A stretch of DNA of 58,868 nucleotides from assembly GCA_963205315.1 (NCBI GenBank), contig CAUJIO010000094.1:1-58868 (forward strand), given 5' to 3'. The stretch's first letter is position 1; every line of letters starts with the position of its first letter. The translations under genes and the position numbers were made by a program. Origin of the DNA: Pseudomonadota bacterium. GTDB lineage: Bacteria; Pseudomonadota; Alphaproteobacteria; Rhizobiales; Aestuariivirgaceae. Positions 1 to 58,868 of the stretch are shown here, piece after piece. The notes under the pieces were generated by a model, which did no database searches, had not been told where the DNA came from, and was given only the letters and a program-made list of their open reading frames with translations.

Positions 1-1
1 C

Positions 2-1291
2 GAGCCGCATGGCTTTTCCTTCGATATGTTCCATTCCGGATTCTATTTCACCAAGCCGGTCGATATTCACGTGGTCGAGGGCGACCGGCAGGCGAAGCTG
101 AAATATGATCCGAGCCTGTTCACCTTCGGGCCCAAGGTCACACCGCCCGATGGCAAGACCGACCTGCACTATGCGGGCCTTCGCCTGCGCTACCCGATCA
201 ATTCGCCGGACGTGAACGACGAGTTCGTGGTGTTCCAGGGTGCCTCGTATTTCCGGGCCGTGGGCAAGGGTCTGCTCTACGGTCTCTCGGCGCGCGGACT
301 GGCCATCGACACCGGCCAGCCGTCGGGCGAAGAATTTCCGTCTTTCCGCTCCTTCTGGGTCAAGAAGCCGGAAGCGGCGACCGGCATCATCGTCATCGAA
401 GCGCTGCTCGACAGCCCGTCGATCACGGGCGCCTATCGCTTCTCGATCAAACCGGGCGACGACACGCAGATGGATGTGGAGTTGACGCTCTATCCGCGCC
501 GCGACCTCGAACATGTAGGCATTGCGCCGCTTACCAGCATGTATCTGTTCAACGCCATGGGCCGTCCGGTCGAAGATTATCGCAACGCCGTGCATGACTC
601 GGATGGGCTGATGATGCTGACCGGCACCGGCGAGTGGCTATGGCGTCCGCTGGCCAACCACAAGGACCTGCAGGTTAGCGCTTTCCAGGACATGAGCCCG
701 CGCGGCTTCGGCCTGATGCAGCGGACACGCCGCTACGAAGATTTCCTCGATCTCGAATCGAAATACGAGCGCCGCCCCAGCCTGTGGGTCGAGCCGATCG
801 GCGACTGGGCCGCCGGCTGGGTGGAACTCTATGAGATCCCCACGCAGCTTGAAACCAACGACAACATCGTCGCGTTCTGGCGTCCGAAGGATCCCTTCAA
901 GCAGGGCCAGAGCCATACGTTCGTCTACCGCCTGCACTGGTGTTCAAGCTGGCCCGTCGAGCAGCCGGCACCGCTTGCCATGGTGCAGTTCTCGGGGTCA
1001 GGGGTCGATTACGACTATGTCTCCAATCCACCCAAATATGACACCAACCTCCGGCAATACGTGATCGAGTTCGGCGGTGGAGATACGTCGGGCGAATTTA
1101 CCGCCGATGTGACGGCGAGTGCTGGAACAATCAGCAAGGTTGTGACTTATCGCAATGAGCTGAAAAACACCGTTCGTCTGTCATTCCGACACGATGCGTC
1201 CGGGATCGATATCGCAGAACTTCGCGCCGTGCTGAAACGCAAGGATGTGCGGGCCGCGGAGACATGGCTCTACAGGTGGACCAGAAGTTGA
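2..1291 (+). CDS. opgG: Glucan biosynthesis protein OpgG (5'-partial)
   Basis: Periplasmic protein needed to synthesise osmoregulated periplasmic glucans, acting on the beta-glucan backbone made by OpgH. The reading frame is open to the window edge, so the signal peptide and N-terminus are missing; about 429 residues are present of the roughly 500 usual for the family. Seen: the FHSGFYF start of the large beta-sandwich domain, YFRAVGKG and YGLSARGLAI, and the Ig-like C-terminal domain ending in RWTRS. Its last 28 bases overlap the start of opgH in another frame, which implies translational coupling. The family assignment is firm; the exact enzymatic role within the OpgG/OpgD family is less so. 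Confidence 0.93.
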   Translation, partial: EPHGFSFDMFHSGFYFTKPVDIHVVEGDRQAKLKYDPSLFTFGPKVTPPDGKTDLHYAGLRLRYPINSPDVNDEFVVFQGASYFRAVGKGLLYGLSARGLAIDTGQPSGEEFPSFRSFWVKKPEAATGIIVIEALLDSPSITGAYRFSIKPGDDTQMDVELTLYPRRDLEHVGIAPLTSMYLFNAMGRPVEDYRNAVHDSDGLMMLTGTGEWLWRPLANHKDLQVSAFQDMSPRGFGLMQRTRRYEDFLDLESKYERRPSLWVEPIGDWAAGWVELYEIPTQLETNDNIVAFWRPKDPFKQGQSHTFVYRLHWCSSWPVEQPAPLAMVQFSGSGVDYDYVSNPPKYDTNLRQYVIEFGGGDTSGEFTADVTASAGTISKVVTYRNELKNTVRLSFRHDASGIDIAELRAVLKRKDVRAAETWLYRWTRS

Positions 1292-3141
1292 AATACACGC
1301 CGGTCGAACATCCGCTGGACATGCCGGTTCAGGACCTGAAGGAATGGTCTGGCGAGCCGGTGGTTCTGTCGCGCGCTCGTTCGACATTTTACGCCCGCGT
1401 CTTTGTCTTCGGCCTTACGGCCGTGCTTACCGGTGCCGGCACCTATGGCATGTATCAAGTCATCAGCCCGGTGAATGTCACGGCACTCCAGGTGTTTTTT
1501 GCCAGCGTTTTTGCGCTGACCTTTACGTGGATCTCTTTCGCCTGCGCCAGCGCTTGCCTGGGTTTTCTGGTGCTGCTGCGCAAGAACAAGGTTCAGCAGC
1601 CTCACCTCGCGCCGCATGCCCGCATGGGCCGAACGGCATTGCTCATGCCGGTTTACAACGAGGATCCCCAGCGCGTGTTTGCGGTGCTGGAACAGATGGG
1701 ACGCGACCTATGCTGGCAGGGCGCATCGCGTCATTTCGACATCTTCGTCCTCAGCGACACCCGCAATTCCACCACGGCGCAGCAAGAAGAAAGTCTCGCC
1801 GTGGCCCTGCGGCGCACATTCGCCGGTGAAATGGGTGTGTTCTATCGCCGCCGCGCCGAGAACCACCATCGCAAGGCCGGCAACATCGCTGATTTCGTTA
1901 CGCGATGGGGCGGCGCGTACGATCATATGGTCGTGCTCGATGCAGACAGTGAAATGCGGGCCGAAACACTGGTGACCATGGCCCGCGCCATGGCTGGCGA
2001 CCGGAAGGCAGGTATCATCCAGACGCTGCCGCTGCTGCAGAACCGCTGGACGCCCTATGCGCGGATGACGCAATTCGCCGGTCGCGTCTATGGGCCGGTG
2101 GTGGCCGCGGGCCTGGCGTGCTGGCATGGCCGGGACGGGAACTATTGGGGCCACAATGCGATCATTCGCACGCGGGCCTTCGCCGAAGCAGCCGGCCTGC
2201 CGGAATTGAGCGGCCGCAAACCCTTCGGCGGGCATGTCCTCAGTCACGATTTCGTCGAGGCCGCATTGATGCGGCGCGCCGGTTGGGCGGTCTACATGCT
2301 GCCCTGGCTCGAGGGATCCTACGAAGAAACCCCGCCGTCGCTGATCGATCTTGCGGCGCGCGACAGGCGCTGGGCGCAAGGCAATCTTCAACATATCAAA
2401 ATCGTCGGTGCCCGCGGCCTGCACTGGGTCAGCCGTGTTCACCTCCTCCAGGGCATCATGTCCTATCTGGCGTCGCCGCTGTGGCTGTTGCTGCTGGTTG
2501 CAGGCCTCGTGCTGGCCACGATCGCCCGCTACACGGAGCCCAACTATTTTCCCAACGGCTTCTCGCTCTTTCCTGCATGGCCGGTGTTCGATCCGCAATT
2601 GGCGCTGCAATTGCTGGGCGTCACGGCGGCCGTTCTCTATCTCCCGAAGCTTCTGGGGCTGACCCTTGCGCTCACAGACCGCAGCCTGCGCAAAGGCTGC
2701 GGCGGAGCAACGGGATTGTTCAAGAGTGTCGCCGCCGAGACCGTTTTGTCGATGCTTCTGTCGCCGGTGATGATGATGATCCAGACGCGTTTCGTGCTGG
2801 ACGTATTGTTCGGACGGGACTCTGGCTGGAATGCACAAAATCGCAGCGAGGAAGCGCTGCCGTTCGCGGTCCCGCTCAGGCGCCACGCCCTGCATGTGCT
2901 GACAGGCCTGCTCTTTGGCGTCCTGTCCTTCACCATTTCCTGGCCGACGTTCTTCTGGTTCTTGCCGATCGTCATCGGCCTCGTCTCTGCACCTGTGGTG
3001 TCGTGGGCGACCGGCCTTCCCGCCCTGGGGCGCTGGATGTGGCGGGCCAATATCTTTCGCATTCCGGAGGAACAGCAGGCCGCGCCTGCTGCCGCCAACC
3101 TCGATGCCACCCCGGTTGTGGTGCTGGAAGCCGCCGAGTGA
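1264..3141 (+). CDS. opgH: Glucan glucosyltransferase OpgH
   Basis: Inner-membrane family 2 glycosyltransferase that polymerises UDP-glucose into the beta-1,2-linked backbone of periplasmic glucans. It has 625 residues, shorter than the ~850-residue enterobacterial form but normal for alphaproteobacteria. Two N-terminal membrane spans (about 40-105) precede a cytoplasmic GT2 domain with the LSDTRN and DADS (D226) acidic motifs and the RDRRW acceptor motif near 367-371. Several C-terminal spans follow (about 390-600). The ATG at 1264 has GGAG just upstream and overlaps the end of opgG. It forms a glucan unit with opgG and possibly the next gene. Confidence 0.95.
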   Translation: MALQVDQKLKYTPVEHPLDMPVQDLKEWSGEPVVLSRARSTFYARVFVFGLTAVLTGAGTYGMYQVISPVNVTALQVFFASVFALTFTWISFACASACLGFLVLLRKNKVQQPHLAPHARMGRTALLMPVYNEDPQRVFAVLEQMGRDLCWQGASRHFDIFVLSDTRNSTTAQQEESLAVALRRTFAGEMGVFYRRRAENHHRKAGNIADFVTRWGGAYDHMVVLDADSEMRAETLVTMARAMAGDRKAGIIQTLPLLQNRWTPYARMTQFAGRVYGPVVAAGLACWHGRDGNYWGHNAIIRTRAFAEAAGLPELSGRKPFGGHVLSHDFVEAALMRRAGWAVYMLPWLEGSYEETPPSLIDLAARDRRWAQGNLQHIKIVGARGLHWVSRVHLLQGIMSYLASPLWLLLLVAGLVLATIARYTEPNYFPNGFSLFPAWPVFDPQLALQLLGVTAAVLYLPKLLGLTLALTDRSLRKGCGGATGLFKSVAAETVLSMLLSPVMMMIQTRFVLDVLFGRDSGWNAQNRSEEALPFAVPLRRHALHVLTGLLFGVLSFTISWPTFFWFLPIVIGLVSAPVVSWATGLPALGRWMWRANIFRIPEEQQAAPAAANLDATPVVVLEAAE

Positions 3142-3225
3142 GGGTTTCGCCAAACCTTCACGTAATCGTCATACGACTGTTGAAAATCCTTTTTTTCGCC
3201 GTTTGATTCGGGCATTGAGCGCGCC

Positions 3226-4905
3226 ATGTCTGCGCCCGATATCACACTCGACCGCCCGGCGGTTCCCACCCGCCTCAATACGTTCAACGCCACGGTGCTC
3301 AAACTGCTGGTGTCCTATTGTATTCTGCTGGCGGTGAGTGCCTTCCTTGGACGGTGGACGCCGGACTATCTGCACGGCCGCGATCTGTGGCACTTCACGA
3401 TCTCCAGGATGGTCGTGCCGATGGTGATGCTGGGCGTCGCCGCCTCATTCATTCGGGTCGTTCCCGCCGCCCTGTTTACCGGTGCCGCCCTGCTCTTTGT
3501 CGGCACGATATCGGCCATCAAGCGGGAAGCAACGGGCGAGCCGTTTCAGGTCAGCGACATGTTCCTGGCCGGGCAGAGCCAGCACCTGCTGAACTATGTC
3601 GGATGGGACAAGTGGCTGATCGGAGCGGCCGTCGTTCCGGCGTCCTACTACAGCTTCACCAACTTCCGCTTCCGGCCCTGGAGCATTCCTCTTTTTGCGA
3701 TCTGCGTCGGGCTGCTGTCCACCTACCGGCTGGAACCGGTCGTGAAATATATCCACGACAATTCCTATCGCATCGGAGTCGAGAACCTGACGTTCAGCCA
3801 GGCTGAAAGCGAGCGGATGAACGGGCTCGCGACGCATCTGTATTTTTCCACCGCAGGCCTGCGCCTCAAGACCTTCAGCGAGGCCGAGGTCAAGGCTGCT
3901 CTCGATGGGCTCGACACCGATCCGCCGGTTCCCGTGCGCACGGCACCGCTGCCCGATATTTATGTCGTGCTGGGCGAAGCATGGTGGCGTGACCCGACGG
4001 ATGCAAAGTCACCGATCGACAAGCTCGTGAAAGCCGGTTTTGCCGAAGGCACCGGCATCTCGCCGGTCTATGGCGGCACGACGCCCAATGCCGAGTTTGA
4101 AGTTTTGACAGGCGTGCCCATCCGCAGCTTTCAGTCCGGCATCATTCCCTATCAGCACTACCTCGCCTATTTCAGCGAGCAGATGCGCAGCCTGCCGCGC
4201 CTGTTGGCGGAGCGCGGCTACCAGACACATGCCTTCCACAATTTCACGCCGCGGTTCTGGCTGCGCGATCAAGTCTATCCGCGCTTCGGCTTCGGCGGGT
4301 TCGACAGCATGGACGAGATGAAGGTGAGCATGCAGCCCAATGGCTGGCCCACCGATGAAGGCCTCTATGCGCAGTCTCTGAAATATTCCGACGAGGCCTC
4401 CCCACGGTTTCATTTCCTCGTCACCGTCCAGACGCATGGCCCCTTCAAGGAAGACAAGGACCACGACATCATCGACGGCAAGCCGCATCCCGGCATCACT
4501 GACTATCACACCCGTCTCGATGGCGCAGTTGACGACATGCTGGCCTTTGAGGCCGCACTCCGTGCCAAGGGCCGGCCTTTCGTGCTCCTGGCCTTCGGCG
4601 ATCATTTGCCGGGCCTCAGATTGCATCAGTGGAAATCCGGCATGAAGAGCGAGAGCGATCCGCGCCTGCATCAGGCGCCAGTCCTGGTGGCCAGCAACAG
4701 CGAAGACACCAAGGCCTTGATCGAGCGGCTGCAAGGCCGTCCCTTCACTTGCTTCGCGCCTACGCTGGTGGACTTCCTGCAACTTGGCGTGACGGACCGC
4801 TATTTCCGGCACAAGGCGAAGCATTGCGCTGCAGAGACGTTGGCCACGGTGCCGCCTGAGCCGGTTATTCAGAACCAGCTGTTTTCGGCCCGGCCCCTGC
4901 CCTGA
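3226..4905 (+). CDS. LtaS/OpgB-like phosphoglycerol-type transferase (sulfatase fold)
   Basis: 559-residue membrane enzyme with several N-terminal membrane spans (about 20-165) and a large extracytoplasmic alkaline-phosphatase-superfamily domain. Features of the LtaS/OpgB group are visible: the metal-binding strand DIYVVLGEAWW, the GGTTPNAEFE motif whose Thr (285/286) is the likely nucleophile, HNFTPRFW, and the C-terminal metal site FGDHLPG (D459, H460). It follows opgH by 84 bp on the same strand, so the inferred role is adding a charged group (phosphoglycerol or similar) to periplasmic glucans. The donor and substituent cannot be read from sequence. A sulfatase or phosphoethanolamine transferase is a less likely alternative. 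Confidence 0.75.
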   Translation: MSAPDITLDRPAVPTRLNTFNATVLKLLVSYCILLAVSAFLGRWTPDYLHGRDLWHFTISRMVVPMVMLGVAASFIRVVPAALFTGAALLFVGTISAIKREATGEPFQVSDMFLAGQSQHLLNYVGWDKWLIGAAVVPASYYSFTNFRFRPWSIPLFAICVGLLSTYRLEPVVKYIHDNSYRIGVENLTFSQAESERMNGLATHLYFSTAGLRLKTFSEAEVKAALDGLDTDPPVPVRTAPLPDIYVVLGEAWWRDPTDAKSPIDKLVKAGFAEGTGISPVYGGTTPNAEFEVLTGVPIRSFQSGIIPYQHYLAYFSEQMRSLPRLLAERGYQTHAFHNFTPRFWLRDQVYPRFGFGGFDSMDEMKVSMQPNGWPTDEGLYAQSLKYSDEASPRFHFLVTVQTHGPFKEDKDHDIIDGKPHPGITDYHTRLDGAVDDMLAFEAALRAKGRPFVLLAFGDHLPGLRLHQWKSGMKSESDPRLHQAPVLVASNSEDTKALIERLQGRPFTCFAPTLVDFLQLGVTDRYFRHKAKHCAAETLATVPPEPVIQNQLFSARPLP

Positions 4906-4917
4906 CCTCAGAGCAAC

Positions 4918-4937
4918 CGGCGCTCGCTTGAGCGCCG
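4918..4937. terminator. Stem-loop between convergent genes
   Basis: A perfect 8-bp inverted repeat (CGGCGCTC / GAGCGCCG) with a 4-base loop sits 13 bases after the glucan transferase gene and before the convergent DeoR gene. There is no clear T-tract on either strand, so it may be a transcript-end hairpin rather than a strong intrinsic terminator. Confidence 0.5.
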
Positions 4938-5016
4938 TCAACTTGCTCGATCACTTTGAAACTTGCGCATTTTTGTTTCGCAAGTGATTCCAGTTGCGTG
5001 CCCAATGCGCTGGCCA

Positions 5017-5793
5017 TCACGCCACGATGCAGCGCGACCCACCGCGCTGTATCGCCGCCAGCAGCTCGCCCTCGGGCAGGCGGTCGGTGACCAGCGCCAG
5101 CCGTTCCGACCACGGACCGTAGACCGACAGCGAAGCGCGCTCGAATTTCGTGTGATCGGCAAGAACCATGGTTTCGTTCGAACGGCGCATCATGGCGCCA
5201 TAGATCAGGCTGGGGCCTACGCCAGCATCGCTCGGACCTTCGGGCATCAGGCCACTGGCTCCCAAAAACGCCTTGCCGGCCCTATAACGCTGCAAGGCCT
5301 CGATGGTGTCGGGTCCGTGGATGAGGCCTTCGCGGCTGTCATACTGCCCCGGCAACATCAGCACCTTGTGGAAGGGATTGCTCGCCAGTGCGACGGCCAC
5401 CGAGAAGGCGTGGGTGATGACGGTCAGGTGATCGCGCTCGGCGGCAAGCCGCCGGGCAAAAATCGTGGTCGTGGCCCCGCCGCCGATCATCAGGATATCA
5501 TTTGCCTCGACGAGCCGCACGGCGGCGCCTGCAATACGCTCGCGCTCCTCGACCATCAATTTCTCACGTTCGGCGAGTGCCGGCTCGAACGCCACGGGGC
5601 GCATGGCGCCGCCGTAGGTGCGGTTGATCAGGCCGCGCTCGTCGAGTTCGGACAGATCGCGCCTTACCGTTTCGGTCGAGACACTCAGCAGCATGGCGAG
5701 TTCGTTGACACGCAAAGTCGGCGTGGCACGGAGTTCCGCCACGATGCGGGAATGGCGGTCGGATTTGTTGAGCTTCATCTGAGGCGCTGTCAT
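5017..5793 (-). CDS. DeoR/GlpR-family transcriptional regulator
   Basis: 258-residue regulator. The N-terminal DeoR winged helix is clear: the recognition helix is in VSTETVRRDLSELDERG (about 38-54), followed by the family signature RTYGGA. The C-terminal DeoRC sensor domain, of the ribose-5-phosphate-isomerase-like fold that binds sugar phosphates or similar phosphorylated ligands, carries GGGATTTIFA and VLADHTKFER. It is divergent from the microcompartment operon with about 180 bp between starts. Inference: it represses that operon and responds to a phosphorylated intermediate, plausibly phospho-aminopropanol. The ligand is not knowable from sequence. Confidence 0.88.
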   Translation of the reverse strand: MTAPQMKLNKSDRHSRIVAELRATPTLRVNELAMLLSVSTETVRRDLSELDERGLINRTYGGAMRPVAFEPALAEREKLMVEERERIAGAAVRLVEANDILMIGGGATTTIFARRLAAERDHLTVITHAFSVAVALASNPFHKVLMLPGQYDSREGLIHGPDTIEALQRYRAGKAFLGASGLMPEGPSDAGVGPSLIYGAMMRRSNETMVLADHTKFERASLSVYGPWSERLALVTDRLPEGELLAAIQRGGSRCIVA

Positions 5794-5901
5794 CGGCCTA
5801 TCCTAGAGCAACGTTCGTTGAGTCCGGAACAGTTGGAAGTTCGGGCACACCGGCGCCCGTCTTCACAGAACATTCGTCGATAATGGTCACATTTTGCCCG
5901 C

Positions 5902-5966
5902 TTGACAACATGATTATGTTGTGACTTGATAGGTAACAGTTGTCATGTCGGTCATTTTTTGACCGA
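5902..5966 (+). promoter_or_regulatory. Candidate promoter and operator of the BMC operon
   Basis: TTGACA at 5902-5907 is a consensus -35 box, though no strong -10 is seen at the expected spacing. Overlapping it is the perfect palindrome ACAACAT-GATT-ATGTTGT (5905-5922), a likely repressor site for the divergent DeoR protein. A second perfect inverted repeat, TCGGTCA-TTTTT-TGACCGA (5948-5966), ends inside the ribosome-binding site (GAGGGAG) of the next gene and could form an mRNA hairpin that masks it. Roles are inferred from position and symmetry. Confidence 0.5.
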
Positions 5967-5976
5967 GGGAGCAAAA

Positions 5977-7260
5977 ATGTACGATTACGGCCTCTTCAAG
6001 TTCGAGTCGAAGCAGGATCTGTTCGACAAGGCCATCCGCTTCTGGAATCCGGACAAGACGAAGTTCTGGCAGAAGGCGGGTATCGATCTGGTCATCGACC
6101 GGCGCGAGGGCTATTTCCTCTACGACATGTCGGGCCGCCGCCTGATCGACCTCCACCTCAATGGCGGCACCTATAATTTTGGCCACCGCCATCCCGAATT
6201 GATCGAGACCCTGAAAGGCGCGCTCGACTACTTCGACATCGGCAACCACTGGTTCCCATCGGTTGCACGCGCGGCGCTGGCCGAGTCGCTCATCAACATT
6301 TCCCCTGGCATGAGCTACGCGGTGTTTGCACCAGGTGGTGCCGAGGCCGTGGACATCGCCATCAAGAGTGCGCGCTACGCCACCAAGCGCCGCAAGGTGG
6401 TATCGATCATCAAGGGCTATCACGGCCATTCCGGCCTGGCCGTGGCAACCGGCGACGACCGTTTCACCAAGATCTTCCTTGCTGACCAGCCCGACTCCTT
6501 TGCCCAGGTTCCCTTCAACGACATCGAAGCCATGGAACGCGCGCTGAAGGGCAACGATGTTGCGGCGGTGATCATCGAAACCATCCCCGCCACCTATGGC
6601 TTTCCCATGCCGAAAGACGGCTATCTCAACGCCTGCAAGGCGCTGTGCGAGAAGTATGGCGCGATGTACATCGCCGACGAGGTGCAGACCGGCCTCATGC
6701 GAACCGGCAAGATGTGGGGCTGGCAGGCCTATGGTGTCCAGCCGGACATCATGGTGACAGCCAAGGGCCTGTCAGGCGGCCTGTACCCGATCAGCGCCTG
6801 CCTGGTGAACGAGAAGGCGGGGGGCTGGCTGCACGAGGATGGCGCAGCGCATATTTCAACCTCCGGAGGCGCCGAGCTTGGCTGTGTGGTCGCCCACAAG
6901 GTGATCGAAATGCTGCTACGGCCGGAAGTCATTGCCAATGTTCAAACGGTCACCGATTACATGGCCGAAAGCATGCAGGAGATGATTGCCCGCCACGGCG
7001 ACATCTTCACCGGTGTCCGGCAGAAGGGTGTGATCCTCGGGCTCGAGTTCAGCAATCATCCGGAAGGTGCCGTGTTCGTCTCGCGCGCACTCTATGAGCA
7101 TGGCGTATGGGCAATCTTTTCATCGCTCGACAAGCGCGTGCTGCAATGGAAGCCGGGCGTTCTGCTCACCCAGGAAACCTGCCAGGACATCATGGATCGC
7201 TTCGATGCCGCCATGCCGCGTGCGCGCGAATTGCTGCATCAGGCAAAGAAGGCCGCTTGA
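5977..7260 (+). CDS. Class III PLP aminotransferase-fold enzyme, probable phospho-amino-alcohol lyase of the BMC
   Basis: 427-residue class III (omega) aminotransferase-fold protein. The signature ADEVQTGLMRTG is present, and the PLP lysine is in VTAKGLSGG (K263). The ATG at 5977 is chosen over an upstream in-frame TTG or ATG because GAGGGAG lies directly before it. It is the first gene of a microcompartment operon that also carries an APH-type kinase. In the known RMM/aminoacetone compartment, a class III enzyme removes ammonia and phosphate from phospho-1-amino-2-propanol to give propionaldehyde, so a phospho-lyase is inferred rather than a transaminase. A true transaminase remains possible. 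Confidence 0.85.
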   Translation: MYDYGLFKFESKQDLFDKAIRFWNPDKTKFWQKAGIDLVIDRREGYFLYDMSGRRLIDLHLNGGTYNFGHRHPELIETLKGALDYFDIGNHWFPSVARAALAESLINISPGMSYAVFAPGGAEAVDIAIKSARYATKRRKVVSIIKGYHGHSGLAVATGDDRFTKIFLADQPDSFAQVPFNDIEAMERALKGNDVAAVIIETIPATYGFPMPKDGYLNACKALCEKYGAMYIADEVQTGLMRTGKMWGWQAYGVQPDIMVTAKGLSGGLYPISACLVNEKAGGWLHEDGAAHISTSGGAELGCVVAHKVIEMLLRPEVIANVQTVTDYMAESMQEMIARHGDIFTGVRQKGVILGLEFSNHPEGAVFVSRALYEHGVWAIFSSLDKRVLQWKPGVLLTQETCQDIMDRFDAAMPRARELLHQAKKAA

Positions 7261-7262
7261 AC

Positions 7263-8774
7263 ATGACCCAGCCCTTGATGAAAGTTCCGGACGCGCAATT
7301 CGAACGCGCCAAACTGATGCTGGACCGGGCCCGCTGGGCCGCCAGCCGCATGCAGAAACTGGACCGTGTTGCGATACGCCGCATTTGCGAGGCCGTTGGT
7401 AATGCCGGCCACGCCAAAGCGCAGCACTACGCCGAATGGGCGGTGCGCGAGACCGGCATGGGCGTCATCGAGCACAAGCGCATCAAGAACGAGGCCTGTT
7501 CCCGGGCGCTCGTCGAACTTTATGCCGGCGAGGATTTCATCAGCCCACGGATCGATGCGGCACGAAAGATTGTCGAGTTGCCCCGCCCGGCCGGCGTTGT
7601 CTTCGCGCTGATCCCGGTGACCAATCCGGTGGCGACCGTCTTCTTCAAGACGCTGCTGGCGCTGATGACGCGCAATGCCATCATTCTCTCTCCACATCCG
7701 CAAGCCAGGGCCTGCAGTGCCGATGCAGCGCGCCTTCTCGCCGAGGCCGCGAGAGCGGCGGGCGCTCCCGACGGCGCCATCCAGGTCATTGACGAACCCA
7801 ATATTCCGCTGCTCGAAAAGCTGATGGCCGACGAGCGGGTCGACCTGATCATCGCCACAGGCGGCCCTTCCGTGGTGAAGGCCGCATACCGCTCCGGCAA
7901 TCCGGCGCTTGGCGTCGGGCCCGGCAATGCGCCGGTGGTCGTCGATGACACAGCCGACATCCGGCTTGCCGCAAAGCGCATCGTCGCGTCGAAGAGCTTT
8001 GACAACTCCATTCTCTGCACCAATGAATCGACGGTGCTGGCCTTCGCCTCGATCGCCGACCGGCTTCTCGAGGCAATGAAGGCGGAGAAGGCCCACATCT
8101 GCACGGCCGAGGAAACGGCAAAGCTGCGCAATCTGCTGTTCACCGAAACCGGCTTCAACATTGCCATGATCGGCAAGGATGCAAGCGTCATCGCCAGGGA
8201 GGCCGGTTTCAATGCGCCCGGCGCAAAGATCCTTGTGACGCCCGTAGACCTCGTCCAGCCGGAAGAAAAACTGGTGCGTGAGAAGCTCTGCCCGGTCCTG
8301 GCTTTCGCAAGGGTCCAGACGATCGACCAGGCGATCTCCAGCGCCCGCTCGATGATGCGCAAATCCGGAAAGGGGCATTCTGCCGCGATCCACTCGAAAT
8401 CTGAAGCCAATATCCTCGCCTTTGCCGCTGCCGTTCCCGCACTCCGGATCGCCGTCAACACGGGCTGCTCGCTTGGCGCGTCCGGATACGAAACCAACCT
8501 TGGCCCCTCGATGACCATCGGCACGGGCTTTGCTGGTGGCTCGTCGATCGGCGAAAATCTTACTCCACACCACCTCCTGCATTATGCCCGCATCGCCTAC
8601 AACAAGGATGCGTCCGAGACGTTCGGCAATTTTGCGGGTCTTGATCCGCTGAACCTGCCGAAGCGCATCGCGCCCGTTGCCTCACTGGCTGTCGACAATT
8701 CCAATGACAGCGAATTGCGGCGTGAACTGCGGCGCATCATCCTCGAAGAACTCAAAGCGGTCATGGCAGCCTGA
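7263..8774 (+). CDS. CoA-acylating aldehyde dehydrogenase (PduP/EutE-like), BMC cargo
   Basis: 503-residue aldehyde dehydrogenase of the acylating kind, converting an aldehyde (propionaldehyde expected) plus CoA and NAD+ to the acyl-CoA. Seen: IPVTNPVATVFFK in the nucleotide-binding part, GVGPGNAPVV, and the catalytic Cys in ILCTNES (C252). The last 20 or so residues, beginning SELRRELRRIILEEL, form an amphipathic helix after a polar linker. This is the form of a BMC encapsulation peptide, here C-terminal. The gene starts 2 bases after the previous stop and is followed 6 bases on by a shell gene, so it is the signature enzyme of this shell. Confidence 0.92.
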   Translation: MTQPLMKVPDAQFERAKLMLDRARWAASRMQKLDRVAIRRICEAVGNAGHAKAQHYAEWAVRETGMGVIEHKRIKNEACSRALVELYAGEDFISPRIDAARKIVELPRPAGVVFALIPVTNPVATVFFKTLLALMTRNAIILSPHPQARACSADAARLLAEAARAAGAPDGAIQVIDEPNIPLLEKLMADERVDLIIATGGPSVVKAAYRSGNPALGVGPGNAPVVVDDTADIRLAAKRIVASKSFDNSILCTNESTVLAFASIADRLLEAMKAEKAHICTAEETAKLRNLLFTETGFNIAMIGKDASVIAREAGFNAPGAKILVTPVDLVQPEEKLVREKLCPVLAFARVQTIDQAISSARSMMRKSGKGHSAAIHSKSEANILAFAAAVPALRIAVNTGCSLGASGYETNLGPSMTIGTGFAGGSSIGENLTPHHLLHYARIAYNKDASETFGNFAGLDPLNLPKRIAPVASLAVDNSNDSELRRELRRIILEELKAVMAA

Positions 8775-8780
8775 TCAACC

Positions 8781-9380
8781 ATGGCAACACTTCGCTCATA
8801 CATCTTCATCGACCAGCTGCAGCCGCAGACCATGTGCTATCTGGGCTCGTGGATCCGTGGTTCGCTGCCGCGTTCCAACATGGCGGCGCAGGTCATCGAA
8901 GTCGCACCCGGCCTCGACATCGAAGCATTGACGGACGTGGCGCTGAAGGCGGCGGACGTGCAGGCCGGAATTCTCGTGGTCGAGCGGCAGTTCGGCTATC
9001 TCGAAATCCATTCGCGCGATGTGGCGGCGGTGAAGGCCGCAGCGGAGGCTGTGCTCGACGCGATGGGCATGACAGCAGACAAGGCCATGCGTCCCAAGAT
9101 CCTGGCATCGAAGGTTGTCACACGGATCGACCCCAACCATGCCTTCCTCATCAACCGGAACAAGGGTGGATCGATGATCCTCGGCGGAGAGACGCTGTTC
9201 GTGCTCGAAACCGAGCCCGCCGCCTATGCCATTCTGGCCGCCAACGCAGCCGAAAAAGCGGCGACGATCAAGATCGTCGACTACCGCATGATCGGAGCGA
9301 CAGGACGCCTCTATCTCTCGGGAACGGAGTCGGAAGTCCGCGCCGCCGCCACTGCCGCCCAAGCGGCGCTTGGAGTCTAA
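8781..9380 (+). CDS. BMC-T shell protein (tandem BMC domains), first copy
   Basis: 199-residue shell protein made of two fused BMC domains (about 1-95 and 100-199), which assembles as a pseudohexameric trimer. Seen: YIFIDQLQPQT at the start, AGILVVERQFGYLEIH in domain 1, and NRNKGGSMILGGETLFVLE and NAAEKAATIKIVDYRMIGATGR in domain 2. It resembles the second BMC-T of this operon (10357) along its length but has its own pore-region loop (KGGSM). RMM-type compartments characteristically carry two BMC-T, one BMC-H and one BMC-P, which is exactly the set here. Confidence 0.93.
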   Translation: MATLRSYIFIDQLQPQTMCYLGSWIRGSLPRSNMAAQVIEVAPGLDIEALTDVALKAADVQAGILVVERQFGYLEIHSRDVAAVKAAAEAVLDAMGMTADKAMRPKILASKVVTRIDPNHAFLINRNKGGSMILGGETLFVLETEPAAYAILAANAAEKAATIKIVDYRMIGATGRLYLSGTESEVRAAATAAQAALGV

Positions 9381-9381
9381 C

Positions 9382-9777
9382 ATGCCGCTGCAACCCGACA
9401 TGGCCCAGGAACTCCGCAGCATGGTACGCGAGGTGCTGCGGGACGTGATGGCCACCCGTACGCAGCCTGCGGGGGCTGCAACCGAGGCCGTACGCATTGC
9501 CAATGATAGCGACCTGGCCGCGTTCGTCGCACGCATTGTCGAACCTGCAACCCTCGAGCGGATTAGGTCCGGCCACCTGCGTTTCACGCTTGGTGCTGGT
9601 ACTGGCGCTGCCCTACCCTCTTTGCCGTCAGAGGTTCTCACCGGTGTCGTCACCGAGCAGAAGCTCGACAGGCTGGCAGGCGCGCGTACGCTTGTTCTCG
9701 GTCCGGGTGCAGTCTTGACACCGCTGGCGCGCGACAAGGCGCGCAAGCTTGGACTGAAACTTGAAAGGAGACGCTAG
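9382..9777 (+). CDS. PduM-like microcompartment protein with N-terminal encapsulation-type helix
   Basis: 131 residues, ATG at 9382 directly after the preceding stop. The N-terminus (about 6-22, MAQELRSMVREVLRDVM) reads as an amphipathic helix of the encapsulation-peptide kind and is followed by a linker rich in A, T and Q. The C-terminal part, EQKLDRLAGARTLVL...VLTPLARDKARKLGLKL, resembles the C-terminus of PduM and of EutQ/EutT-type proteins (gene-family memory, not a search). Function is unknown: a structural adaptor between shell and core, or a small cargo enzyme. It lies between shell genes, and its stop abuts the BMC-P start. Confidence 0.75.
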   Translation: MPLQPDMAQELRSMVREVLRDVMATRTQPAGAATEAVRIANDSDLAAFVARIVEPATLERIRSGHLRFTLGAGTGAALPSLPSEVLTGVVTEQKLDRLAGARTLVLGPGAVLTPLARDKARKLGLKLERRR

Positions 9778-10032
9778 ATGCTGAAGGCGACAGTGACGGG
9801 CCGCATCTGGTCCACTAAAAAGATTTCGGAAGTGCCTGCTGGCTCGATCCTCGAGGTCCAGATCGACGATTCAAACTCACGCCTCCTCGCCTTCGATCCG
9901 CTTGGCTGCGGCGAAGGCGAGAAGGTGATGATCGCAACGGGCTCCGTGGCTGCGGCCTGGTTCCCGGGAAAATCCCCGCCCATCGATGCGCTGATCATCG
10001 GCTCCATCGATGAAGCGGCCACCAAGAAATAG
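9778..10032 (+). CDS. BMC-P vertex protein (EutN/CcmL family)
   Basis: 84-residue EutN/CcmL-family protein that forms pentamers capping the vertices of a polyhedral shell. Seen: the N-terminal strand MLKATVTGRIWSTKK, then DPLGCGEGEKVMIATGSVAA and the conserved end PIDALIIGSID. The ATG directly follows the previous TAG, and AAAGGAG lies upstream inside that gene. It is the only vertex protein in the locus. Confidence 0.95.
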   Translation: MLKATVTGRIWSTKKISEVPAGSILEVQIDDSNSRLLAFDPLGCGEGEKVMIATGSVAAAWFPGKSPPIDALIIGSIDEAATKK

Positions 10033-10059
10033 TCTGCAACGCTCACTACGGAGGACACC

Positions 10060-10341
10060 ATGAGCAACGCAATCGGAATGATCGAAACCAAGGGTTACGT
10101 TGCCGCAATGGCGGCGGCTGACGCGATGGTGAAGGCGGCGAATGTGACCATCGTCGGCCGCGAACAGGTGGGAGATGGCCTGGTTGCCGTCATCATCAAC
10201 GGCGACGTAGGTGCGGTGAAGGCCGCGACCGAAGCCGGAGCCGAAGTGGCGGGCCAGATCGGCACGCTGGTCTCGGTGCACGTGATCCCGCGTCCGCATG
10301 CCGACGTGTCGAAGCACTTCACGTCCGGTTCTTCAAAATAA
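10060..10341 (+). CDS. BMC-H hexameric shell protein
   Basis: 93-residue canonical single-BMC-domain protein (PduA/CcmK-like) that tiles the shell facets. Seen: [25 protein letters not shown] at the N-terminus and [13 protein letters not shown], ending in [10 protein letters not shown] good ribosome site (ACGGAGGA) lies 6-7 bases before the ATG. It is the only BMC-H gene in the window. A single BMC-H is a known trait of RMM-type compartments, and it means the selective facet pores all come from this protein plus the two BMC-T proteins. Confidence 0.96.
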
Positions 10342-10356
10342 TCGCGGAACCAGACC

Positions 10357-11010
10357 GTGGCATCGCCGAGAGCGGCGGCAAAGGGTGAACTCCGGGTCTT
10401 TCTCACTGTAGAAGATCTGCAGCCGCAATTTGCCGCCTACATGGGAACACCGACGCGGGCGCGAGGCTATCCGCCAAGTGCCGGCCAGCATTCACTCATC
10501 ATCGAGGTCGCACCCGGCCTGATGATCGAGCGGGTGATGGATCTGGCGCTGAAGGCCGACCCCGATCTGGAGCCTGGCATTCTGTTCGTCGAACGGCAGT
10601 TCGGCATTCTGGAGATCCACGGGAGCGACAAGGAGCGCTTGCTGGCGGCTGGCCGCGCCGTGCTGGCAGGCATCGGCTTGACCGAGGGCGACCAGCTGGC
10701 GCCGCGTATCCTGTTCACCGATGTGATCGAAAACATCGCCGACCAGCACGCCGTCATCATCAACCGGAACCGCCAGGCCTCGATGGTGATGCCGGGTGAG
10801 ACTTTGCTCGTCTGCGAGATGGTTCCCGCACTTTATGCCGCCATCGCCGCGAACGCCGCCGAGAAGGCCGCACCACGGCTGACGCTCGTCGATGTGCAGA
10901 TGATCGGCGCGGCGGGGCGCCTCTACATGTCCGGCACGACGGCGGATGTGGAACGGGGGCTTGCGGAGATCGAACGAGTTCTGGCAGGAATCGAAGGACG
11001 CAATTCCTGA
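10357..11010 (+). CDS. BMC-T shell protein (tandem BMC domains), second copy
   Basis: 217 residues with two fused BMC domains after a longer N-terminal extension (first ~15 residues ASPRAAAKGELR). It starts with GTG at 10357, 15 bases after the BMC-H stop. Seen: LTVEDLQPQFAAYMG, PGILFVERQFGILEIHG, NRNRQASMVMPGETLL and NAAEKAAPRLTLVDVQMIGAAGR. The pore-region loop (RQASM) differs from that of the first BMC-T (KGGSM), suggesting different pore selectivity or gating. It is followed 10 bases on by the kinase gene. Confidence 0.92.
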   Translation: MASPRAAAKGELRVFLTVEDLQPQFAAYMGTPTRARGYPPSAGQHSLIIEVAPGLMIERVMDLALKADPDLEPGILFVERQFGILEIHGSDKERLLAAGRAVLAGIGLTEGDQLAPRILFTDVIENIADQHAVIINRNRQASMVMPGETLLVCEMVPALYAAIAANAAEKAAPRLTLVDVQMIGAAGRLYMSGTTADVERGLAEIERVLAGIEGRNS

Positions 11011-11020
11011 AGGTGACCCC

Positions 11021-12031
11021 GTGAAAGACTTCGACGCACTAGCCCACGATGAGCAGCTGGCAATTCTTCTCGACGTGGCGCGCAGTGCCATCGGACGTTA
11101 CGACCTGCCCTCCGGCGCTAGCGTCAGCATGCTGAATCTTTCGGAGAACGCGACCTACAAGGTCGAGGCGCCGGATGGGCGGCGCTGGGCTATGCGGATC
11201 CATCGCGACGGCTATCATTCGCGCACCGCCATTGCCTCCGAACTGGCCTGGCTGATGGACTTGCGCCAGACCGGCGTGGTGGCAACGCCTGTTCCGGTCA
11301 AAGGCCGCGACGGTGAGATCATTCAGGACGTCGATCATCCGCGCCTCCCACGGCCGCGGCATGTGGTGCTGTCGGAATGGGAGACGGGTGCCGAACCCGG
11401 CATTGGTGAAGACCTCTCGGAACCGTTTGAAGTGCTCGGTGAGGTCACCGCGCGCATGCATGTCCACGCGCGCCAGTGGAAGCGGCCGTCATGGTTCACG
11501 CGCCTCACCTGGGATTTCGAGACGGCGCTTGGCGAGGACAAGCCGCATTGGGGCCGCTGGCGCGACGGCGTCGGCATGGATGCGGCCAAGGAACGGCTGT
11601 TCGGTCGCACCGTCGATCTGATCGGCGCGCGGCTCAAGGCCTACGGCAAGGGGCCCGAACGCTTCGGCCTCATCCACTGCGATCTGCGCCTGGCCAATCT
11701 GCTCATCGACGGCAAGACCGTGAAGGCGATCGACTTCGACGATTGCGGCTTCGGCTGGTACATGTATGACGCCGCAACGCCGGTCTCATTCTACGAGCAT
11801 GAGCCGCAGGTTCCTCACCTGATCGAATCCTGGAAGAAGGGCTACCGCAAGGTGCTGGCGCTGCCGAAGGCCGACGAGGATGAAATCCCCACCTTCATCA
11901 TGCTCCGCCGCATCCTGCTTGTGGCGTGGGTCGCCTCGCACATCGAAGCGGAATTCCCGCGGTCGCTTGGCGCGGGCTTCACCGAGCAAACGACCGGTTT
12001 GTGCGAGGCCTATCTCCGCCGCTACGCCTGA
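11021..12031 (+). CDS. APH-fold kinase, probable 1-amino-2-propanol kinase
   Basis: 336-residue aminoglycoside-phosphotransferase-fold kinase. The catalytic loop LIHCDLRLANLLID and metal-binding IDFDDCGFGW are intact. The GTG at 11021 is preceded by GAAGGTG; an in-frame upstream start would run into the shell gene. In RMM-type loci an APH kinase phosphorylates (S)-1-amino-2-propanol to make the substrate of the class III lyase, and this gene sits in the same operon. A homoserine/choline-kinase-like or antibiotic kinase role is less likely given the context. Its 3' end overlaps the convergent SDR gene by 10 bp. Confidence 0.85.
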   Translation: MKDFDALAHDEQLAILLDVARSAIGRYDLPSGASVSMLNLSENATYKVEAPDGRRWAMRIHRDGYHSRTAIASELAWLMDLRQTGVVATPVPVKGRDGEIIQDVDHPRLPRPRHVVLSEWETGAEPGIGEDLSEPFEVLGEVTARMHVHARQWKRPSWFTRLTWDFETALGEDKPHWGRWRDGVGMDAAKERLFGRTVDLIGARLKAYGKGPERFGLIHCDLRLANLLIDGKTVKAIDFDDCGFGWYMYDAATPVSFYEHEPQVPHLIESWKKGYRKVLALPKADEDEIPTFIMLRRILLVAWVASHIEAEFPRSLGAGFTEQTTGLCEAYLRRYA

Positions 12032-12792
12032 GCCAGCGCCTCGAGGCTTTCGGGCAGGATCTGACCGCCATCGACGATGATCGTCTGTCCGGTCACGTAG
12101 GCTGCTTCCTTCGAGGCAAAATAGAGGGCGGCGTGGCCAATATCGTCAACGTGGCCCAACCGCTTCAACGGCACCGAGGCGGCCATGCTACGCTGATACT
12201 CTTCGCCCATCCCGGCAAGCCCTTCTGTGACGATATTGCCGGGCAGGACCGCGTTCACGGTAATGGCGTATTTCGCCAGTTCGATGCAGGCAGTGCGCAT
12301 GAAGCCGAGCTGGCCAGCCTTTGTGGCGCCGTAGTGCGTCCAGCCCGGAAATCCGGTGACCGGGCCGGTGATCGAAGACGTCAGCACGATGCGGCCCTGA
12401 TCAGATCTTTTGAGATACGGAATGGCGGCCTTCACCGAGTGGAAGGTGCCCTTGAGATTGGTGTCGTTCACCTCGTCCCATTGCTCGGACGTCATCTCCT
12501 CCAGCCGCGCCGGCGGAAAGATGCCGGCATTGGCGCAGAGCACGTCAAGGCCGCCATTGCGCGCGCTCACGTCCTGCATGGCCTTCTCCATGCTGGCAAG
12601 CGAAGTGACGTCACCCGAGAGGCCAAAGGCGCCATGGCCTATCTCCCTGGCCGCGGCCTCGGCCTGATCGGCATGCCGCGACAGGATGGCCACCTTGGCC
12701 CCGGCCTGCGCGAAGACGCGCGCGATGCCCTTGCCGATGCCTTTCGATCCGCCGGTGACGACGACCGAGCGTCCTTTCAGTGATTGCGTCAT
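12022..12792 (-). CDS. SDR oxidoreductase, probable 1-amino-2-propanol (amino-alcohol) dehydrogenase
   Basis: 256-residue short-chain dehydrogenase. Seen: the NAD(P) site TGGSKGIGKGI, the NAG strand (LCANAGIFPP), the Ser of SSITG, the YGATK catalytic pair, and a C-terminus with VDGGQILPES. The LDVLCANAGIF, PGNIVTEGL and VDGGQ..PES segments match what I recall of the amino-alcohol dehydrogenases of Rhodococcus and the mycobacterial RMM locus, which interconvert aminoacetone and 1-amino-2-propanol. It converges on the kinase gene with a 10-bp overlap, and the ABC transporter genes precede it on the same strand. FabG-like ketoreductase is the alternative. Confidence 0.82.
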   Translation of the reverse strand: MTQSLKGRSVVVTGGSKGIGKGIARVFAQAGAKVAILSRHADQAEAAAREIGHGAFGLSGDVTSLASMEKAMQDVSARNGGLDVLCANAGIFPPARLEEMTSEQWDEVNDTNLKGTFHSVKAAIPYLKRSDQGRIVLTSSITGPVTGFPGWTHYGATKAGQLGFMRTACIELAKYAITVNAVLPGNIVTEGLAGMGEEYQRSMAASVPLKRLGHVDDIGHAALYFASKEAAYVTGQTIIVDGGQILPESLEALAQA

Positions 12793-12822
12793 GTGTCTGC
12801 TCCCAGGTTCTGCACGTGAAAT

Positions 12823-13629
12823 CTATTCTGCGGCCTTGGCGCGGCGGGTCGCGAGGATCAGGCCATAACCGCCGATCAGCAGGATCGCCGCGCCCACGGT
12901 CGACACGGTGCCGAGCACCGGAACGCCTGGCGTATATCCTGCCACCATCTTGGCATAGAGATATTCCGGCACCGTCGTGTCGGCGCCTGTGGTGAAGAGC
13001 GACAATGGGAAATTGCCCCATGAGAGCAGGAAGGCGAACAGCGCACCGGAGAACAGTCCGGGAAAGAGGACCGGAAGCGTTACTTCGCGCAAGACCTGCC
13101 AGCGCGATGCACCGAGATCAAAGGCTGCCTCTTCCAGAGCCGGATCGAAACTGTAGACCTGGATCGAAATGACGAGCGTCACCACCGGCACGATCCACAC
13201 CAGATGCGCGAAGACCGCGGTCATCCAAGACAGGGGCAGGCCCAGCGTATTGAACCACAACAGCAGCGCCAGCCCCAGAACCGATTGCGGAAAGAAGATG
13301 GGCAGGAGAATGACCTTCTGATAGAGCGAGCGGCCCTTCCAGTCATAGCGCGCGAAAGCCATGGCGCCGAAAAAGGCGATCGCCACGGCGATCACCGTGA
13401 CGCAGAGCGCAATGATGATGGACGTGGAGAGCAGCTGACGGATCTCGATTGAACTGAAGGTTTTATGCCACCACTCCAGCCCCCACTTCGAAATGGGAAA
13501 CTGGAAATAGCGGCTCGCCGTCAGCGACGCGAGCGTGATGCAGATCGTCGGCAGATAAACGAAGACGATGACTGCGATGGTCCACACCGTGATGAGCGCG
13601 TGGCGCAGGCGCTGTTGCCGGTCTTGCAT
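12823..13629 (-). CDS. ABC transporter permease, PotC-type
   Basis: 268-residue inner-membrane permease with six predicted spans. The binding-protein-dependent transport loop EEAAFDLGASRWQVLREVTLP is present; it docks on the ATPase. It is the second permease of a complete spermidine/putrescine-type importer (binding protein 15621, ATPase 14480, permease 13633), with only 3 bases to the preceding permease gene. Given the amino-alcohol microcompartment next door, the substrate may be a small amino alcohol or amine rather than a polyamine (inference). Confidence 0.9.
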   Translation of the reverse strand: MQDRQQRLRHALITVWTIAVIVFVYLPTICITLASLTASRYFQFPISKWGLEWWHKTFSSIEIRQLLSTSIIIALCVTVIAVAIAFFGAMAFARYDWKGRSLYQKVILLPIFFPQSVLGLALLLWFNTLGLPLSWMTAVFAHLVWIVPVVTLVISIQVYSFDPALEEAAFDLGASRWQVLREVTLPVLFPGLFSGALFAFLLSWGNFPLSLFTTGADTTVPEYLYAKMVAGYTPGVPVLGTVSTVGAAILLIGGYGLILATRRAKAAE

Positions 13630-13632
13630 CGG

Positions 13633-14475
13633 CTATCTCCGCCCCAGGAACTTGTCGAGATCGAAGCGCCGCAGCGCCAGGATTACAAGAACACCGACCA
13701 CCAGCATCAGCAGCACGGAAAGCGCGGCTCCCAATGGCCAATTCTGCGCGTAGGTGAAGGCGATCTCGATATCATGCGAAATCGGAATGACCTGTTGTCC
13801 GCCCAGAACCTTGGCCTCGGCGATTGCGCCGACGGCGAGGACAAATGTCAGCAGAAATCCGATGGTGATGCCAGGCATCGACAACGGCAGCTCGACTTCG
13901 GTGAAGACCTGCCAGCGCGAGGCTCCGAGATCGAACGCGGCATCGCGGGTTTCGTTCGGCACCATGCTGATGCCCAAGGTCATGGGAAAGAGCATGAAAG
14001 GCAAATAGACATAGACCATGCCGAAGATAATGGCCGGAAGCGTGAAGAGGATACTCTCGAGCTGCCAACCGAACATCGACTTCAAGGTGCCGAGCAAAAC
14101 GCCATTCTTGATGAAGAAAAGCACCCAGCCATAGAGCCGGATGTTTTCGGACACAAAGAGCGGAATGGTGAAGAGCAGCGTGAGCAGTGTCGCCCATCGC
14201 CCGAAGACCCGCACCAGGCCATAGGCGACAGGGTAGCAAATCAACGCGAGCACCACGACGGCGATGAAGGCGAGACCGAGCGACCAGAGGAATGAAATGT
14301 AGCTGCTGCTCTCGAAGATCGTCCTATAGTTCTCGAGCGTCGGCGCGCCGCCAAAAGAAAAGCTGCGCGGCGGCATGAAACTGAACCAGATGACGGCGAT
14401 GAGCGGTGCCGCGAACCCTGCGAGCAGGAACAGCACCACTGGAATTGCCGACCGTTCTCCGTGTCCAAGGCGCAT
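13633..14475 (-). CDS. ABC transporter permease, PotB-type
   Basis: 280-residue inner-membrane permease with about six spans and the coupling loop DAAFDLGASRWQVFTEVELP. It lies 4 bases after the ATPase stop and 3 bases before the second permease, in a tightly packed operon. It forms a heterodimeric channel with the PotC-type permease. The N-terminal span is in SAIPVVLFLLAGFAAPLIAVIW, followed by a periplasmic loop rich in F and S. Confidence 0.9.
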   Translation of the reverse strand: MRLGHGERSAIPVVLFLLAGFAAPLIAVIWFSFMPPRSFSFGGAPTLENYRTIFESSSYISFLWSLGLAFIAVVVLALICYPVAYGLVRVFGRWATLLTLLFTIPLFVSENIRLYGWVLFFIKNGVLLGTLKSMFGWQLESILFTLPAIIFGMVYVYLPFMLFPMTLGISMVPNETRDAAFDLGASRWQVFTEVELPLSMPGITIGFLLTFVLAVGAIAEAKVLGGQQVIPISHDIEIAFTYAQNWPLGAALSVLLMLVVGVLVILALRRFDLDKFLGRR

Positions 14476-14479
14476 GGCG

Positions 14480-15547
14480 TCAGTCCGTTACCAGGATGGC
14501 GTCGCCCGCATCCCAGCCGATCGTCACGTCGTCGTCGAGCTTGCCTTTGAATGCCTGCTGCCGGAGTTTCTCCACCGCGAACACGTTCCGGCCGACGCGC
14601 ACCTGATACTGGATGCGTGAGCCAAGTACGTATTCATTGTAGACGCGGCCCGCCATGGCGTTGTCGGCCTCGCCTGCATTGGCCAGGAAACGAAGGAATT
14701 CCGGCCTGATGACGAGATGGCCCTGGGTGAAACCCGGCGGAATGGCCGGTGGCTTGAGGCGCGCACCCGTTTCGGCCACATGCAGCAGCCCATCCTTGGC
14801 CAAGGATACCGGCACGACATTCACATCACCGACAAACTCGGACACAAACCGCGTATTGGGAGCGGAGTAGATTTCATGCGGGCTCCCGACCTGAACGAGC
14901 TTGCCGGCCCGCATCACGCCAATGCGGTCGCTCATCACCATCGCTTCTTCAAGCGAATGGGTGATGTAAACGAAAGTCTTCTTCGTTTCGCGATGGATGT
15001 CCTTCAGCTCTTTCTCAAGCGTCTTTCTGAGCTTGTAGTCGATGGCAGACAGCGGCTCATCGAAGAAGAGGATTTGCGGATCGTAGGCCAGTGCGCGCGC
15101 CAAGGCCACGCGCTGACGCTCGCCACCTGAGCATTTCAGGACATTCTTGCCATAGTATGATTGCGGCAGGCGCAACAGGTCTATGAGCTGCAGGGCGCGC
15201 GCCTTGCGGGATTCAGGGGTTTCGCCCCTTATCTTCAAGGGGAATTCGATATTCTGCCCGACCGTCCGATGCGGGAACAGGGCCAAGGACTGGAATACCA
15301 TGCAGGTCGGCCGCTTGTTGGCCGGCAGATCGTTGATGCGCTCGCCGCGCAGCAAAATGTCGCCGCTCGTCGGTGTGTCCATGCCGGCCAGCATGCGCAA
15401 CATGGTCGTCTTGCCGGAACCCGAAGGTCCGACGATGGTGAAGAACTCGCCTTCCGCAATATCGAGATCGATCGAATCGACAGCAGCATGTGGCCCGAAC
15501 ATCTTGCGAACCGATTTCAGCGACAGGATCGGCAGTGATTGCATCAT
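14480..15547 (-). CDS. ABC transporter ATP-binding protein, PotA-type
   Basis: 355-residue ATPase energising the importer. Walker A is GPSGSGKTT, the Q-loop is VFQSLALFPH, the signature is CSGGERQRVALARAL and Walker B is ILFFDEPLSAID. A C-terminal TOBE regulatory domain follows (about 270-355). The signature motif reads CSGGE instead of the usual LSGGQ, a tolerated variant. The start could be either of two consecutive ATG codons. It is the only polyamine-type ATPase in the window and could also serve the ATPase-less system at 29191-31915. Confidence 0.92.
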   Translation of the reverse strand: MMQSLPILSLKSVRKMFGPHAAVDSIDLDIAEGEFFTIVGPSGSGKTTMLRMLAGMDTPTSGDILLRGERINDLPANKRPTCMVFQSLALFPHRTVGQNIEFPLKIRGETPESRKARALQLIDLLRLPQSYYGKNVLKCSGGERQRVALARALAYDPQILFFDEPLSAIDYKLRKTLEKELKDIHRETKKTFVYITHSLEEAMVMSDRIGVMRAGKLVQVGSPHEIYSAPNTRFVSEFVGDVNVVPVSLAKDGLLHVAETGARLKPPAIPPGFTQGHLVIRPEFLRFLANAGEADNAMAGRVYNEYVLGSRIQYQVRVGRNVFAVEKLRQQAFKGKLDDDVTIGWDAGDAILVTD

Positions 15548-15573
15548 CCTCTGCGAGGCCTTTCAATAAACGT

Positions 15574-15604
15574 GCAACCCCCGCACGGAGGTTGCAGGGG
15601 TTGC
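15574..15604 (-). terminator. Intercistronic stem-loop after the binding-protein gene
   Basis: Perfect 8-bp repeat GCAACCCC / GGGGTTGC within the 73-base gap between the binding-protein and ATPase genes. Hairpins at this place in ABC operons commonly protect the binding-protein mRNA or reduce read-through, giving excess binding protein. No T-tract follows, so partial attenuation or RNA stabilisation is more likely than full termination. Confidence 0.5.
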
Positions 15605-15620
15605 GGTCGTGGCAATGTGA

Positions 15621-16787
15621 TCAGCCGCCGGAGGCTTCACGCTTGGCTGCCGTCATGATGTCGAGCAGCTTGTCGTAGTCCGGAACGATGTCATACTCGG
15701 CGCAGCCGGCCATCTCCTGTTCAAGACTGTCCCACTGGATTGCATCCAGCTCTTCCTTGGTGAAGAGGCTGAAGCAATCCGGGTTGCCCATCTGGGCAAC
15801 GGGATTGAACGTACCTTCCGCGAAAGCCACCTTGTGGGCCACATCCGGAGCCTGGACATATTCGAGGAACTGGTCGGCAAGCGGCGACAGATCCGGGTTG
15901 TTGACCTGTGAGGTCACCTCGATCCACGAGATGCCGCCCTTTCCTCCGGCCATCGGGCCCGACTTTGGCGTGATGCCGCGGATTTCGGGATGGCCGTCAG
16001 CGCGTGCGGGCGAGGCCGAATACGTGCCGCCCGTCAGGTGGAAGTCAATCTCACCCGCCACGAGTGACTGGTTCATCGTGGCGATATCACCCACCACCTT
16101 GGCACCCTTGAACACGCGCTTTGCCGTCTCGGTGAATTTCGCCACCTCCTCGTCGCTGTGCATCTTGAACGGATCGAAACCGGCGATGCAGCAAAGACAG
16201 AAGACGTTCCAGTCATCGGATTCGAGGATGCCGTATTTCTTGTCGTTGGCCGGATCGTTCCACAGGTTCCAGCCCTGGTCTTCCGCCGTCGCCCGGCTCA
16301 CCTTGTCGGTGTTGACCACAAAGCTATAGGGCCCAAAACGCTGGACCATGCCGAGCAGTTCGGCGCCCGCGTCGTCCATGGCCCATTTGTAGGGCGCCTT
16401 GAACGCCGGCATCATCTTGTCGAAATAGGGTTCGAATTTCGCCCGGTCGAGCGGCTTGATGAGCTTTTCCGGGGCCATGATCTTGCGAGCCCACGGATTA
16501 TTGACGTTGATGAGATCCCAGACATTGGTTTCACCGGCGCGCAGCCGGTTGATCATCGTCGGATCGTTGGTGAGCGATTCGGCCTTCACCGTGGCGCCGG
16601 TCGACGTGCGGAACGGATCGAGCACCTGCGCCGAGTTGTAACCCTCCCAGCACAGGATGTTCAGTTCCTTGTCGCGAGCGGCAAAGGCCGCGCCGGGCAT
16701 TGCAGTCGCTGCGCCCGAGAATGCGGCCGCCCAGAGCGCCGACTGTTGCATGAAGTTTCGGCGTGACATCCTGCTGCTGTTGGCCAT
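15621..16787 (-). CDS. ABC transporter substrate-binding protein, PotD-type, Tat-exported
   Basis: 388-residue periplasmic binding protein of the spermidine/putrescine family. The N-terminus carries a twin-arginine motif (SRRNF) before a hydrophobic stretch and an AFA-A cleavage site, pointing to Tat export. Mature features include LNILCWEGYN, NDPTMINRLRAG, FGPYSFVVNTDKV and GTYSASPARADGHPEI. Several Cys residues (CLCCIAG) are unusual for this family. It heads the transporter genes; the isochorismatase-like gene ends 106 bases upstream. Confidence 0.9.
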   Translation of the reverse strand: MANSSRMSRRNFMQQSALWAAAFSGAATAMPGAAFAARDKELNILCWEGYNSAQVLDPFRTSTGATVKAESLTNDPTMINRLRAGETNVWDLINVNNPWARKIMAPEKLIKPLDRAKFEPYFDKMMPAFKAPYKWAMDDAGAELLGMVQRFGPYSFVVNTDKVSRATAEDQGWNLWNDPANDKKYGILESDDWNVFCLCCIAGFDPFKMHSDEEVAKFTETAKRVFKGAKVVGDIATMNQSLVAGEIDFHLTGGTYSASPARADGHPEIRGITPKSGPMAGGKGGISWIEVTSQVNNPDLSPLADQFLEYVQAPDVAHKVAFAEGTFNPVAQMGNPDCFSLFTKEELDAIQWDSLEQEMAGCAEYDIVPDYDKLLDIMTAAKREASGG

Positions 16788-16810
16788 GTCTCACTCCCTG
16801 TGATTTTGTC

Positions 16811-16838
16811 GTGTGGCTTCCTGTTGGAAGTTCCACAC
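16811..16838. repeat. Inverted repeat upstream of the binding-protein gene
   Basis: Nested arms GTGTGG / CCACAC and CTTCC / GGAAG around a TGTT loop, with a 2-base bulge, between the isochorismatase-like gene and the binding-protein start. It could be an operator for the transporter operon or an mRNA hairpin separating it from the dehydratase genes. No T-tract follows on the minus strand. Confidence 0.4.
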
Positions 16839-16893
16839 GGAATTCAGCACTATTTTTTTCCGAGAGTAAAGGGGCCAGACCCGTCAAACTTGC

Positions 16894-17589
16894 CTACGCA
16901 GATCTGATATAGGTCTCGACATCACTGCTCGACATGACGTGGCAATAGATCATGTTGATGATTTCGAGTTCCTTCGTGTGCAGATCATCTGTTGCTGCTG
17001 CGCAGCAATCGTCCAGCACGATGACCTGATAACTTTCATCCGCCAGGCTGCGCACCGTCGAGGAGACACACTGGTCGGTGAATATCCCGCAGCAGATCAC
17101 GGTCCTGATGCCGAGATTATGCAATATCAGCCGCAAATTTGTGCCGGTCAGTGCTGAATCTGTCGTCTTGGTGACGACGATTTCATCACCCACAGGCTGA
17201 AGGGACGGGACAAGCTGCGAAGGATACTCGTCCTTCGGCAGAAGGAGATTGTTCCAGCCCGGCATCTTCTGCGACAGCGAGCGGTCGCGGCCATCCCTGG
17301 TGTGACATGCGATGCGGGCAAACAGGCACTCGATGCCTTGACGCCGCGCCAGGTCCAACATTCTAGCGGTATTGGGAATGACCGACCTGTGCATGCGATC
17401 ATGAAACGGTGTCCACATGTCGTAACGGCGGACGTCGTCGCCAGAAAGATTGGAGCGGGCAGGACGCTCCAGATAAGTGTTCTGAACATCGATCACCAGC
17501 AGAGCTGTCTGCTGCGGCAGCAGCACGGGATCCTCAGGCTCGGGTGCTCCGAGATAATAGAGCGAGCGATAGTTGGTCTTCCAGCTCAT
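16894..17589 (-). CDS. Isochorismatase-family cysteine hydrolase
   Basis: 231-residue alpha/beta cysteine hydrolase. The catalytic triad is readable: Asp in LLVIDVQNTY, Lys in VVTKTTDSALTGTNL, and the nucleophile Cys in GIFTDQCVSSTVR. This family includes N-carbamoylsarcosine amidohydrolase, nicotinamidase and peroxyureidoacrylate hydrolase, mostly cleaving amides or carbamoyl groups. It lies 8 bases after the dehydratase small-subunit stop, in one run with a carbamoylase-like gene. An amide- or carbamate-cleaving step in the same pathway is inferred; the substrate is unknown. Confidence 0.87.
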   Translation of the reverse strand: MSWKTNYRSLYYLGAPEPEDPVLLPQQTALLVIDVQNTYLERPARSNLSGDDVRRYDMWTPFHDRMHRSVIPNTARMLDLARRQGIECLFARIACHTRDGRDRSLSQKMPGWNNLLLPKDEYPSQLVPSLQPVGDEIVVTKTTDSALTGTNLRLILHNLGIRTVICCGIFTDQCVSSTVRSLADESYQVIVLDDCCAAATDDLHTKELEIINMIYCHVMSSSDVETYIRSA

Positions 17590-17597
17590 GCTGTCTC

Positions 17598-18017
17598 CTA
17601 GAAACGATAGGTATAGAGTCCGCGTTCGTCGTAGGTCGCAGCAGCTTCCTCGATAAACGCCGCGATCCGCGTGGCGCCAAACTCCTCGCGAAACCGCCGC
17701 GCACAGTCGAGCAATTGCTGTTTGGAACTCGCCCGGCCGGGCCTCAGCAACTCATAGGCCGCCATGATCACATCCTGTGGCACGTTCACGAGTTCGGATG
17801 CGCGTTCGAAGTTGAGTGCCAGTGTCGGCCGGCCAGCATCCCGCGCAATCTCGGCTTGCGCCGACAAGGCCGCTGGCGTGATCCGAAGATCCTCCATGGT
17901 CACTTCGCCCGACAAGACGGCATCAAGGGTGATGTCGGCAAGGGACTTCCCTCTTTGTCCGATCACGGCTTCTGGCTGCGTTTCGGCCATCGGATAGTCT
18001 GAACGGCGGCGGCTCAT
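17598..18017 (-). CDS. pduE: B12-dependent diol/glycerol dehydratase, small subunit
   Basis: 139 residues matching the PduE/DhaB3 small subunit: RSDYPMAE, GKSLADITLDAVLSGEVTMEDLRI, LSAQAEIARDAGRPTLALNFERA and LLRPGRAS. The N-terminus is short, without the extension that precedes SDYP in PduE proteins of encapsulated enzymes. Its ATG overlaps the stop of the fused large/medium subunit gene by 4 bases, so the subunits are translationally coupled. Confidence 0.92.
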   Translation of the reverse strand: MSRRRSDYPMAETQPEAVIGQRGKSLADITLDAVLSGEVTMEDLRITPAALSAQAEIARDAGRPTLALNFERASELVNVPQDVIMAAYELLRPGRASSKQQLLDCARRFREEFGATRIAAFIEEAAATYDERGLYTYRF

Positions 18018-20281
18018 GCGTGCGATCCTGTGAATGCGACCTCAACCAGCTGGGGTGCTGCCCCCTCCTCCACGATCCCGGTCTCTATGGCATAGATTAT
18101 GGCAACGCGGGCATGATGGCGCGAGCCCATGGCTTCGCCCCGCTGCGGAACGACGACGGGCTCCGGCATTTCGCCCAAGGCATAGGCCGCCGCATTGCCG
18201 CCCAGTCCGCGGTAATGTTCGACGCTGGTAATCGGGGCGTTGGAGAAGAGTTCGAGATTGTTGTGCGGCAGCCTGCCCCGTTGATGAATCACCGCCGTTC
18301 CCTTCGCCTGAATGCCGATGCCAATGCCCGAACCTGCGAGCTGCGCGGCTGACAGGCCAAGGAAAGACGTATCCGCCGTGTGACGGAAGCGCACAACGCG
18401 GGGATTGAGTCCACGTTTGCGAATGGCATCGAGCATCACGCGCAGCACCTCCGACAGTGCGTGACCAGCCGTCGTCTGAAAGATCTTCAGACCGAAGGCT
18501 GGGCTGATGCCAATCACGACGTCCTTCGGATCGTCAGACGGCGATGCGATACCCGTTGTCCGGTAGCGAATGCGCCGCGCCTCGTCTCTTTCGTGCATCG
18601 CTTCCGAGCGCAGCACTTCCTTCTGGTCGAGCACATCGCGGATATTGTTGAGTTCAAGCCGCCGCGCTTCCGAAACGCGATAGCCCGATCCTGGTCCCAG
18701 ATAATCGTTGGAATCATTGATGGCGCTGATGATGCGGCCGCCGCGGATCATCGCCGAGGTCTGAAGGTAGTCGCCCGAGACGCGCAGCTTCACGACATTC
18801 AGCAAATTCTCCGCTTCTTGCCGGAAGCCGCGCTTGCTCAGCGCCTTGATCACGTCGATGACGGTGATGCCTCTGGCCTTGATCGCTTCGCTGATCAGCG
18901 CCACGTCGCGCGGCATGAAACTGCGCGTATCGTCGGAGCCTGACGCCACTGTGACGCTGGCCTTCATCTCCTCCGTCGGCGCGGCAAGGCCCAGTTCCTC
19001 GAAAACGGCGGACACCGCGTCGACGGCGCGCCGCCTGAGATCCAGTGCGCGTTCCTCGGGAAGCGGCGTCAGGCCACCGTCGGCCTCGAAGTCGCGCTGC
19101 AGAACCAGATAGTCCTCGAGCTCCTCGCCATTGAGAAGCGAGGGATTGAACGAGTTGTCGTATTTCAAAATGGACCCAAAGCCTGAACAGATGAGATCCG
19201 ATCCCGCCACGAGAAACGGCATGATCTTGGCACCGACACGAATTTCGGATTCGGTCGAGCGCGCATCATTGCCGGACGCGCATTCGAGATCGAGCCACAC
19301 AGCGATGAGGTTCTCCGCCATCAGCTCGCGCACGCCGCCCGGCACCGTGGCGGTGAGCGGCGCGCCATCGATGCCGCCGTTCTGCGTGCCCTGGACGCCC
19401 ATGCCACGTTGCAGGCAAAGGCAGCGCGCCTCGAGATAGAGAAGTGACTTTGATTCATGAAAGCCCATCAAAAGCTCGGACCCGGCTCCACTCGTGCAGC
19501 GCATCTTGATGCCGCGCGAGGCGTAGGCGGCGGCCAGAAAGGCTTTCGACCATGGCGTGTCGTCACCGTCGACAAAAGTCTTCTCCGTGCCGTAGACCGA
19601 GACCGTCTCGGCATATGAGGTGAAACCGGCCATGCCGATGCGGAGTTCCTCGGCCTCTTCGCTCGAACACTGGAACAGCGTTCCCCAGCGGCCGACTGCA
19701 CCGCCCACCGCACAAGCCAGAGCATTGGCCCAGGCATTGCGCGACACCCGCATGGTGGTCTCGATTTCGTCAAAACCGAAGGCGACCGCGGTGGCCGCAT
19801 CGGCCGCAAGCTGCAATGGATCATCCTTGGCATTGGTGACATGGGCCTGATTGCCCGGCGTCTTGCGCGCCCGCATCTTGGAATAGGCAAAGGCAATTTC
19901 CAGCGCGTTCAGATGAGAAACGACCTGCGCCAGCTTGGCTGGCGTCATGCCATGCGCCAGGCGCACGAGCGTCTCGCGCGGTACGTTCATGTCGACCAGC
20001 ATCCGGGCAACCTGGCCTGAGTCCATGGCCATTGCCTCAGGCGCGATGTTGATATCGATATGATGGCGCGCGATGAAGCGGTCGATCATGTCGAAGTCAT
20101 GTTCGAGAACGCCATCGAGCGAGATCACGCGTCCGTCGGCTATGCCAATCGCGGGTTTGGGATCTGCGGGACTGGAGAAGGCTGAGAAGCCGTTGGTGGC
20201 ATCTTCCGCTGCAAAGCGGTCGAGCCGCAAGGGGCGCTCGTCCCAGTCGGCGTAACGCTTCCAGCGGTTCGGCGTTGTCAT
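18014..20281 (-). CDS. pduC: B12-dependent diol/glycerol dehydratase, fused large and medium subunits
   Basis: 755 residues joining the catalytic alpha subunit (about 1-555) and the medium beta subunit (about 570-755), which are separate proteins in the classic enzymes. Alpha-subunit marks: RWKRYADWDERP, KTPGNQAHVTN, SVYGTEKTFVDGDDTPWSKAFL, CTSGAGSELLMG, GVQGTQNGG, ECASGNDA and YDNSF. Beta-subunit marks: VVIGISPAFG, GSGIGIGIQAKGTAVIHQRG and NNLELFSNAP. It dehydrates 1,2-diols or glycerol to aldehydes using adenosylcobalamin. There is no extended amphipathic N-terminus, so encapsulation is not evident, and no reactivase gene is in the window. Confidence 0.93.
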   Translation of the reverse strand: MTTPNRWKRYADWDERPLRLDRFAAEDATNGFSAFSSPADPKPAIGIADGRVISLDGVLEHDFDMIDRFIARHHIDINIAPEAMAMDSGQVARMLVDMNVPRETLVRLAHGMTPAKLAQVVSHLNALEIAFAYSKMRARKTPGNQAHVTNAKDDPLQLAADAATAVAFGFDEIETTMRVSRNAWANALACAVGGAVGRWGTLFQCSSEEAEELRIGMAGFTSYAETVSVYGTEKTFVDGDDTPWSKAFLAAAYASRGIKMRCTSGAGSELLMGFHESKSLLYLEARCLCLQRGMGVQGTQNGGIDGAPLTATVPGGVRELMAENLIAVWLDLECASGNDARSTESEIRVGAKIMPFLVAGSDLICSGFGSILKYDNSFNPSLLNGEELEDYLVLQRDFEADGGLTPLPEERALDLRRRAVDAVSAVFEELGLAAPTEEMKASVTVASGSDDTRSFMPRDVALISEAIKARGITVIDVIKALSKRGFRQEAENLLNVVKLRVSGDYLQTSAMIRGGRIISAINDSNDYLGPGSGYRVSEARRLELNNIRDVLDQKEVLRSEAMHERDEARRIRYRTTGIASPSDDPKDVVIGISPAFGLKIFQTTAGHALSEVLRVMLDAIRKRGLNPRVVRFRHTADTSFLGLSAAQLAGSGIGIGIQAKGTAVIHQRGRLPHNNLELFSNAPITSVEHYRGLGGNAAAYALGEMPEPVVVPQRGEAMGSRHHARVAIIYAIETGIVEEGAAPQLVEVAFTGSHA

Positions 20282-20372
20282 CGCGCGGGCCTCCCTTTTG
20301 CAGCCAAGCTACTGGAGAGTCGCGCAGGAGACAAATGTTCTCGATGAATGGATCGCCGGCTAGCGCCAGCCC

Positions 20373-20990
20373 TCAGTCATGCAGGGACCTCGATACCGGC
20401 TCGCCCACGGTGAAGCCGCGAAACGTCACCTCGAATGCCTCCCGGGTTGGCGAGCAGCACATCACGCCGACGCTGACGCGTTCACTCTTCGGAAAACATG
20501 CCAGCCGGGCCGACGTCCAACGCCCGGTCTCCTGATCGAGATACTGCACACGAATGGCTTCGGCGTGGCGGGTCATCCTGATCCTGATGGTGCCATTGTC
20601 GGCGCGTACGCGCATCTGCGACCAATCGGAGTTGTCGTTGGTGACGACCACCGAGAAGTGCATCGCGCCGTCGGTGTATTCGATACCGGCCTTGATCCAG
20701 TGGCTCTCGCTCAGACGGATCATCAGTCCGGCCTGGTCATACAACTCGCGGAAATCTCCGGAGATCGTCACTTCGGCGCTGAAGTCTCCCGCGACGGATT
20801 TGTGGAAGAAGTGACCGGTATCGCGCCAGAACCCATAGTAGGTGCCGCGCCAGAAATCGGTCTCCCTGCCGGTACGGACAACAAGTTCGTCACCGCGATC
20901 ATCGGCGAAGGGCGGTTCGTTCAGCCAGGTCAGGCCGGAGAACATTGTCATTGCCGATATATCCCCGGATTTGCCACGGCCGACTCTCAC
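20373..20990 (-). CDS. DUF1349 family protein (concanavalin-like fold)
   Basis: 205 residues of the DUF1349 beta-sandwich type: DFWRGTYYGFWRDTGHFF, the DQAGLMIRLSESHWIKAGIEYTDG core and NDNSDWS. No signal peptide is visible. The GTG at 20990 overlaps the TGA of the preceding carbamoylase-like gene (GTGA), suggesting translational coupling; internal ATGs at 20951 or 20945 would give the start more usual for the family (MFSGLTWLNEPP). The family has no settled enzymatic role. Members often sit beside sugar or amide catabolic genes. Confidence 0.8.
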   Translation of the reverse strand: MRVGRGKSGDISAMTMFSGLTWLNEPPFADDRGDELVVRTGRETDFWRGTYYGFWRDTGHFFHKSVAGDFSAEVTISGDFRELYDQAGLMIRLSESHWIKAGIEYTDGAMHFSVVVTNDNSDWSQMRVRADNGTIRIRMTRHAEAIRVQYLDQETGRWTSARLACFPKSERVSVGVMCCSPTREAFEVTFRGFTVGEPVSRSLHD

Positions 20991-21928
20991 AGTTCCGGCG
21001 GCGGGATGGCGCCCTTGCGCTCGACGATCAGCCGATAGGCATCGGGCTCGCGGTGCTTGGCAAAATTAAAAATGGTTTCGCGGTAGCGCTTGCCAAGATC
21101 GAGGTCGCAGGCGGCGGTGATGACCTCGTCGCCAAGCGACACCGCCTGTGCGACGATTTCGCCGGAGGGTGCGATGATCACGCTCTGTCCGACCATGCGC
21201 GATCCCTCCTCGGTGCCGCACTTGGCGGTGCCGACGACCCAGGTCGAATTCTGATAGGCACCCGCCTGCATCGACAGATGATTGTGGAAGCTTGTGAGTC
21301 CATCGATGTCGGCGTGGCCGGTATGGTCGAGCGGCGTGTTGTAGCCCAGCATCACCATTTCAACGCCCTGCAGTCCCATGACGCGATACGTCTCGGGCCA
21401 GCGGCGGTCATTGCAGATGCACATGCCCATCACGCCGCCGAATCCGCGCCAGACTCCGAAGCCCAGATTGCCGGGCTCGAAGTAGCGCTTTTCGAGATGC
21501 TGATGGGCGCGATTGGATTGCGGCTCGGCATGGCCGGGAAGATGCACCTTGCGGTACTTGCCGATGATTTCGCCACTGCGATTGACCAGGATTGAGGTAT
21601 TGAAACGGCGCTTGCGGCCGTCTTCGACCACCAGTTCCGCAAAGCCCAGATAGAATCCGATGCCGAGCTTCTTGGCCTCGTCGAATAGCGGCTGTGTTGC
21701 CGGGCCCGGCATCTCGCGTTCATAGTAACTGTCGAGTTCGGCCTCGTCCTCAATCAGCCAGCGCGGGAAGAATGTGGTGAGCGCCATCTCGGTGAAGACG
21801 ACGAGTTCGGCGCCGCGCTCCCTGGCCTGCCGCATCATGGCAATCAGACGAGCGACCGTTTCCTTTCGCGACTCGGATTTCGCGATCGGGCCCATTTGAG
21901 CGGCGGCCGTGTGAACAATCCGTGGCAT
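20987..21928 (-). CDS. Nitrilase-superfamily amidohydrolase, N-carbamoyl-D-amino-acid hydrolase-like
   Basis: 313 residues closely resembling the Agrobacterium D-carbamoylase. The catalytic triad falls at the same positions: E47 (FTEMALTTFF), K127 (GKYRKVHLPGH) and C172 (MCICNDRRWPE). The flanking EMPGPAT, HLEKRYFEPGNLGF, LSMQAGAYQNSTW and HIFNF-like NFAKHREPDAY segments also agree. It hydrolyses an N-carbamoyl group to amine, CO2 and ammonia. The ribosome site AGGAGGA is strong. Its position upstream of the DUF1349 and dehydratase genes suggests a nitrogenous carbamoyl compound in that pathway, but the specificity is not established. Confidence 0.9.
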   Translation of the reverse strand: MPRIVHTAAAQMGPIAKSESRKETVARLIAMMRQARERGAELVVFTEMALTTFFPRWLIEDEAELDSYYEREMPGPATQPLFDEAKKLGIGFYLGFAELVVEDGRKRRFNTSILVNRSGEIIGKYRKVHLPGHAEPQSNRAHQHLEKRYFEPGNLGFGVWRGFGGVMGMCICNDRRWPETYRVMGLQGVEMVMLGYNTPLDHTGHADIDGLTSFHNHLSMQAGAYQNSTWVVGTAKCGTEEGSRMVGQSVIIAPSGEIVAQAVSLGDEVITAACDLDLGKRYRETIFNFAKHREPDAYRLIVERKGAIPPPEL

Positions 21929-22011
21929 GAGGTCCTCCTATTCGACAAGCGATCAGAATCGAACCCTATCATCGTGGCAGACGATGGAAGAGCGCAAGCC
22001 GGGGGATTATG

Positions 22012-23649
22012 TCAGCCGCGCTTGGCGAGGGCCTCAAAAACGCTGGCCACGGCTTCCGCGCCGGGGTCGACCACCCCCGACAGATTGGCCTTCGAGACGT
22101 AACTGGCGCGCCCGGCTCTGGCCCGCTGCATCCCCGCCGTTGCATTTGCTCCGGCGCGCGCCGCGGCGGCCGCAGCGCTCAGCGGTTTTCCTGCGGCCAG
22201 CGCGGCAAGTGCCGGTTCGAGTGCATCGATCATCGTCCGGTCACCGGGCTTGGCGCCGCCATATTCCATCATCTTGGTCAAGCCGGCTTGAAGCGCCTCG
22301 GGCCATGACTTGCCATCGGCAACGGCGGTTCCTGCCGCGGCAAAGAAAATGGCGAGCAGCACGCCGCTCGAGCCGCCCATGGTCTTTTGCAGCGTCTCGC
22401 TCACCGCATTGAAGAACGCGTCATGGCGGGCAAGCGGCAATTGCGCCAGGCCGGCCTTGAGGCCTCGTGCGGCGGCCGCCATCGTCGAACCAGTATCGCC
22501 GTCACCAATCTTCGCATCGAGTTCATTGAGCCGCGCCTCATTGGCAACGAGCGTGGCGCAGATCGATTCCGCCAGTGCCTGCAGGCCGGCATTGCGGCTG
22601 GCCTTCACGCGTGCCGCCTTCAGTTCCTTCGGAAGCTTGACGATCGCAGGCTTGATGTTGGGGCGAGCGCCCGGCCATGCGTAGGGGCCAACGGGAGCGT
22701 TGAGGGCAATTTCAAGTTCCGGGGTCAGCGGCAGCAGCGACGCCGATAGTCCGTGCATATCAAGCGACGTCATCAGCGGCGCCGGACCGACGACCAGCTT
22801 GATCTTCTTGCCGGCGGCAGTCGACATCAATTCATGCGCAATGACATTCATTTCCAACGGTGTTGCGGAACCGAGATTGTTGAGCAGCAGCGCATATGAG
22901 CGCGCGGGCTTCGCGTGTTCGAACAGCCGCTGCGACAGCAACGCGGCAGTTTGACGGGCTCCCTTGAAATCGATGAGGTCCACGCCCGGTTCGCCGTGAA
23001 TGCCAAGCCCAAGTTCGGCCTTGCCTTCGGGAACGCGGTCTTCGAGCGTATTTCCCGGCACGGTGCAGGAGCTCAGCGAGATGCCGAGCGAGACAACGGA
23101 TGAGGCAACCCGGCGGGCAACATCGGCAACCTGCGCGAGCTTGGCGCCCTTGGCTGCGTAGTAGCCAGCAATCTTGTGGACGAGCAGCGTGCCCGCCACA
23201 CCACGCGGCTGGTTGATATCCGGCAAGGCGATATCATCGGCGACGATCACCATCTCGACGCGCTTGCCCAGCGCCCGCGCCTTCTCCGCCGCGAGGCCAA
23301 AGTTGAGGCGGTCGCCAGTGTAGTTCTTGACGATCAGCAGGCAGCCGCCCTTGCCGGTGACTGCCATGATACCTGCCAGCACGGCATCGACGCTCGGCGA
23401 TGCGAACACTTCTCCGCAAACCGCAGCCGTCAACATGCCCTTGCCGACGAAACCGGCATGGGCCGGCTCATGCCCGGAACCACCACCCGAGACGATCGCC
23501 ACTCGCGAAGGATTGTGATCGGTGCGTACCACGACCTTGATATCGGGATAGCCATCGAGGCGCGCCAGTGACGCATCGCCGGACGCACGCAGCATGCCAT
23601 CAATCGCCTCGGTGACGAGGTTCTCCCTTGCGTTGATGAACTGCGCCAT
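22012..23649 (-). CDS. Dihydroxyacetone kinase, ATP-dependent DhaK-DhaL fusion
   Basis: 545 residues: an N-terminal DhaK domain (about 1-330) with GGGSGHEPAHAGFVGKGM and the covalent substrate-binding His in LGIHGEPG, then a C-terminal DhaL domain (about 345-545) with the Mg-ADP acid cluster in AKIGDGDTGSTMA and GGSSGVLLAIFF. It phosphorylates dihydroxyacetone, or a related short ketose or aldose, with ATP; the PTS form has separate subunits. It lies downstream of the GntR gene on the same strand, with 138 bp between, and heads the minus-strand run that leads to the dehydratase. Confidence 0.93.
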   Translation of the reverse strand: MAQFINARENLVTEAIDGMLRASGDASLARLDGYPDIKVVVRTDHNPSRVAIVSGGGSGHEPAHAGFVGKGMLTAAVCGEVFASPSVDAVLAGIMAVTGKGGCLLIVKNYTGDRLNFGLAAEKARALGKRVEMVIVADDIALPDINQPRGVAGTLLVHKIAGYYAAKGAKLAQVADVARRVASSVVSLGISLSSCTVPGNTLEDRVPEGKAELGLGIHGEPGVDLIDFKGARQTAALLSQRLFEHAKPARSYALLLNNLGSATPLEMNVIAHELMSTAAGKKIKLVVGPAPLMTSLDMHGLSASLLPLTPELEIALNAPVGPYAWPGARPNIKPAIVKLPKELKAARVKASRNAGLQALAESICATLVANEARLNELDAKIGDGDTGSTMAAAARGLKAGLAQLPLARHDAFFNAVSETLQKTMGGSSGVLLAIFFAAAGTAVADGKSWPEALQAGLTKMMEYGGAKPGDRTMIDALEPALAALAAGKPLSAAAAAARAGANATAGMQRARAGRASYVSKANLSGVVDPGAEAVASVFEALAKRG

Positions 23650-23787
23650 ATCGCTTCTCTCCTGATTATTGCCGTTCCGGAACCGGACAGGCTTTTAGCT
23701 GAACATGTTGCCGCCGTCGACGCCACAGGTGCGGGCGGGTTCGCGTGCCGATGACGATGTTCGTCATCCTGGCTTGCCGCGAAAGCA

Positions 23788-24633
23788 TTAGGAGCGCTTG
23801 CGCCTGGCTTTCGGCTGTCCTGACACCGGTCCATGCCGCGACGGCGCCTTCGCCTCGGACATCTTGCCGACGGCGCCGGCCTCCACCGTCACCTTGACGA
23901 CATCAGTCCGCACCCAGGACGTATAGTAGTCGAAGGGCTCTCGATCCTTGTTCCAGGATATCGATGTCACCAGGAGCAGTGGTGACCCCGGCGGCACGTC
24001 CAGGATCGCCGCAATTTCAGGCGGCGCATGAACGGCCTCGACGCTGCGGCGCGCGCCGAAGATGTCGTAGCCCGCCTGCCGCAGAACCCGGTTCAACGAT
24101 CCCTCCGGTTCCATGGCACTGCTGCCGAGAATGATCTTTTCCAGTTCGGGAAGCAGATAGTTGACCGAGTAGAGCGCCACCTTTCCGTCCAGCCGCCGGA
24201 CGCGCCTCAATAGAAATCCTGCCTCGCCATTGGCCAAATGCAGCGCTTCCGCCGGGGCTCCGGCAAATGTCGTCAGCCGCGCCTCCAGAACGGTGGTTTC
24301 AACCTTGCGCTGATTGTCGTCGACCTCGCCCTCGAAGAATCCTTCCGCAACCTGCAAGACCCAGCCCGATGGTTCCGAGTCGATCACAAAGGCGCCGCGC
24401 CGTGGAATCATCTTGATGCGCCCCTTGCTTTCCAGGGTGCGAAGCGTCTCCCTGACCGTCGAACGTGCAAGGTCGAAACGGCGGCAGAAATCGCTCTCTG
24501 CCGGGAGCCGGTCGCCGACGGAATAGTCGCCCTTGTCGATCGCCTCCTCGACGATCTTCGACAGTTGAAGATAGAAGGGTTCAGGGGAGAGCCTGTCAAT
24601 GTCACGCATCATGCGCGCAGTTCGATCTGTCAC
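23788..24633 (-). CDS. GntR-family (HutC/UTRA) transcriptional regulator
   Basis: About 281 residues. An N-terminal GntR winged helix (SPEPFYLQLSKIVEEAI, RLPAESDFCRRFDLARSTVRETLRTLESKG) precedes a C-terminal UTRA effector domain (EALHLANGEAGFLLRRVRRLDG...PPGSPLLLVTSISW). The start is uncertain: GTG at 24633 has a G-rich site upstream, while ATGs at 24612/24609 and a longer GTG form at 24657 are possible. It most likely binds the repeated TTGTACGTACAA palindromes between the SDR and aldolase genes and controls this polyol/dihydroxyacetone cluster. The C-terminal tail is Arg/Lys-rich. Confidence 0.88.
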   Translation of the reverse strand: MTDRTARMMRDIDRLSPEPFYLQLSKIVEEAIDKGDYSVGDRLPAESDFCRRFDLARSTVRETLRTLESKGRIKMIPRRGAFVIDSEPSGWVLQVAEGFFEGEVDDNQRKVETTVLEARLTTFAGAPAEALHLANGEAGFLLRRVRRLDGKVALYSVNYLLPELEKIILGSSAMEPEGSLNRVLRQAGYDIFGARRSVEAVHAPPEIAAILDVPPGSPLLLVTSISWNKDREPFDYYTSWVRTDVVKVTVEAGAVGKMSEAKAPSRHGPVSGQPKARRKRS

Positions 24634-24717
24634 AGCCGCCCCCGGAGGCGCCCGCACACCGCAATATGGTTCACGTCGGGGTCACGGTCATGCCCGATGG
24701 CGCGGCATGCCGGATGT

Positions 24718-25491
24718 TCACCAGACAGAATAACCACCATCGGCGAGGATCACCGAGCCCGTCAAAAAACTTGAGGCCGGAGATGCAAGGAAGAGGACAA
24801 CGGCGGCAATCTCATCGGCCTCGCCGACGCGCTTCATCGGCGTGTTCTCCATCCATACCGGGAAATAATCCGGATTGCTGAAACCGCCGCGCGACATGAC
24901 GGTGTTGATGTAGCCCGGCGCCACCGAATTGACGCGCACGCCGCGCGCGGCCCATTCCCCGGCCAATGACTTCGTCAGGTGATGGACGCCGGCTTTCGAT
25001 GCATTGTATTGCGCCTGCTCCTGCGGCTTGTTGGAGATTGCTCCGGACATCGATCCGATGGTTACGATGGAGCCGCCGCCTTGCGCCAGCATATGCTTGC
25101 CGAAAGCCCTGCAGCACCAGAACACGCCGTTCAGGTTGACGTCGATGACCTTCAGCCAGACATCGTCCGGCATGTCTTCGCCCGGGGAGCGCGGAAGGGC
25201 GATGCCCGCATTGGCGACCAGAATGTTGACAGGCCCAAAACGCCGGTTGACGTCGTCGGCGGCACGGGTAACGTCGGCAGGCCTGGTGACATCGAGCAGG
25301 ACGGTCTCGACCACATAGCCCTTCGCAGCCATCTCATTCCGCCCCGCGTCCAGGATCAGCGGATCCATATCCGAGATGATGACTCGTGCGCCATGTTCAG
25401 ACAGAGCCTCGGCAGCTGCGAGGCCCATGCCGCGGCCACCGCCGGTGATGAACGCGGTTGAGCCCGTCAGGTCAAATTTCTCGCGATACAT
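24718..25491 (-). CDS. SDR-family oxidoreductase (polyol/sugar dehydrogenase type)
   Basis: 257-residue classical SDR. Seen: FITGGGRGMGLAAAEAL for NAD(P), LVANAGIALP, the Ser in TIGSMSGAI, catalytic YNASKAGVHHLTK, PGYINTVMSRGG and the C-terminal GSVILADGGYSVW. Members with this pattern oxidise polyols such as sorbitol, arabinitol or galactitol. It is divergent from the aldolase gene across a 410-bp gap that holds two identical palindromes, and the GntR gene follows it. Inference: it feeds a ketose to the adjacent kinase and aldolase. Confidence 0.87.
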   Translation of the reverse strand: MYREKFDLTGSTAFITGGGRGMGLAAAEALSEHGARVIISDMDPLILDAGRNEMAAKGYVVETVLLDVTRPADVTRAADDVNRRFGPVNILVANAGIALPRSPGEDMPDDVWLKVIDVNLNGVFWCCRAFGKHMLAQGGGSIVTIGSMSGAISNKPQEQAQYNASKAGVHHLTKSLAGEWAARGVRVNSVAPGYINTVMSRGGFSNPDYFPVWMENTPMKRVGEADEIAAVVLFLASPASSFLTGSVILADGGYSVW

Positions 25492-25597
25492 GCTCTTGTC
25501 CCTTCCGCGCCGATGAACCCTTGGCTACTCATTTCACCATCTGGCAGCAATGGTATGCAAGACGGCCCTGGGTCGACACCCGATCGTTGGTGCAGTT

Positions 25598-25609
25598 TTG
25601 TACGTACAA
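25598..25609. promoter_or_regulatory. Operator palindrome copy 1 (TTGTACGTACAA)
   Basis: Perfect 12-bp palindrome nearer the SDR start, in the 410-bp gap (25492-25901) between divergent SDR and aldolase genes. The same word recurs at 25733-25744. The site matches the symmetry expected for a GntR/HutC-type dimer, and a GntR gene lies next to this cluster. Apart from the two palindromes no gene is seen in this gap. Confidence 0.65.
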
Positions 25610-25732
25610 TACATTCCACAACCCTTGCAGATTGACAAGTCGGATCGCCGAAGTGAATGCTCGGCGGCTGCGTGGTTGCCGCTTCACCCGGCGACATCGA
25701 TATTCTGGTTGAAACCCGGAGAATGCCTGTTA

Positions 25733-25744
25733 TTGTACGTACAA
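25733..25744. promoter_or_regulatory. Operator palindrome copy 2 (TTGTACGTACAA) plus half-site
   Basis: Identical to the first copy, 135 bp away centre to centre, and followed directly by another GACGTACAA half-site (25745-25753). Two well-separated identical sites flanking divergent promoters suggest looping by one regulator or independent control of each promoter. Confidence 0.65.
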
Positions 25745-25901
25745 GACGTACAAACTGAATTCTTCCGATTGGTGCGGGACGCGTTCGCGCCAGCAACGAC
25801 AACCCTGGCTTCCCAGCCCGGGACTTCGACAGCACGGCCGCGGGCCAATCCATCAAGACCCTGCAGCAATTCAACCGCTAACCTTGATCCAGGAGATCAC
25901 A

Positions 25902-26696
25902 ATGGCAAATCGATATTCCACGAACTACCGCATGAACCGGGTGTTCCGCGAGGACCGCGCGGCCCTCGTCGTACCGATCGATCATGGTCTGGTGTGGGGC
26001 CGCGTTCCGGCATTGGAAACACCCGTCACGGTCATGCGCCGCTTTATCGCTGAGGACATCACCGGCTTCATGGTCTCGACCGGCATCGTCAAGCAGTCGG
26101 AAGTCGATCTCGCGAAGGCCCCTGCCCTTGCGCGCATTCTGGCGATCGATGCCTTCTGGCCGACCAGCGCTCCCAGCACCGGAACCGGCGCCATGGTGGC
26201 GAGTGTCGAAGACGCCGTACGCCTCGGTGTCGATTGCGTGAAGATGCTGATGCCGTGGAACGTCACCGATGCCGAGAAGGTTCTCTACTGCAAGCGCATC
26301 GGCCAGGTCGTCTCCGAGGCCTCGAAGTGGCATATGCCGGTGATGATGGAACCGGTTTTCCTCAACGTGCCGCGCAGCCCGGAAATCATCGAAGCCGAAC
26401 TCGAAGTCGCCCGCGTCTGCTATGACCTTGGTGCCGATATCATCAAGATCACCTTCCCCGGTGCGGATGCCACCGCCAAGCTTTGCGCCGAACTGGATAT
26501 CCCGATTGTCGTTGCCGGCGGACCGAAGACCGGAGATGCCAAGTCAACGGTGCGCGATATCAGCGACTGCATCCAGGCGGGCGCGCAAGGCGTTGTGGTG
26601 GGCCGCAAGATCTGGCAGCGCCCGGCCGAGGAAGCGTCCGACATGATCAAGGAAATCGCCGCTATCACCCGGAAGAACTATCGGCGCCGCTGGTAG
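25902..26696 (+). CDS. Class I aldolase of the DeoC/LacD (LsrF-like) family
   Basis: 264-residue TIM-barrel aldolase related to LsrF and archaeal-type class I fructose-bisphosphate aldolases. Seen: LVVPIDHGLVWG, the probable Schiff-base Lys in ADIIKITFPGA, VVAGGPKTGD and the phosphate-binding GVVVGRKIWQR. The ATG at 25902 has AGGAG before it; a TTG 18 bases upstream is less likely. It is divergent from the SDR and lies downstream of the two operators. With dihydroxyacetone kinase nearby, cleavage of a ketose (phosphate) to a dihydroxyacetone-type product is a reasonable inference; the exact substrate is unknown. Confidence 0.87.
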   Translation: MANRYSTNYRMNRVFREDRAALVVPIDHGLVWGRVPALETPVTVMRRFIAEDITGFMVSTGIVKQSEVDLAKAPALARILAIDAFWPTSAPSTGTGAMVASVEDAVRLGVDCVKMLMPWNVTDAEKVLYCKRIGQVVSEASKWHMPVMMEPVFLNVPRSPEIIEAELEVARVCYDLGADIIKITFPGADATAKLCAELDIPIVVAGGPKTGDAKSTVRDISDCIQAGAQGVVVGRKIWQRPAEEASDMIKEIAAITRKNYRRRW

Positions 26697-26726
26697 TCAA
26701 CACCGCCGGGCAATCAACAATGAGCA

Positions 26727-26758
26727 CCGGCCACCTCGGAAACACCCGAGGTGACCGG
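26727..26758. terminator. Bidirectional terminator hairpin
   Basis: Arms CCGGCCACCTCGG and CCGAGGTGACCGG pair over 13 bp with one mismatch around a 6-base loop, between the aldolase gene (+) and the DEAD-box helicase gene (-). There is no long T-tract; strength comes from the GC stem. Confidence 0.65.
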
Positions 26759-26796
26759 ACATAACGAGAAAGAGCGCGCCTGGCCCTTCGGGCCGG

Positions 26797-28740
26797 TCAG
26801 CCCTTGTGCGGCTTGGCTGCAAACTTCTTGCCCTTGGCTTCGTTGAAGCGGCGCGCGTGCTTGGCCTTTGCGCCCGACTTGGGCTTGCCGTCCGCCTTGT
26901 CCTTCTTCCAGCCTTCCTTGTTCCAGGCCGGCTTGGACTTGTAAGGTTTGCTGGATGGCGTCATATGCGCGTCCGCCGCCGGGCCGGCATCGAGCTTTTC
27001 GCCCCTGTCGCTGCGGATCTTGTATTTTGGGGCACCGCTGGCCTTTGGAGCAAATCCCGCAGACCTCGTTTCCTGAGGCATTTCAACCGAGGGCGTGATG
27101 GTGACGCCTTTTTCGCCGCTGCCATCACGGGCGATCTTGGCGGCAAACCCCGCCGCCTTTTCGGCCGAGATCTCAAAGCGGGTTTCGTCGTCGAATATCT
27201 TGATCGAACCGACATCACGCCGCGTGATGCCGCCTGCCTTGCAGATCATCGGCAGTATCCATTTCGGATCGGCGCGTTCCTTGCGGCCGCGAGAAAGCGA
27301 GAACCACGCCGCTCCGGTCATGTCCACGCGTTCCGCCCGTGGGCTGAACCCACCGGCAGCCGCGTCGTCGCCGCGTCCGCGCTCTCGGACCTTGCCGGTC
27401 CGCACCGGAACCGGCGTCTCGGAGATATCTTCAGGCACCAGCCGCATGGCGACCTGCTGGCGCACATAGGCGGCGGCCAATTGCTCGGGCGACATGCGCG
27501 CCAGCAACTCGGCCACGAGTCCTGCCTCGGTCTCATCCGGCGGCAGCGTCGCTATGGCCGCCTGGAGGATGTGCTCGCGATTGCGCGCGTCGATCTCGGC
27601 TGCCGTCGGTGCCCCTCGCGTCGTGGCTTGGGCATTCGCGAGATCGAGTACACGTTGTGCTGCTGCGTAGCGGCGCACCGGCACGATCAGCACGCACACG
27701 CCCTTGCGGCCCGCCCGGCCGGTACGGCCCGAGCGGTGCAGCAGAATGTCGGGGTTGGTGGGCACATCCGCATGAATAACGAGATCGAGGTTCGGCAAGT
27801 CGATGCCGCGCGCCGCCACGTCGGTTGCCACGCACACGCGTGCACGCCCGTCGCGCATGGACTGGAGCGCGTTGGTCCGCTCGGACTGCGAGAGTTCACC
27901 CGACAGCGCGACGACGGTAAAGCCGCGCTCCGACAATTGCGCCGTCAGATGTTTCACTGCCTCGCGGGTGTGGCAGAATACGATGGCGCTGCCACTGTCG
28001 AAATACAGCAACGTGTTAATGATGGCATTCTCGCGCTCGTGCGATTGCGCCACCACCATCTGGTAGTCGATATCGGCATGGCGCTGAGTGGATGCCGTGG
28101 CTGCCAGCCGGACGGCATCGCGCTGATAGGTCTTGGCGAGATGTGCGATGGTCTTCGGCACCGTGGCCGAAAACATCAGCGTGCGCCGCTCTCCGGGCGC
28201 CGCGGCCAGAATGAACTCGAGGTCCTCACGAAATCCCAGGTCGAGCATTTCGTCGGCTTCATCAAGCACGACGGCGCGCAGGCTGGACAAGTCGAGGGAG
28301 CCTCTGGTGATGTGATCGCGCAACCGGCCGGGCGTTCCCACCACAATATGGGCGCCGCGCTCCAGCGCGCGGCGCTCCTTGCGCATGTCCATGCCACCGA
28401 CGCAAGAGGCAGTGGTTACGCCGGCATCGGCGTAGAGCCAGCGGAATTCACGTTCGACCTGGAGTGCGAGTTCGCGCGTCGGCGCAATGATGAGCCCCAG
28501 AGGACGTTCGGCCGGTCCAAAAATCTGTTCCTCGCCCATCAGCGTCGGCGCGATGGCGAGACCGAAGGCAACGGTCTTGCCAGATCCGGTCTGCGCGGAA
28601 ACCAGCAGGTCCTTGTCTTTCGCTGTGTCAGCAAGCACGGCAATCTGTACTGGCGTCAGGGTCGCATAACCCTGCCTGGCCAGGGCAGAAGCCAGTGCTG
28701 GCTGAATGGCGGCCATCGTGTTTTCGGTATCAGTAGTCAT
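26797..28740 (-). CDS. DEAD-box RNA helicase with basic C-terminal tail
   Basis: 647-residue ATP-dependent RNA helicase. Core motifs in order: the Q motif GYATLTPVQ, SAQTGSGKT (Walker A), PTRELA, TPGR, DEAD, SAT and HRSGRTGRAGRKG. A DbpA-type RNA-binding domain follows (about 470-575; ILPMICKAGGITRRDVGSIKI), then a Lys-rich tail ending KKFAAKPHKG. The ATG at 28740 has AAGGCGA upstream; the frame stays open further 5' but without a good start. The domain layout fits the DeaD/DbpA group that acts in ribosome assembly or cold adaptation. Confidence 0.93.
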   Translation of the reverse strand: MTTDTENTMAAIQPALASALARQGYATLTPVQIAVLADTAKDKDLLVSAQTGSGKTVAFGLAIAPTLMGEEQIFGPAERPLGLIIAPTRELALQVEREFRWLYADAGVTTASCVGGMDMRKERRALERGAHIVVGTPGRLRDHITRGSLDLSSLRAVVLDEADEMLDLGFREDLEFILAAAPGERRTLMFSATVPKTIAHLAKTYQRDAVRLAATASTQRHADIDYQMVVAQSHERENAIINTLLYFDSGSAIVFCHTREAVKHLTAQLSERGFTVVALSGELSQSERTNALQSMRDGRARVCVATDVAARGIDLPNLDLVIHADVPTNPDILLHRSGRTGRAGRKGVCVLIVPVRRYAAAQRVLDLANAQATTRGAPTAAEIDARNREHILQAAIATLPPDETEAGLVAELLARMSPEQLAAAYVRQQVAMRLVPEDISETPVPVRTGKVRERGRGDDAAAGGFSPRAERVDMTGAAWFSLSRGRKERADPKWILPMICKAGGITRRDVGSIKIFDDETRFEISAEKAAGFAAKIARDGSGEKGVTITPSVEMPQETRSAGFAPKASGAPKYKIRSDRGEKLDAGPAADAHMTPSSKPYKSKPAWNKEGWKKDKADGKPKSGAKAKHARRFNEAKGKKFAAKPHKG

Positions 28741-29190
28741 AAGCAAATCGCCTTGTGCAACACGCGGGAAGTTCTCCGGCGCATAATCCGCCTGAAATTC
28801 CCGGGTTGTTTCTCCCGTCGTGGACAATGGCACACAAGGACAATGGACCTGTGGCCGATGAAATCGCCACGCTGGATTGAATTGCCATCCGGTCCAGGGG
28901 GATTGGCGTTCGCATCGCTGATGACAATGCGGGGTCAATACCACATTCTTTCGCATTGCACCATAAACCGAATTGACGCGATATCAGGGATGCCCACAGC
29001 ACATCGCTGGATTGGGCCCGCATGCATCCGCACAAGTTGTCTTAGGGTTACATCCTCAGCGATCATCACGCATCGATCCGGTATCGCTGTGCAAAGGCCC
29101 AACCTTTCGGGATTGCCACTCCTGCAACTTCGCGCCACTATAACCGGCAACGTGGATCATCCAAGAAACCACGCAAGGGAGTGAAATACC
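28741..29190. other. Intergenic region, divergent promoters
   Basis: 450 bp between the helicase gene (-) and the binding-protein gene (+). No gene, repeat or convincing RNA is seen. The last 15 bases hold the ribosome site (AGGGAG) of the binding-protein gene. Confidence 0.5.
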
Positions 29191-30240
29191 ATGAAGCTTA
29201 GAAGTCTCGGGATCTTGTTTGCGTCCGCCTTGTCGATTGCCGCGGGCGTGATGCCGGCCAACGCCGAGAAGATCGTGATTTCGAACTGGGACGGCTACAT
29301 GCCGAAAGACATGGCCGAGAAGTTCAAGGCCGAAACAGGCATCGACCTTGAAGTTGCGGTGCATGCAACCAACGAAGAAATCATGGGCAAGGTCACGGCG
29401 TCGGGCGGCCAGGGATTCGACGTGCTTTTCGTCTCATCGCCGTTTGCCGAAGCGCTGAACCAGCTGGGACTGCTATCCCCCATCGACGCGGCCAAGATTC
29501 CCAACCTGTCCAATCTCTACCCGGAAGCCACGCAACTGAAGCATGATCCGGGCAACACGTTCTCTGTTCCCTATTCATGGGGCACCACCGGCCTGTGCTA
29601 CCGCTCAGACCTGGTCAAGGCCGAGCCGACGAGTTGGAACGACCTGCTCAATCCGTCTGACGATCTCAAAGGCAAGATCACCATGCTGGCGACCGACCGC
29701 TGGCTGATGGCGGCAGGCTTTCTCGCCAATGGCATGTCGGTGAATACCACCGATCAGGCCAGTCTCGACAAGGTGCGCGACCAGCTGGTGGCCACGAAGA
29801 AGTCTCTCCTCGCCTATGATGACACGACCTTCTATTCCAAGCTCGTATCGGGCGAGGCATCCCTGGTCCATGCGTGGGATGGCTGGTGCAACTATGGCAT
29901 CGCCGAAAACGACAAGATCAAGTACGTGGTGCCGAAGGAAGGGTCCGACCTGTGGGTCGATACGATGGTGATCACCAAGGCTTCCGCAAATCCGGAAGGT
30001 GCAGCCAAGTTCATCAACTTCGTGCTGAAGGCCGAAAACGGCAAATGGGTTGCCGAGAACATCATGTACAAGACGCCAAACAAGGCCGGTATGGATTCGC
30101 TCGACAAGGCAACGCTGGAAAAATATCCCAACATGGCGATCGCGCCTGCCGACCTTCTGAAGTTCGAGCAGCTGCGTGATCTTGGAGCGGGCATGAAGGC
30201 CTTCTCCAAGACCGTATCGGAAATCATGGCCGCGAAATAA
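29191..30240 (+). CDS. ABC transporter substrate-binding protein, PotD/PotF-type
   Basis: 349-residue periplasmic polyamine-family binding protein with a Sec signal peptide (first ~25 residues, cleavage near ANA-E). Seen: IVISNWDGYMPKDM, TGIDLEVAVHATNEEIMGKV, YSWGTTGLCYRSD, AWDGWCNYGIA and PNMAIAPADLL. Two permease genes follow, but no ATPase, unlike the system at 12823-16787. The substrate could be a polyamine, an amino acid derivative or an opine; sequence alone does not say. Confidence 0.9.
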   Translation: MKLRSLGILFASALSIAAGVMPANAEKIVISNWDGYMPKDMAEKFKAETGIDLEVAVHATNEEIMGKVTASGGQGFDVLFVSSPFAEALNQLGLLSPIDAAKIPNLSNLYPEATQLKHDPGNTFSVPYSWGTTGLCYRSDLVKAEPTSWNDLLNPSDDLKGKITMLATDRWLMAAGFLANGMSVNTTDQASLDKVRDQLVATKKSLLAYDDTTFYSKLVSGEASLVHAWDGWCNYGIAENDKIKYVVPKEGSDLWVDTMVITKASANPEGAAKFINFVLKAENGKWVAENIMYKTPNKAGMDSLDKATLEKYPNMAIAPADLLKFEQLRDLGAGMKAFSKTVSEIMAAK

Positions 30241-30252
30241 ATCTGGCGCATC

Positions 30253-30280
30253 GGCCCCGGGCGCCACTGCGTCCGGGGCC
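30253..30280 (+). terminator. Attenuator-type hairpin after the binding-protein gene
   Basis: Perfect 8-bp GC stem GGCCCCGG / CCGGGGCC with a 12-base loop, 12 bases after the stop, followed by TTGCATTT. Its place between the binding-protein and permease genes fits partial termination. Confidence 0.6.
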
Positions 30281-30288
30281 TTGCATTT

Positions 30289-31149
30289 GTGATCTTCTTG
30301 ACCCCCCGCCTCACATCCTGGCTTCTCATGGCGCCCGGCCTGATCTGGCTGACGGCGCTGATGATCGTGCCTTGCCTGCTGATCTTCGTTCTCGCCTTCT
30401 ATGAGCGCGGAATCTATGGCGGTGTGGACTGGAGCATATTGACGTCCGAGAATATCCGGCGCGCCGCGGACTGGTTATATGTGTCGGTCTTCATCGACAG
30501 CGCGCGCATTGCCGGCATTGCCACTCTCATCGCACTGCTGATTGGCTACCCGGCGGCATTCGCCATCGCCAGGGCGCCGGAAAGATTGCAGACGCCGCTG
30601 CTGTTCATGGCCATATTGCCGTTCTGGACGAATTATCTGATCCGCACCTATGCCTGGATCGTGCTGCTCAATCCAGCTGGCCTCATCAACGGCGCACTGA
30701 TCCATCTCGGAATCATCAGCGAGCCGCTGCCCATTCTCTACAACGAGTTCGCGGTCATCCTTGGGCTCGTCTACAATTATACGCCGTTTGTGGTGCTGGC
30801 GATCTACTCCTCGCTGCAACGGCTCGATCCTTCTTATGCCGAAGCCTCGCGCGATCTCGGCGCGTCGGCCTTCACGACCTTCGTGCGGATCATCCTGCCA
30901 CTTACCGCGTCAGGCGTTGCGGCAGGTGCGGTGTTTGTCTTCGTGCTATCGATCGGCAACTTCGTGACGCCCGATCTTCTGGGCGGCGGCAAGCTGCAGA
31001 TGATCGGCAATCTGATCTACGACCAGTTCCTCACGGCGCGCGACTGGCCCTTCGGCGCCACGCTGTCGGGCCTGCTGATTGCGCTGATGATGCTGGCGCT
31101 TACCGCCCAGGCCTTGGCAGCGGGCCGGGCACGAGGCGAACATGCCTAG
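30289..31149 (+). CDS. ABC transporter permease, PotB-type
   Basis: 286-residue six-span permease with the coupling loop EASRDLGASAFTTFVRIILP near residues 184-203. The start is uncertain: GTG at 30289 is possible, and TTG (30298) or ATG (30328) cannot be excluded since no clear ribosome site precedes them. It overlaps the next permease by 8 bases. It works with the binding protein at 29191. Confidence 0.9.
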   Translation: MIFLTPRLTSWLLMAPGLIWLTALMIVPCLLIFVLAFYERGIYGGVDWSILTSENIRRAADWLYVSVFIDSARIAGIATLIALLIGYPAAFAIARAPERLQTPLLFMAILPFWTNYLIRTYAWIVLLNPAGLINGALIHLGIISEPLPILYNEFAVILGLVYNYTPFVVLAIYSSLQRLDPSYAEASRDLGASAFTTFVRIILPLTASGVAAGAVFVFVLSIGNFVTPDLLGGGKLQMIGNLIYDQFLTARDWPFGATLSGLLIALMMLALTAQALAAGRARGEHA

Positions 31150-31915
31150 ATTCCTCACCGTGCATCTGGGTGCGACCTACGCCTTTCTCTACATGCCCAT
31201 CCTTGTGCTGATGGTGCTGTCCTTCAACAAGGCCGGGCTGCCGACCGCCTGGGGCGGTTTTTCGCTGGAATGGTACGGCAAGCTCGCCACCAATCCGAAG
31301 ATCCTCGCATCGGCGTGGAACTCGGTGATCGTGGCATGCGTCTCGACGGCGATTGCCACGACCATCGGCACGCTGCTGGCGCTCGGCGTCGAGCGTTCGA
31401 AACCATCGGCGGCGCGCGATGCCCTGCTGTTCGCACCGATGATCATTCCGGACATCGTGTTGGCTATCGCGCTCCTGTCCTTCTTCACGCTGGTCAAGTT
31501 CACGCTTGGCCTGCAATCCATCATTCTGGCGCATGTCGTTTTCAACATCGCCTTTGTGTGCGCGGTGGTGCGGGCGAGGTTGAAGAGCTTCGACTGGTCT
31601 CTCACCGAGGCTTCCCGCGATCTCGGCGCCGGAGCCTTCACGACCTTCTGGCGCATCACCTTGCCGCTGATCTTGCCGGCCGTTATCGCGGCGGCCCTGC
31701 TGGCCTTCACGCTGTCGGTCGACGAATTCATCATTGCCTATTTTACCGCCGGTGCCGGCCAGTCCTCAACGACGCTGCCGATGCAGATTTATGCGATGAT
31801 TCGATTCGGCGTGACGCCGGAAATCAATGCCATGGCGACGATCGTCATGCTGGTCAGTTTCGTGCTGGTGCTGACGGCACAGCGGCTGAATCGCGGGCGC
31901 ATTCCGGGTGCATGA
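31142..31915 (+). CDS. ABC transporter permease, PotC-type
   Basis: 257-residue six-span permease with the coupling loop EASRDLGAGAFTTFWRITLP. The first span lies in LGATYAFLYMPILVLMVLSFN, a typical PotC start. It is translationally coupled to the upstream permease by an 8-base overlap. No ATPase gene follows; the next genes are a glycosyltransferase and cupins, so the ATPase must come from elsewhere, perhaps the PotA-like protein at 14480. Confidence 0.9.
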   Translation: MPRFLTVHLGATYAFLYMPILVLMVLSFNKAGLPTAWGGFSLEWYGKLATNPKILASAWNSVIVACVSTAIATTIGTLLALGVERSKPSAARDALLFAPMIIPDIVLAIALLSFFTLVKFTLGLQSIILAHVVFNIAFVCAVVRARLKSFDWSLTEASRDLGAGAFTTFWRITLPLILPAVIAAALLAFTLSVDEFIIAYFTAGAGQSSTTLPMQIYAMIRFGVTPEINAMATIVMLVSFVLVLTAQRLNRGRIPGA

Positions 31916-31952
31916 GGACCGCAGCATTCAAGAGACAACGAGGGAGACAAAC

Positions 31953-33335
31953 ATGGTTAAGGCGCCGGCGAAGAAAGCCGCAAAGAAGATCATCAAGAAG
32001 GCTGGCGGAAAGCCTGCGGTCAAGGGCAAGGCGAGCGCCAAGAAGGTGATCGCACTGTTCCCGGAGGCCGCCTTCGGCCCGGCGCTGAACTCGGTGGGCA
32101 TTGGGCAGGCGCTGAAGAAACTTGGCCACAAGGTGGTGTTCCTCTCCGATCCGGGCTTTCTCGACGTCTACAAGGGGTATGGTTTCGAAGCGCATCCGGT
32201 CAATCTGTCGGAGCCCTTGCCGCCCGAGCAGATGGCGAAGTTCTGGGTCGATTTCATCAACGGCCACATTCCGAATTTCCGCAAGTCGCCTTACGACCAG
32301 ATCGATAATTACGTGAAGGACTGCTGGGGCATGATCGTCGAAACGGCGAAATGGGCCGAGAAGGATTTGCCGGGTGTCCTCGACCGTGTGAAGCCCGATG
32401 TCATCTGTGTCGACAACGTCATCCTGTTCCCGGCCATCAAGCGCTACGCCAAGCAGAACGGCAAGCCATGGGTGCGGATCATTTCATGCTCGGAAAACGA
32501 GATCGAGGATCCGGACATCCCGCCACATCTTTCAGGCTGTGGCGAAAAAGACAAGCGGGGCTTCGCGCGTTATCGCAAGCATTTCAATGCAACGATCAAG
32601 CCAATACATGACGACTTCAACGCTTTCCTGAAGTCGGTGGGCGAGAAGAAATATCCGCTCGGACAGTTCTTCGAGGCAAGCCCGCACATGAACATCCTGC
32701 TCTATCCCTCCGCGGTGAAATTCAAGCGCAGGCACAACCTGCCGCCCAAGCAGTTCCAGTATCTCGAAGGTTGCGTTCGAAAGGAGGCTGCCTACAAGAT
32801 CCCGACATTCAAGGCCAATGACGACAAGCCCCTGCTCTATGTCAGCTATGGCTCACTGGGGTCCGGCGATGTTGACCTGCTGAAGCGGGTGATAAAAGTA
32901 ATCGGCACGATGCCGGTGAAAGCGCTGGTCAACGTCGGCGATTACATGGACCAGTATTCCGACATTCCGGACAATGTCATCATCGACAAGTGGTTTCCGC
33001 AGCCCTCGGTGATCAAGCAGGTGGCCGGCGTCATCCATCACGGCGGAAACAACTCGTTCACCGAGTGCCTCTACTTCGCAAAACCGGCGATCATCATGCC
33101 CTATGTCTGGGACGGTCACGACAATGCCACGCGTGTCGAGGAGACAGGCCACGGCTTCAAGCTGGACCGCTACGAATGGCGCGACGAGGACTTCGCTGCA
33201 AAGGTCATGACCATGATCACCGACAAGAAGATGAAAGCCCGTCTCAAGAAGACGTCTGCCGCGATGCGGGCCCAGCACGGACCGACCAAGGCGGCGAAGG
33301 TGATCGACGGCCTGACACGCAGGAAGCTCGCCTGA
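31953..33335 (+). CDS. GT1-family glycosyltransferase with Lys/Ala-rich N-terminal tail
   Basis: 460-residue UDP-glycosyltransferase-like (GT1, GT-B fold) enzyme. The C-terminal donor-binding signature is present: IIDKWFPQPSVIKQVAGVIHHGG, then NNSFTECLYFAKP and WDGHDNATRVEETGHG. The N-terminal acceptor domain begins KKVIALFPEAAFGPALNSVGI. Before it lies a ~28-residue basic tail (MVKAPAKKAAKKIIKKAGG...) resembling histone H1-like tails. The ATG at 31953 has AGGGAGAC upstream. It is followed by two cupins with a 1-base overlap. Acceptor and donor are unknown. Confidence 0.85.
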   Translation: MVKAPAKKAAKKIIKKAGGKPAVKGKASAKKVIALFPEAAFGPALNSVGIGQALKKLGHKVVFLSDPGFLDVYKGYGFEAHPVNLSEPLPPEQMAKFWVDFINGHIPNFRKSPYDQIDNYVKDCWGMIVETAKWAEKDLPGVLDRVKPDVICVDNVILFPAIKRYAKQNGKPWVRIISCSENEIEDPDIPPHLSGCGEKDKRGFARYRKHFNATIKPIHDDFNAFLKSVGEKKYPLGQFFEASPHMNILLYPSAVKFKRRHNLPPKQFQYLEGCVRKEAAYKIPTFKANDDKPLLYVSYGSLGSGDVDLLKRVIKVIGTMPVKALVNVGDYMDQYSDIPDNVIIDKWFPQPSVIKQVAGVIHHGGNNSFTECLYFAKPAIIMPYVWDGHDNATRVEETGHGFKLDRYEWRDEDFAAKVMTMITDKKMKARLKKTSAAMRAQHGPTKAAKVIDGLTRRKLA

Positions 33336-33700
33336 TGCCAGCCAACCTCACCTCATCCGCGCCGCATCTCACAGGACCCGCCACGTACGCTGGTCCGCTG
33401 AAGGATTGGGGGTATCAGCCAGATCCGATCTCCGGCAATTCCAAGAGCGATGGCGTGCTGCTCTTCAAGGGTCCCGGCAATGAGCCCGAAATCGGCTTGT
33501 GGCAATGCACGCCCGGCTCCTGGCCATTGTCGATCCCGCGTGACGAACTTTGTCATTTCGTCAGCGGGCGTGCGACCTACACACATCAGTCGGGCGAGGT
33601 GATCGAGGTCAAGGCCGGAACGGTGGTGCTGTTCCCCGGCGGCTGGACAGGTACCTGTACGGTTCACGAAACGATGCGTAATGTATATATGCTGAGATGA
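33335..33700 (+). CDS. Small cupin protein, first of a tandem pair
   Basis: 121-residue single-domain cupin of the DUF861 / ureidoglycine-aminohydrolase-like type. Its motif regions are DELCHFVSGRATYTHQSGE and AGTVVLFPGGWTGTCTVHET. Its start overlaps the glycosyltransferase stop by 1 base and its stop overlaps the next cupin start by 4 bases. It closely resembles the next gene throughout (ATY.GP.KDWG, E..CHF..GR.TYTH.SGEVIE), so the pair arose by tandem duplication. It may bind a small ligand or act as an isomerase; no specific function is known. Confidence 0.85.
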   Translation: MPANLTSSAPHLTGPATYAGPLKDWGYQPDPISGNSKSDGVLLFKGPGNEPEIGLWQCTPGSWPLSIPRDELCHFVSGRATYTHQSGEVIEVKAGTVVLFPGGWTGTCTVHETMRNVYMLR

Positions 33701-34068
33701 TCATGACTCTGAAACTCGACTCTTCCGCCCCGCACCTGCAGAACCCGGCAACCTATCCCGGCCCGTTCAAGGACTGGGGCATTATCCCGACGATGATCGA
33801 AGGTGAATCGCGCACCAGCGGCGTGGTGATCTACAAGGGACCCAATGGCCAGAGTGAAACCGGCATCTGGATCTGCACGCCGGGCTATTGGAACTGCCAC
33901 GTCACCAGTGACGAGTTCTGTCACTTCCTGCTCGGGCGATGCACCTATACCCATGAATCGGGCGAGGTGATCGAAATCGTCCCCGATACCGTTGCCTTCT
34001 TTCCAAAGGATTGGAAGGGCACTTGCCGGGTCCATGAGACGATCCGCAAAGTCTATATGATCCGCTAA
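33697..34068 (+). CDS. Small cupin protein, second of a tandem pair
   Basis: 123-residue cupin paralogous to the previous gene, with DEFCHFLLGRCTYTHESGEVIE and DTVAFFPKDWKGTCRVHETIRKVYMIR. The start may be ATG 33697 (ATGA overlap with the previous stop) or ATG 33703. Both copies keep the H/E positions of motif 1. Duplicated small cupins can form heterodimers or diverge in ligand. Confidence 0.85.
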   Translation: MIMTLKLDSSAPHLQNPATYPGPFKDWGIIPTMIEGESRTSGVVIYKGPNGQSETGIWICTPGYWNCHVTSDEFCHFLLGRCTYTHESGEVIEIVPDTVAFFPKDWKGTCRVHETIRKVYMIR

Positions 34069-34166
34069 TAGCCGGCATCGCACACGCTTGCTGGAGCGTT
34101 GCGCTCGTGAAGGGCGAAGGTTCCAGACGTTCACGGCTGACGATGACGGCTCCGCTCCGGCGGGTG

Positions 34167-34847
34167 TCAGGCGCGATGAACACCCTCCTCGGTGACGATG
34201 GCATCCATGACGATGTCATGCGGCAGAGGATGGATCGTCGGAATGGCCTGCAGCTCATATCCGATACCGAAGACGCGCGGCTTTCGTGGAAGCGAAGCGA
34301 GCGTCCTGTCGAAGAACCCGCCGCCGTATCCCAGACGATAACATTGCGGATCGAAACCAACGACGGGTGCAATCGTCACGTCAGGAACGACATCGGGAGC
34401 CGCGGCGGGAATGGGAATGTTCCAGACGCCACGTTCCAGCGGCTCTCCTTCCTTCCAGCAGCGGAAGACCAGCGGCTGACCCTTTTCGATGACGACCGGC
34501 AAAGCGCACGCGCCGCCGCGACCGGTAATGGTTTTCATCCAGGCCCGGAGATCCGGTTCGCCGCGGAACGGCCAATAGACACTGACAATGATACCCTTGA
34601 CATCGCCGATGATGCTGTCGAGCCCCTGGGCAATCCTGTCTGCCCATATCGTACGCTGCGTATTTGAAACGGCGAGACGCGCCGCGATCAGGCGATCCCG
34701 CTCCGCCTTGCGCCAGCGCATGATATCCGGCCGCGGCATGGGATCCTTGCCGCCGCTGTCCGAAGTCCCGGAGTCCAATTCATGCAGATAGCATGGCGGT
34801 GACGCATAGGAGGGTTGGCCGTCGTCCGCGTTGTCCCTTGCTGTCAT
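34167..34847 (-). CDS. 5-formyltetrahydrofolate cyclo-ligase family protein
   Basis: 226 residues of the 5-FTHF cyclo-ligase (MTHFS) family, which closes 5-formyl-THF to methenyl-THF using ATP. Seen: WRKAERDRLIAARLAVS, VSVYWPFRGEPDL and the signature PVVGFDPQCYRLGYGGGFFDRTLA. It carries an unusual N-terminal extension of about 43 residues before the normal family start (near MPRPDIMRWRKAE), which raises the possibility of a later start at 34739. The ATG at 34847 has GAGGAGG upstream at slightly long spacing. It is divergent from the DUF488 gene. Confidence 0.85.
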   Translation of the reverse strand: MTARDNADDGQPSYASPPCYLHELDSGTSDSGGKDPMPRPDIMRWRKAERDRLIAARLAVSNTQRTIWADRIAQGLDSIIGDVKGIIVSVYWPFRGEPDLRAWMKTITGRGGACALPVVIEKGQPLVFRCWKEGEPLERGVWNIPIPAAAPDVVPDVTIAPVVGFDPQCYRLGYGGGFFDRTLASLPRKPRVFGIGYELQAIPTIHPLPHDIVMDAIVTEEGVHRA

Positions 34848-34922
34848 GATCGTCTGGCCTCCTCTCAATCATGAATATGGTTCCGGGCGGTTCGATGCAA
34901 TCAACGCATCCTCGCATACATA

Positions 34923-34945
34923 AAGATGCATATACAATGCATATT
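34923..34945. promoter_or_regulatory. NsrR-like operator upstream of DUF488 gene
   Basis: AAGATGCATATACAATGCATATT is an 11-1-11 palindrome with two ATGCAT cores, close to the recognised NsrR pattern (AAGATGyATTT-N-AAATrCATCTT). It lies 46 bases before the DUF488 start, and an NsrR-like gene is 2 kb downstream. The assignment is by eye. Confidence 0.6.
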
Positions 34946-34991
34946 CAACATGACATGATCGACACACGCAAATGTCTCTCTGGTGCGAACC

Positions 34992-35357
34992 ATGGATATC
35001 CGTGTGAAGCGAGCCTATCGGGCCGCCAGGCGGTCGGACGGCGTGCGGATTCTCGTCGACCGTTTGTGGCCGCGCGGCCTGTCGAAAGACCGGTTCCGGC
35101 TGGACCAATGGGCCAAGGACCTGGCGCCCAGTACCGAACTGCGGCACTGGTTCAATCACGACCCTGCGCGCTGGGACGAATTCAGACAACGCTACGCGGT
35201 TGAACTCGACAGTCAGCAGCAGGCAGTCAAGGCGCTCCTTGCGTGCGCAATCGAAGGGCCCGTCACCCTGCTCTATGCCGCCAAGGACGAGGAGCTCAAT
35301 AATGCCGTCGCACTCAAGGCCTATCTGGAAAACCATGCCATGCGAGGCAAGCCATGA
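34992..35357 (+). CDS. DUF488 family protein
   Basis: 121-residue DUF488 protein (YeaO-like): MDIRVKRAYR, RILVDRLWPRGLSK, WAKDLAPSTELRHWF and the C-terminal VTLLYAAKDEELNNAV. ATG 34992 is preferred to a GTG 9 bases upstream. No biochemical function is settled for the family, but members often belong to nitrosative- or oxidative-stress regulons. Here the NsrR-like operator just upstream links it to the NO island. Confidence 0.88.
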   Translation: MDIRVKRAYRAARRSDGVRILVDRLWPRGLSKDRFRLDQWAKDLAPSTELRHWFNHDPARWDEFRQRYAVELDSQQQAVKALLACAIEGPVTLLYAAKDEELNNAVALKAYLENHAMRGKP

Positions 35358-35479
35358 TGCCACATGTCCTGTGAACGCCTGTCTATGGCGAACTTCCCGG
35401 CTTTTTGGCGTCAATCACATTGCTGCAGCCGCCGATACCGTGCCGCTCGGCGAGAAACGACATCAGTCTCTGGGCCGGC

Positions 35480-35617
35480 TCAAGCGAACGCGACGACGAG
35501 GGCCATTCCGATGGTGATCATGACAAGACCGCCGATGAGCATCGGCAGCAGCGAGCTTCCCTGATCCAGGACGACGGTATGCTCGGCTGGCTTCACATCT
35601 TTGGACTTGCTGGTCAT
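35480..35617 (-). CDS. 45-residue single-span membrane peptide of the NO island
   Basis: Small ORF reading MTSKSKDVKPAEHTVVLDQG (start) then a hydrophobic span SLLPMLIGGLVMITIGMALVV and a short end. Its ATG lies 5 bases after the RIC/YtfE stop and is preceded by AAAGGTAGGG, an almost ideal ribosome site. It forms the third gene of the hemoglobin-RIC unit. A charged N-terminus with one C-terminal span is typical of small accessory subunits or membrane anchors. Function unknown. Confidence 0.7.
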   Translation of the reverse strand: MTSKSKDVKPAEHTVVLDQGSSLLPMLIGGLVMITIGMALVVAFA

Positions 35618-35622
35618 GGGCC

Positions 35623-36303
35623 CTACCTTTCAGCTTCAAAACGGGGAAACAGAATATTGTTTTCAAGATGGATATGATCCATCAGATCATCCGCGAGCTT
35701 GCGCGTGCCGGCGTAGAGTGCCTGCCACGAGCGGCAAGCGCCCTCGGGAAGCTCGAAGCCATGGGTTATCTCGTCGAGGCGGCGCAGATAGGCTCCGTGG
35801 TCGTCATGGTCGTGGCGCATCTGGGAAATCGGTGCCGAGAGCGGATTGCCCGCATGGCGCAGCATGGCAGGAAAGAGAATGAGTTCCTCTTTCTTCATGT
35901 GCACTTCCAGCTCTCCGATCATCTCCTGCAGCGTGTCCGCCAAACCATGCGGAGCCGACAGGTGATCGGCATGCACGGCCTCCACCTTGCAGGCAAGTTC
36001 GAACAGCTCGGGCAGCTCGCGGCGATGTACTTCGTGGTATCGCGTGAGGATCTCGCTGATCATCGTTGCTGTATCAAGTTCGGCTGATATGTCTTCGCCA
36101 TCCTGGGCTAGCGCTTCGAGTTCGCGCACCACCATCTCCGGGTCCAGCCCGCGTTTCCGTGCGGCATCTGCGATCGGCACGTCACCGCCGCAGCAGAAGT
36201 CGATCTTGAAGGCGCGGAACACCGAGGTTGCGCCAGGGAGATTGGCGGCAATGTCGCCAACAGTGCGTTCGCCGAGGCCAGTGGATTGCGTGTCATTCTG
36301 CAT
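35623..36303 (-). CDS. ytfE: Di-iron Fe-S cluster repair protein RIC (YtfE/ScdA)
   Basis: 226 residues. The N-terminal ScdA domain has KIDFCCGGDVPIADAARKRG, and the C-terminal hemerythrin-like four-helix bundle holds the His/Glu ligands (YHEVHRRELPEL, EELILFPAMLRH, MRHDHDDHG, HIHLENNILFPRFE). The protein repairs Fe-S clusters damaged by NO or peroxide. Its ATG overlaps the end of the truncated-hemoglobin gene by 11 bases. A normal member of NsrR regulons. Confidence 0.95.
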   Translation of the reverse strand: MQNDTQSTGLGERTVGDIAANLPGATSVFRAFKIDFCCGGDVPIADAARKRGLDPEMVVRELEALAQDGEDISAELDTATMISEILTRYHEVHRRELPELFELACKVEAVHADHLSAPHGLADTLQEMIGELEVHMKKEELILFPAMLRHAGNPLSAPISQMRHDHDDHGAYLRRLDEITHGFELPEGACRSWQALYAGTRKLADDLMDHIHLENNILFPRFEAER

Positions 36304-36778
36304 GAGTCAACTCCTTGGGTGTGGGGCCATCCGAATCGGGCAGACGGAAGCGTTCGTTGCGGCCGAGCAACTTGCCGTGGCGCATGGCGATACCGAGTTC
36401 GAGGCTTTCGGCAATGCGGCGGGCACGCTCGATAAAATGCAGGGCAGCGTCCGGCGGGCAGACTTCGTGTGCAGTCTTTTCGAAAATCGCGAGCCAGGTG
36501 TCGAAATGGGCGGCGTCGATGGGGAGCGGCATGTGAGCGTCCATTGGCCGGCCGTGATACCGCCCGGTCATCAGCGCTACCGATGACCAGAAGGCCGCCA
36601 GGCGGACGAAATGCGATTCCCAGTCTTCAATGCGCGATTCAAAGATGGGCCCCAGCACCGCATCATTGCGCACGTTGGCGTAAAACTTGCGCACGAGAGT
36701 ATCGATCATCTCTTCCGAGATCCCGGTCTTCTCCTGGATTTCGGCAGTGATCCGGGCGCGGCGGTCCGCAGCATCCAT
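36293..36778 (-). CDS. Group III truncated hemoglobin
   Basis: 161-residue globin of group III (Ctb-like): EMIDTLVRKFYANVRNDAVLGPIF, FVRLAAFWSSVALMTGRYHGRPM with the heme-proximal region H..LPIDAAHFDTWLAIFEKTA. ATG 36778 is chosen because GGAGA lies 8 bases upstream. It may bind or detoxify NO/peroxynitrite. First gene of the unit hemoglobin-RIC-membrane peptide, divergent from nsrR with an NsrR-like site between. Confidence 0.93.
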   Translation of the reverse strand: MDAADRRARITAEIQEKTGISEEMIDTLVRKFYANVRNDAVLGPIFESRIEDWESHFVRLAAFWSSVALMTGRYHGRPMDAHMPLPIDAAHFDTWLAIFEKTAHEVCPPDAALHFIERARRIAESLELGIAMRHGKLLGRNERFRLPDSDGPTPKELTHAE

Positions 36779-36793
36779 CAGCACATCTCCAAT

Positions 36794-36810
36794 AAGTATT
36801 TCATATACCT
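36794..36810. promoter_or_regulatory. NsrR-like operator between hemoglobin and nsrR
   Basis: AAGTATTTCATATACCT is an imperfect 17-bp palindrome of NsrR type, 15 bases upstream of the hemoglobin start and 69 bases from nsrR. It could both repress the hemoglobin-RIC unit and autoregulate nsrR. Read by eye. Confidence 0.5.
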
Positions 36811-36879
36811 ATTTACAACGCTATAATCGGCAATGCAAATACCGATTTCAAGCGCCGCACTATTGTTGACGGAACAGAC

Positions 36880-37299
36880 ATGCGCCTCACTGACTTCACC
36901 GACTTCGGCCTGCGCGCCCTCATGCGCCTCGCGGGCGATCCAGAGCGGGTCTTCACAACCGACGAATTGGCGCGGGAGTTGAAGATCTCGCGCCATCACT
37001 TGACCAAGATCGTCGGCGGCCTGGCGCGCGGCGGCTTCGTTTCCACACAGCGCGGCGCCGGCGGCGGCTTTCGCCTCGCGCGGCCCGCTCAGTCAATCAC
37101 GATAGGTGCCGTGGTCCGCGCCCTTGAAGACCGCCAAACCCTTGTCGAGTGCTTCAGGACGGATGGAGGCTGCTGCTCGTTGACACCCAAATGCCGCCTC
37201 AAGTCCAAGTTGAAAGCAGCGGAAGACGCTTTTCTTCGCGAGCTCGACAAGACGGCGCTTTCCGAGTGCGCGGTTCCGTCCCGGCGCGCCGCCGCCTGA
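36880..37299 (+). CDS. nsrR: Rrf2-family nitric-oxide sensor NsrR
   Basis: 139-residue Rrf2 regulator. Winged helix: MRLTDFTDFGLRALMRLAGDP and ELKISRHHLTKIVGGLARGG, wing QRGAGGGFRLARP. The Fe-S cysteines lie in LVECFRTDGGCCSLTPKCRLKS, spaced like NsrR (C...C...C) with one extra adjacent Cys. The cluster is destroyed by NO, which relieves repression. NO-related genes flank it on both sides, and two NsrR-like sites are in view. Confidence 0.92.
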   Translation: MRLTDFTDFGLRALMRLAGDPERVFTTDELARELKISRHHLTKIVGGLARGGFVSTQRGAGGGFRLARPAQSITIGAVVRALEDRQTLVECFRTDGGCCSLTPKCRLKSKLKAAEDAFLRELDKTALSECAVPSRRAAA

Positions 37300-37448
37300 G
37301 GCTCATTGCCGCCTCAGTCGCCGCGGCCGCATCATTCACCTGAAGAGGTCAGGCTTGAGCGGCTCAAAGGCTGCCGCACGCACGACAGCGCCATGACGCC
37401 TCGCTGAGTCTTCGCGATCATCGAGGCAAACGCGGTCTGGGTGCTGAC

Positions 37449-37466
37449 GACTGCCATCAGGCAGTC
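37449..37466. terminator. Stem-loop between nsrR and hemerythrin genes
   Basis: Perfect 7-bp repeat GACTGCC / GGCAGTC around a 4-base loop in the 182-bp gap between the convergent nsrR (+) and hemerythrin (-) genes. A plausible shared transcript end, though without a T-tract. Confidence 0.45.
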
Positions 37467-37481
37467 GATGTCAGGCCCTTG

Positions 37482-37868
37482 TCAAACGCCCAGCTTCTTA
37501 TGCAAGCGCGCGTCCTTGGACTTGAAGTGGTTGACGAACCAGGCGCTGACCGTCGTGGACAGCGCCTGCCCATAGTCGGTTTCGGCTTCGTCCATGATGT
37601 CGCGGATTTCGTCGAGAAGTATCTCGTGTTCGGCCTTGTGGGCCGCGTATTCGTCGTAGCCGTGCTTGCGCATGATCGATTCCTCAAGCGCGAAATGGGC
37701 CGCGATCTTGGCGAAGACCTCGCCCAAGAATTCCTGTATCCGCTGCCGCGATGCATGTGCGTCGACCTCGTCGCCCAGGGCATTGATCAAATCGACCAAT
37801 TCACGATGCTCGAAGTCGACGTCAGGAACGCCAGTTTCAAAATCCTTGCGCCATTGGATGAGGGGCAT
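37482..37868 (-). CDS. Bacteriohemerythrin
   Basis: 128-residue single-domain hemerythrin with the di-iron ligand pattern: FEHRELVDLINAL, HFALEESIMRKHGYDEYAAHKAEHE and WFVNHFKSKDARLHKKL. It binds O2 or NO at a non-heme di-iron centre. It is the last gene of the NO operon, 8 bases after the preceding stop. It may deliver NO to the reductase or buffer it in the cytoplasm (inference from position). Confidence 0.93.
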   Translation of the reverse strand: MPLIQWRKDFETGVPDVDFEHRELVDLINALGDEVDAHASRQRIQEFLGEVFAKIAAHFALEESIMRKHGYDEYAAHKAEHEILLDEIRDIMDEAETDYGQALSTTVSAWFVNHFKSKDARLHKKLGV

Positions 37869-37876
37869 CGGTCACG

Positions 37877-38380
37877 CTACCTGAAAAGGAAGCCTCCCTG
37901 TTCGGCATTGAAATCAATGGCAAGATTTTGCCACTGCTTGAGTTCGGCCTCGATGCGCTGGTCGAAGTCGAAGCCATCCGTCCGCTTGCTATCGCGCAGC
38001 TTCGCTTCGATGACATGATGGCCGGCCGGCACGAGGAACTTCTTGTAGGCTTTCGATACGCCGTCGCCGGACAGGCCTGTGGGGGGCAGCACATCGGCAT
38101 AGATCACCTTACCGTCGATGCTGAGCTCGATGGTGAGCGCAACGCGTTCGCGCGAACAGGTAATGGGGCGCCTTTCGGTGCTCGGCAGTTTCGACAGTTC
38201 CTTTGTCGTGAGCTTGCGGCAGTCCTCGATACGCGCGCCGCCATGCTGGATGGCGAGCTTGATCTGGGATTGACCCTCTGGAATCTGATGATAGCGCGGT
38301 GAGGCCGAAAAATAGCCGACCACCACCGCGATCGCCGCAAGAAAGACGGCCTGGCCGCCAAATTTCAGGACGCTAGGCAT
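37877..38380 (-). CDS. Membrane-anchored protein of the NO operon, unknown function
   Basis: 167 residues: one N-terminal membrane span (about 6-26, GGQAVFLAAIAVVVGYF) and a periplasmic beta-rich domain with two Cys (EDCRKL, ITCSRER) that could form a disulfide. The C-terminal half (SKAYKKFLVPAGHHVIEAKLRDS) looks like an Ig/FixH-like fold, but I do not recognise a named family. It starts 8 bases inside the cytochrome b-ferredoxin gene and ends 8 bases before hemerythrin, so it belongs to the operon. A role as an assembly factor or electron-transfer partner of the preceding protein is plausible. Confidence 0.75.
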   Translation of the reverse strand: MPSVLKFGGQAVFLAAIAVVVGYFSASPRYHQIPEGQSQIKLAIQHGGARIEDCRKLTTKELSKLPSTERRPITCSRERVALTIELSIDGKVIYADVLPPTGLSGDGVSKAYKKFLVPAGHHVIEAKLRDSKRTDGFDFDQRIEAELKQWQNLAIDFNAEQGGFLFR

Positions 38381-39959
38381 TCGACTGCTCCTTGGCAGTG
38401 CGGCTTTTTGCAGGACGGCGCGGTGCATAGGGACCCAATGCGGCAACTGACGATGCAAGCGCCTCGATTTCTTGCCGCAGACCGGCGGCGCCAAGTCTTC
38501 CGGCCCACACAGCCTTGAAGCGCTCGCGCGGTACACGGTCGCGCAAATTGGGATCGCGATGTCCTTCAAGCCGTGCAGTCGTCCACTCCGTGCCCTTGCG
38601 ATTGTAGCAGGAATTCTCAGCGCAACCCGCGATGATAACTCCTTCGGCAAGCTTGCGGCTGAGGACATAGTCGACGAATGCGGGCGGCAGCTGACCGGTG
38701 CAGTTCAGCGCCACCACGCCGACATGGCCCGACCGGCATTGCTCGGCGACGCCGGCATTCATGCAGCCGAACACCATGATGCGGTTGGCGCCACTGAGCT
38801 TTGCCGACTCGGCATCCGTGGCCGTACGAATGGATGCGATGGTCCGGCCCGGCACATCGATGCCAGGAATGAGTTCGGACATGCGGCGGAACGGCGTGGA
38901 GGTGGGACACGCCCCCGCGCAAATGCCGCAGGCAACGCAGAGGCTGGGATCGACAACCGCCTCCCCTTCGAAGGGCCGGCCATCGCTTCGCACCTGCATC
39001 GTGATGGCGTTGTAGGGGCAGTCCGCCATGCAGCGGGTGCAGCCGTTGCAGTTGGCAAGATTGACAACCGCCACTGCCGGCTTTCTCATGGGTGGCAACC
39101 ACGGCAACCCCGCCATCATGAGCAATATGACGACGGACGCCGACCATGTGGCGGGGCCGGGAAGATTTTCGAGAAGCGGATATGCGCCGAGATAGAACCA
39201 GTCCAGTCCCACTTCACCGGGAACTTCAGCGAGATTGGCCGGCCCCTGGCTCACAGCCGGATAAAGCAGCGACAACGCCAGTAGCGACAGCCCGGTTCCG
39301 ATGGCAAGTCCGCGGGGCGGATTGATCTTCGGACGCGTCACGCGCTGCAGATGCAGCCACAGGATCATCAGCGCGACGATCGGGACTGCAATATGCATGA
39401 AGATCATCAGGGTGAAGAACCGGCTTTCGAGATTGACCGGAGACAGGAAATTGCGCGCCAGCGGCTGCCCGAAAAACGGCAGGTGGTCGAGCCATTCCGT
39501 CGAGACGATAGCCACATACTGCGCAAGCTTGTCCCACACCAGCCAGTAACCGCTGATGCCGGCGACATAGATGAAGAGCAGGACCGGAATGCCGGTGAGC
39601 CAGCTGAACCAGCGCACGCCGCGATAGCGCCCAAGAGCGAACTCCCGCAGGATGTGCAGGAGCATCACCAACACCAGGCCATCCGAGGCGTAGCGATGGA
39701 AGCTGCGCATAAGGCCTGCCGCATACCACTGGTCGCGGGTCATGTATTCGACCGAGGAATAGGCCTGCGTCACGCCCGTATCGAAGAAGATATAGACGTA
39801 GATGCCGCTGGCGGTGACGATCCAGAAGAAGAAGAAACCGAGCGCGCCGAGATTGAGCAAGGGATTCCAGTGGGGTGGAAAGATCCGCGACAGCAGCCGC
39901 TCAGCCGCGTCGAATGCGGCGCGGATCGGCATCGTAATTGCGGGAAGCGGGCTAGACAC
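38373..39959 (-). CDS. Cytochrome b - ferredoxin - MvhD hybrid membrane protein
   Basis: 528 residues in three parts. The N-terminal cytochrome b6-type four-span region (about 20-215) has heme-ligand His in RSFHRYASDG, LLHILREF and FMHIAVPIV...LHLQR, and two more spans end near 285. Two [4Fe-4S] ferredoxin motifs follow: CNGCTRCMADCPYNAI and CVACGICAGACPTS. The C-terminal domain is MvhD-like (hydrogenase Fe-S subunit type), with FGCMNAG, ALNCTGQLPP and AGCAENSCYNRKG. GTG start at 39959 overlaps the SCO stop by 8 bases; ATG 39932 is the alternative. Likely an electron conduit between quinol and a soluble donor in the NO operon. Confidence 0.88.
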   Translation of the reverse strand: MSSPLPAITMPIRAAFDAAERLLSRIFPPHWNPLLNLGALGFFFFWIVTASGIYVYIFFDTGVTQAYSSVEYMTRDQWYAAGLMRSFHRYASDGLVLVMLLHILREFALGRYRGVRWFSWLTGIPVLLFIYVAGISGYWLVWDKLAQYVAIVSTEWLDHLPFFGQPLARNFLSPVNLESRFFTLMIFMHIAVPIVALMILWLHLQRVTRPKINPPRGLAIGTGLSLLALSLLYPAVSQGPANLAEVPGEVGLDWFYLGAYPLLENLPGPATWSASVVILLMMAGLPWLPPMRKPAVAVVNLANCNGCTRCMADCPYNAITMQVRSDGRPFEGEAVVDPSLCVACGICAGACPTSTPFRRMSELIPGIDVPGRTIASIRTATDAESAKLSGANRIMVFGCMNAGVAEQCRSGHVGVVALNCTGQLPPAFVDYVLSRKLAEGVIIAGCAENSCYNRKGTEWTTARLEGHRDPNLRDRVPRERFKAVWAGRLGAAGLRQEIEALASSVAALGPYAPRRPAKSRTAKEQSNA

Positions 39960-40746
39960 GCGATGCTCTCATCGTCTTCCGCACTTCGCGGATCAGGAAA
40001 TACAGCATGCCCGCCAGGACCGTCGCACCAATTATGATGGACAGGATGAGCGTGTAATCAAAATAGTAGCGGCCGGTCCGGGGATCGTAGACCGTGCAGA
40101 ACAGCTTGATGCGGTCACCGAGGCCAGCGAGCGAGAAGACCGGCCGCGCGCCACCGAAAATGAGCGACTTCAGCGGTTCGATGACGGCTGGCGGCTGGAA
40201 TGTCCCGCCATAGATCTGAGCGTAGACCCTCCCCTCGCCGTCGAGAAGGGTGACCTGGGCGGGGTGTTCGAAGCCGCCGGCGGAGGCCACGAAATCAAAA
40301 CCGACCGCCGCCGCAAACTCGTCAACCGTCGCACCGCTGATCGCGGCGAACTGCCAGTTGTCGCCACCGGCGCCATGCGCCCGCGCAAAACTCCGCATGC
40401 GTTCGGGTGTGTCGTTGCGCGTGTCGAAGCCGATGGTAATCATGTTGAAGCTGGCCGCACCGAATGTCTCTTCCGCCACGTCCTTGGCGGCCGCAAGACT
40501 CTCGACAACCGCCGGACAGACATCGGAACAGCCGGTATAGACGAGCGAGACGAGCAGTGGCTTGCCGCGATAGTCCCTCAGGCGGAAGGATTTGCCTCCG
40601 GCGACGTTAAAGGAAAAGTCCGGCACTTGCTGCCCGACCACGCCTTGCGAACGGGCAATGGCCTTCTCGGCCTGTTCATCGGCAAGTCCGGCTGACGGCA
40701 ACAACAGCGAGCCTGCGATGATGCAGCAGATGAGCAGCAGTCGCAT
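39952..40746 (-). CDS. senC: SCO1/SenC-family copper chaperone with C-terminal anchor
   Basis: 264 residues: signal or anchor (MRLLLICCIIAGSLLLPSAG), a thioredoxin-fold SCO domain with copper-binding CxxxC in YTGCSDVCPAV and a downstream His (GGFEHPAQ), then a C-terminal span (LILSIIIGATVLAGMLYFL), which is unusual for SCO proteins. It inserts Cu into the CuA site of subunit II. The ATG at 40746 overlaps the ctaB stop. senC is also the third gene of the known norSY-senC clusters. Confidence 0.92.
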   Translation of the reverse strand: MRLLLICCIIAGSLLLPSAGLADEQAEKAIARSQGVVGQQVPDFSFNVAGGKSFRLRDYRGKPLLVSLVYTGCSDVCPAVVESLAAAKDVAEETFGAASFNMITIGFDTRNDTPERMRSFARAHGAGGDNWQFAAISGATVDEFAAAVGFDFVASAGGFEHPAQVTLLDGEGRVYAQIYGGTFQPPAVIEPLKSLIFGGARPVFSLAGLGDRIKLFCTVYDPRTGRYYFDYTLILSIIIGATVLAGMLYFLIREVRKTMRASRV

Positions 40747-41627
40747 CAAAAAGCACCGGCCAACCTGTCGGCCACAGTCCCGCCGAGGAGCAGGACGAGC
40801 TGCAGCAGGGATGCCAGGAAGTTCTGGATTGCACGCTTGCGCGTGGGCTCCCGGACGAGCTGAATGCTGGTCCATGAGAACAACAGGCCACCCGCCATGG
40901 CGCCGGCAAGATAGAGCAGGCCCGCCGACCACAGGACCGGCAGGAACGACAGGCCGACCAGCAGCAGGGTATGCGCGAGAATGACCTTGGCGGTGAGGGC
41001 GTCGCCGGAAACCACCGGAAGCATGGGCACCTTCGCCGAGGCATAGTCATTGTGCGCGACAATGGCGAGGCTCCAGAAATGCGGCGGCGTCCAGAGGAAC
41101 ACGACGATGGCCAGAAGCAAGGGAGCGGGCTGCAACGGCGAGCCGACGGCAGCCGCACCCGCCAGGACCGCAAAACTTCCGGCAAGGCCACCGACCACGA
41201 TGTTCGTCCAGCTGCGGCGCTTGAGCCAGATGGTATAGACGATACCGTAGACGAAGGCCCCCATGAAGGTGTGGAACGCCGCCCAGCCATTGGCTGCCCA
41301 GAAGGCCATGACCACAGCCACGGCCAGCAAGCCCAGAATTGCGGCAAGCCAGCCTGCCCCGGCGTGGAAACGGCCCGACGCGAACGGCCTGTTGGCAGTC
41401 CGCTTCATGGTCCGGTCGAGGTCCGCCTCGGCCCACTGGTTGAAGGCTCCGGCGCTGGCCGAGGCAAGGAAGACGGCAATCGAAAGTACAGCGACCTTCC
41501 AAAGTGCCGGAACATCGCCGGGCGTTATGGCAACACCGCCAATCGCGCTCATCATGATCGCTATCCCGATCCTCAGCTTGAAGATCGACAGAACATCCCT
41601 GACGAGCGAACTGGCGGTGCTGCTCAT
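40746..41627 (-). CDS. ctaB: Heme o synthase (protoheme IX farnesyltransferase)
   Basis: 293-residue UbiA-family prenyltransferase with about nine spans and the Asp-rich motif NQWAEADLDRTMKRTANRP. It farnesylates heme b to heme o, a precursor of heme a/o cofactors. Its location inside the NO operon, instead of with housekeeping oxidase genes, suggests that the oxidase-like enzyme next to it uses a modified heme. It follows subunit I by 17 bases and overlaps senC by 1 base. Confidence 0.94.
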   Translation of the reverse strand: MSSTASSLVRDVLSIFKLRIGIAIMMSAIGGVAITPGDVPALWKVAVLSIAVFLASASAGAFNQWAEADLDRTMKRTANRPFASGRFHAGAGWLAAILGLLAVAVVMAFWAANGWAAFHTFMGAFVYGIVYTIWLKRRSWTNIVVGGLAGSFAVLAGAAAVGSPLQPAPLLLAIVVFLWTPPHFWSLAIVAHNDYASAKVPMLPVVSGDALTAKVILAHTLLLVGLSFLPVLWSAGLLYLAGAMAGGLLFSWTSIQLVREPTRKRAIQNFLASLLQLVLLLGGTVADRLAGAF

Positions 41628-41644
41628 AACTTCATCTCCTCACA

Positions 41645-43381
41645 TCACTGCATCGGCCACAGTTCAGAGAGATATTTCCAGTTTACGAAGTAGTAGAGTA
41701 CGAAAGCACCGAAGAAGACCGTGACCAGCACATAGGTGCCTGGCAGGTGCCAGCTTCCGGCATTGCCGTACTTCGTGACCGCATCGCGGACCACGCGCTG
41801 TGGCATGGGTCCCAAGGCGGTCCCGATATTCGTCTCGTCCACTTTCTTGCCGAACAGGATCGAGGCGACCACGATCACGACGTAGAGCGCACCGCCGGTT
41901 GCCGCCATGATGGCGGACAGGCCGTTGAGCCCGAGCATGAGCGAAGCAATCGGCGGATAGCCGTACGGCAGGGCCGCGTCGGTCATCGCAAGGTCCCAGT
42001 GCCGGCGCGCGACACCGAGAGTGCCGGCGCCCATCATGAACATCGAGATGCCGGCCGCTCCGATGCCGAAGAGGTAGGGCTGGATCCTCGCCAGCTTCGG
42101 CCAGATGATCTCACGCTGGAAGATCAGCGGCACCACCAGATAGGTGACGGCCATGAAAGCCAGCGTTGTTCCAGTCACCACCGTACCGTGGAAGTGGCCT
42201 GGCACATAGAGCGTGTTGTGCATCATGATGTTGAGCTGTTCGGTGCCAAGGACGACGCCGGAGATGCCGCCGATGAAGCCGAACATCACGAGAGACAGGA
42301 ACATGCCCGCAAATGCCGGGTTGCCCCAGGGCGCCTTGCGCAGCCATTCGAACGCACCGCGGGTGAAGCCGCTCTTGCGTTGGGCAGCTTCAATTGAACC
42401 GGGCACGGTCATGCCATGGATCATCGAACCCATGACCGCAAGATACATCATGTAGGAGGTGTTGACGATCTTCCACTCGCTGCTGAGGCCCGGTTCCACC
42501 AGAAGGTGGTGCGCGGACGCGAGCTGCAGGAAGAGGATGTACATCAGGAAGGCCGTACGGCTCACCTTTTCCGAGAGCGGTTTGGCGCCCACCGTCACGG
42601 CGGCGATCAGGTACCAGATCGAGACGTGAGCGGAGACGTTGATCTGCTGCGATGAATGGCCCATGGCCCACCACACCAGCTTGTACGTCAGCGTATCGAT
42701 ATTGCTGATGTATCCGACCGACCAGAGAAATGTCGGAATGAGGATGATGGCGCCGGAGGCAATCGTGAACACCGCGATAATGGCGGCGGTGAGAGCCCCG
42801 AAGGTCACCAGCGGGATCGAACCTTCGTAGGTTCTCTCCTCTTTGGCGATCACCAGCGTGCCGAAGAATACGCAGCAGCCGATGAGCGCGCCGACCGCGA
42901 ACAGGATCAGCCCAAGATAGAAATGAGGCTGCGCTTTGAGCGGCGGGTAGGAGGTGAACATGACCGTCGACTCGCCCTGGAGCACCGCCACATTGGTCAT
43001 CAGGCCGCCGATCACCATCAGGATAAAGCCGACCCAAGCCCAGCGCGGCGCTGCGATACGGGACGACAGGATGACGGCAGAGGCAAAATAGAGCACCGCC
43101 ATCTCGAAGAAGATGATCCACAGCAACAAGACGTCGAGGCCATGTGCTGTCAGCACGAGGTAGAACATATCCGACGACAGGAGGTGAACGGCTGGCCAAC
43201 GGGTCAGTGCGACCATCAGGCCGAAGATGCCGCCGATCGCAAGAAAGACGACCGCGGCAACTGCGTTGGCCTTGATCAGGGCCTGGGCCGCGAGGTCCAC
43301 CTTCAACCCCGTTGCCGGGCATGTGCGGAACTTGGCGGCGATCGCACCTAGGGTGCGGGATTCAATTGCAACGCTCGACAT
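41645..43381 (-). CDS. Heme-copper oxidase-type subunit I, probable NO reductase (sNOR-like)
   Basis: 578 residues, about 12-13 spans. Metal ligands are intact: H80 (LTAHGLD, low-spin heme), CuB His H242, H291 and H292 (SAHHLL), and heme ligands H396/H398 (PGHFHG). At H242+4, where A- and B-type oxidases have the cross-linked Tyr (HPEVY), this protein has Gln (HSSQQ). Loss of that Tyr is expected for NO reductases rather than O2 reductases. Neighbours are a CuA subunit II, SCO, NsrR, RIC and hemerythrin, like the norSY-senC clusters of nitrifiers. O2 reduction is not excluded. The ATG at 43381 follows GGGAGG. Confidence 0.82.
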   Translation of the reverse strand: MSSVAIESRTLGAIAAKFRTCPATGLKVDLAAQALIKANAVAAVVFLAIGGIFGLMVALTRWPAVHLLSSDMFYLVLTAHGLDVLLLWIIFFEMAVLYFASAVILSSRIAAPRWAWVGFILMVIGGLMTNVAVLQGESTVMFTSYPPLKAQPHFYLGLILFAVGALIGCCVFFGTLVIAKEERTYEGSIPLVTFGALTAAIIAVFTIASGAIILIPTFLWSVGYISNIDTLTYKLVWWAMGHSSQQINVSAHVSIWYLIAAVTVGAKPLSEKVSRTAFLMYILFLQLASAHHLLVEPGLSSEWKIVNTSYMMYLAVMGSMIHGMTVPGSIEAAQRKSGFTRGAFEWLRKAPWGNPAFAGMFLSLVMFGFIGGISGVVLGTEQLNIMMHNTLYVPGHFHGTVVTGTTLAFMAVTYLVVPLIFQREIIWPKLARIQPYLFGIGAAGISMFMMGAGTLGVARRHWDLAMTDAALPYGYPPIASLMLGLNGLSAIMAATGGALYVVIVVASILFGKKVDETNIGTALGPMPQRVVRDAVTKYGNAGSWHLPGTYVLVTVFFGAFVLYYFVNWKYLSELWPMQ

Positions 43382-43382
43382 T

Positions 43383-43937
43383 TCAGCCTCCCTGCCCCGG
43401 TTCGACGACATAGATGCGGCCACCCATCACGTGATGGCCGAGACCGCAGTATTCATTGCATACGACGCCGAAGGTGCCCGACTCGTTGGGTGTGACGGTG
43501 ACGACGTGTTCAAGTCCAGGATGAACCTGGATGTTGATGTTGGTGGGTTGCAGGGAAAACCCGTGCTGAAGGTCCGCAGACGACAGGTGAAGCTTGTAGC
43601 TCTTGCCCTTCTCAAGCTCGAGCACAGGCCACCATTCAAATGTCCGCGCCACCATATAGGCATCGCCTCCGGCTTCCGGCTTTGCCACCGGAATGCCGGT
43701 CTCGCCTTCCTCGCGGACCTTGTATTTCTCAGTGAAGGCCTCAACCTTGCCGACGTAGACTTCGGGATCCACACGTCCGACGACAGCTGACAGGTTCTGC
43801 TTCCCGTAGATGTGCCAGTAGATCATCATGAAGAACATGATGAGCCCCCACACAAAGGCGATCGCAACCCACACAAGTTCGCCTCTTGCGACAGGTTCGT
43901 TCCACCATATGCGCGATTCAGGAGAATGAATGGCCAT
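43383..43937 (-). CDS. CuA-containing subunit II of the oxidase-like NO reductase
   Basis: 184-residue subunit II with one N-terminal span (about 20-42, GELVWVAIAFVWGLIMFFMMIYW) and a periplasmic cupredoxin domain. The CuA ligands are present: DLQHGFSLQ and CNEYCGLGHHVMGG (C-x3-C-x3-H-x2-M). Only one transmembrane helix is typical of ba3/sNOR-type enzymes; A-type oxidases have two. It accepts electrons from a cytochrome c or cupredoxin and passes them to subunit I, whose start lies 2 bases downstream. Confidence 0.9.
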   Translation of the reverse strand: MAIHSPESRIWWNEPVARGELVWVAIAFVWGLIMFFMMIYWHIYGKQNLSAVVGRVDPEVYVGKVEAFTEKYKVREEGETGIPVAKPEAGGDAYMVARTFEWWPVLELEKGKSYKLHLSSADLQHGFSLQPTNINIQVHPGLEHVVTVTPNESGTFGVVCNEYCGLGHHVMGGRIYVVEPGQGG

Positions 43938-43946
43938 GTTCCGCTC

Positions 43947-44120
43947 CTATTTCGCCAGAGGAATCTGGGTGATTTCCATCACGCCCCAGAGAATGTAGAT
44001 GACCGTCGGTATGACGACCCCCAGGAACAGCAACAGAAACGGGTTGTCGAGAAGCCGTTGCATAAAGGGAATTCGTTCTGGTGGCGCGACTGCGGTTTCC
44101 GGCTGCGGATCCTGTGCCAT
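43947..44120 (-). CDS. 57-residue membrane subunit of the oxidase-like enzyme
   Basis: Starts at ATG 44120 with GGGAGG upstream; first gene of the operon. A cytoplasmic N-terminal segment (MAQDPQPETAVAPPERIPFM) and one span (NPFLLLFLGVVIPTVIYILWGVMEI). It is 9 bases before subunit II and resembles small single-span accessory subunits of heme-copper enzymes. The frame is open upstream, but no better start exists. Confidence 0.75.
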   Translation of the reverse strand: MAQDPQPETAVAPPERIPFMQRLLDNPFLLLFLGVVIPTVIYILWGVMEITQIPLAK

Positions 44121-44178
44121 AAAGCCCTCCCAAGCTATTACGAACTGGGATTTAGTTCCCGCGAGGGCCGGACTGTCC

Positions 44179-44192
44179 TTGATATAAATCAA
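44179..44192. promoter_or_regulatory. FNR/NnrR/FixK-type box upstream of the NO-reductase operon
   Basis: TTGAT-ATAA-ATCAA is a perfect match to the CRP/FNR-superfamily consensus (TTGATnnnnATCAA), centred about 65 bases upstream of the first start codon. This predicts activation by low oxygen or NO via FNR, FixK, DNR or NnrR, in addition to any NsrR control. Confidence 0.75.
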
Positions 44193-44992
44193 GTTGAACC
44201 CTCAATCTCCCCATTCGAGGCGTTTTTCGACAGAGAAGCGAGCCACTTATCCGTACACTGACCGCCTTGTGCCGACAGTCATGAACCGACATTGAGATCG
44301 CGTGCGGTCATCGCCTTCCAGTCTGCTCGGAGAATCAGGCACCACACGATACTTGCCCTTCTGCATCATCATTTCAGGTTCAGGTTGTCCGGCGGATCCC
44401 GGACAATCCCCCCTTGCGCTATGGCGCACCGAGGACTTTCCACAACGTGAAACGGTAGAACTCCCGGATGGCACCTAGACGTTGGATCCGGCAAGCGCGG
44501 GCGTGAACAAACTTGACGATCACCCGCGACAGTTGGTTACATTGATGCAAGTGAACGACAGGCGTTTCGTATCGTAGCCAGCGTCTCCTTCCCAAAATGA
44601 TATGCTGGTCCATTGGCGGCTGGCCCGCAACCCGGGCTGGTCGCCGAAGGTTGCCAATTTGCAGGCCTCGCCTCATCCAATGCACGCTCTCCCAGACCAC
44701 ACTGCGCCGTAGCGAGTCCGGCGCGGAAGTGTGGCCCAGCGTTGTGACAGCGGACAACCCACATCCCACGTCGCGTTCCTTGAAGGCCACCTGCAACTGG
44801 CAATGTTCTCATGGACAGAGACTCGAACCCAGACCAGGCGAAACCATAAAGTCCGGTCAAGGTCCGGATCAACTTAGGTCCGCACACGCCGATGATGGCC
44901 AATCGGACCCGCATCTGCTAAACTTATCAAGTTCGCCGCAGTGCTATTGAATAAATCCTGACCGTCCCTCAACCAGAAGGGACACCGTCAAG
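44193..44992. other. Gene-free gap
   Basis: 800 bp without a credible gene. Short open frames on both strands (for example 44419-44796 minus) have no ribosome site and no recognisable motif. One perfect inverted repeat lies at 44385-44406. The region could be remnant or regulatory DNA. Confidence 0.5.
44385..44406. repeat. Perfect inverted repeat TTGTCCGG / CCGGACAA
   Basis: 8-bp arms around a 6-base centre inside the gene-free gap. It could be an operator or hairpin; nothing nearby assigns it. Confidence 0.45.
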
Positions 44993-45784
44993 ATGACAAT
45001 TCCTGGAGATTGCCACGGACTTCTCACAGACATGCCTCCTGGCTTACGAATCCGGCCTGCGCTGGCCTTGCTCGCGGCAGCAATCCTGTCCTTTGTTGCA
45101 TATGCGATTGGAGGACCGGGATCGGCCACCGCTCACGAAGTGACTTTGCGGGTCATGACTCAAAACATGTACCAAGGCACAAACTTTGAGGAGCTATTCG
45201 CTGCGACGACGCCGCTTGAATTCGTGACCGGCGTTACCGCGAGCTACCAGGAAGTTCTTGCCAGCAAACCCGCCGAACGAGCCGCAGCCGTCGCCCGCAC
45301 GATTGCCAGGGAACGACCCGACGTCGTCGCCGTGCTCGAAGCAACAATCCTTCGTACTGGCCAAGCGCCTGCAACCGATGTGGCGTCAGATCAGCTTCAG
45401 GCCCTGCTCGCCGAGTTGCGGCGCCTTGGGCTGCACTATGAAACAGTTGCGATGCTGCCTGGCACCGATTCCGAAGCGCCCACACTCCTCGGCTTCGACG
45501 TCCGGCTCACCGATCGTACCCACATCATCGCGCGGGCCGATCTTGCCGGACCGCGGCTGCGGACCTCGAACATGCAGGTTCAGGACTATCTCGTGAACAG
45601 TGTGATCAATTTCCCGGTTGGCCCGCCGGCAATCAGCAAGGCCGGCTGGGCGGCGGTGGATGTCACTGTTTCCGGCCACACATTGCGCTTCGCAGACACG
45701 CATCTCGAAGTGATTCCACCATTCACGGTGCAGAGGGCGCAGGCCGCCGTGGCGACTGCGATCAGTTCGCGCCCATTTCGCTAG
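44993..45784 (+). pseudogene. Truncated endonuclease/exonuclease/phosphatase-family gene
   Basis: 263-residue ORF whose first ~255 residues are a normal secreted EEP-fold start: a hydrophobic leader, then VMTQNMYQGTNFEE, ERPDVVAVLEATILRT, RFADTHLEV and QRAQAAVATA. The family continues with Asp/His catalytic motifs (D-x-N and SDH) for another ~80 residues, which are absent. The last residues, SSRPFR, are read from the antisense of the neighbouring binding-protein gene, so the gene was cut off by a rearrangement near 45760. Probably non-functional. Confidence 0.8.
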
Positions 45785-46865
45785 CCCAGGTCTCTGCCAC
45801 GACAGCTTTGGCCGCCCCCTGCTCTTCAAGCGTCGGGAAAACCGCTTTGGCATCGTTTTCAGCCGGGGGCAGTTTCGCCATCATGTCGGCCGGAATTGCG
45901 CCACGCGCGACCATGTCGTTGAAGCGGATCGGATGACAGTAGCCCGAGAGCCAGCCAAGCTGACCTTCGTCAGAGTAGAGGTATTCCATCCAGAGCTTGG
46001 CCGCATTCGGGTGCGGAGCATAGGCAGAGATTGCCTGCACATAGACGCCCGCGATCACCCCGTCGGACGGAATAGCCACGTCCATCGGCGGATTGCCCGC
46101 CAACTTGTCGCGCATCGCCAGCACGTTGTAATCCCAATCAAACATGATCGGCGTGGTGCCTTGCGCAAAGTTCTGCGACGAGCCGCCCTCGTCGACGAAG
46201 TTGCCGCTGGCCTTCAAAGCCTTCAGATAGGCGATGCCAGCCGTTGCCGCATCCTTGCCACCCGTGCCGCCATTCGCCAGACCTGCAGCGTAAACCGACA
46301 TCATTGAGGAATTGCCAGTGCGCGGGTCACCCGGAATGGCAACCATGTTGGCAAACTTCGGATCCTTCAGATCGGCAAAGTTCGTGGGCGAAGCCTCGGC
46401 AACGACATCCTTGTTCACGGCCATGGCAAGTACGCCATAGTAGTCGCCATACCAGTAGCCTTCGCTGTCCTTGGCAGAATCGGGAAACGAATCCCAGGTC
46501 GAAACCTTGTAGGGCTGGATCAGGCCTTCAGCCTTTGCTGCGGGTCCGAATGACAGGCCAACGTCGATAACGTCGGGCGCCTGCGGGCCAGTGTTATCCT
46601 TGTTGGCCTTGATGGCCTCGATCTCGTCACCCGAACCGGCGTTCGGGTTCAGCTCGTTGACGTCGATGCCATACTTCGCCTTGAAGCCTGCGATCACAGC
46701 GCCGTAATTGCACTAGTCATGCGGCAGCGCGATCGTCGTCAGTTTGCCTTCCGCCTTGGCAGCAGCGACCAGCGCGTCCAGTTCTGCGGCCTGTGCCTGG
46801 GCGATTCCCGTGGCCAGAGCAATGGCTGTTGTCAGAGACAGTGCCGAATGAGTTCTTGATGTCAT
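45762..46865 (-). pseudogene. ABC substrate-binding protein with in-frame amber codon
   Basis: Frame of 367 codons starting at ATG 46865: signal peptide (ALSLTTAIALATGIAQAQA), ELDALVAAAKAEGKLTTIALPHD, then TAG at 46713-46715 (codon 51), then CNYGAVIAGFKAKYGIDVNELNPNAGS and an otherwise complete periplasmic binding protein (TTPIMFDWDYNVLAM, GYCHPIRFNDM). The family normally has PHDW-CNYG there, so TAG replaces the Trp codon TGG by one base change. No permease or ATPase genes are adjacent. Either a recent pseudogene or a gene needing suppression. Confidence 0.85.
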
Positions 46866-47291
46866 GGAATGTTCCTATCTTGCTGACCGGCTTTTTTCCG
46901 GACAGTGAGCAGGTGGCTAGACTCGGCGAACCGCCCTGGCGAAATGGGCGCCGATTTCCAGTTCGCACCCAATCCGCATGCTGCCGTACCCCTACCGGAG
47001 GACTTTCGGCTGCGCGGTACCTATTTCGAAACGAAATTCGACGGCACCGGGTACAGCGTCGCACCGGCGACGAAGTAAATGACGGATTACGTATGGCAAA
47101 TAGCATCTCGGCAACCGGACCACCAAAACCGGCGTAAGAGACTTTGACCTCAGATAAGCCCGCGAAGCCGCACTAAATGCTTCCCTGCAGGCCACAAAAT
47201 GATGCGCAATCTGTGTAAGCCGCGGAATTGTGGGCGACAATTCCCACCTCGACCGGAAACTCATTTTATGCAGCTATATCAATGAGTTATA
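46866..47291. other. Intergenic region upstream of the broken binding-protein gene
   Basis: 425 bp with no credible gene. It holds a perfect 8-bp inverted repeat GGAATTGT / ACAATTCC (47224-47244), about 48 bases downstream of the minus-strand tRNA-Ser gene, which might serve as its terminator although no T-tract follows. Confidence 0.45.
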
Positions 47292-47383
47292 TGGCGGAGA
47301 CGGAGGGATTCGAACCCTCGATACACCTTACAGCGTATGACGATTTAGCAAACCGTTGCCTTCAGCCACTCGGCCACGTCTCC
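47292..47383 (-). tRNA. tRNA-Ser (anticodon GCT)
   Basis: On the minus strand the sequence starts GGAGACGTGGCCGAGTGG and ends with the T-arm GGTTCGAATCC, acceptor CGTCTCC, discriminator G and encoded CCA. The anticodon loop reads TTTGCTAAA, giving GCT for AGC/AGU codons. A long variable arm (class II, ~92 nt) fits tRNA-Ser. Confidence 0.95.
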
Positions 47384-47443
47384 GACGAACGGGCTTTTGC
47401 CGCGATTTGGGCGGCGATGCAAGCCCGCTGTCGGACCCGAGGG

Positions 47444-47644
47444 TCAGGTTTTTCCCGCCGGTGGGAATTCCTTCAACAGGCGCTGTTCCAACTCCAGCAG
47501 ATCGGCCGGCAGCGCCTGATTGGTGGCGCGCAACGTGTTCAGCTCCTGATGAATCTGCTCATAGAGTTCGTGCAGGTCTTCCGGCGGATTGGTCAACTGC
47601 CCCAGCAGCATGCCGATCTGGGCCTTAAGTTCTTCAAATGCCAT
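47444..47644 (-). CDS. Small conserved helical protein, unknown function
   Basis: 66 residues, MAFEELKAQIGMLLGQL then NPPEDLHELYEQIHQELNTLRATNQALP, with heptad-like Leu spacing that suggests a short coiled coil. No signal peptide or membrane span. It lies upstream of the tRNA-Ser gene on the same strand and has the compact, charged make-up of a real cytoplasmic protein. I do not recognise a named family. Confidence 0.65.
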   Translation of the reverse strand: MAFEELKAQIGMLLGQLTNPPEDLHELYEQIHQELNTLRATNQALPADLLELEQRLLKEFPPAGKT

Positions 47645-47707
47645 GTCGTTCAGGGCCTTTCTGCTTCGCTCCTGTGCAGCATAGGCCGACTTGCAACGCG
47701 GCGCCAG

Positions 47708-47724
47708 TTTAGAGCAGTTCTAAA
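47708..47724. promoter_or_regulatory. Irr-type iron box with adjacent promoter
   Basis: TTTAGAGCAGTTCTAAA is a 17-bp palindrome with TTTAGA / TCTAAA arms, matching the ICE motif bound by the alphaproteobacterial iron regulator Irr. A promoter-like TTGACA lies at 47749-47754, with CATACA 17 bases on. It lies about 85 bases before an iron-type binding-protein gene. Confidence 0.65.
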
Positions 47725-47809
47725 GCCGAGTATTTTAGTCGGTTTTTCTTGACAAGCATTTTGGCTGCCAGCATACAGGGCTTCATCACGCCACGGCACT
47801 CACGAGGAT

Positions 47810-48844
47810 ATGATGTCGATCAGCCGCCGCAGTTTGCTCACCGCCGCCACATCGCTGGCCGTTCTGGCCATCAGCCAGCCGGCCCGCGCCGCAGGCGAGG
47901 TCAATGTCTATACCTACCGGCAGCCGTCGTTGATCGATCCGCTGTTCAAGCAATTCACGGCCAAGACCGGCATTGCCGTCCGCGCCGTCTTTGCCGACAA
48001 CGGGCTGGTGGAGCGGCTGGCCCAGGAGGGCCGCAACAGTCCCGCGGACCTGCTGTTGACAGCGGACGTCGGTCGTCTTGTCGAAGCCGCCGGCCGCGAC
48101 CTCGGCCAGCCGGTTACATCTCCGGCCATCCTCGACAAGATACCGGCCAACCTTCGCGATCCGGGCAACATGTGGTTCGGCCTCACCATGCGGGCTCGCG
48201 TCGTCTATGCATCCGTCGAGCGCGCCAAAATCGACGCCATCACCTATGAAGAACTGGCGGACCCGAAATGGAAGGGCAAGATCTGCCTGAGGCCTGGCAA
48301 TCATCCCTACAATCTCGGGCTCATTGCCGCCATGATCGCCCACAAGGGCGAGGATGGTGCGCGTGCCTGGCTCAAGGGCCTGAAGGACAATCTGGCGATC
48401 AAGCCATCGGGCAATGACCGCAGCCAGGCCAAAAGCGTGTTTGCCGGCGAGTGCGACCTGGCCATCGCCAACACCTATTACATGGGCAAGATGCTGACGA
48501 ATGACGAAGAACCGGAGCAGAAGGACTGGGCCAAAGCCGTGAAGATCGTGTTCCCGTCTTCGCCCGAGTTCGGGACGCATGTGAACATCTCCGGCATGCT
48601 GCTGACCCGGAATGCGCCCAACAAGGACAATGCCCTCAAGCTGATGGAATTCCTGGCGAGCGACGAGGCCCAGCGCCTCTATGCTGACGGCAATTTCGAG
48701 TACCCGGTCAATCCCGCGGTGGCGGCCTCGGACATCGTCAAGTCATGGGGCAGCTTCACGCCGGACACGTTGAACGTGGCAGAAATCGCCAAGCTGGAAC
48801 CGGCGGCCGCCAAGCTGGTGGACGAAGTGGAGTTCAACGACTGA
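47810..48844 (+). CDS. Iron(III)-type ABC substrate-binding protein (FbpA/FutA-like)
   Basis: 344 residues with a Tat-type leader (ISRRSLLTAATSLAVLA, cleavage near ARA-A). Seen: VNVYTYRQPSLIDPLFKQFTAKTGI, DLLLTADVGRLVEAAGRDL, CLRPGNHPYNLGLIAAMIAH, ANTYYMGKML and GTHVNISGMLLTRNAPN. The YTYR and NTYY Tyr residues fit Fe(III) coordination in this family. The start may be either ATG 47810 or 47813. No permease or ATPase follows, so partners are elsewhere. The Irr-type box upstream predicts iron control. Confidence 0.9.
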   Translation: MMSISRRSLLTAATSLAVLAISQPARAAGEVNVYTYRQPSLIDPLFKQFTAKTGIAVRAVFADNGLVERLAQEGRNSPADLLLTADVGRLVEAAGRDLGQPVTSPAILDKIPANLRDPGNMWFGLTMRARVVYASVERAKIDAITYEELADPKWKGKICLRPGNHPYNLGLIAAMIAHKGEDGARAWLKGLKDNLAIKPSGNDRSQAKSVFAGECDLAIANTYYMGKMLTNDEEPEQKDWAKAVKIVFPSSPEFGTHVNISGMLLTRNAPNKDNALKLMEFLASDEAQRLYADGNFEYPVNPAVAASDIVKSWGSFTPDTLNVAEIAKLEPAAAKLVDEVEFND

Positions 48845-48953
48845 GGCGCATGCGGCATGACGGCCACAACAGCGGCCCGATCCCGCTGGGTTTACGAATT
48901 CTTGGTGGCTTTCTGCCCAAACAGGCCTATATTCAGGGTTCGGAGATTAACCC

Positions 48954-49232
48954 ATGCGCCTTCTTGCTGTCCTTCTCGCCACCGTTGCCCTGACTCAGGC
49001 TGCACCGGCCTATGCCTATGAGAATTTCATTCCCATGGGCCACAATTATTCGCCTGATGATCCGGAATTGCCGGAATTCAACAGCGAGCAGGACCGCGTC
49101 AACGCGCAAGTCGATATCTACGAGACGGAGATCTACGGGCGCCAGCGCCGGGCAAAGGTGTTCTCGAGCAATCTCGATCACTTCAGCAACAACCATGAGA
49201 TCTCCAGCAGCAGAGATTTCATCGACTACTGA
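48954..49232 (+). CDS. Small secreted protein, unknown function
   Basis: 92 residues with a clear Sec signal peptide (MRLLAVLLATVALTQAAPAYA, cleavage near AYA-Y). The acidic mature part has PDDPELPEFNSEQDRVNAQVDIYETEIYGRQRR, as in small periplasmic proteins conserved in Hyphomicrobiales. The function is not recognised. It lies about 110 bases downstream of the iron-binding-protein gene. Confidence 0.65.
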   Translation: MRLLAVLLATVALTQAAPAYAYENFIPMGHNYSPDDPELPEFNSEQDRVNAQVDIYETEIYGRQRRAKVFSSNLDHFSNNHEISSSRDFIDY

Positions 49233-49255
49233 ACCTCAGCGGCCTGACCGCCTCA

Positions 49256-49525
49256 TTAATGCAGGGTCAGCCAGGCCCGGGCTTGGCGTTGAGCTTCCGC
49301 AACCTGGCTTGCCGTCATTTCGAGCGCCAGTTCGCGGCGATATGACCTCGCGTCTTCGCTGCCCTTCATCGCCGCAAGATTGAACCACTTGTGAGCGGTC
49401 ACATAATCCTGCAGGACATCGCGGCCGATGCAATACATCATGCCGAGTTCAAACAGAATATCCGCCGTCGCCACGTTCGGCGTGATCTCTGCAAATCCGG
49501 GTTCCCCCATCGAAATACGTGCCAT
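49256..49525 (-). CDS. SEL1-like repeat protein
   Basis: 89 residues with one Sel1/TPR-like unit: LFELGMMYCIGRDVLQDYVTAHKWFNLAAMKGSEDAR (about 22-58). ATG 49525 has GGGGA nearby; a longer upstream frame lacks a convincing start. Small single-unit Sel1 proteins are common in alphaproteobacteria; they mediate protein contacts, and the partner here is unknown. Confidence 0.75.
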   Translation of the reverse strand: MARISMGEPGFAEITPNVATADILFELGMMYCIGRDVLQDYVTAHKWFNLAAMKGSEDARSYRRELALEMTASQVAEAQRQARAWLTLH

Positions 49526-49802
49526 TTGACATCCCCTGATGATCTGGTTGCCGGCTGGCCAGGGTCCCACCCCTTCGCCAATACGGATGTTCCGCCGCAC
49601 TTGCCGTGTCTTGCTGAACATGAGCAGATATTGGGCCCACCGCCGAAATGGCGCGTTAAAGGGCAGGCTTAAGCGCGTGTGTAGAGGCGTGGTGACCGAA
49701 GTGTTGCGCTTCGAACAGTTTTAATAAAATCAATGATTTATGATGGTGTTTGCAAGCAATTTACCAAGCCCTGTTCATCGCTGATTCACCAGACCCGGCA
49801 AA

Positions 49803-50804
49803 TCACGGCTTGAGCGGCACGGCGATTTTCAAGGTGACGGGGAAATGATCCGAACCGGCAGGCTCGCCGATCCTCTGGCTCTCGGTGGGGATGATGCCTG
49901 ACGAGACAAAGATGTGATCGATCGCCATCTGCGGCAGGCCGACGTGGCTCGGCCAGCTCGGCAGGCTGGTCAGGCGCCGGAGATTGGCGCGCTGCTCGAC
50001 CACCTCGACAATCCGCGAGAATGGCGTCGCATTGAAATCGCCCATCACCAGCTTGCGGCCCGGTGTGTTCTCGATCAGCTGGGCAATGACGTTGACTTGC
50101 CGGAACTGGGCGCGCGAGTGAGGGAAGCGGATGGTGTGGATGCCAAACACAGTCAGCCCGCCGGCCTCGGGACCCAGTTTGGCACGAATATAGGGGGCGC
50201 CCTCCCAGAGGGCGCGGGCATCGCTTTCAATCACCGGAAACTTCGACAGAACGACGAGGTTGCAGTAGTCGACCTTGTAACAATCGGCCTGATAGGGGTA
50301 GCGGTCCTTGAGTTCCGCCATGATCCGGCGTTTCTTGGGGCCCATCTCCAGCAAGGTGATGACATCGGCATCAAGCCTTGCGACCTCGGCCTTCACGGCA
50401 TCAATATTTTCATTATCATACAGCGTATTGTAGCTCGCGACCCTGATCTCCTGCATGCCCTCTGCGGGAGTTGCCAGCGTCTGGGGCGCCTCACTCGCAA
50501 GATGCGGCCAGGTGCCAATGCCGATCACTCCCACGACGATGAGGATAAAGGCCGCCAGCAATTTGGCGCGCGGCATGAACAAGCCAACGAGGAAGGCCAG
50601 CGCCACCACTGCGAACTGCAGCGTGAACTGCGAGAACACATCGAAAGCCACCCACAGCTGACCGAGCCGCGAGCCCACCAGGCCACACAGTCCGATCAGC
50701 ACACCGAGCTGGCACTCAAGTCCGCCTGTTGGCCGGCGCTTCTTGCGCACGGCACCGCCGGGCTGCAGCGTGGCTTGCGCCTTGTCGACAGCCGGTTGGT
50801 TCAC
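49803..50804 (-). CDS. Membrane-anchored endonuclease/exonuclease/phosphatase-family protein
   Basis: 333 residues. The N-terminal part (about 30-110) has three membrane spans (GVLIGLCGLVGSRLGQLWVAF, VVALAFLVGLFMPRA, AAFILIVVGVIGIGTW), followed by an extracytoplasmic EEP domain: IRVASYNTLYDNENIDAVKAEV, ITLLEMGPKK, GIHTIRFP, MGDFNATPFSRI (D-x-N) and GSDHFPVTLK (SDH). This is a complete member of the superfamily, unlike the truncated relative at 44993. Possible activities are phosphodiesterase or nuclease; the substrate is unknown. Confidence 0.88.
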   Translation of the reverse strand: MNQPAVDKAQATLQPGGAVRKKRRPTGGLECQLGVLIGLCGLVGSRLGQLWVAFDVFSQFTLQFAVVALAFLVGLFMPRAKLLAAFILIVVGVIGIGTWPHLASEAPQTLATPAEGMQEIRVASYNTLYDNENIDAVKAEVARLDADVITLLEMGPKKRRIMAELKDRYPYQADCYKVDYCNLVVLSKFPVIESDARALWEGAPYIRAKLGPEAGGLTVFGIHTIRFPHSRAQFRQVNVIAQLIENTPGRKLVMGDFNATPFSRIVEVVEQRANLRRLTSLPSWPSHVGLPQMAIDHIFVSSGIIPTESQRIGEPAGSDHFPVTLKIAVPLKP

Positions 50805-50819
50805 GGTGCCCTCGGGTAA

Positions 50820-51629
50820 TTACAGGAGTCTGCTCTCCATCGGCAGGATCTGTTCGGGTGTACCAAAGCCGGGAAGCGCCTCAAAGCGTTTCTTCCAGGC
50901 TGAGACGCCGGGATATGGCGTCAGATCGATATTGGCTTCGGCGGCATAGCGCAGCACGCCGTATATGCCGATATCGGCGATGGTCGGCTTCTTTGCCGCA
51001 ATCCATTCGCTCTTGGCGAGCTCGTTTTCCAGCATGGCCAAGGCCGCCTTGGCTTCGGTATCGTACATGACGCGGACTTCGTCGCCGAACTGGCGCAAGC
51101 CGCGGGCACGTGCCCGCAACCGGTAGATCGGAACCGCCAACTTGTCCCACTGCCAGAACAGCCATTCGCGGATGCGGTTGCGCTCGAATTCCGTCTTGCC
51201 GTCGAACTTCTTCAGCGCTTCCGCAAGATGTTCGAGAATGGCCGCAGATTGCACGTAATAGGTCTGGCCATCACGCAGCGACGGCACCTGCCCGTAGCGG
51301 TTCTTGACGAGATAGTCAGGTTGCTTGTGTTGCCCTTCGCGCAGGTTCACGTGGAAATACGAGAACGGGTGCTTGCTGAGGCTGAGCATCAGAGCCGCAG
51401 TGTAAGTGGGTCCCGACCCCAGCATGCCGTAGAGGGTGAAGCGCTGCTTGTCGCCACCGCCAGATGCCGCTGCGGCTGCAGGCTTCTTGGCCGCCGGTGC
51501 CGGCTTTTTGGCTGCTGGAACCGGCTTCTTTGGTGCCGGCTTGGCCTTTGCGGCTGGTTTCTTTGCCGCCGGCTTTGCCGGCTTCTTGGCTGACGTCTTC
51601 TTCGCAGCCTTCTTGGCTGTCTTTGCCAT
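50820..51629 (-). CDS. Glutathione S-transferase-family protein with histone-H1-like tail
   Basis: 269 residues. The first ~65 are almost only K, A, P (MAKTAKKAAKKTSAKKPAKP...), a histone-H1-like basic tail. The rest is a GST-fold protein: FTLYGMLGSGPTYTAALMLSLSKHPF (thioredoxin-like start), PDYLVKNRYGQVPSLRDGQ with cis-Pro, then the helical domain (LFWQWDKLAVPIYRL, KKPTIADIGIYGVLRYA). ATG 51629 has GGGGGGA upstream. The tail suggests nucleic-acid binding or self-association; the substrate is unknown. Confidence 0.85.
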   Translation of the reverse strand: MAKTAKKAAKKTSAKKPAKPAAKKPAAKAKPAPKKPVPAAKKPAPAAKKPAAAAASGGGDKQRFTLYGMLGSGPTYTAALMLSLSKHPFSYFHVNLREGQHKQPDYLVKNRYGQVPSLRDGQTYYVQSAAILEHLAEALKKFDGKTEFERNRIREWLFWQWDKLAVPIYRLRARARGLRQFGDEVRVMYDTEAKAALAMLENELAKSEWIAAKKPTIADIGIYGVLRYAAEANIDLTPYPGVSAWKKRFEALPGFGTPEQILPMESRLL

Positions 51630-51804
51630 TTTCGGTCCCCCCACCCGGCCCCACGACCGGTCAAAAAGCTCAGGGTACGGACTATAGCGGAGTTTGACCG
51701 GAAAGGAAAATCCAAACCAAAGTCTTGATGGTATTGGTGAATTGAATGGCATTGGGCAATAGCGGCTGGCCTGCCAGACCGCGGCCTGCCTCATTTTCAC
51801 GAAA

Positions 51805-51835
51805 AATCCGGCTCACTTTCGAGTTGAGCCGGATT
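51805..51835 (-). terminator. Intrinsic terminator of the gatB transcription unit
   Basis: Perfect 11-bp stem AATCCGGCTCA / TGAGCCGGATT with a 9-base loop, 57 bases after the gatB stop. On the minus strand the stem runs into TTTTTCG, a U-tract, so it terminates leftward transcription. Confidence 0.85.
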
Positions 51836-51891
51836 CTTCATCTTATTGAATATACGAGATAATGTTCAATCTACGGAACTTGGCCTGAAGT

Positions 51892-53373
51892 TCAGATCCC
51901 GAGTTTTTCCTTCAGCAGGTCGCTCACCGCCTGGGGGTTGGCCTTGCCGCCGGTGGACTTCATGACCTGTCCGACGAACCAGCCGAGCATGCTGGGCTTG
52001 GCCTTCACCTGCTCCACCTTGTCGGGGTTGCCGGCGATGATCTCATCCACCGCCTTGGCGATGGCACCAGTATCGGTCACCTGCTTGAGGCCGCGGGCTT
52101 CGACGATCTGGGCGGGGTCGCCACCCTCGGTCCAGACGATTTCGAACAGGTCCTTGGCGATCTTGCCGGAAATCGCACCGCTGACGATCAGGTCGACGAT
52201 ACCACCGATCTGGGCAGCGGAAACCGGTGAATTCTCGACGGTCTTGCCTTCCTTGTTCAAGCGGCCAAAGAGCTCGTTGATGACCCAGTTGGCGGCCTGC
52301 TTGCCGTCGCGGCCCTTTGCCACCTGTTCGAAGAAATCCGCCGAGGGGCGCTCGGACGTCAACACCGCAGCGTCATAGGCGGTCAGGCCATAGTCCTTGA
52401 TGAAGCGGGCAATCTTGTCGTCGGGCAATTCGGGCAGCGAGGCCTTGATGGCGCCGATCCAGGAATCCTCGATTTCCAGCGGCAGCAGATCCGGATCGGG
52501 GAAGTAGCGGTAGTCATGCGCTTCTTCCTTGGCCCGCATGGAGCGGGTCTCGCCCTTCCTCGCGTCGAAGAGGCGGGTTTCCTGATCAATCGAGCCGCCG
52601 TCTTCCAGAATGCCGATCTGGCGGCGGGCCTCGTACTCGATCGCCTGGCCCATGAAGCGGATGGAGTTGACGTTCTTGATCTCGCAGCGGGTGCCGAATT
52701 CCCCGCCCGGGCGGCGCACCGAGACGTTGACGTCGGCGCGAAGGCTCCCCTGCTCCATGTTGCCATCGCAGGTGCCCAGATAGCGCATGATCTGGCGCAG
52801 CTTGGTGACATAGGCCTTGGCCTCGTCGGCGGAGCGCATGTCGGGCTTGGAGACGATCTCCATCAGCGCGCAGCCGGAGCGGTTGAGATCGACAAAGCTC
52901 ATGGTCGGGTGCTGGTCATGCAGCGATTTGCCGGCGTCCTGCTCGAGATGCAGGCGTTCGATGCCGACTTCGACGGCACGGCCGTCGACATCGACATGCA
53001 CCGAGCCTTCGCCCACCACCGGCTGCTTGTACTGCGAGATCTGGTAGCCCTGCGGCAGGTCGGGATAGAAGTAGTTCTTGCGGTCGAAAACCGAGCGGTT
53101 GTTGATCTGGGCCTTGAGGCCAAGCCCCGTGCGAACCGCCTGCTCGACACAGAATTCATTGATCACCGGCAGCATGCCGGGCATCGCCGCATCGACCAGC
53201 GACACATGGTCATTGGGTTCGCCGCCGAACTCGGCCGAGGCGCCGGAGAACAGCTTGGACTTGGCCAGTACCTGGGCATGAACCTCAAGGCCGAGGACGA
53301 TTTCCCAATCGCCGGTCGCTCCCTTGATCCAGTCCTTCTTTTCAGCCACGCGCTTGGCGGATTCCATCATCAT
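51892..53373 (-). CDS. gatB: Asp/Glu-tRNA amidotransferase subunit B (GatB)
   Basis: 493 residues. GatB is the kinase/transamidation subunit of GatCAB, which converts Glu-tRNA(Gln) and Asp-tRNA(Asn) to the amidated forms. Seen: [74 protein letters not shown] and the C-terminal YqeY-like tail ([18 protein letters not shown]). Three successive ATGs could start it (53373, 53370, 53367). gatA and gatC are not in the window. Confidence 0.97.
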
Positions 53374-53418
53374 ATCACCTGTGATTTGGCGCCTTGGTAC
53401 TGGCTTGTGGCCCGGCGT

Positions 53419-53652
53419 TCAAGAGCCGTGCTTCTTCATCTCGCGGGTGATGGAGCGCGACAGCCACAGGAAACCCACGAGCAACACGACGAGCACACCC
53501 ATAAACGCCAGATCGGGCGCTTGCATGGACGCAAGGCCGCCGCCAATCCAGCGCTTGGCCACTTCAATGCCAATCACCAGAAACACGAACCCGGCCGCCA
53601 GGAGCGAGCCGGCGCGCATCACCGTGAGGATCAATCTGCCCAGTGGCGACAT
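53419..53652 (-). CDS. Small two-span membrane protein, unknown function
   Basis: 77 residues with two predicted spans (AGSLLAAGFVFLVIGIEVA about 14-32 and DLAFMGVLVVLLVGFLWLS about 47-65) and a basic tail (REMKKHGS). The ATG directly abuts the stop of the DUF1330 gene and 45 bp separate it from gatB, so it is co-transcribed with both. I do not recognise a named family. Confidence 0.7.
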   Translation of the reverse strand: MSPLGRLILTVMRAGSLLAAGFVFLVIGIEVAKRWIGGGLASMQAPDLAFMGVLVVLLVGFLWLSRSITREMKKHGS

Positions 53653-53967
53653 TCAGGTGCTGCCGTCCGGCTGTTCGCCATCGTAGCCGGTCACCACCGC
53701 AAAATCGCATGTTGCAGATTTCAGGCGGATGGCCTTCGCCACGGCATATTCGGGTGAGTCAAAACACAACTTCGCTTGCTCGATGGTCGGAAATTCGACC
53801 ACGATGAGCCGCGATCTGTGGGCGCCCTCGCTGGCAAGCACCTCTCCGCCGCGAACCAGAAAGCGTCCGCCATATTTCTTCAATGCCTCTTTCGCGGCGA
53901 CCCGGTAGCCCTGATAGATCTCGGTGTCGGTGACGTCGATCCGGGCGATCCAGTATCCTTTCGGCAT
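53653..53967 (-). CDS. DUF1330 family protein
   Basis: 104-residue ferredoxin-like-fold protein: MPKGYWIARIDVTD, YGGRFLVRGGEVLASEG, RSRLIVVEFPTIEQAKLCFDSPEY. ATG 53967 (AAAGGA upstream) is chosen over an ATG 30 bases earlier. DUF1330 proteins are small dimeric proteins of unknown enzymology. Its stop abuts the next start. Confidence 0.87.
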   Translation of the reverse strand: MPKGYWIARIDVTDTEIYQGYRVAAKEALKKYGGRFLVRGGEVLASEGAHRSRLIVVEFPTIEQAKLCFDSPEYAVAKAIRLKSATCDFAVVTGYDGEQPDGST

Positions 53968-54079
53968 GGCGGCAAGTCCTTTCTGCAATGCAGCCAAGCC
54001 TAGGTCGGCCCCGTCAACCTGTCCACTTTTCTTGCTGATGCGTGCATGCTACCCGGCACAGGCAAACAGTCCGGATCAC

Positions 54080-55258
54080 ATGATGTCGAAATCCAAGCCC
54101 GATCTTTCCCAGCTTTCCCCCCAGACACGGCTGGTGACAGCCGGCCGCGACTACGCCGAGCATGGCTTCGTCAATCCGGCCGTGTATCACGGCTCCACGG
54201 TTCTGTTTCCAACCGCACAGTCGCTGCATGACCGTTCGCAGACCTATGTCTATGGCCGGCGCGGCACACCCACGTCGCGCGCCGTCGAGGACGCCGTGGC
54301 ACTGATCGAAGGCGGGCACAATGCCAAGATGGCGCCGTCGGGAATGGCGGCCATATCGACCGCGCTGCTCGCCTTTCTCAAATCCGGCGATCATCTGCTG
54401 ATGGTTGACACCTGCTACCATCCCGCGCGGTTGTTCTGTGACGGGATGCTGAAGGGTCTCGGCATCGAGACGACCTATTACGATCCACTGATCGGGCGTG
54501 GCATCGCCAATCTCATGCGCCCCAACACGCGCGTGGTCTACACAGAGTCGCCCGGCTCACAGACGATGGAAGTCCAGGACATACCCGCCATCGCCGAAGC
54601 CGCACACAAGGCCGGCGCGATCGTCATGGTCGACAACACCTGGGGAGCGGGCCATTACTTCAAGGCCTTCGACCACGGTGCTGACATATCGATTCAGGCG
54701 GCAACGAAGTATCTCGTCGGCCATTCGGATGCGATGATGGGGACGGTGACCTGCAACGCCGAGACCTGGCCGCGTTTCAAGGACGCGTATGAAGAGATGG
54801 GAATGTTCGCCGGGCCTGACGACATGTACCTGACGCTGCGCGGCATCCATACGCTGGACGTGCGTCTTGAGCGGCATATGAAGAACGCGCTCGTGGTGGC
54901 GGAATGGCTCCGGGCTCGCAGCGAAGTAGAAACCGTGCTGTACCCGGCACTTTCCAATGCACCGGGCCACGATATCTGGAAGCGCGATTTCAAAGGCGCA
55001 TCCGGGCTGTTCTCCATCGTGCTGAAACCCTGCCGCGAGGAGGCCGTCAGTGCATTTCTCGATGAACTGTCCTTGTTTGGCATGGGCTATAGCTGGGGCG
55101 GATTCGAGAGCCTTGCCGTGCCCTTCGTGCCACACCGGACGGCGACGACCTGGACCGCGCCTGGCCCTTGCATCCGTTTCCACGTCGGACTTGAGAATCC
55201 CGATGACCTTACGGCTGATCTTAATCAGGGTTTCGCGGCTCTGCGCCGTAATGCTTGA
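54080..55258 (+). CDS. metC: Cystathionine beta-lyase (MetC)
   Basis: 392-residue Cys/Met-metabolism PLP enzyme. Seen: NPAVYHGSTVLFPTAQ, YGRRGTPTSRAVEDAVA, MAPSGMAAISTALLAFL, YTESPGSQTMEVQDIPAI, VDNTWGAGHYFKA and the PLP lysine in QAATKYLVGHSDAMMG. It cleaves cystathionine to homocysteine, pyruvate and ammonia in methionine synthesis. The WTAPGPCIRFHVGLENPDDL end is typical of MetC. The start is ATG 54080 or 54083. Confidence 0.94.
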   Translation: MMSKSKPDLSQLSPQTRLVTAGRDYAEHGFVNPAVYHGSTVLFPTAQSLHDRSQTYVYGRRGTPTSRAVEDAVALIEGGHNAKMAPSGMAAISTALLAFLKSGDHLLMVDTCYHPARLFCDGMLKGLGIETTYYDPLIGRGIANLMRPNTRVVYTESPGSQTMEVQDIPAIAEAAHKAGAIVMVDNTWGAGHYFKAFDHGADISIQAATKYLVGHSDAMMGTVTCNAETWPRFKDAYEEMGMFAGPDDMYLTLRGIHTLDVRLERHMKNALVVAEWLRARSEVETVLYPALSNAPGHDIWKRDFKGASGLFSIVLKPCREEAVSAFLDELSLFGMGYSWGGFESLAVPFVPHRTATTWTAPGPCIRFHVGLENPDDLTADLNQGFAALRRNA

Positions 55259-55309
55259 ACTCGCGGCAACCATCCCCATGTTCTGCACGCTATCCGGGAG
55301 AGTTGAGAC

Positions 55310-55822
55310 ATGAGCCTGATCCGAACCATTGCCGCTGCAGCGATGACGATTTGCATGGCGGCGCCCGCGCTGGCGCAATCGGATGATCCCGAGTTGCTCT
55401 TCAAGAAAACTACAGTGTGGCGCCTGCTGTCACCGGACGCCAAGCTCGCGACCTATGTGATCGATGATCCCGATGTCGAGGGTGTTGCCTGTTATTTCAC
55501 CGTGCCTGAAATCGGCGGCTGGTCAGGCTGGGCCGGCTTTGCCGAGGAACGCTCCGAGACTTCGCTGGCCTGCCGCCAGACCGGGCCTGTCAAGATCAAG
55601 GCCAAGTTCGAACAGGGCGTCGACATCTATCAGCAGCGCCGCTCGCTCTTCTTCAAGAAAATGCAGATCGTGCGCGGCTGCGACCCGAAGCGCAATGTAC
55701 TGGTCTATCTCGCCTATACCGACAAACTGATCGAAGGCAGTCCACAGAACTCGACGTCCACGGTGCCGATCATGCCATGGGGCAACCTTCCGGCACCGAA
55801 GTGCGGGGAATTTCTGAAGTAG
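55310..55822 (+). CDS. creA: CreA family periplasmic protein
   Basis: 170 residues with a signal peptide (MSLIRTIAAAAMTICMAAPALA, cleavage before QSDD) and the CreA core: DDPDVEGVACYFTVPEIGG, AEERSETSLACRQTGPV, RSLFFKKMQIVRGCDPKRNVLVYLAYTDKLIEGSPQNSTS. Function poorly known; it often occurs beside catabolic or stress genes. It follows metC by 51 bp and may share its transcript. Confidence 0.93.
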   Translation: MSLIRTIAAAAMTICMAAPALAQSDDPELLFKKTTVWRLLSPDAKLATYVIDDPDVEGVACYFTVPEIGGWSGWAGFAEERSETSLACRQTGPVKIKAKFEQGVDIYQQRRSLFFKKMQIVRGCDPKRNVLVYLAYTDKLIEGSPQNSTSTVPIMPWGNLPAPKCGEFLK

Positions 55823-55840
55823 GAACCTATTCCGGCGCCT

Positions 55841-56233
55841 TCACATGCCGGGTTCGATCGGCCTTTCGATATCGCCACCATTTTCGGCCCAGTCCTTGAA
55901 GGCGCCGAGATTGAAGACCTGCGTGTATCCCATGTCTTTCAGCGTCTTGGCGGAGAGTGCTGAACGTCCGCCCGAGGCGCAGTAAAGGATGACCGGTTTT
56001 GCCGGATCGAACTGCTTGTCATGGTAGGGCGATTGCGGATCGGCACGGAACTCGAGCATGCCGCGCGAGACATGAATGGCGCCCAGGACCTTGCCGCTTT
56101 TTTCCACTTCCGGCGCATCGCGCACATCGACCACGAGGGCACCCTTGGCCATCATGCTCTTTGCCTCTGCCATGCCGATCTTTGGTACGGCGGCGTTTGC
56201 TGCTTCCACCATCTGCTTGACGTTTGTGGCCAT
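55841..56233 (-). CDS. Rhodanese-like sulfurtransferase
   Basis: 130-residue single-domain rhodanese: GALVVDVRDAPEVEKSGKV and the active-site loop with the sulfur-carrying Cys, ILYCASGGRSALSAKTL. It transfers sulfane sulfur to thiol acceptors. It has no signal peptide, so it is cytoplasmic. It converges on creA with an 18-bp gap. Confidence 0.93.
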   Translation of the reverse strand: MATNVKQMVEAANAAVPKIGMAEAKSMMAKGALVVDVRDAPEVEKSGKVLGAIHVSRGMLEFRADPQSPYHDKQFDPAKPVILYCASGGRSALSAKTLKDMGYTQVFNLGAFKDWAENGGDIERPIEPGM

Positions 56234-56443
56234 GTAAAACTCCTATGGCTTGCGGCGGTGCCCGGAACCCGATCCGATGTCTGCGTTCGCAACACCAAAA
56301 CTACGCCCGCGGTTCCGCATCGAGAAACGGTCTTTTTTCATGCTTGCTGCCCGTTGGCCTCATAGTTGCAAAAGCTCTCGACAGCGTACCCTAAAATATG
56401 GTTCGCTAGCCTTTGGCATCCATCCGGAGGAACCGAGGACGAC

Positions 56444-57064
56444 GTGACACAGACGACCCCCAAGCCACGCCGCCTGTCGGACATCGTCACCTCGATCGAT
56501 ACGCAACAGCCCCTCAGCATCGGAACGTTGGTCGATGCCTTCGGGGAGCGGGCATTTGGCGCGCTGATGTTTGTGTTCGCCGTGCCCAATGTCGTGCCAA
56601 CACCGCCCGGAACATCCGCCGTGCTCGGCCTGCCGCTGGTCATCCTCACCTTTCAGCTGATGATCGGCCGGCAACGCCTTTGGCTGCCGAATGCTGTGCG
56701 CAAGCGCATGATCTCCGGCGCGATGTTCGAGGGCTTCGCCAAGCGTGCGGTGCCGGTGATGGCGCGGTTCGAGCGTGTACTCAAGCCGCGTGTCTCGTTT
56801 CTTGCAGCAACCGATCTGGCCGAGCGTGTCATCGGCATTGTCGCCTTCGCGCTGGCGGTGATCCTGTTCCTGCCGATTCCCCTCGTCAACATCTTGCCGG
56901 CCGCCGCCATCACGTTGATGGCACTTGGCCTGGCCGAGCGCGATGGACTCGCCGTGCTCGCTGGCTATGCGCTTGCAGCACTTACAGCGCTGCTGCTCGC
57001 CGTCGTGTCGTCGGCGATCTATGCCGGAATCGTAGCCTTCTTCGGTGCGCTGTTCGGCGGATAG
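56444..57064 (+). CDS. ExoD-family exopolysaccharide synthesis protein
   Basis: 206-residue inner-membrane protein of the ExoD family: FGERAFGALMFVFAVPNVVPTPPGTSAVLGLPL is the family signature (about 36-68). Membrane spans follow (GIVAFALAVILFLPIPLVNILPAAAITLMALGL, AALTALLLAVVSSAIYAGIVAFF). The GTG start at 56444 is chosen because CGGAGG / GAGGAC lies just upstream; the longer ATG form has none. ExoD affects exopolysaccharide production and alkali tolerance in rhizobia. Confidence 0.9.
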   Translation: MTQTTPKPRRLSDIVTSIDTQQPLSIGTLVDAFGERAFGALMFVFAVPNVVPTPPGTSAVLGLPLVILTFQLMIGRQRLWLPNAVRKRMISGAMFEGFAKRAVPVMARFERVLKPRVSFLAATDLAERVIGIVAFALAVILFLPIPLVNILPAAAITLMALGLAERDGLAVLAGYALAALTALLLAVVSSAIYAGIVAFFGALFGG

Positions 57065-57065
57065 C

Positions 57066-58541
57066 TCAGCCGCACGCCGCAGGCGCACCGCGATGGCTAC
57101 CGCGCCCGCAGCGGCCGCCGACAATATCGGGGCGCGGAACCGGGCCGGTTCGGGCGGTGCGCTTTGCCTTTCCGGGCAATGCCGGAACGGCATCGTCATA
57201 GAGCCATGACTCAAGCAAGGTTCGTACCGAGCCATCGCCGCTGAAGCGTACGGCGGTTGCAATGAAATCCTCCGACGTGACATTGCGGCCTCGATTGTCC
57301 TGGGCAAAATGCTTCATGATATTGAAGAAGCTGCTGTCCCCGATCTGCAGCTGCAGCGCATAAAGTGCCGCGCCGCCGCGATAGTATGTGCGATCGGAGA
57401 AGAGATCCTCCGGCCTGTCGACCACGGCGGGACCAAGGTTCTGCGCCACGACATAATCATAGATATCGAGCATCGCCTGATCGAAGGCGGCTCTGTCCTT
57501 GCGATGCTGCCACCAGGTTTCGAAAAATGTTGCCGCTCCCTCGGCGATCCACAAATCTTCCCACTTCGCGACCGACACCGAGTTGCCGAACCACTGATGC
57601 GCCAGCTCATGCGAGACGAAGGCCTCGTCGGGCGGCGATGCATCTTCCGGAAATGTCGACATGGCCTGAGTTTCAAGCGCGTAATAAAGCTTCGGGTCTT
57701 TGACGATCACCGATCCATAGCTGCGGAAGGGATAGCGGCCGATCAGCGTCTCGAAATAAGTCAGCATGGGCCCTGCCTTGGCAAGGCCATCGATGTGTGA
57801 TTGCGGTGTGCCTTCCGGAACGTAGAGGCTGATTGGCGTGCCGTCAGGTGCGTGGCGAAGATCGGCCGTGAACTTGTTCACATGCACGGTTGCCAGCCAC
57901 GTCGTCATCGGTTCGGTCATCGACCATATGAAGCGGCGCTTGCCATCAACCGGCGTCTGCGCCACGAGCGTGCCGTTTGCGACGGCCGTGTAGCCTTCGG
58001 GCACAGTGATCTTGAACCGGTAGGTTGCCTTGTCGGTGGGCTCGTCATTGGCCGGAAAGAATGTCGATGCGCCGACCGGCTCGCTGACCACGTAGGCCGA
58101 TTTGCGGTGATTGAACCAGCCGAGAAACAGATTGTCACCCGGCGCCGTCGGATCGGCCAACGGATCGGGGACGCCGCCATAGGCCACCGTGACGTTCACC
58201 TTCTCGCCAGACAGCAAGGATTTTGCCGGCGTGATCTCCAGCTTGTCACCCTTGCGGCTGAAATCCGCAGCGGTTCCGTTGACGAGCACCTCCGACACGG
58301 GCAGCGCGTGAAGATCCAGCGCGAAGCGATCGAGCGTGCGCGGCGCCCGGAGAGTAATCGCTGCCTTGCCGGAAATCGTTCCCGCGGCTGGTTCGACGTC
58401 GAGGCTGATGTCGTAGTGCAGCACGTTGATGCCGTCATTACCGAAATCAGGGAAAAAGGGATCGATGGCAAGGGCCGGACTCGTTGTGCCGGCAGCGGCG
58501 ATGCCTGTTGCTGCCAGCAGATGCCTGAAGTTTGAAGTCAC
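57066..58541 (-). CDS. M1-family metallopeptidase (exported)
   Basis: 491 residues with a signal peptide (HLLAATGIAAAGTTSPALA) and an M1 aminopeptidase N-terminal beta domain and catalytic domain. The zinc motif HELAHQWFGNSVSVAKWEDLWIAEG (HExxH-x18-E) and YYALETQAMSTFPE (substitute for GAMEN) are visible, and Tyr proton-donor candidates are in TYYRGGAALYALQ. It is shorter than the ~850-residue aminopeptidase N, ending just after the catalytic domain. Periplasmic peptide trimming is likely. Confidence 0.9.
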   Translation of the reverse strand: MTSNFRHLLAATGIAAAGTTSPALAIDPFFPDFGNDGINVLHYDISLDVEPAAGTISGKAAITLRAPRTLDRFALDLHALPVSEVLVNGTAADFSRKGDKLEITPAKSLLSGEKVNVTVAYGGVPDPLADPTAPGDNLFLGWFNHRKSAYVVSEPVGASTFFPANDEPTDKATYRFKITVPEGYTAVANGTLVAQTPVDGKRRFIWSMTEPMTTWLATVHVNKFTADLRHAPDGTPISLYVPEGTPQSHIDGLAKAGPMLTYFETLIGRYPFRSYGSVIVKDPKLYYALETQAMSTFPEDASPPDEAFVSHELAHQWFGNSVSVAKWEDLWIAEGAATFFETWWQHRKDRAAFDQAMLDIYDYVVAQNLGPAVVDRPEDLFSDRTYYRGGAALYALQLQIGDSSFFNIMKHFAQDNRGRNVTSEDFIATAVRFSGDGSVRTLLESWLYDDAVPALPGKAKRTARTGPVPRPDIVGGRCGRGSHRGAPAACG

Positions 58542-58753
58542 TAGTTAAGTCTCCCCGTTGCATCACCATCTTTGCGCAACTTGGAGTGGTTGCGCAAGTT
58601 CCGCAGACCTAAGGCCCGTGCCTCGGATCAGAGCACGACGCTATTGACTGCCGAATTAGATCGTGCGCGTATTTGAGTGACGAACGCGACCGGAAATGCT
58701 TTGCTCTGGGTGATAAACCAGAGAGAGGCAGCAGCGAGAGAAAGCGCTATCTT

Positions 58754-58868
58754 TCAGGATTGAGCGGAGCGCTTCCGGAGCCGATTCCAGCCCACCAGCA
58801 TACCGAGCGCACCAGCAAGCATTGGAAAGGTTGCGCCAATGGGGACGGCAGTGACTGGTTGAAATCTC
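58754..58868 (-). CDS. C-terminal tail of a VPLPA/PEP-CTERM-type exported protein (5'-partial)
   Basis: Reading from the window edge, the minus-strand frame gives RFQPVTAVPIGATFPMLAGA, then LGMLVGW and a basic end NRLRKRSAQS, then TGA at 58754-58756. The layout (V-P-I-x-A short motif, a ~20-residue hydrophobic helix, Arg/Lys-rich end) is that of PEP-CTERM/VPLPA-type sorting signals. Only the last 37 residues lie in the window. The 213 bp between this stop and the M1 peptidase start hold no gene. Confidence 0.55.
   Translation of the reverse strand, partial: RFQPVTAVPIGATFPMLAGALGMLVGWNRLRKRSAQS

Follow-up and report, generated by a model that had tools for sequence, protein, structure and literature searches.

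The window analysed here, a 58,868-nucleotide stretch from a member of the Aestuariivirgaceae (contig CAUJIO010000094.1), carries a bacterial microcompartment locus of the RMM type. On balance we favor reading it as an RMM2-type amino-alcohol metabolosome, in which a second, convergent gene run supplies a transporter, a hydrolase, a B12-dependent dehydratase and a short-chain dehydrogenase (SDR). A first-pass annotation had named nine genes at 5017-12792 and presented them as an RMM locus outside Actinobacteria. All nine are intact open reading frames of the families assigned, although a gene for a 131-aa protein was overlooked, the interval stops before the dehydratase, hydrolase and transporter genes, and the SDR gene is to be corrected to the minus strand, as a member of the convergent run. 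The occurrence of RMM outside Actinobacteria is not a new finding, since it is already in print, with RMM2 reported from the alphaproteobacterium Paracoccus yeei (PMC6620236; PMC8156839). The comparisons rather suggest that the new part is the linkage to the dehydratase, beyond 5017-12792, and a shell that is optional.

Shell proteins and organization of the locus

The shell genes, all on the plus strand, resemble those of Mycobacterium smegmatis RMM protein for protein. The best PDB match of the BMC-T protein at 8781-9380 is MSM0275 (5l39, 1.1e-86; next match 1.9e-53), that of the EutN/CcmL-type BMC-P vertex protein at 9778-10032 is MSM0273 (5l37, 1.1e-29; next 2.4e-6) and that of the second BMC-T protein at 10357-11010 is MSM0271 (5suh, 1e-82; next 2e-46). 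The BMC-H protein at 10060-10341 matches MSM0272 (5l38, 1.2e-40), and only one entry, a 'BMC-H tandem fusion protein', stands above it in the PDB list. Judged by these best natural matches, the set is one-to-one orthologous with MSM0271, MSM0272, MSM0273 and MSM0275, which bears out the placement of an RMM-type locus in an alphaproteobacterium; among named records, Aestuariivirga and Hyphomicrobiales MAGs come closest. Both BMC-T proteins match the tandem BMC-T CcmP model below its cut-off (1.9e-66 for 8781-9380 and 4.3e-56 for 10357-11010), and the Pfam BMC model matches only the one at 8781-9380 (1.6e-10). The gene for the 131-aa protein (9382-9777, plus strand) follows that BMC-T gene and precedes the BMC-P gene; its product is a conserved RMM protein with an encapsulation-like helix at its N-terminus. 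Searches with Pfam and NCBIfam profiles assigned it to no family, and its AlphaFold model (pLDDT 85, pTM 0.40; helix at 5-25) gave no match in a PDB fold search at E 0.001.

The gene set at 5017-12792 recurs beyond chance among the 80 BMC-T relatives kept. Their loci contain the aldehyde dehydrogenase (ALDH) in 79 cases, the 131-aa protein in 79 (at 25% identity or more), BMC-P in 79, BMC-H in 77, the second BMC-T in 75, the class III PLP enzyme in 66 and the APH-family kinase in 61, counts that depend on hand-set thresholds and in which many loci are cut by contig ends. The RMM gene set is also found in alpha-, gamma- and actinobacteria and in single MAGs of other phyla. A DeoR-family regulator gene is divergently oriented (5017-5793, minus strand; Pfam DeoRC 1.7e-36, HTH_DeoR 9.9e-17), and the gap separating it from the PLP gene holds a perfect 7-bp inverted repeat, ACAACAT-N4-ATGTTGT (5905-5922), a candidate operator. 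The pattern GACAAC..GTTGT is also present in 4 of the 15 other DeoR/PLP gaps extracted, two of which were empty.

Core enzymes

The class III PLP enzyme (5977-7260, plus strand, with a likely start codon at 5977; Pfam Aminotran_3 2.2e-74) clusters in a tree with its counterparts from other RMM loci. We propose that it is an amino-alcohol-phosphate phospholyase, the role we presume for the class III enzymes of RMM. It is 56-62% identical to its counterparts in 16 of the 20 actinobacterial loci kept and in most of the gammaproteobacterial RMM loci kept, but only 22-26% in L100, L103 and Rhodococcus jostii (L033, 25%). The APH-family kinase (11021-12031, plus strand; Pfam APH 2.8e-22) has its best PDB match in 6ef6 (4e-86; next 9e-14), which we take to be the M. 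smegmatis RMM kinase, and by this similarity it belongs to the RMM type. Its counterparts at other RMM loci mostly share at least 42% identity with it, L103 (34%) and R. jostii (37%) being lower. For the link to RMM proteins drawn in the first-pass annotation, the two enzymes give a mixed picture, R. jostii being divergent in both. A published kinase is reported to act on (S)-1-amino-2-propanol, the substrate proposed here.

The ALDH of acylating type (7263-8774, plus strand, with a likely start codon at 7263) matches acetaldehyde-CoA dehydrogenase models with 425 and 369 bits, both below the cut-offs, and has the catalytic Cys motif and a conserved C-terminal helix. Its amphipathic C-terminal tail (about 8709-8771) resembles an encapsulation peptide, and relatives carry a tail of the LRRELRRIILEEL type. 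The termini of the PLP enzyme, the kinase and the SDR are alike in loci with and without shell genes, and encapsulation of these three is therefore unsupported.

The convergent gene run

The minus-strand run at 12022-20281 ends with the SDR gene (12022-12792). The SDR has an intact Ser/Tyr/Lys motif, lies above the NCBIfam FabG/SDR cut-off and matches PDB 6ci8 and 6ci9 (1.7e-86 and 4.3e-86), presumably amino-alcohol dehydrogenases of the M. smegmatis RMM, but 3rih (9e-86) and 3pk0 (6e-85) match about as well, with E-values less than 100-fold higher. The match is not specific; the function that we propose for the SDR is that of a 1-amino-2-propanol dehydrogenase. The adjoining genes, all on the minus strand, encode a polyamine-type ABC transporter with a PotC-like permease (12823-13629; BPD_transp_1 3.1e-12), a PotB-like permease (13633-14475; BPD_transp_1 7.2e-10), a PhnT2/PotA-like ATPase (14480-15547; ABC_tran 1.4e-30, with PhnT2 and PotA the best NCBIfam models, under their cut-offs) and a weakly PotD-like periplasmic binding protein (15621-16787; PotD model 4.7e-7, far under cut-off; no match in a Pfam search). 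An isochorismatase-family cysteine hydrolase follows (16894-17589; Pfam 7.4e-35), with VIDVQ, VVTKT and DQCVSS motifs and with biuret amidohydrolase and RutB as the best NCBIfam models, far under cut-offs.

The remaining two genes encode a B12 diol dehydratase, with a small subunit (17598-18017; PF02287 2.3e-43) shorter than the PduE model, whose first 38 positions it lacks, and a fused large and medium subunit (18014-20281; PF02286 7.4e-216, PF02288 3e-21). The catalytic residues Gln141, His143, Glu170, Glu221, Gln296, Asp335 and Ser362 are all conserved. The C3 pocket, however, carries Asp301 and Ala336 (K. oxytoca numbering) in place of the Ser301/Gln336 seen in 28 of 28 canonical dehydratases. 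Among the dehydratases adjoining RMM-type PLP and kinase genes, Asp301 is present in all 24 that were readable, with Ala336 in 23 and Ser336 in one. Either residue can also be found elsewhere: there are dehydratases with Asp301 in the absence of RMM genes, a number of them next to sugar-type transporters, and three that are unlinked to RMM genes combine Ala336 with Ser301. Neither is by itself a marker of the pathway. The combined signature goes with RMM linkage in two separate dehydratase clades; the dehydratases of the actinobacterial RMM2 loci examined form a clade apart from the one found here. The reactivase PF08841 was absent from the 12 alphaproteobacterial genomes searched, this one included, and present in all three genomes of L061, L089 and L091.

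Co-inheritance of the dehydratase and absence of the shell

Dehydratase, hydrolase, transporter and SDR genes remain together across loci in several orientations. Of 69 genomes of the family, 31 encode the PLP enzyme, and 29 of these have the dehydratase as well, against 1 of the 38 in which the PLP enzyme is missing; where a BMC-T match is present, the figure is 23 of 25. These are raw counts that ignore shared descent. In the 44 genomes without BMC-T the association persists (6 of 8 with PLP, 1 of 36 without). The PLP and kinase genes abut in all nine shell-less loci, with no ALDH or shell gene between them, and seven of the nine corresponding genomes retain the dehydratase (G019 and G046 being PLP-bearing and without it). 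A BMC domain search of ten shell-less genomes found none, the control genome being positive. The PLP tree requires seven changes between shell and no shell, at least three of which are forced by starred branches. Such patterns indicate that the enzymes are inherited as a single module, which can exist without the ALDH and shell. Co-occurrence with the PLP enzyme even without a shell, together with the Asp301/Ala336 pocket, makes it probable that the dehydratase belongs to this amino-alcohol module; its substrate may be a cationic 1,2-diol. The RMM core in turn does not need the dehydratase: of the 42 relatives for which 18 kb or more could be inspected, 29 have none in the flank covered. A phylum-wide sample contained six genomes with a dehydratase, and in three of them the stretch inspected had no RMM gene.

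Proposed pathway and alternatives

The route from aminoacetone/1-amino-2-propanol to propionyl-CoA given in the first-pass annotation is the published RMM proposal, and would fit the locus. The ABC transporter would bring in a small amine, perhaps released from a conjugate by the hydrolase, and the SDR would interconvert aminoacetone and 1-amino-2-propanol. The latter would be phosphorylated by the kinase and stripped of phosphate and ammonia by the class III enzyme, yielding propionaldehyde, which the ALDH, presumably retained in the shell through its C-terminal tail, would turn into propionyl-CoA with formation of NADH usable by the SDR. For the dehydratase, with its acidic and probably enlarged C3 pocket, we propose a related 1,2-diol, probably a cationic one, as the substrate from which it would supply this route.

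The class III enzyme might instead be an aminotransferase, in a route via lactaldehyde or methylglyoxal (scenarios in PMC6620236, PMC4207490), as its fold and the transaminase names of its nearest NCBIfam and PDB entries would allow. We regard this as unlikely, considering the abutting PLP and kinase genes of the shell-less loci, an arrangement expected of a kinase and phospholyase, and the substrate reported for the published kinase. It is tentatively conceivable that the organelle has two entries, the dehydratase making propionaldehyde from 1,2-propanediol in parallel to the kinase and lyase, both feeding the shelled ALDH. The intact catalytic residues agree with this, a bifunctional microcompartment was given as an alternative in Axen 2014, and the RMM2-bearing P. 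yeei TT13 is reported to grow on propylene glycol (PMC8156839; PMC5773746). The authors of the P. yeei work, however, deduced that degradation leads to pyruvate and point out that a pdu operon is missing (PMC5773746), and in the kinetic data reported for an S301A/Q336A mutant, with Ala and not Asp at 301, the Km for 1,2-propanediol rises from 0.06 to 2.4 mM (PMC7674605). The short small subunit and the retention of the dehydratase in most shell-less genomes also speak against it.

The reading preferred for RMM2 in Axen 2014, a dehydratase operon that is a mere neighbor with a separate job, was argued from strand, and the dehydratase is on the opposite strand here as well. In four genomes of the family (G053, G054, G055 and G057) it is also unlinked, about 1 Mb or more distant or on another contig, and many RMM loci have none in the flank. 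Yet dehydratase and RMM core share a strand in L060, L064, L154, L202/L203, L205, L206 and L215/L216, the dehydratase's gene run includes the SDR that we propose for a step of the RMM pathway, the co-occurrence with PLP holds even where there is no shell, and the shell-less unit is also carried by L198, a genome from another family of the order; we therefore consider a separate job improbable. Going beyond the amino-alcohol metabolosome favored here, one may speculate that RMM2 is a single amino-diol/amino-alcohol catabolic module, its dehydratases a distinct natural kind of B12 enzyme in which Asp301 and Ala336 bind a cationic C3 group (e.g. of 3-amino-1,2-propanediol or an N-substituted form), and the ALDH and shell a separable cassette, repeatedly lost in one genus with the chemistry retained.

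The RMM2 dehydratase was noted in 2014 and has been assigned no role since in the RMM2 literature we found. Its co-inheritance with the kinase and PLP enzyme, and the Asp301/Ala336 signature, make this a simple question for an enzyme assay. A genus in which some species have the ALDH and shell and others lack them, while the kinase, PLP enzyme and SDR stay the same and the dehydratase is mostly retained, also offers a natural experiment on the purpose of a metabolosome shell.

Comparison with known systems

With RMM1/Aut (aminoacetone utilization) of Mycobacterium and Rhodococcus, the locus shares two BMC-T, BMC-H, BMC-P and 131-aa-type proteins, the acylating-type ALDH, class III PLP enzyme, APH kinase and SDR, and the lack of a phosphotransacylase among the genes named. 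It differs in the opposite strand of the SDR, the additional diol dehydratase and hydrolase, a class III enzyme sharing only 25% identity with that of R. jostii, and a DeoR regulator and polyamine-type ABC transporter in place of the GntR regulator and permease of the actinobacterial form, a substitution which, as other proteobacterial RMM loci have it likewise, appears to be lineage variation. An RMM core with opposite-strand diol dehydratase genes alongside is the arrangement defining the RMM2 type (Axen 2014), likewise reported from P. yeei, and it is the arrangement found here, although no PF08841 reactivase was found in this genome and its dehydratase belongs to a clade separate from that of the actinobacterial loci. 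The dehydratase is homologous to those of the Pdu and glycerol dehydratase systems (PduCDE, DhaBCE), with which it shares the catalytic residues but not the separate large and medium subunits, the pocket, the reactivase or the PduE N-terminal extension. Plasmid clusters of Agrobacterium cucumeris and Shinella zoogloeoides hold, in one run, a fused Asp301 dehydratase (65% identity), small subunit, kinase and class III enzyme, but differ in Thr336, a PLP enzyme of only 25-26% identity, a sugar-type ABC transporter and a stretch in which no shell gene is annotated.

Identity of the locus

The window is one complete contig of 58,868 bases from a genome of 4.67 Mb that is 99.86% complete, and the nine genes on which the first-pass annotation based its proposal of an RMM/aminoacetone-type microcompartment outside Actinobacteria (5017-12792) are all present as intact open reading frames where it placed them. 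A DeoR gene on the minus strand is followed by genes for a class III PLP enzyme, an acylating-type aldehyde dehydrogenase (ALDH), a BMC-T protein, a 131-aa protein (9382-9777), BMC-P, BMC-H, a second BMC-T and an APH kinase. On this run converges a second one from the minus strand (12022-20281), consisting of an SDR, two ABC permeases, an ABC ATPase, a binding protein, an isochorismatase-family hydrolase and the small and fused large and medium subunits of a B12-dependent diol dehydratase. Genome-wide, BMC domains were matched at E 0.001 or better twice, both times in this locus. A perfect inverted repeat between the DeoR and PLP genes (ACAACAT-N4-ATGTTGT, 5905-5922), similar to repeats in some relatives, is a candidate DeoR operator; an Rfam scan of positions 1-30000 gave zero matches at gathering scores. 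Glucan synthesis genes occupy 26-4905, encoding MdoG, a family 2 glycosyltransferase, presumably MdoH-like, and a sulfatase-fold protein which we take to be phosphoglycerol-transferase-like. On the other side, at 20373-25491 on the minus strand, lie genes for DUF1349, a carbon-nitrogen hydrolase, a fused dihydroxyacetone kinase, a GntR/UTRA regulator and another SDR, of which the first three (20.4-23.6 kb) were rejected as parts of the module because neither of the two relatives compared (L146, L165) shows a match to them beside the dehydratase.

The comparison with M. smegmatis RMM homologues suggested by the first-pass annotation supports its proposal for the four shell proteins and is unspecific for the SDR. 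In PDB sequence searches the nearest match was MSM0275 for the first BMC-T (1.1e-86; runner-up 1.9e-53), MSM0271 for the second (1e-82; runner-up 2e-46) and MSM0273 for BMC-P (1.1e-29; runner-up 2.4e-6), while MSM0272 (1.2e-40) was outranked for BMC-H only by an entry named 'BMC-H tandem fusion protein'. The kinase matched 6ef6 best (4e-86; runner-up 9e-14). The SDR matched 6ci8 (1.7e-86) and 6ci9 (4.3e-86) best, and since 3rih (9e-86) and 3pk0 (6e-85) are equally close it is not singled out as RMM-specific. The entries 6ci8, 6ci9 and 6ef6 carry generic names only, and we take them to be the RMM enzymes that Mallette and Kimber described from M. smegmatis. The window's ALDH-T-X-P-H-T order recurs on the R. 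jostii plasmid pRHL2, whose class III enzyme and kinase are 25% and 37% identical to the window counterparts; in this plasmid the T-X-P-H shell block occurs in two copies with identical protein accessions (L033, 12560-19490).

The core route would combine the published RMM idea with a kinase/phospholyase reading, the kinase and the class III PLP enzyme being assumed to form such a pair. Targeting-like elements were seen only in the ALDH tail and in the N-terminal helix of the 131-aa protein; a search of the PLP enzyme, kinase and SDR for a targeting peptide found their C-termini, and the PLP N-termini, alike in shell-bearing and shell-less proteins. The 131-aa protein, present in nearly all kept RMM loci, combines an encapsulation-like N-terminal helix with a variable linker and a small domain at the C-terminus, and is a candidate cargo or scaffold protein. 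No PDB fold matches it at an E-value of 0.001 or below, it has no named family, and PF15953 (PDU_like) was matched weakly in 3 of 37 members (best E 0.01), too weakly for use.

Relatives of the locus across bacteria

A contig scan with a 14-row BMC-T alignment gave 321 relatives among 451 stretches, of which 80 were kept. Taxonomic ranks or record titles assign 56 of these to Pseudomonadota, 20 to Actinomycetota and one each to Spirochaetota and Fidelibacterota, leaving two unplaced. With hand-set identity thresholds, and with many loci interrupted by contig ends, ALDH, the 131-aa protein and BMC-P were each counted in 79, BMC-H in 77, the second BMC-T in 75, the PLP enzyme in 66, the kinase in 61, the SDR in 52, at least three Pot genes in 29, and the hydrolase and the dehydratase in 17 each. 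In L100 (Vibrio sp.) and L103 (Leucobacter ruminantium) the RMM shell and ALDH accompany a different class III enzyme, with 22-26% identity to that of the window and 49-53% to its Agrobacterium or R. jostii counterpart, and these are possibly RMM compartments for another substrate. RMM2 is defined, alongside RMM1, in the excerpted text of Axen 2014 (PMC4207490) by diol dehydratase genes encoded on the other strand. An actinobacterial-type RMM2 locus (L069) was found in a MAG labelled Spirochaetaceae, reflecting either transfer or mis-binning.

Co-occurrence of the dehydratase with the pathway enzymes

Among 69 genomes of the family Aestuariivirgaceae, 25 have a BMC-T match, 30 the dehydratase, 31 the PLP enzyme and 24 the RMM-type ALDH (at least 50% identity; two more matches reach 32-35%). 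The dehydratase is found in 23 of the 25 BMC-T genomes against 7 of the 44 others, and in 29 of the 31 PLP genomes against 1 of the 38 others (Fisher p 3.7e-10 and 5.6e-16, both ignoring shared descent). Within the 44 genomes lacking BMC-T it occurs in 6 of the 8 that have the PLP enzyme and in 1 of the remaining 36 (p 2.7e-5, likewise ignoring shared descent). The dehydratase thus tracks the pathway enzymes. In a class-wide sample of 385 genomes, 11 have BMC-T1 (E 1e-70) and 8 the dehydratase; the 7 that have both include the window's own, four of them come from a single genus, and in one (G231) the dehydratase is just a fragment on a separate contig.

Several counts weigh against linkage, and against reading the dehydratase as a module part. 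The phylum sample has it in 6 of 398 genomes, namely the window's own, G105 (with RMM), G705 (a shell-less unit) and G534, G757 and G790, the last three without RMM genes in the stretch examined, and of the 22 dehydratases in 245 genomes sampled at order level around one Nocardioides genome, 20 are canonical Ser301/Gln336 enzymes. Asp301 dehydratases also occur in non-RMM settings, and no dehydratase lies near 29 of the 42 RMM relatives with at least 18 kb examined, although its presence near RMM relatives is a lower bound because that of L051 sits just outside the stretch and was recovered in L146.

Loci without a shell

The PLP and kinase genes, separated in the window by 3.8 kb of ALDH and shell genes, abut or overlap in nine shell-less loci (L149, L150, L151, L198, L209-L213). 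The dehydratase is present in seven of these nine genomes, in the same stretch in four, and the convergent run of SDR, transporter, hydrolase and dehydratase in L149, L150, L151 and L198, the last from another family of the same order; the L209 stretch holds PLP enzyme, kinase and SDR only. BMC domains were found in none of ten genomes without a shell locus (these nine and G036), some incomplete (G005 66%, G009 82%, G036 87%), the control G006 being positive. In the g9 loci L159 and L161 the PLP gene adjoins the kinase gene, yet ALDH and shell genes lie a few kb further on, so that adjacency alone is no proof of loss for L210, for which the whole-genome BMC search carries the case. In a 46-row PLP tree, made by a quick method and with long branches flagged, shell-less rows are scattered, with seven changes, at least three of them forced by well supported branches; since shell-bearing relatives lie on all sides, this is read as repeated loss. 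On these sequence comparisons the shell is apparently optional.

Between SDR and hydrolase a permease-type protein replaces the ABC transporter in L057, L059, L149, L150 and L198, which suggests that this position may serve the import of a small amine; the proteins of L149 and L150 were confirmed as members of the amino-acid-permease family. No substrate clue came from the genes 5' of the L149 dehydratase (a sugar-type transporter set and a non-RMM ALDH) or from those around L156 and L199. Plasmids of Agrobacterium cucumeris (L034, 13983-21072) and Shinella (L035, 13980-21069) carry a shell-less run in which a fused Asp301/Thr336 dehydratase is accompanied by a sugar-type ABC transporter, an SDR, an APH kinase and a class III PLP enzyme that belongs to a different clade. 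Equating this kinase and class III enzyme with the RMM ones was rejected (PLP identity 25-26%; kinase without a match at 1e-8).

The dehydratase pocket

Compared with the Klebsiella enzymes, the window dehydratase keeps the seven catalytic residues, but Ser301 and Gln336 are replaced by Asp and Ala, respectively (K. oxytoca numbering). According to the excerpted text of a review (PMC7674605), the C3 hydroxyl of glycerol is directed at Ser301 in one conformation, and the S301A/Q336A mutation raises the Km for 1,2-propanediol from 0.06 to 2.4 mM. Among readable RMM-linked dehydratases (RMM-type PLP enzyme or kinase in the same stretch or the next one), with three near or full duplicates (L060, L062, L205), Asp301 is found in 24 of 24 and Ala336 in 23, L089 having Ser336. 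All 28 canonical controls, 7 and a further 21, are Ser301/Gln336. The 21 were matched over the large subunit only; among them a separate medium subunit was seen just in the three whose flanks were covered, and several have internal stops within the match. Where RMM genes are missing, other fused dehydratases have Asp301 with Thr336 or Cys336, or Ser301/Ala336 (L147, L148, L204). The latter pair marks a third fused kind, which two genomes from the genus of the window carry as a second copy and which also occurs in one genome elsewhere.

Dropped or unreadable in this survey, being cut by contig ends or lacking letters at the two positions, were L048, L053 (Ala336 only), L057, L085, L190 and L207; L151 is split in two ORFs, with Asp301 visible and 336 unreadable. 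The second ORF of L162 was left out, as was L094, which consists of three short ORFs next to a contig end; it places Ser at 301 and was taken as misaligned because its other columns differ from the conserved ones. Uncounted short-flank loci, which repeat the same genes or represent those of other family genomes (L126-L145, L184-L188, L194, L214), have Asp301/Ala336, save L145 with Asp301/Thr336.

A 55-row dehydratase tree, built without columns 301 and 336, duplicates and short rows, and in which the label 'other' on six alpha rows denotes flanks outside the comparison and no class, gives one change at 301 and six at 336. The alphaproteobacterial RMM-linked Asp/Ala rows form one clade and the actinobacterial ones another, with an Asp/Thr relative near each; together with the row counts this means that the Asp301 and Ala336 pair accompanies RMM linkage in both clades, each residue by itself being more widespread. 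The reactivase PF08841 was found in none of 12 alphaproteobacterial genomes searched (one of them belongs to L058, a locus in which no dehydratase is seen) and in all three genomes behind L061, L089 and L091. From the two residues and the gene linkage, it is proposed that the dehydratase would take a cationic diol.

Comparison with known compartments

The locus is probably best explained as an RMM2-type amino-alcohol metabolosome, a reading tempered by an SDR match that is not specific and by the low similarity of the R. jostii PLP enzyme. In literature represented mostly by titles and abstract openings, on dehydratases with amino-diols, their pocket residues, amino-2-propanol and RMM in Alphaproteobacteria, neither an Asp301 dehydratase nor RMM shell loss was recognised. 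As far as their excerpted texts go, Axen 2014 favours a compartment that does not use the RMM2 diol dehydratase, Ravcheev 2019 (PMC6620236) describes an 'Aut' compartment in Actinobacteria, Firmicutes and Proteobacteria for which transaminase routes are put forward, and a 2021 catalogue (PMC8217296) places RMM2 outliers in Epsilonproteobacteria and Marinimicrobia.
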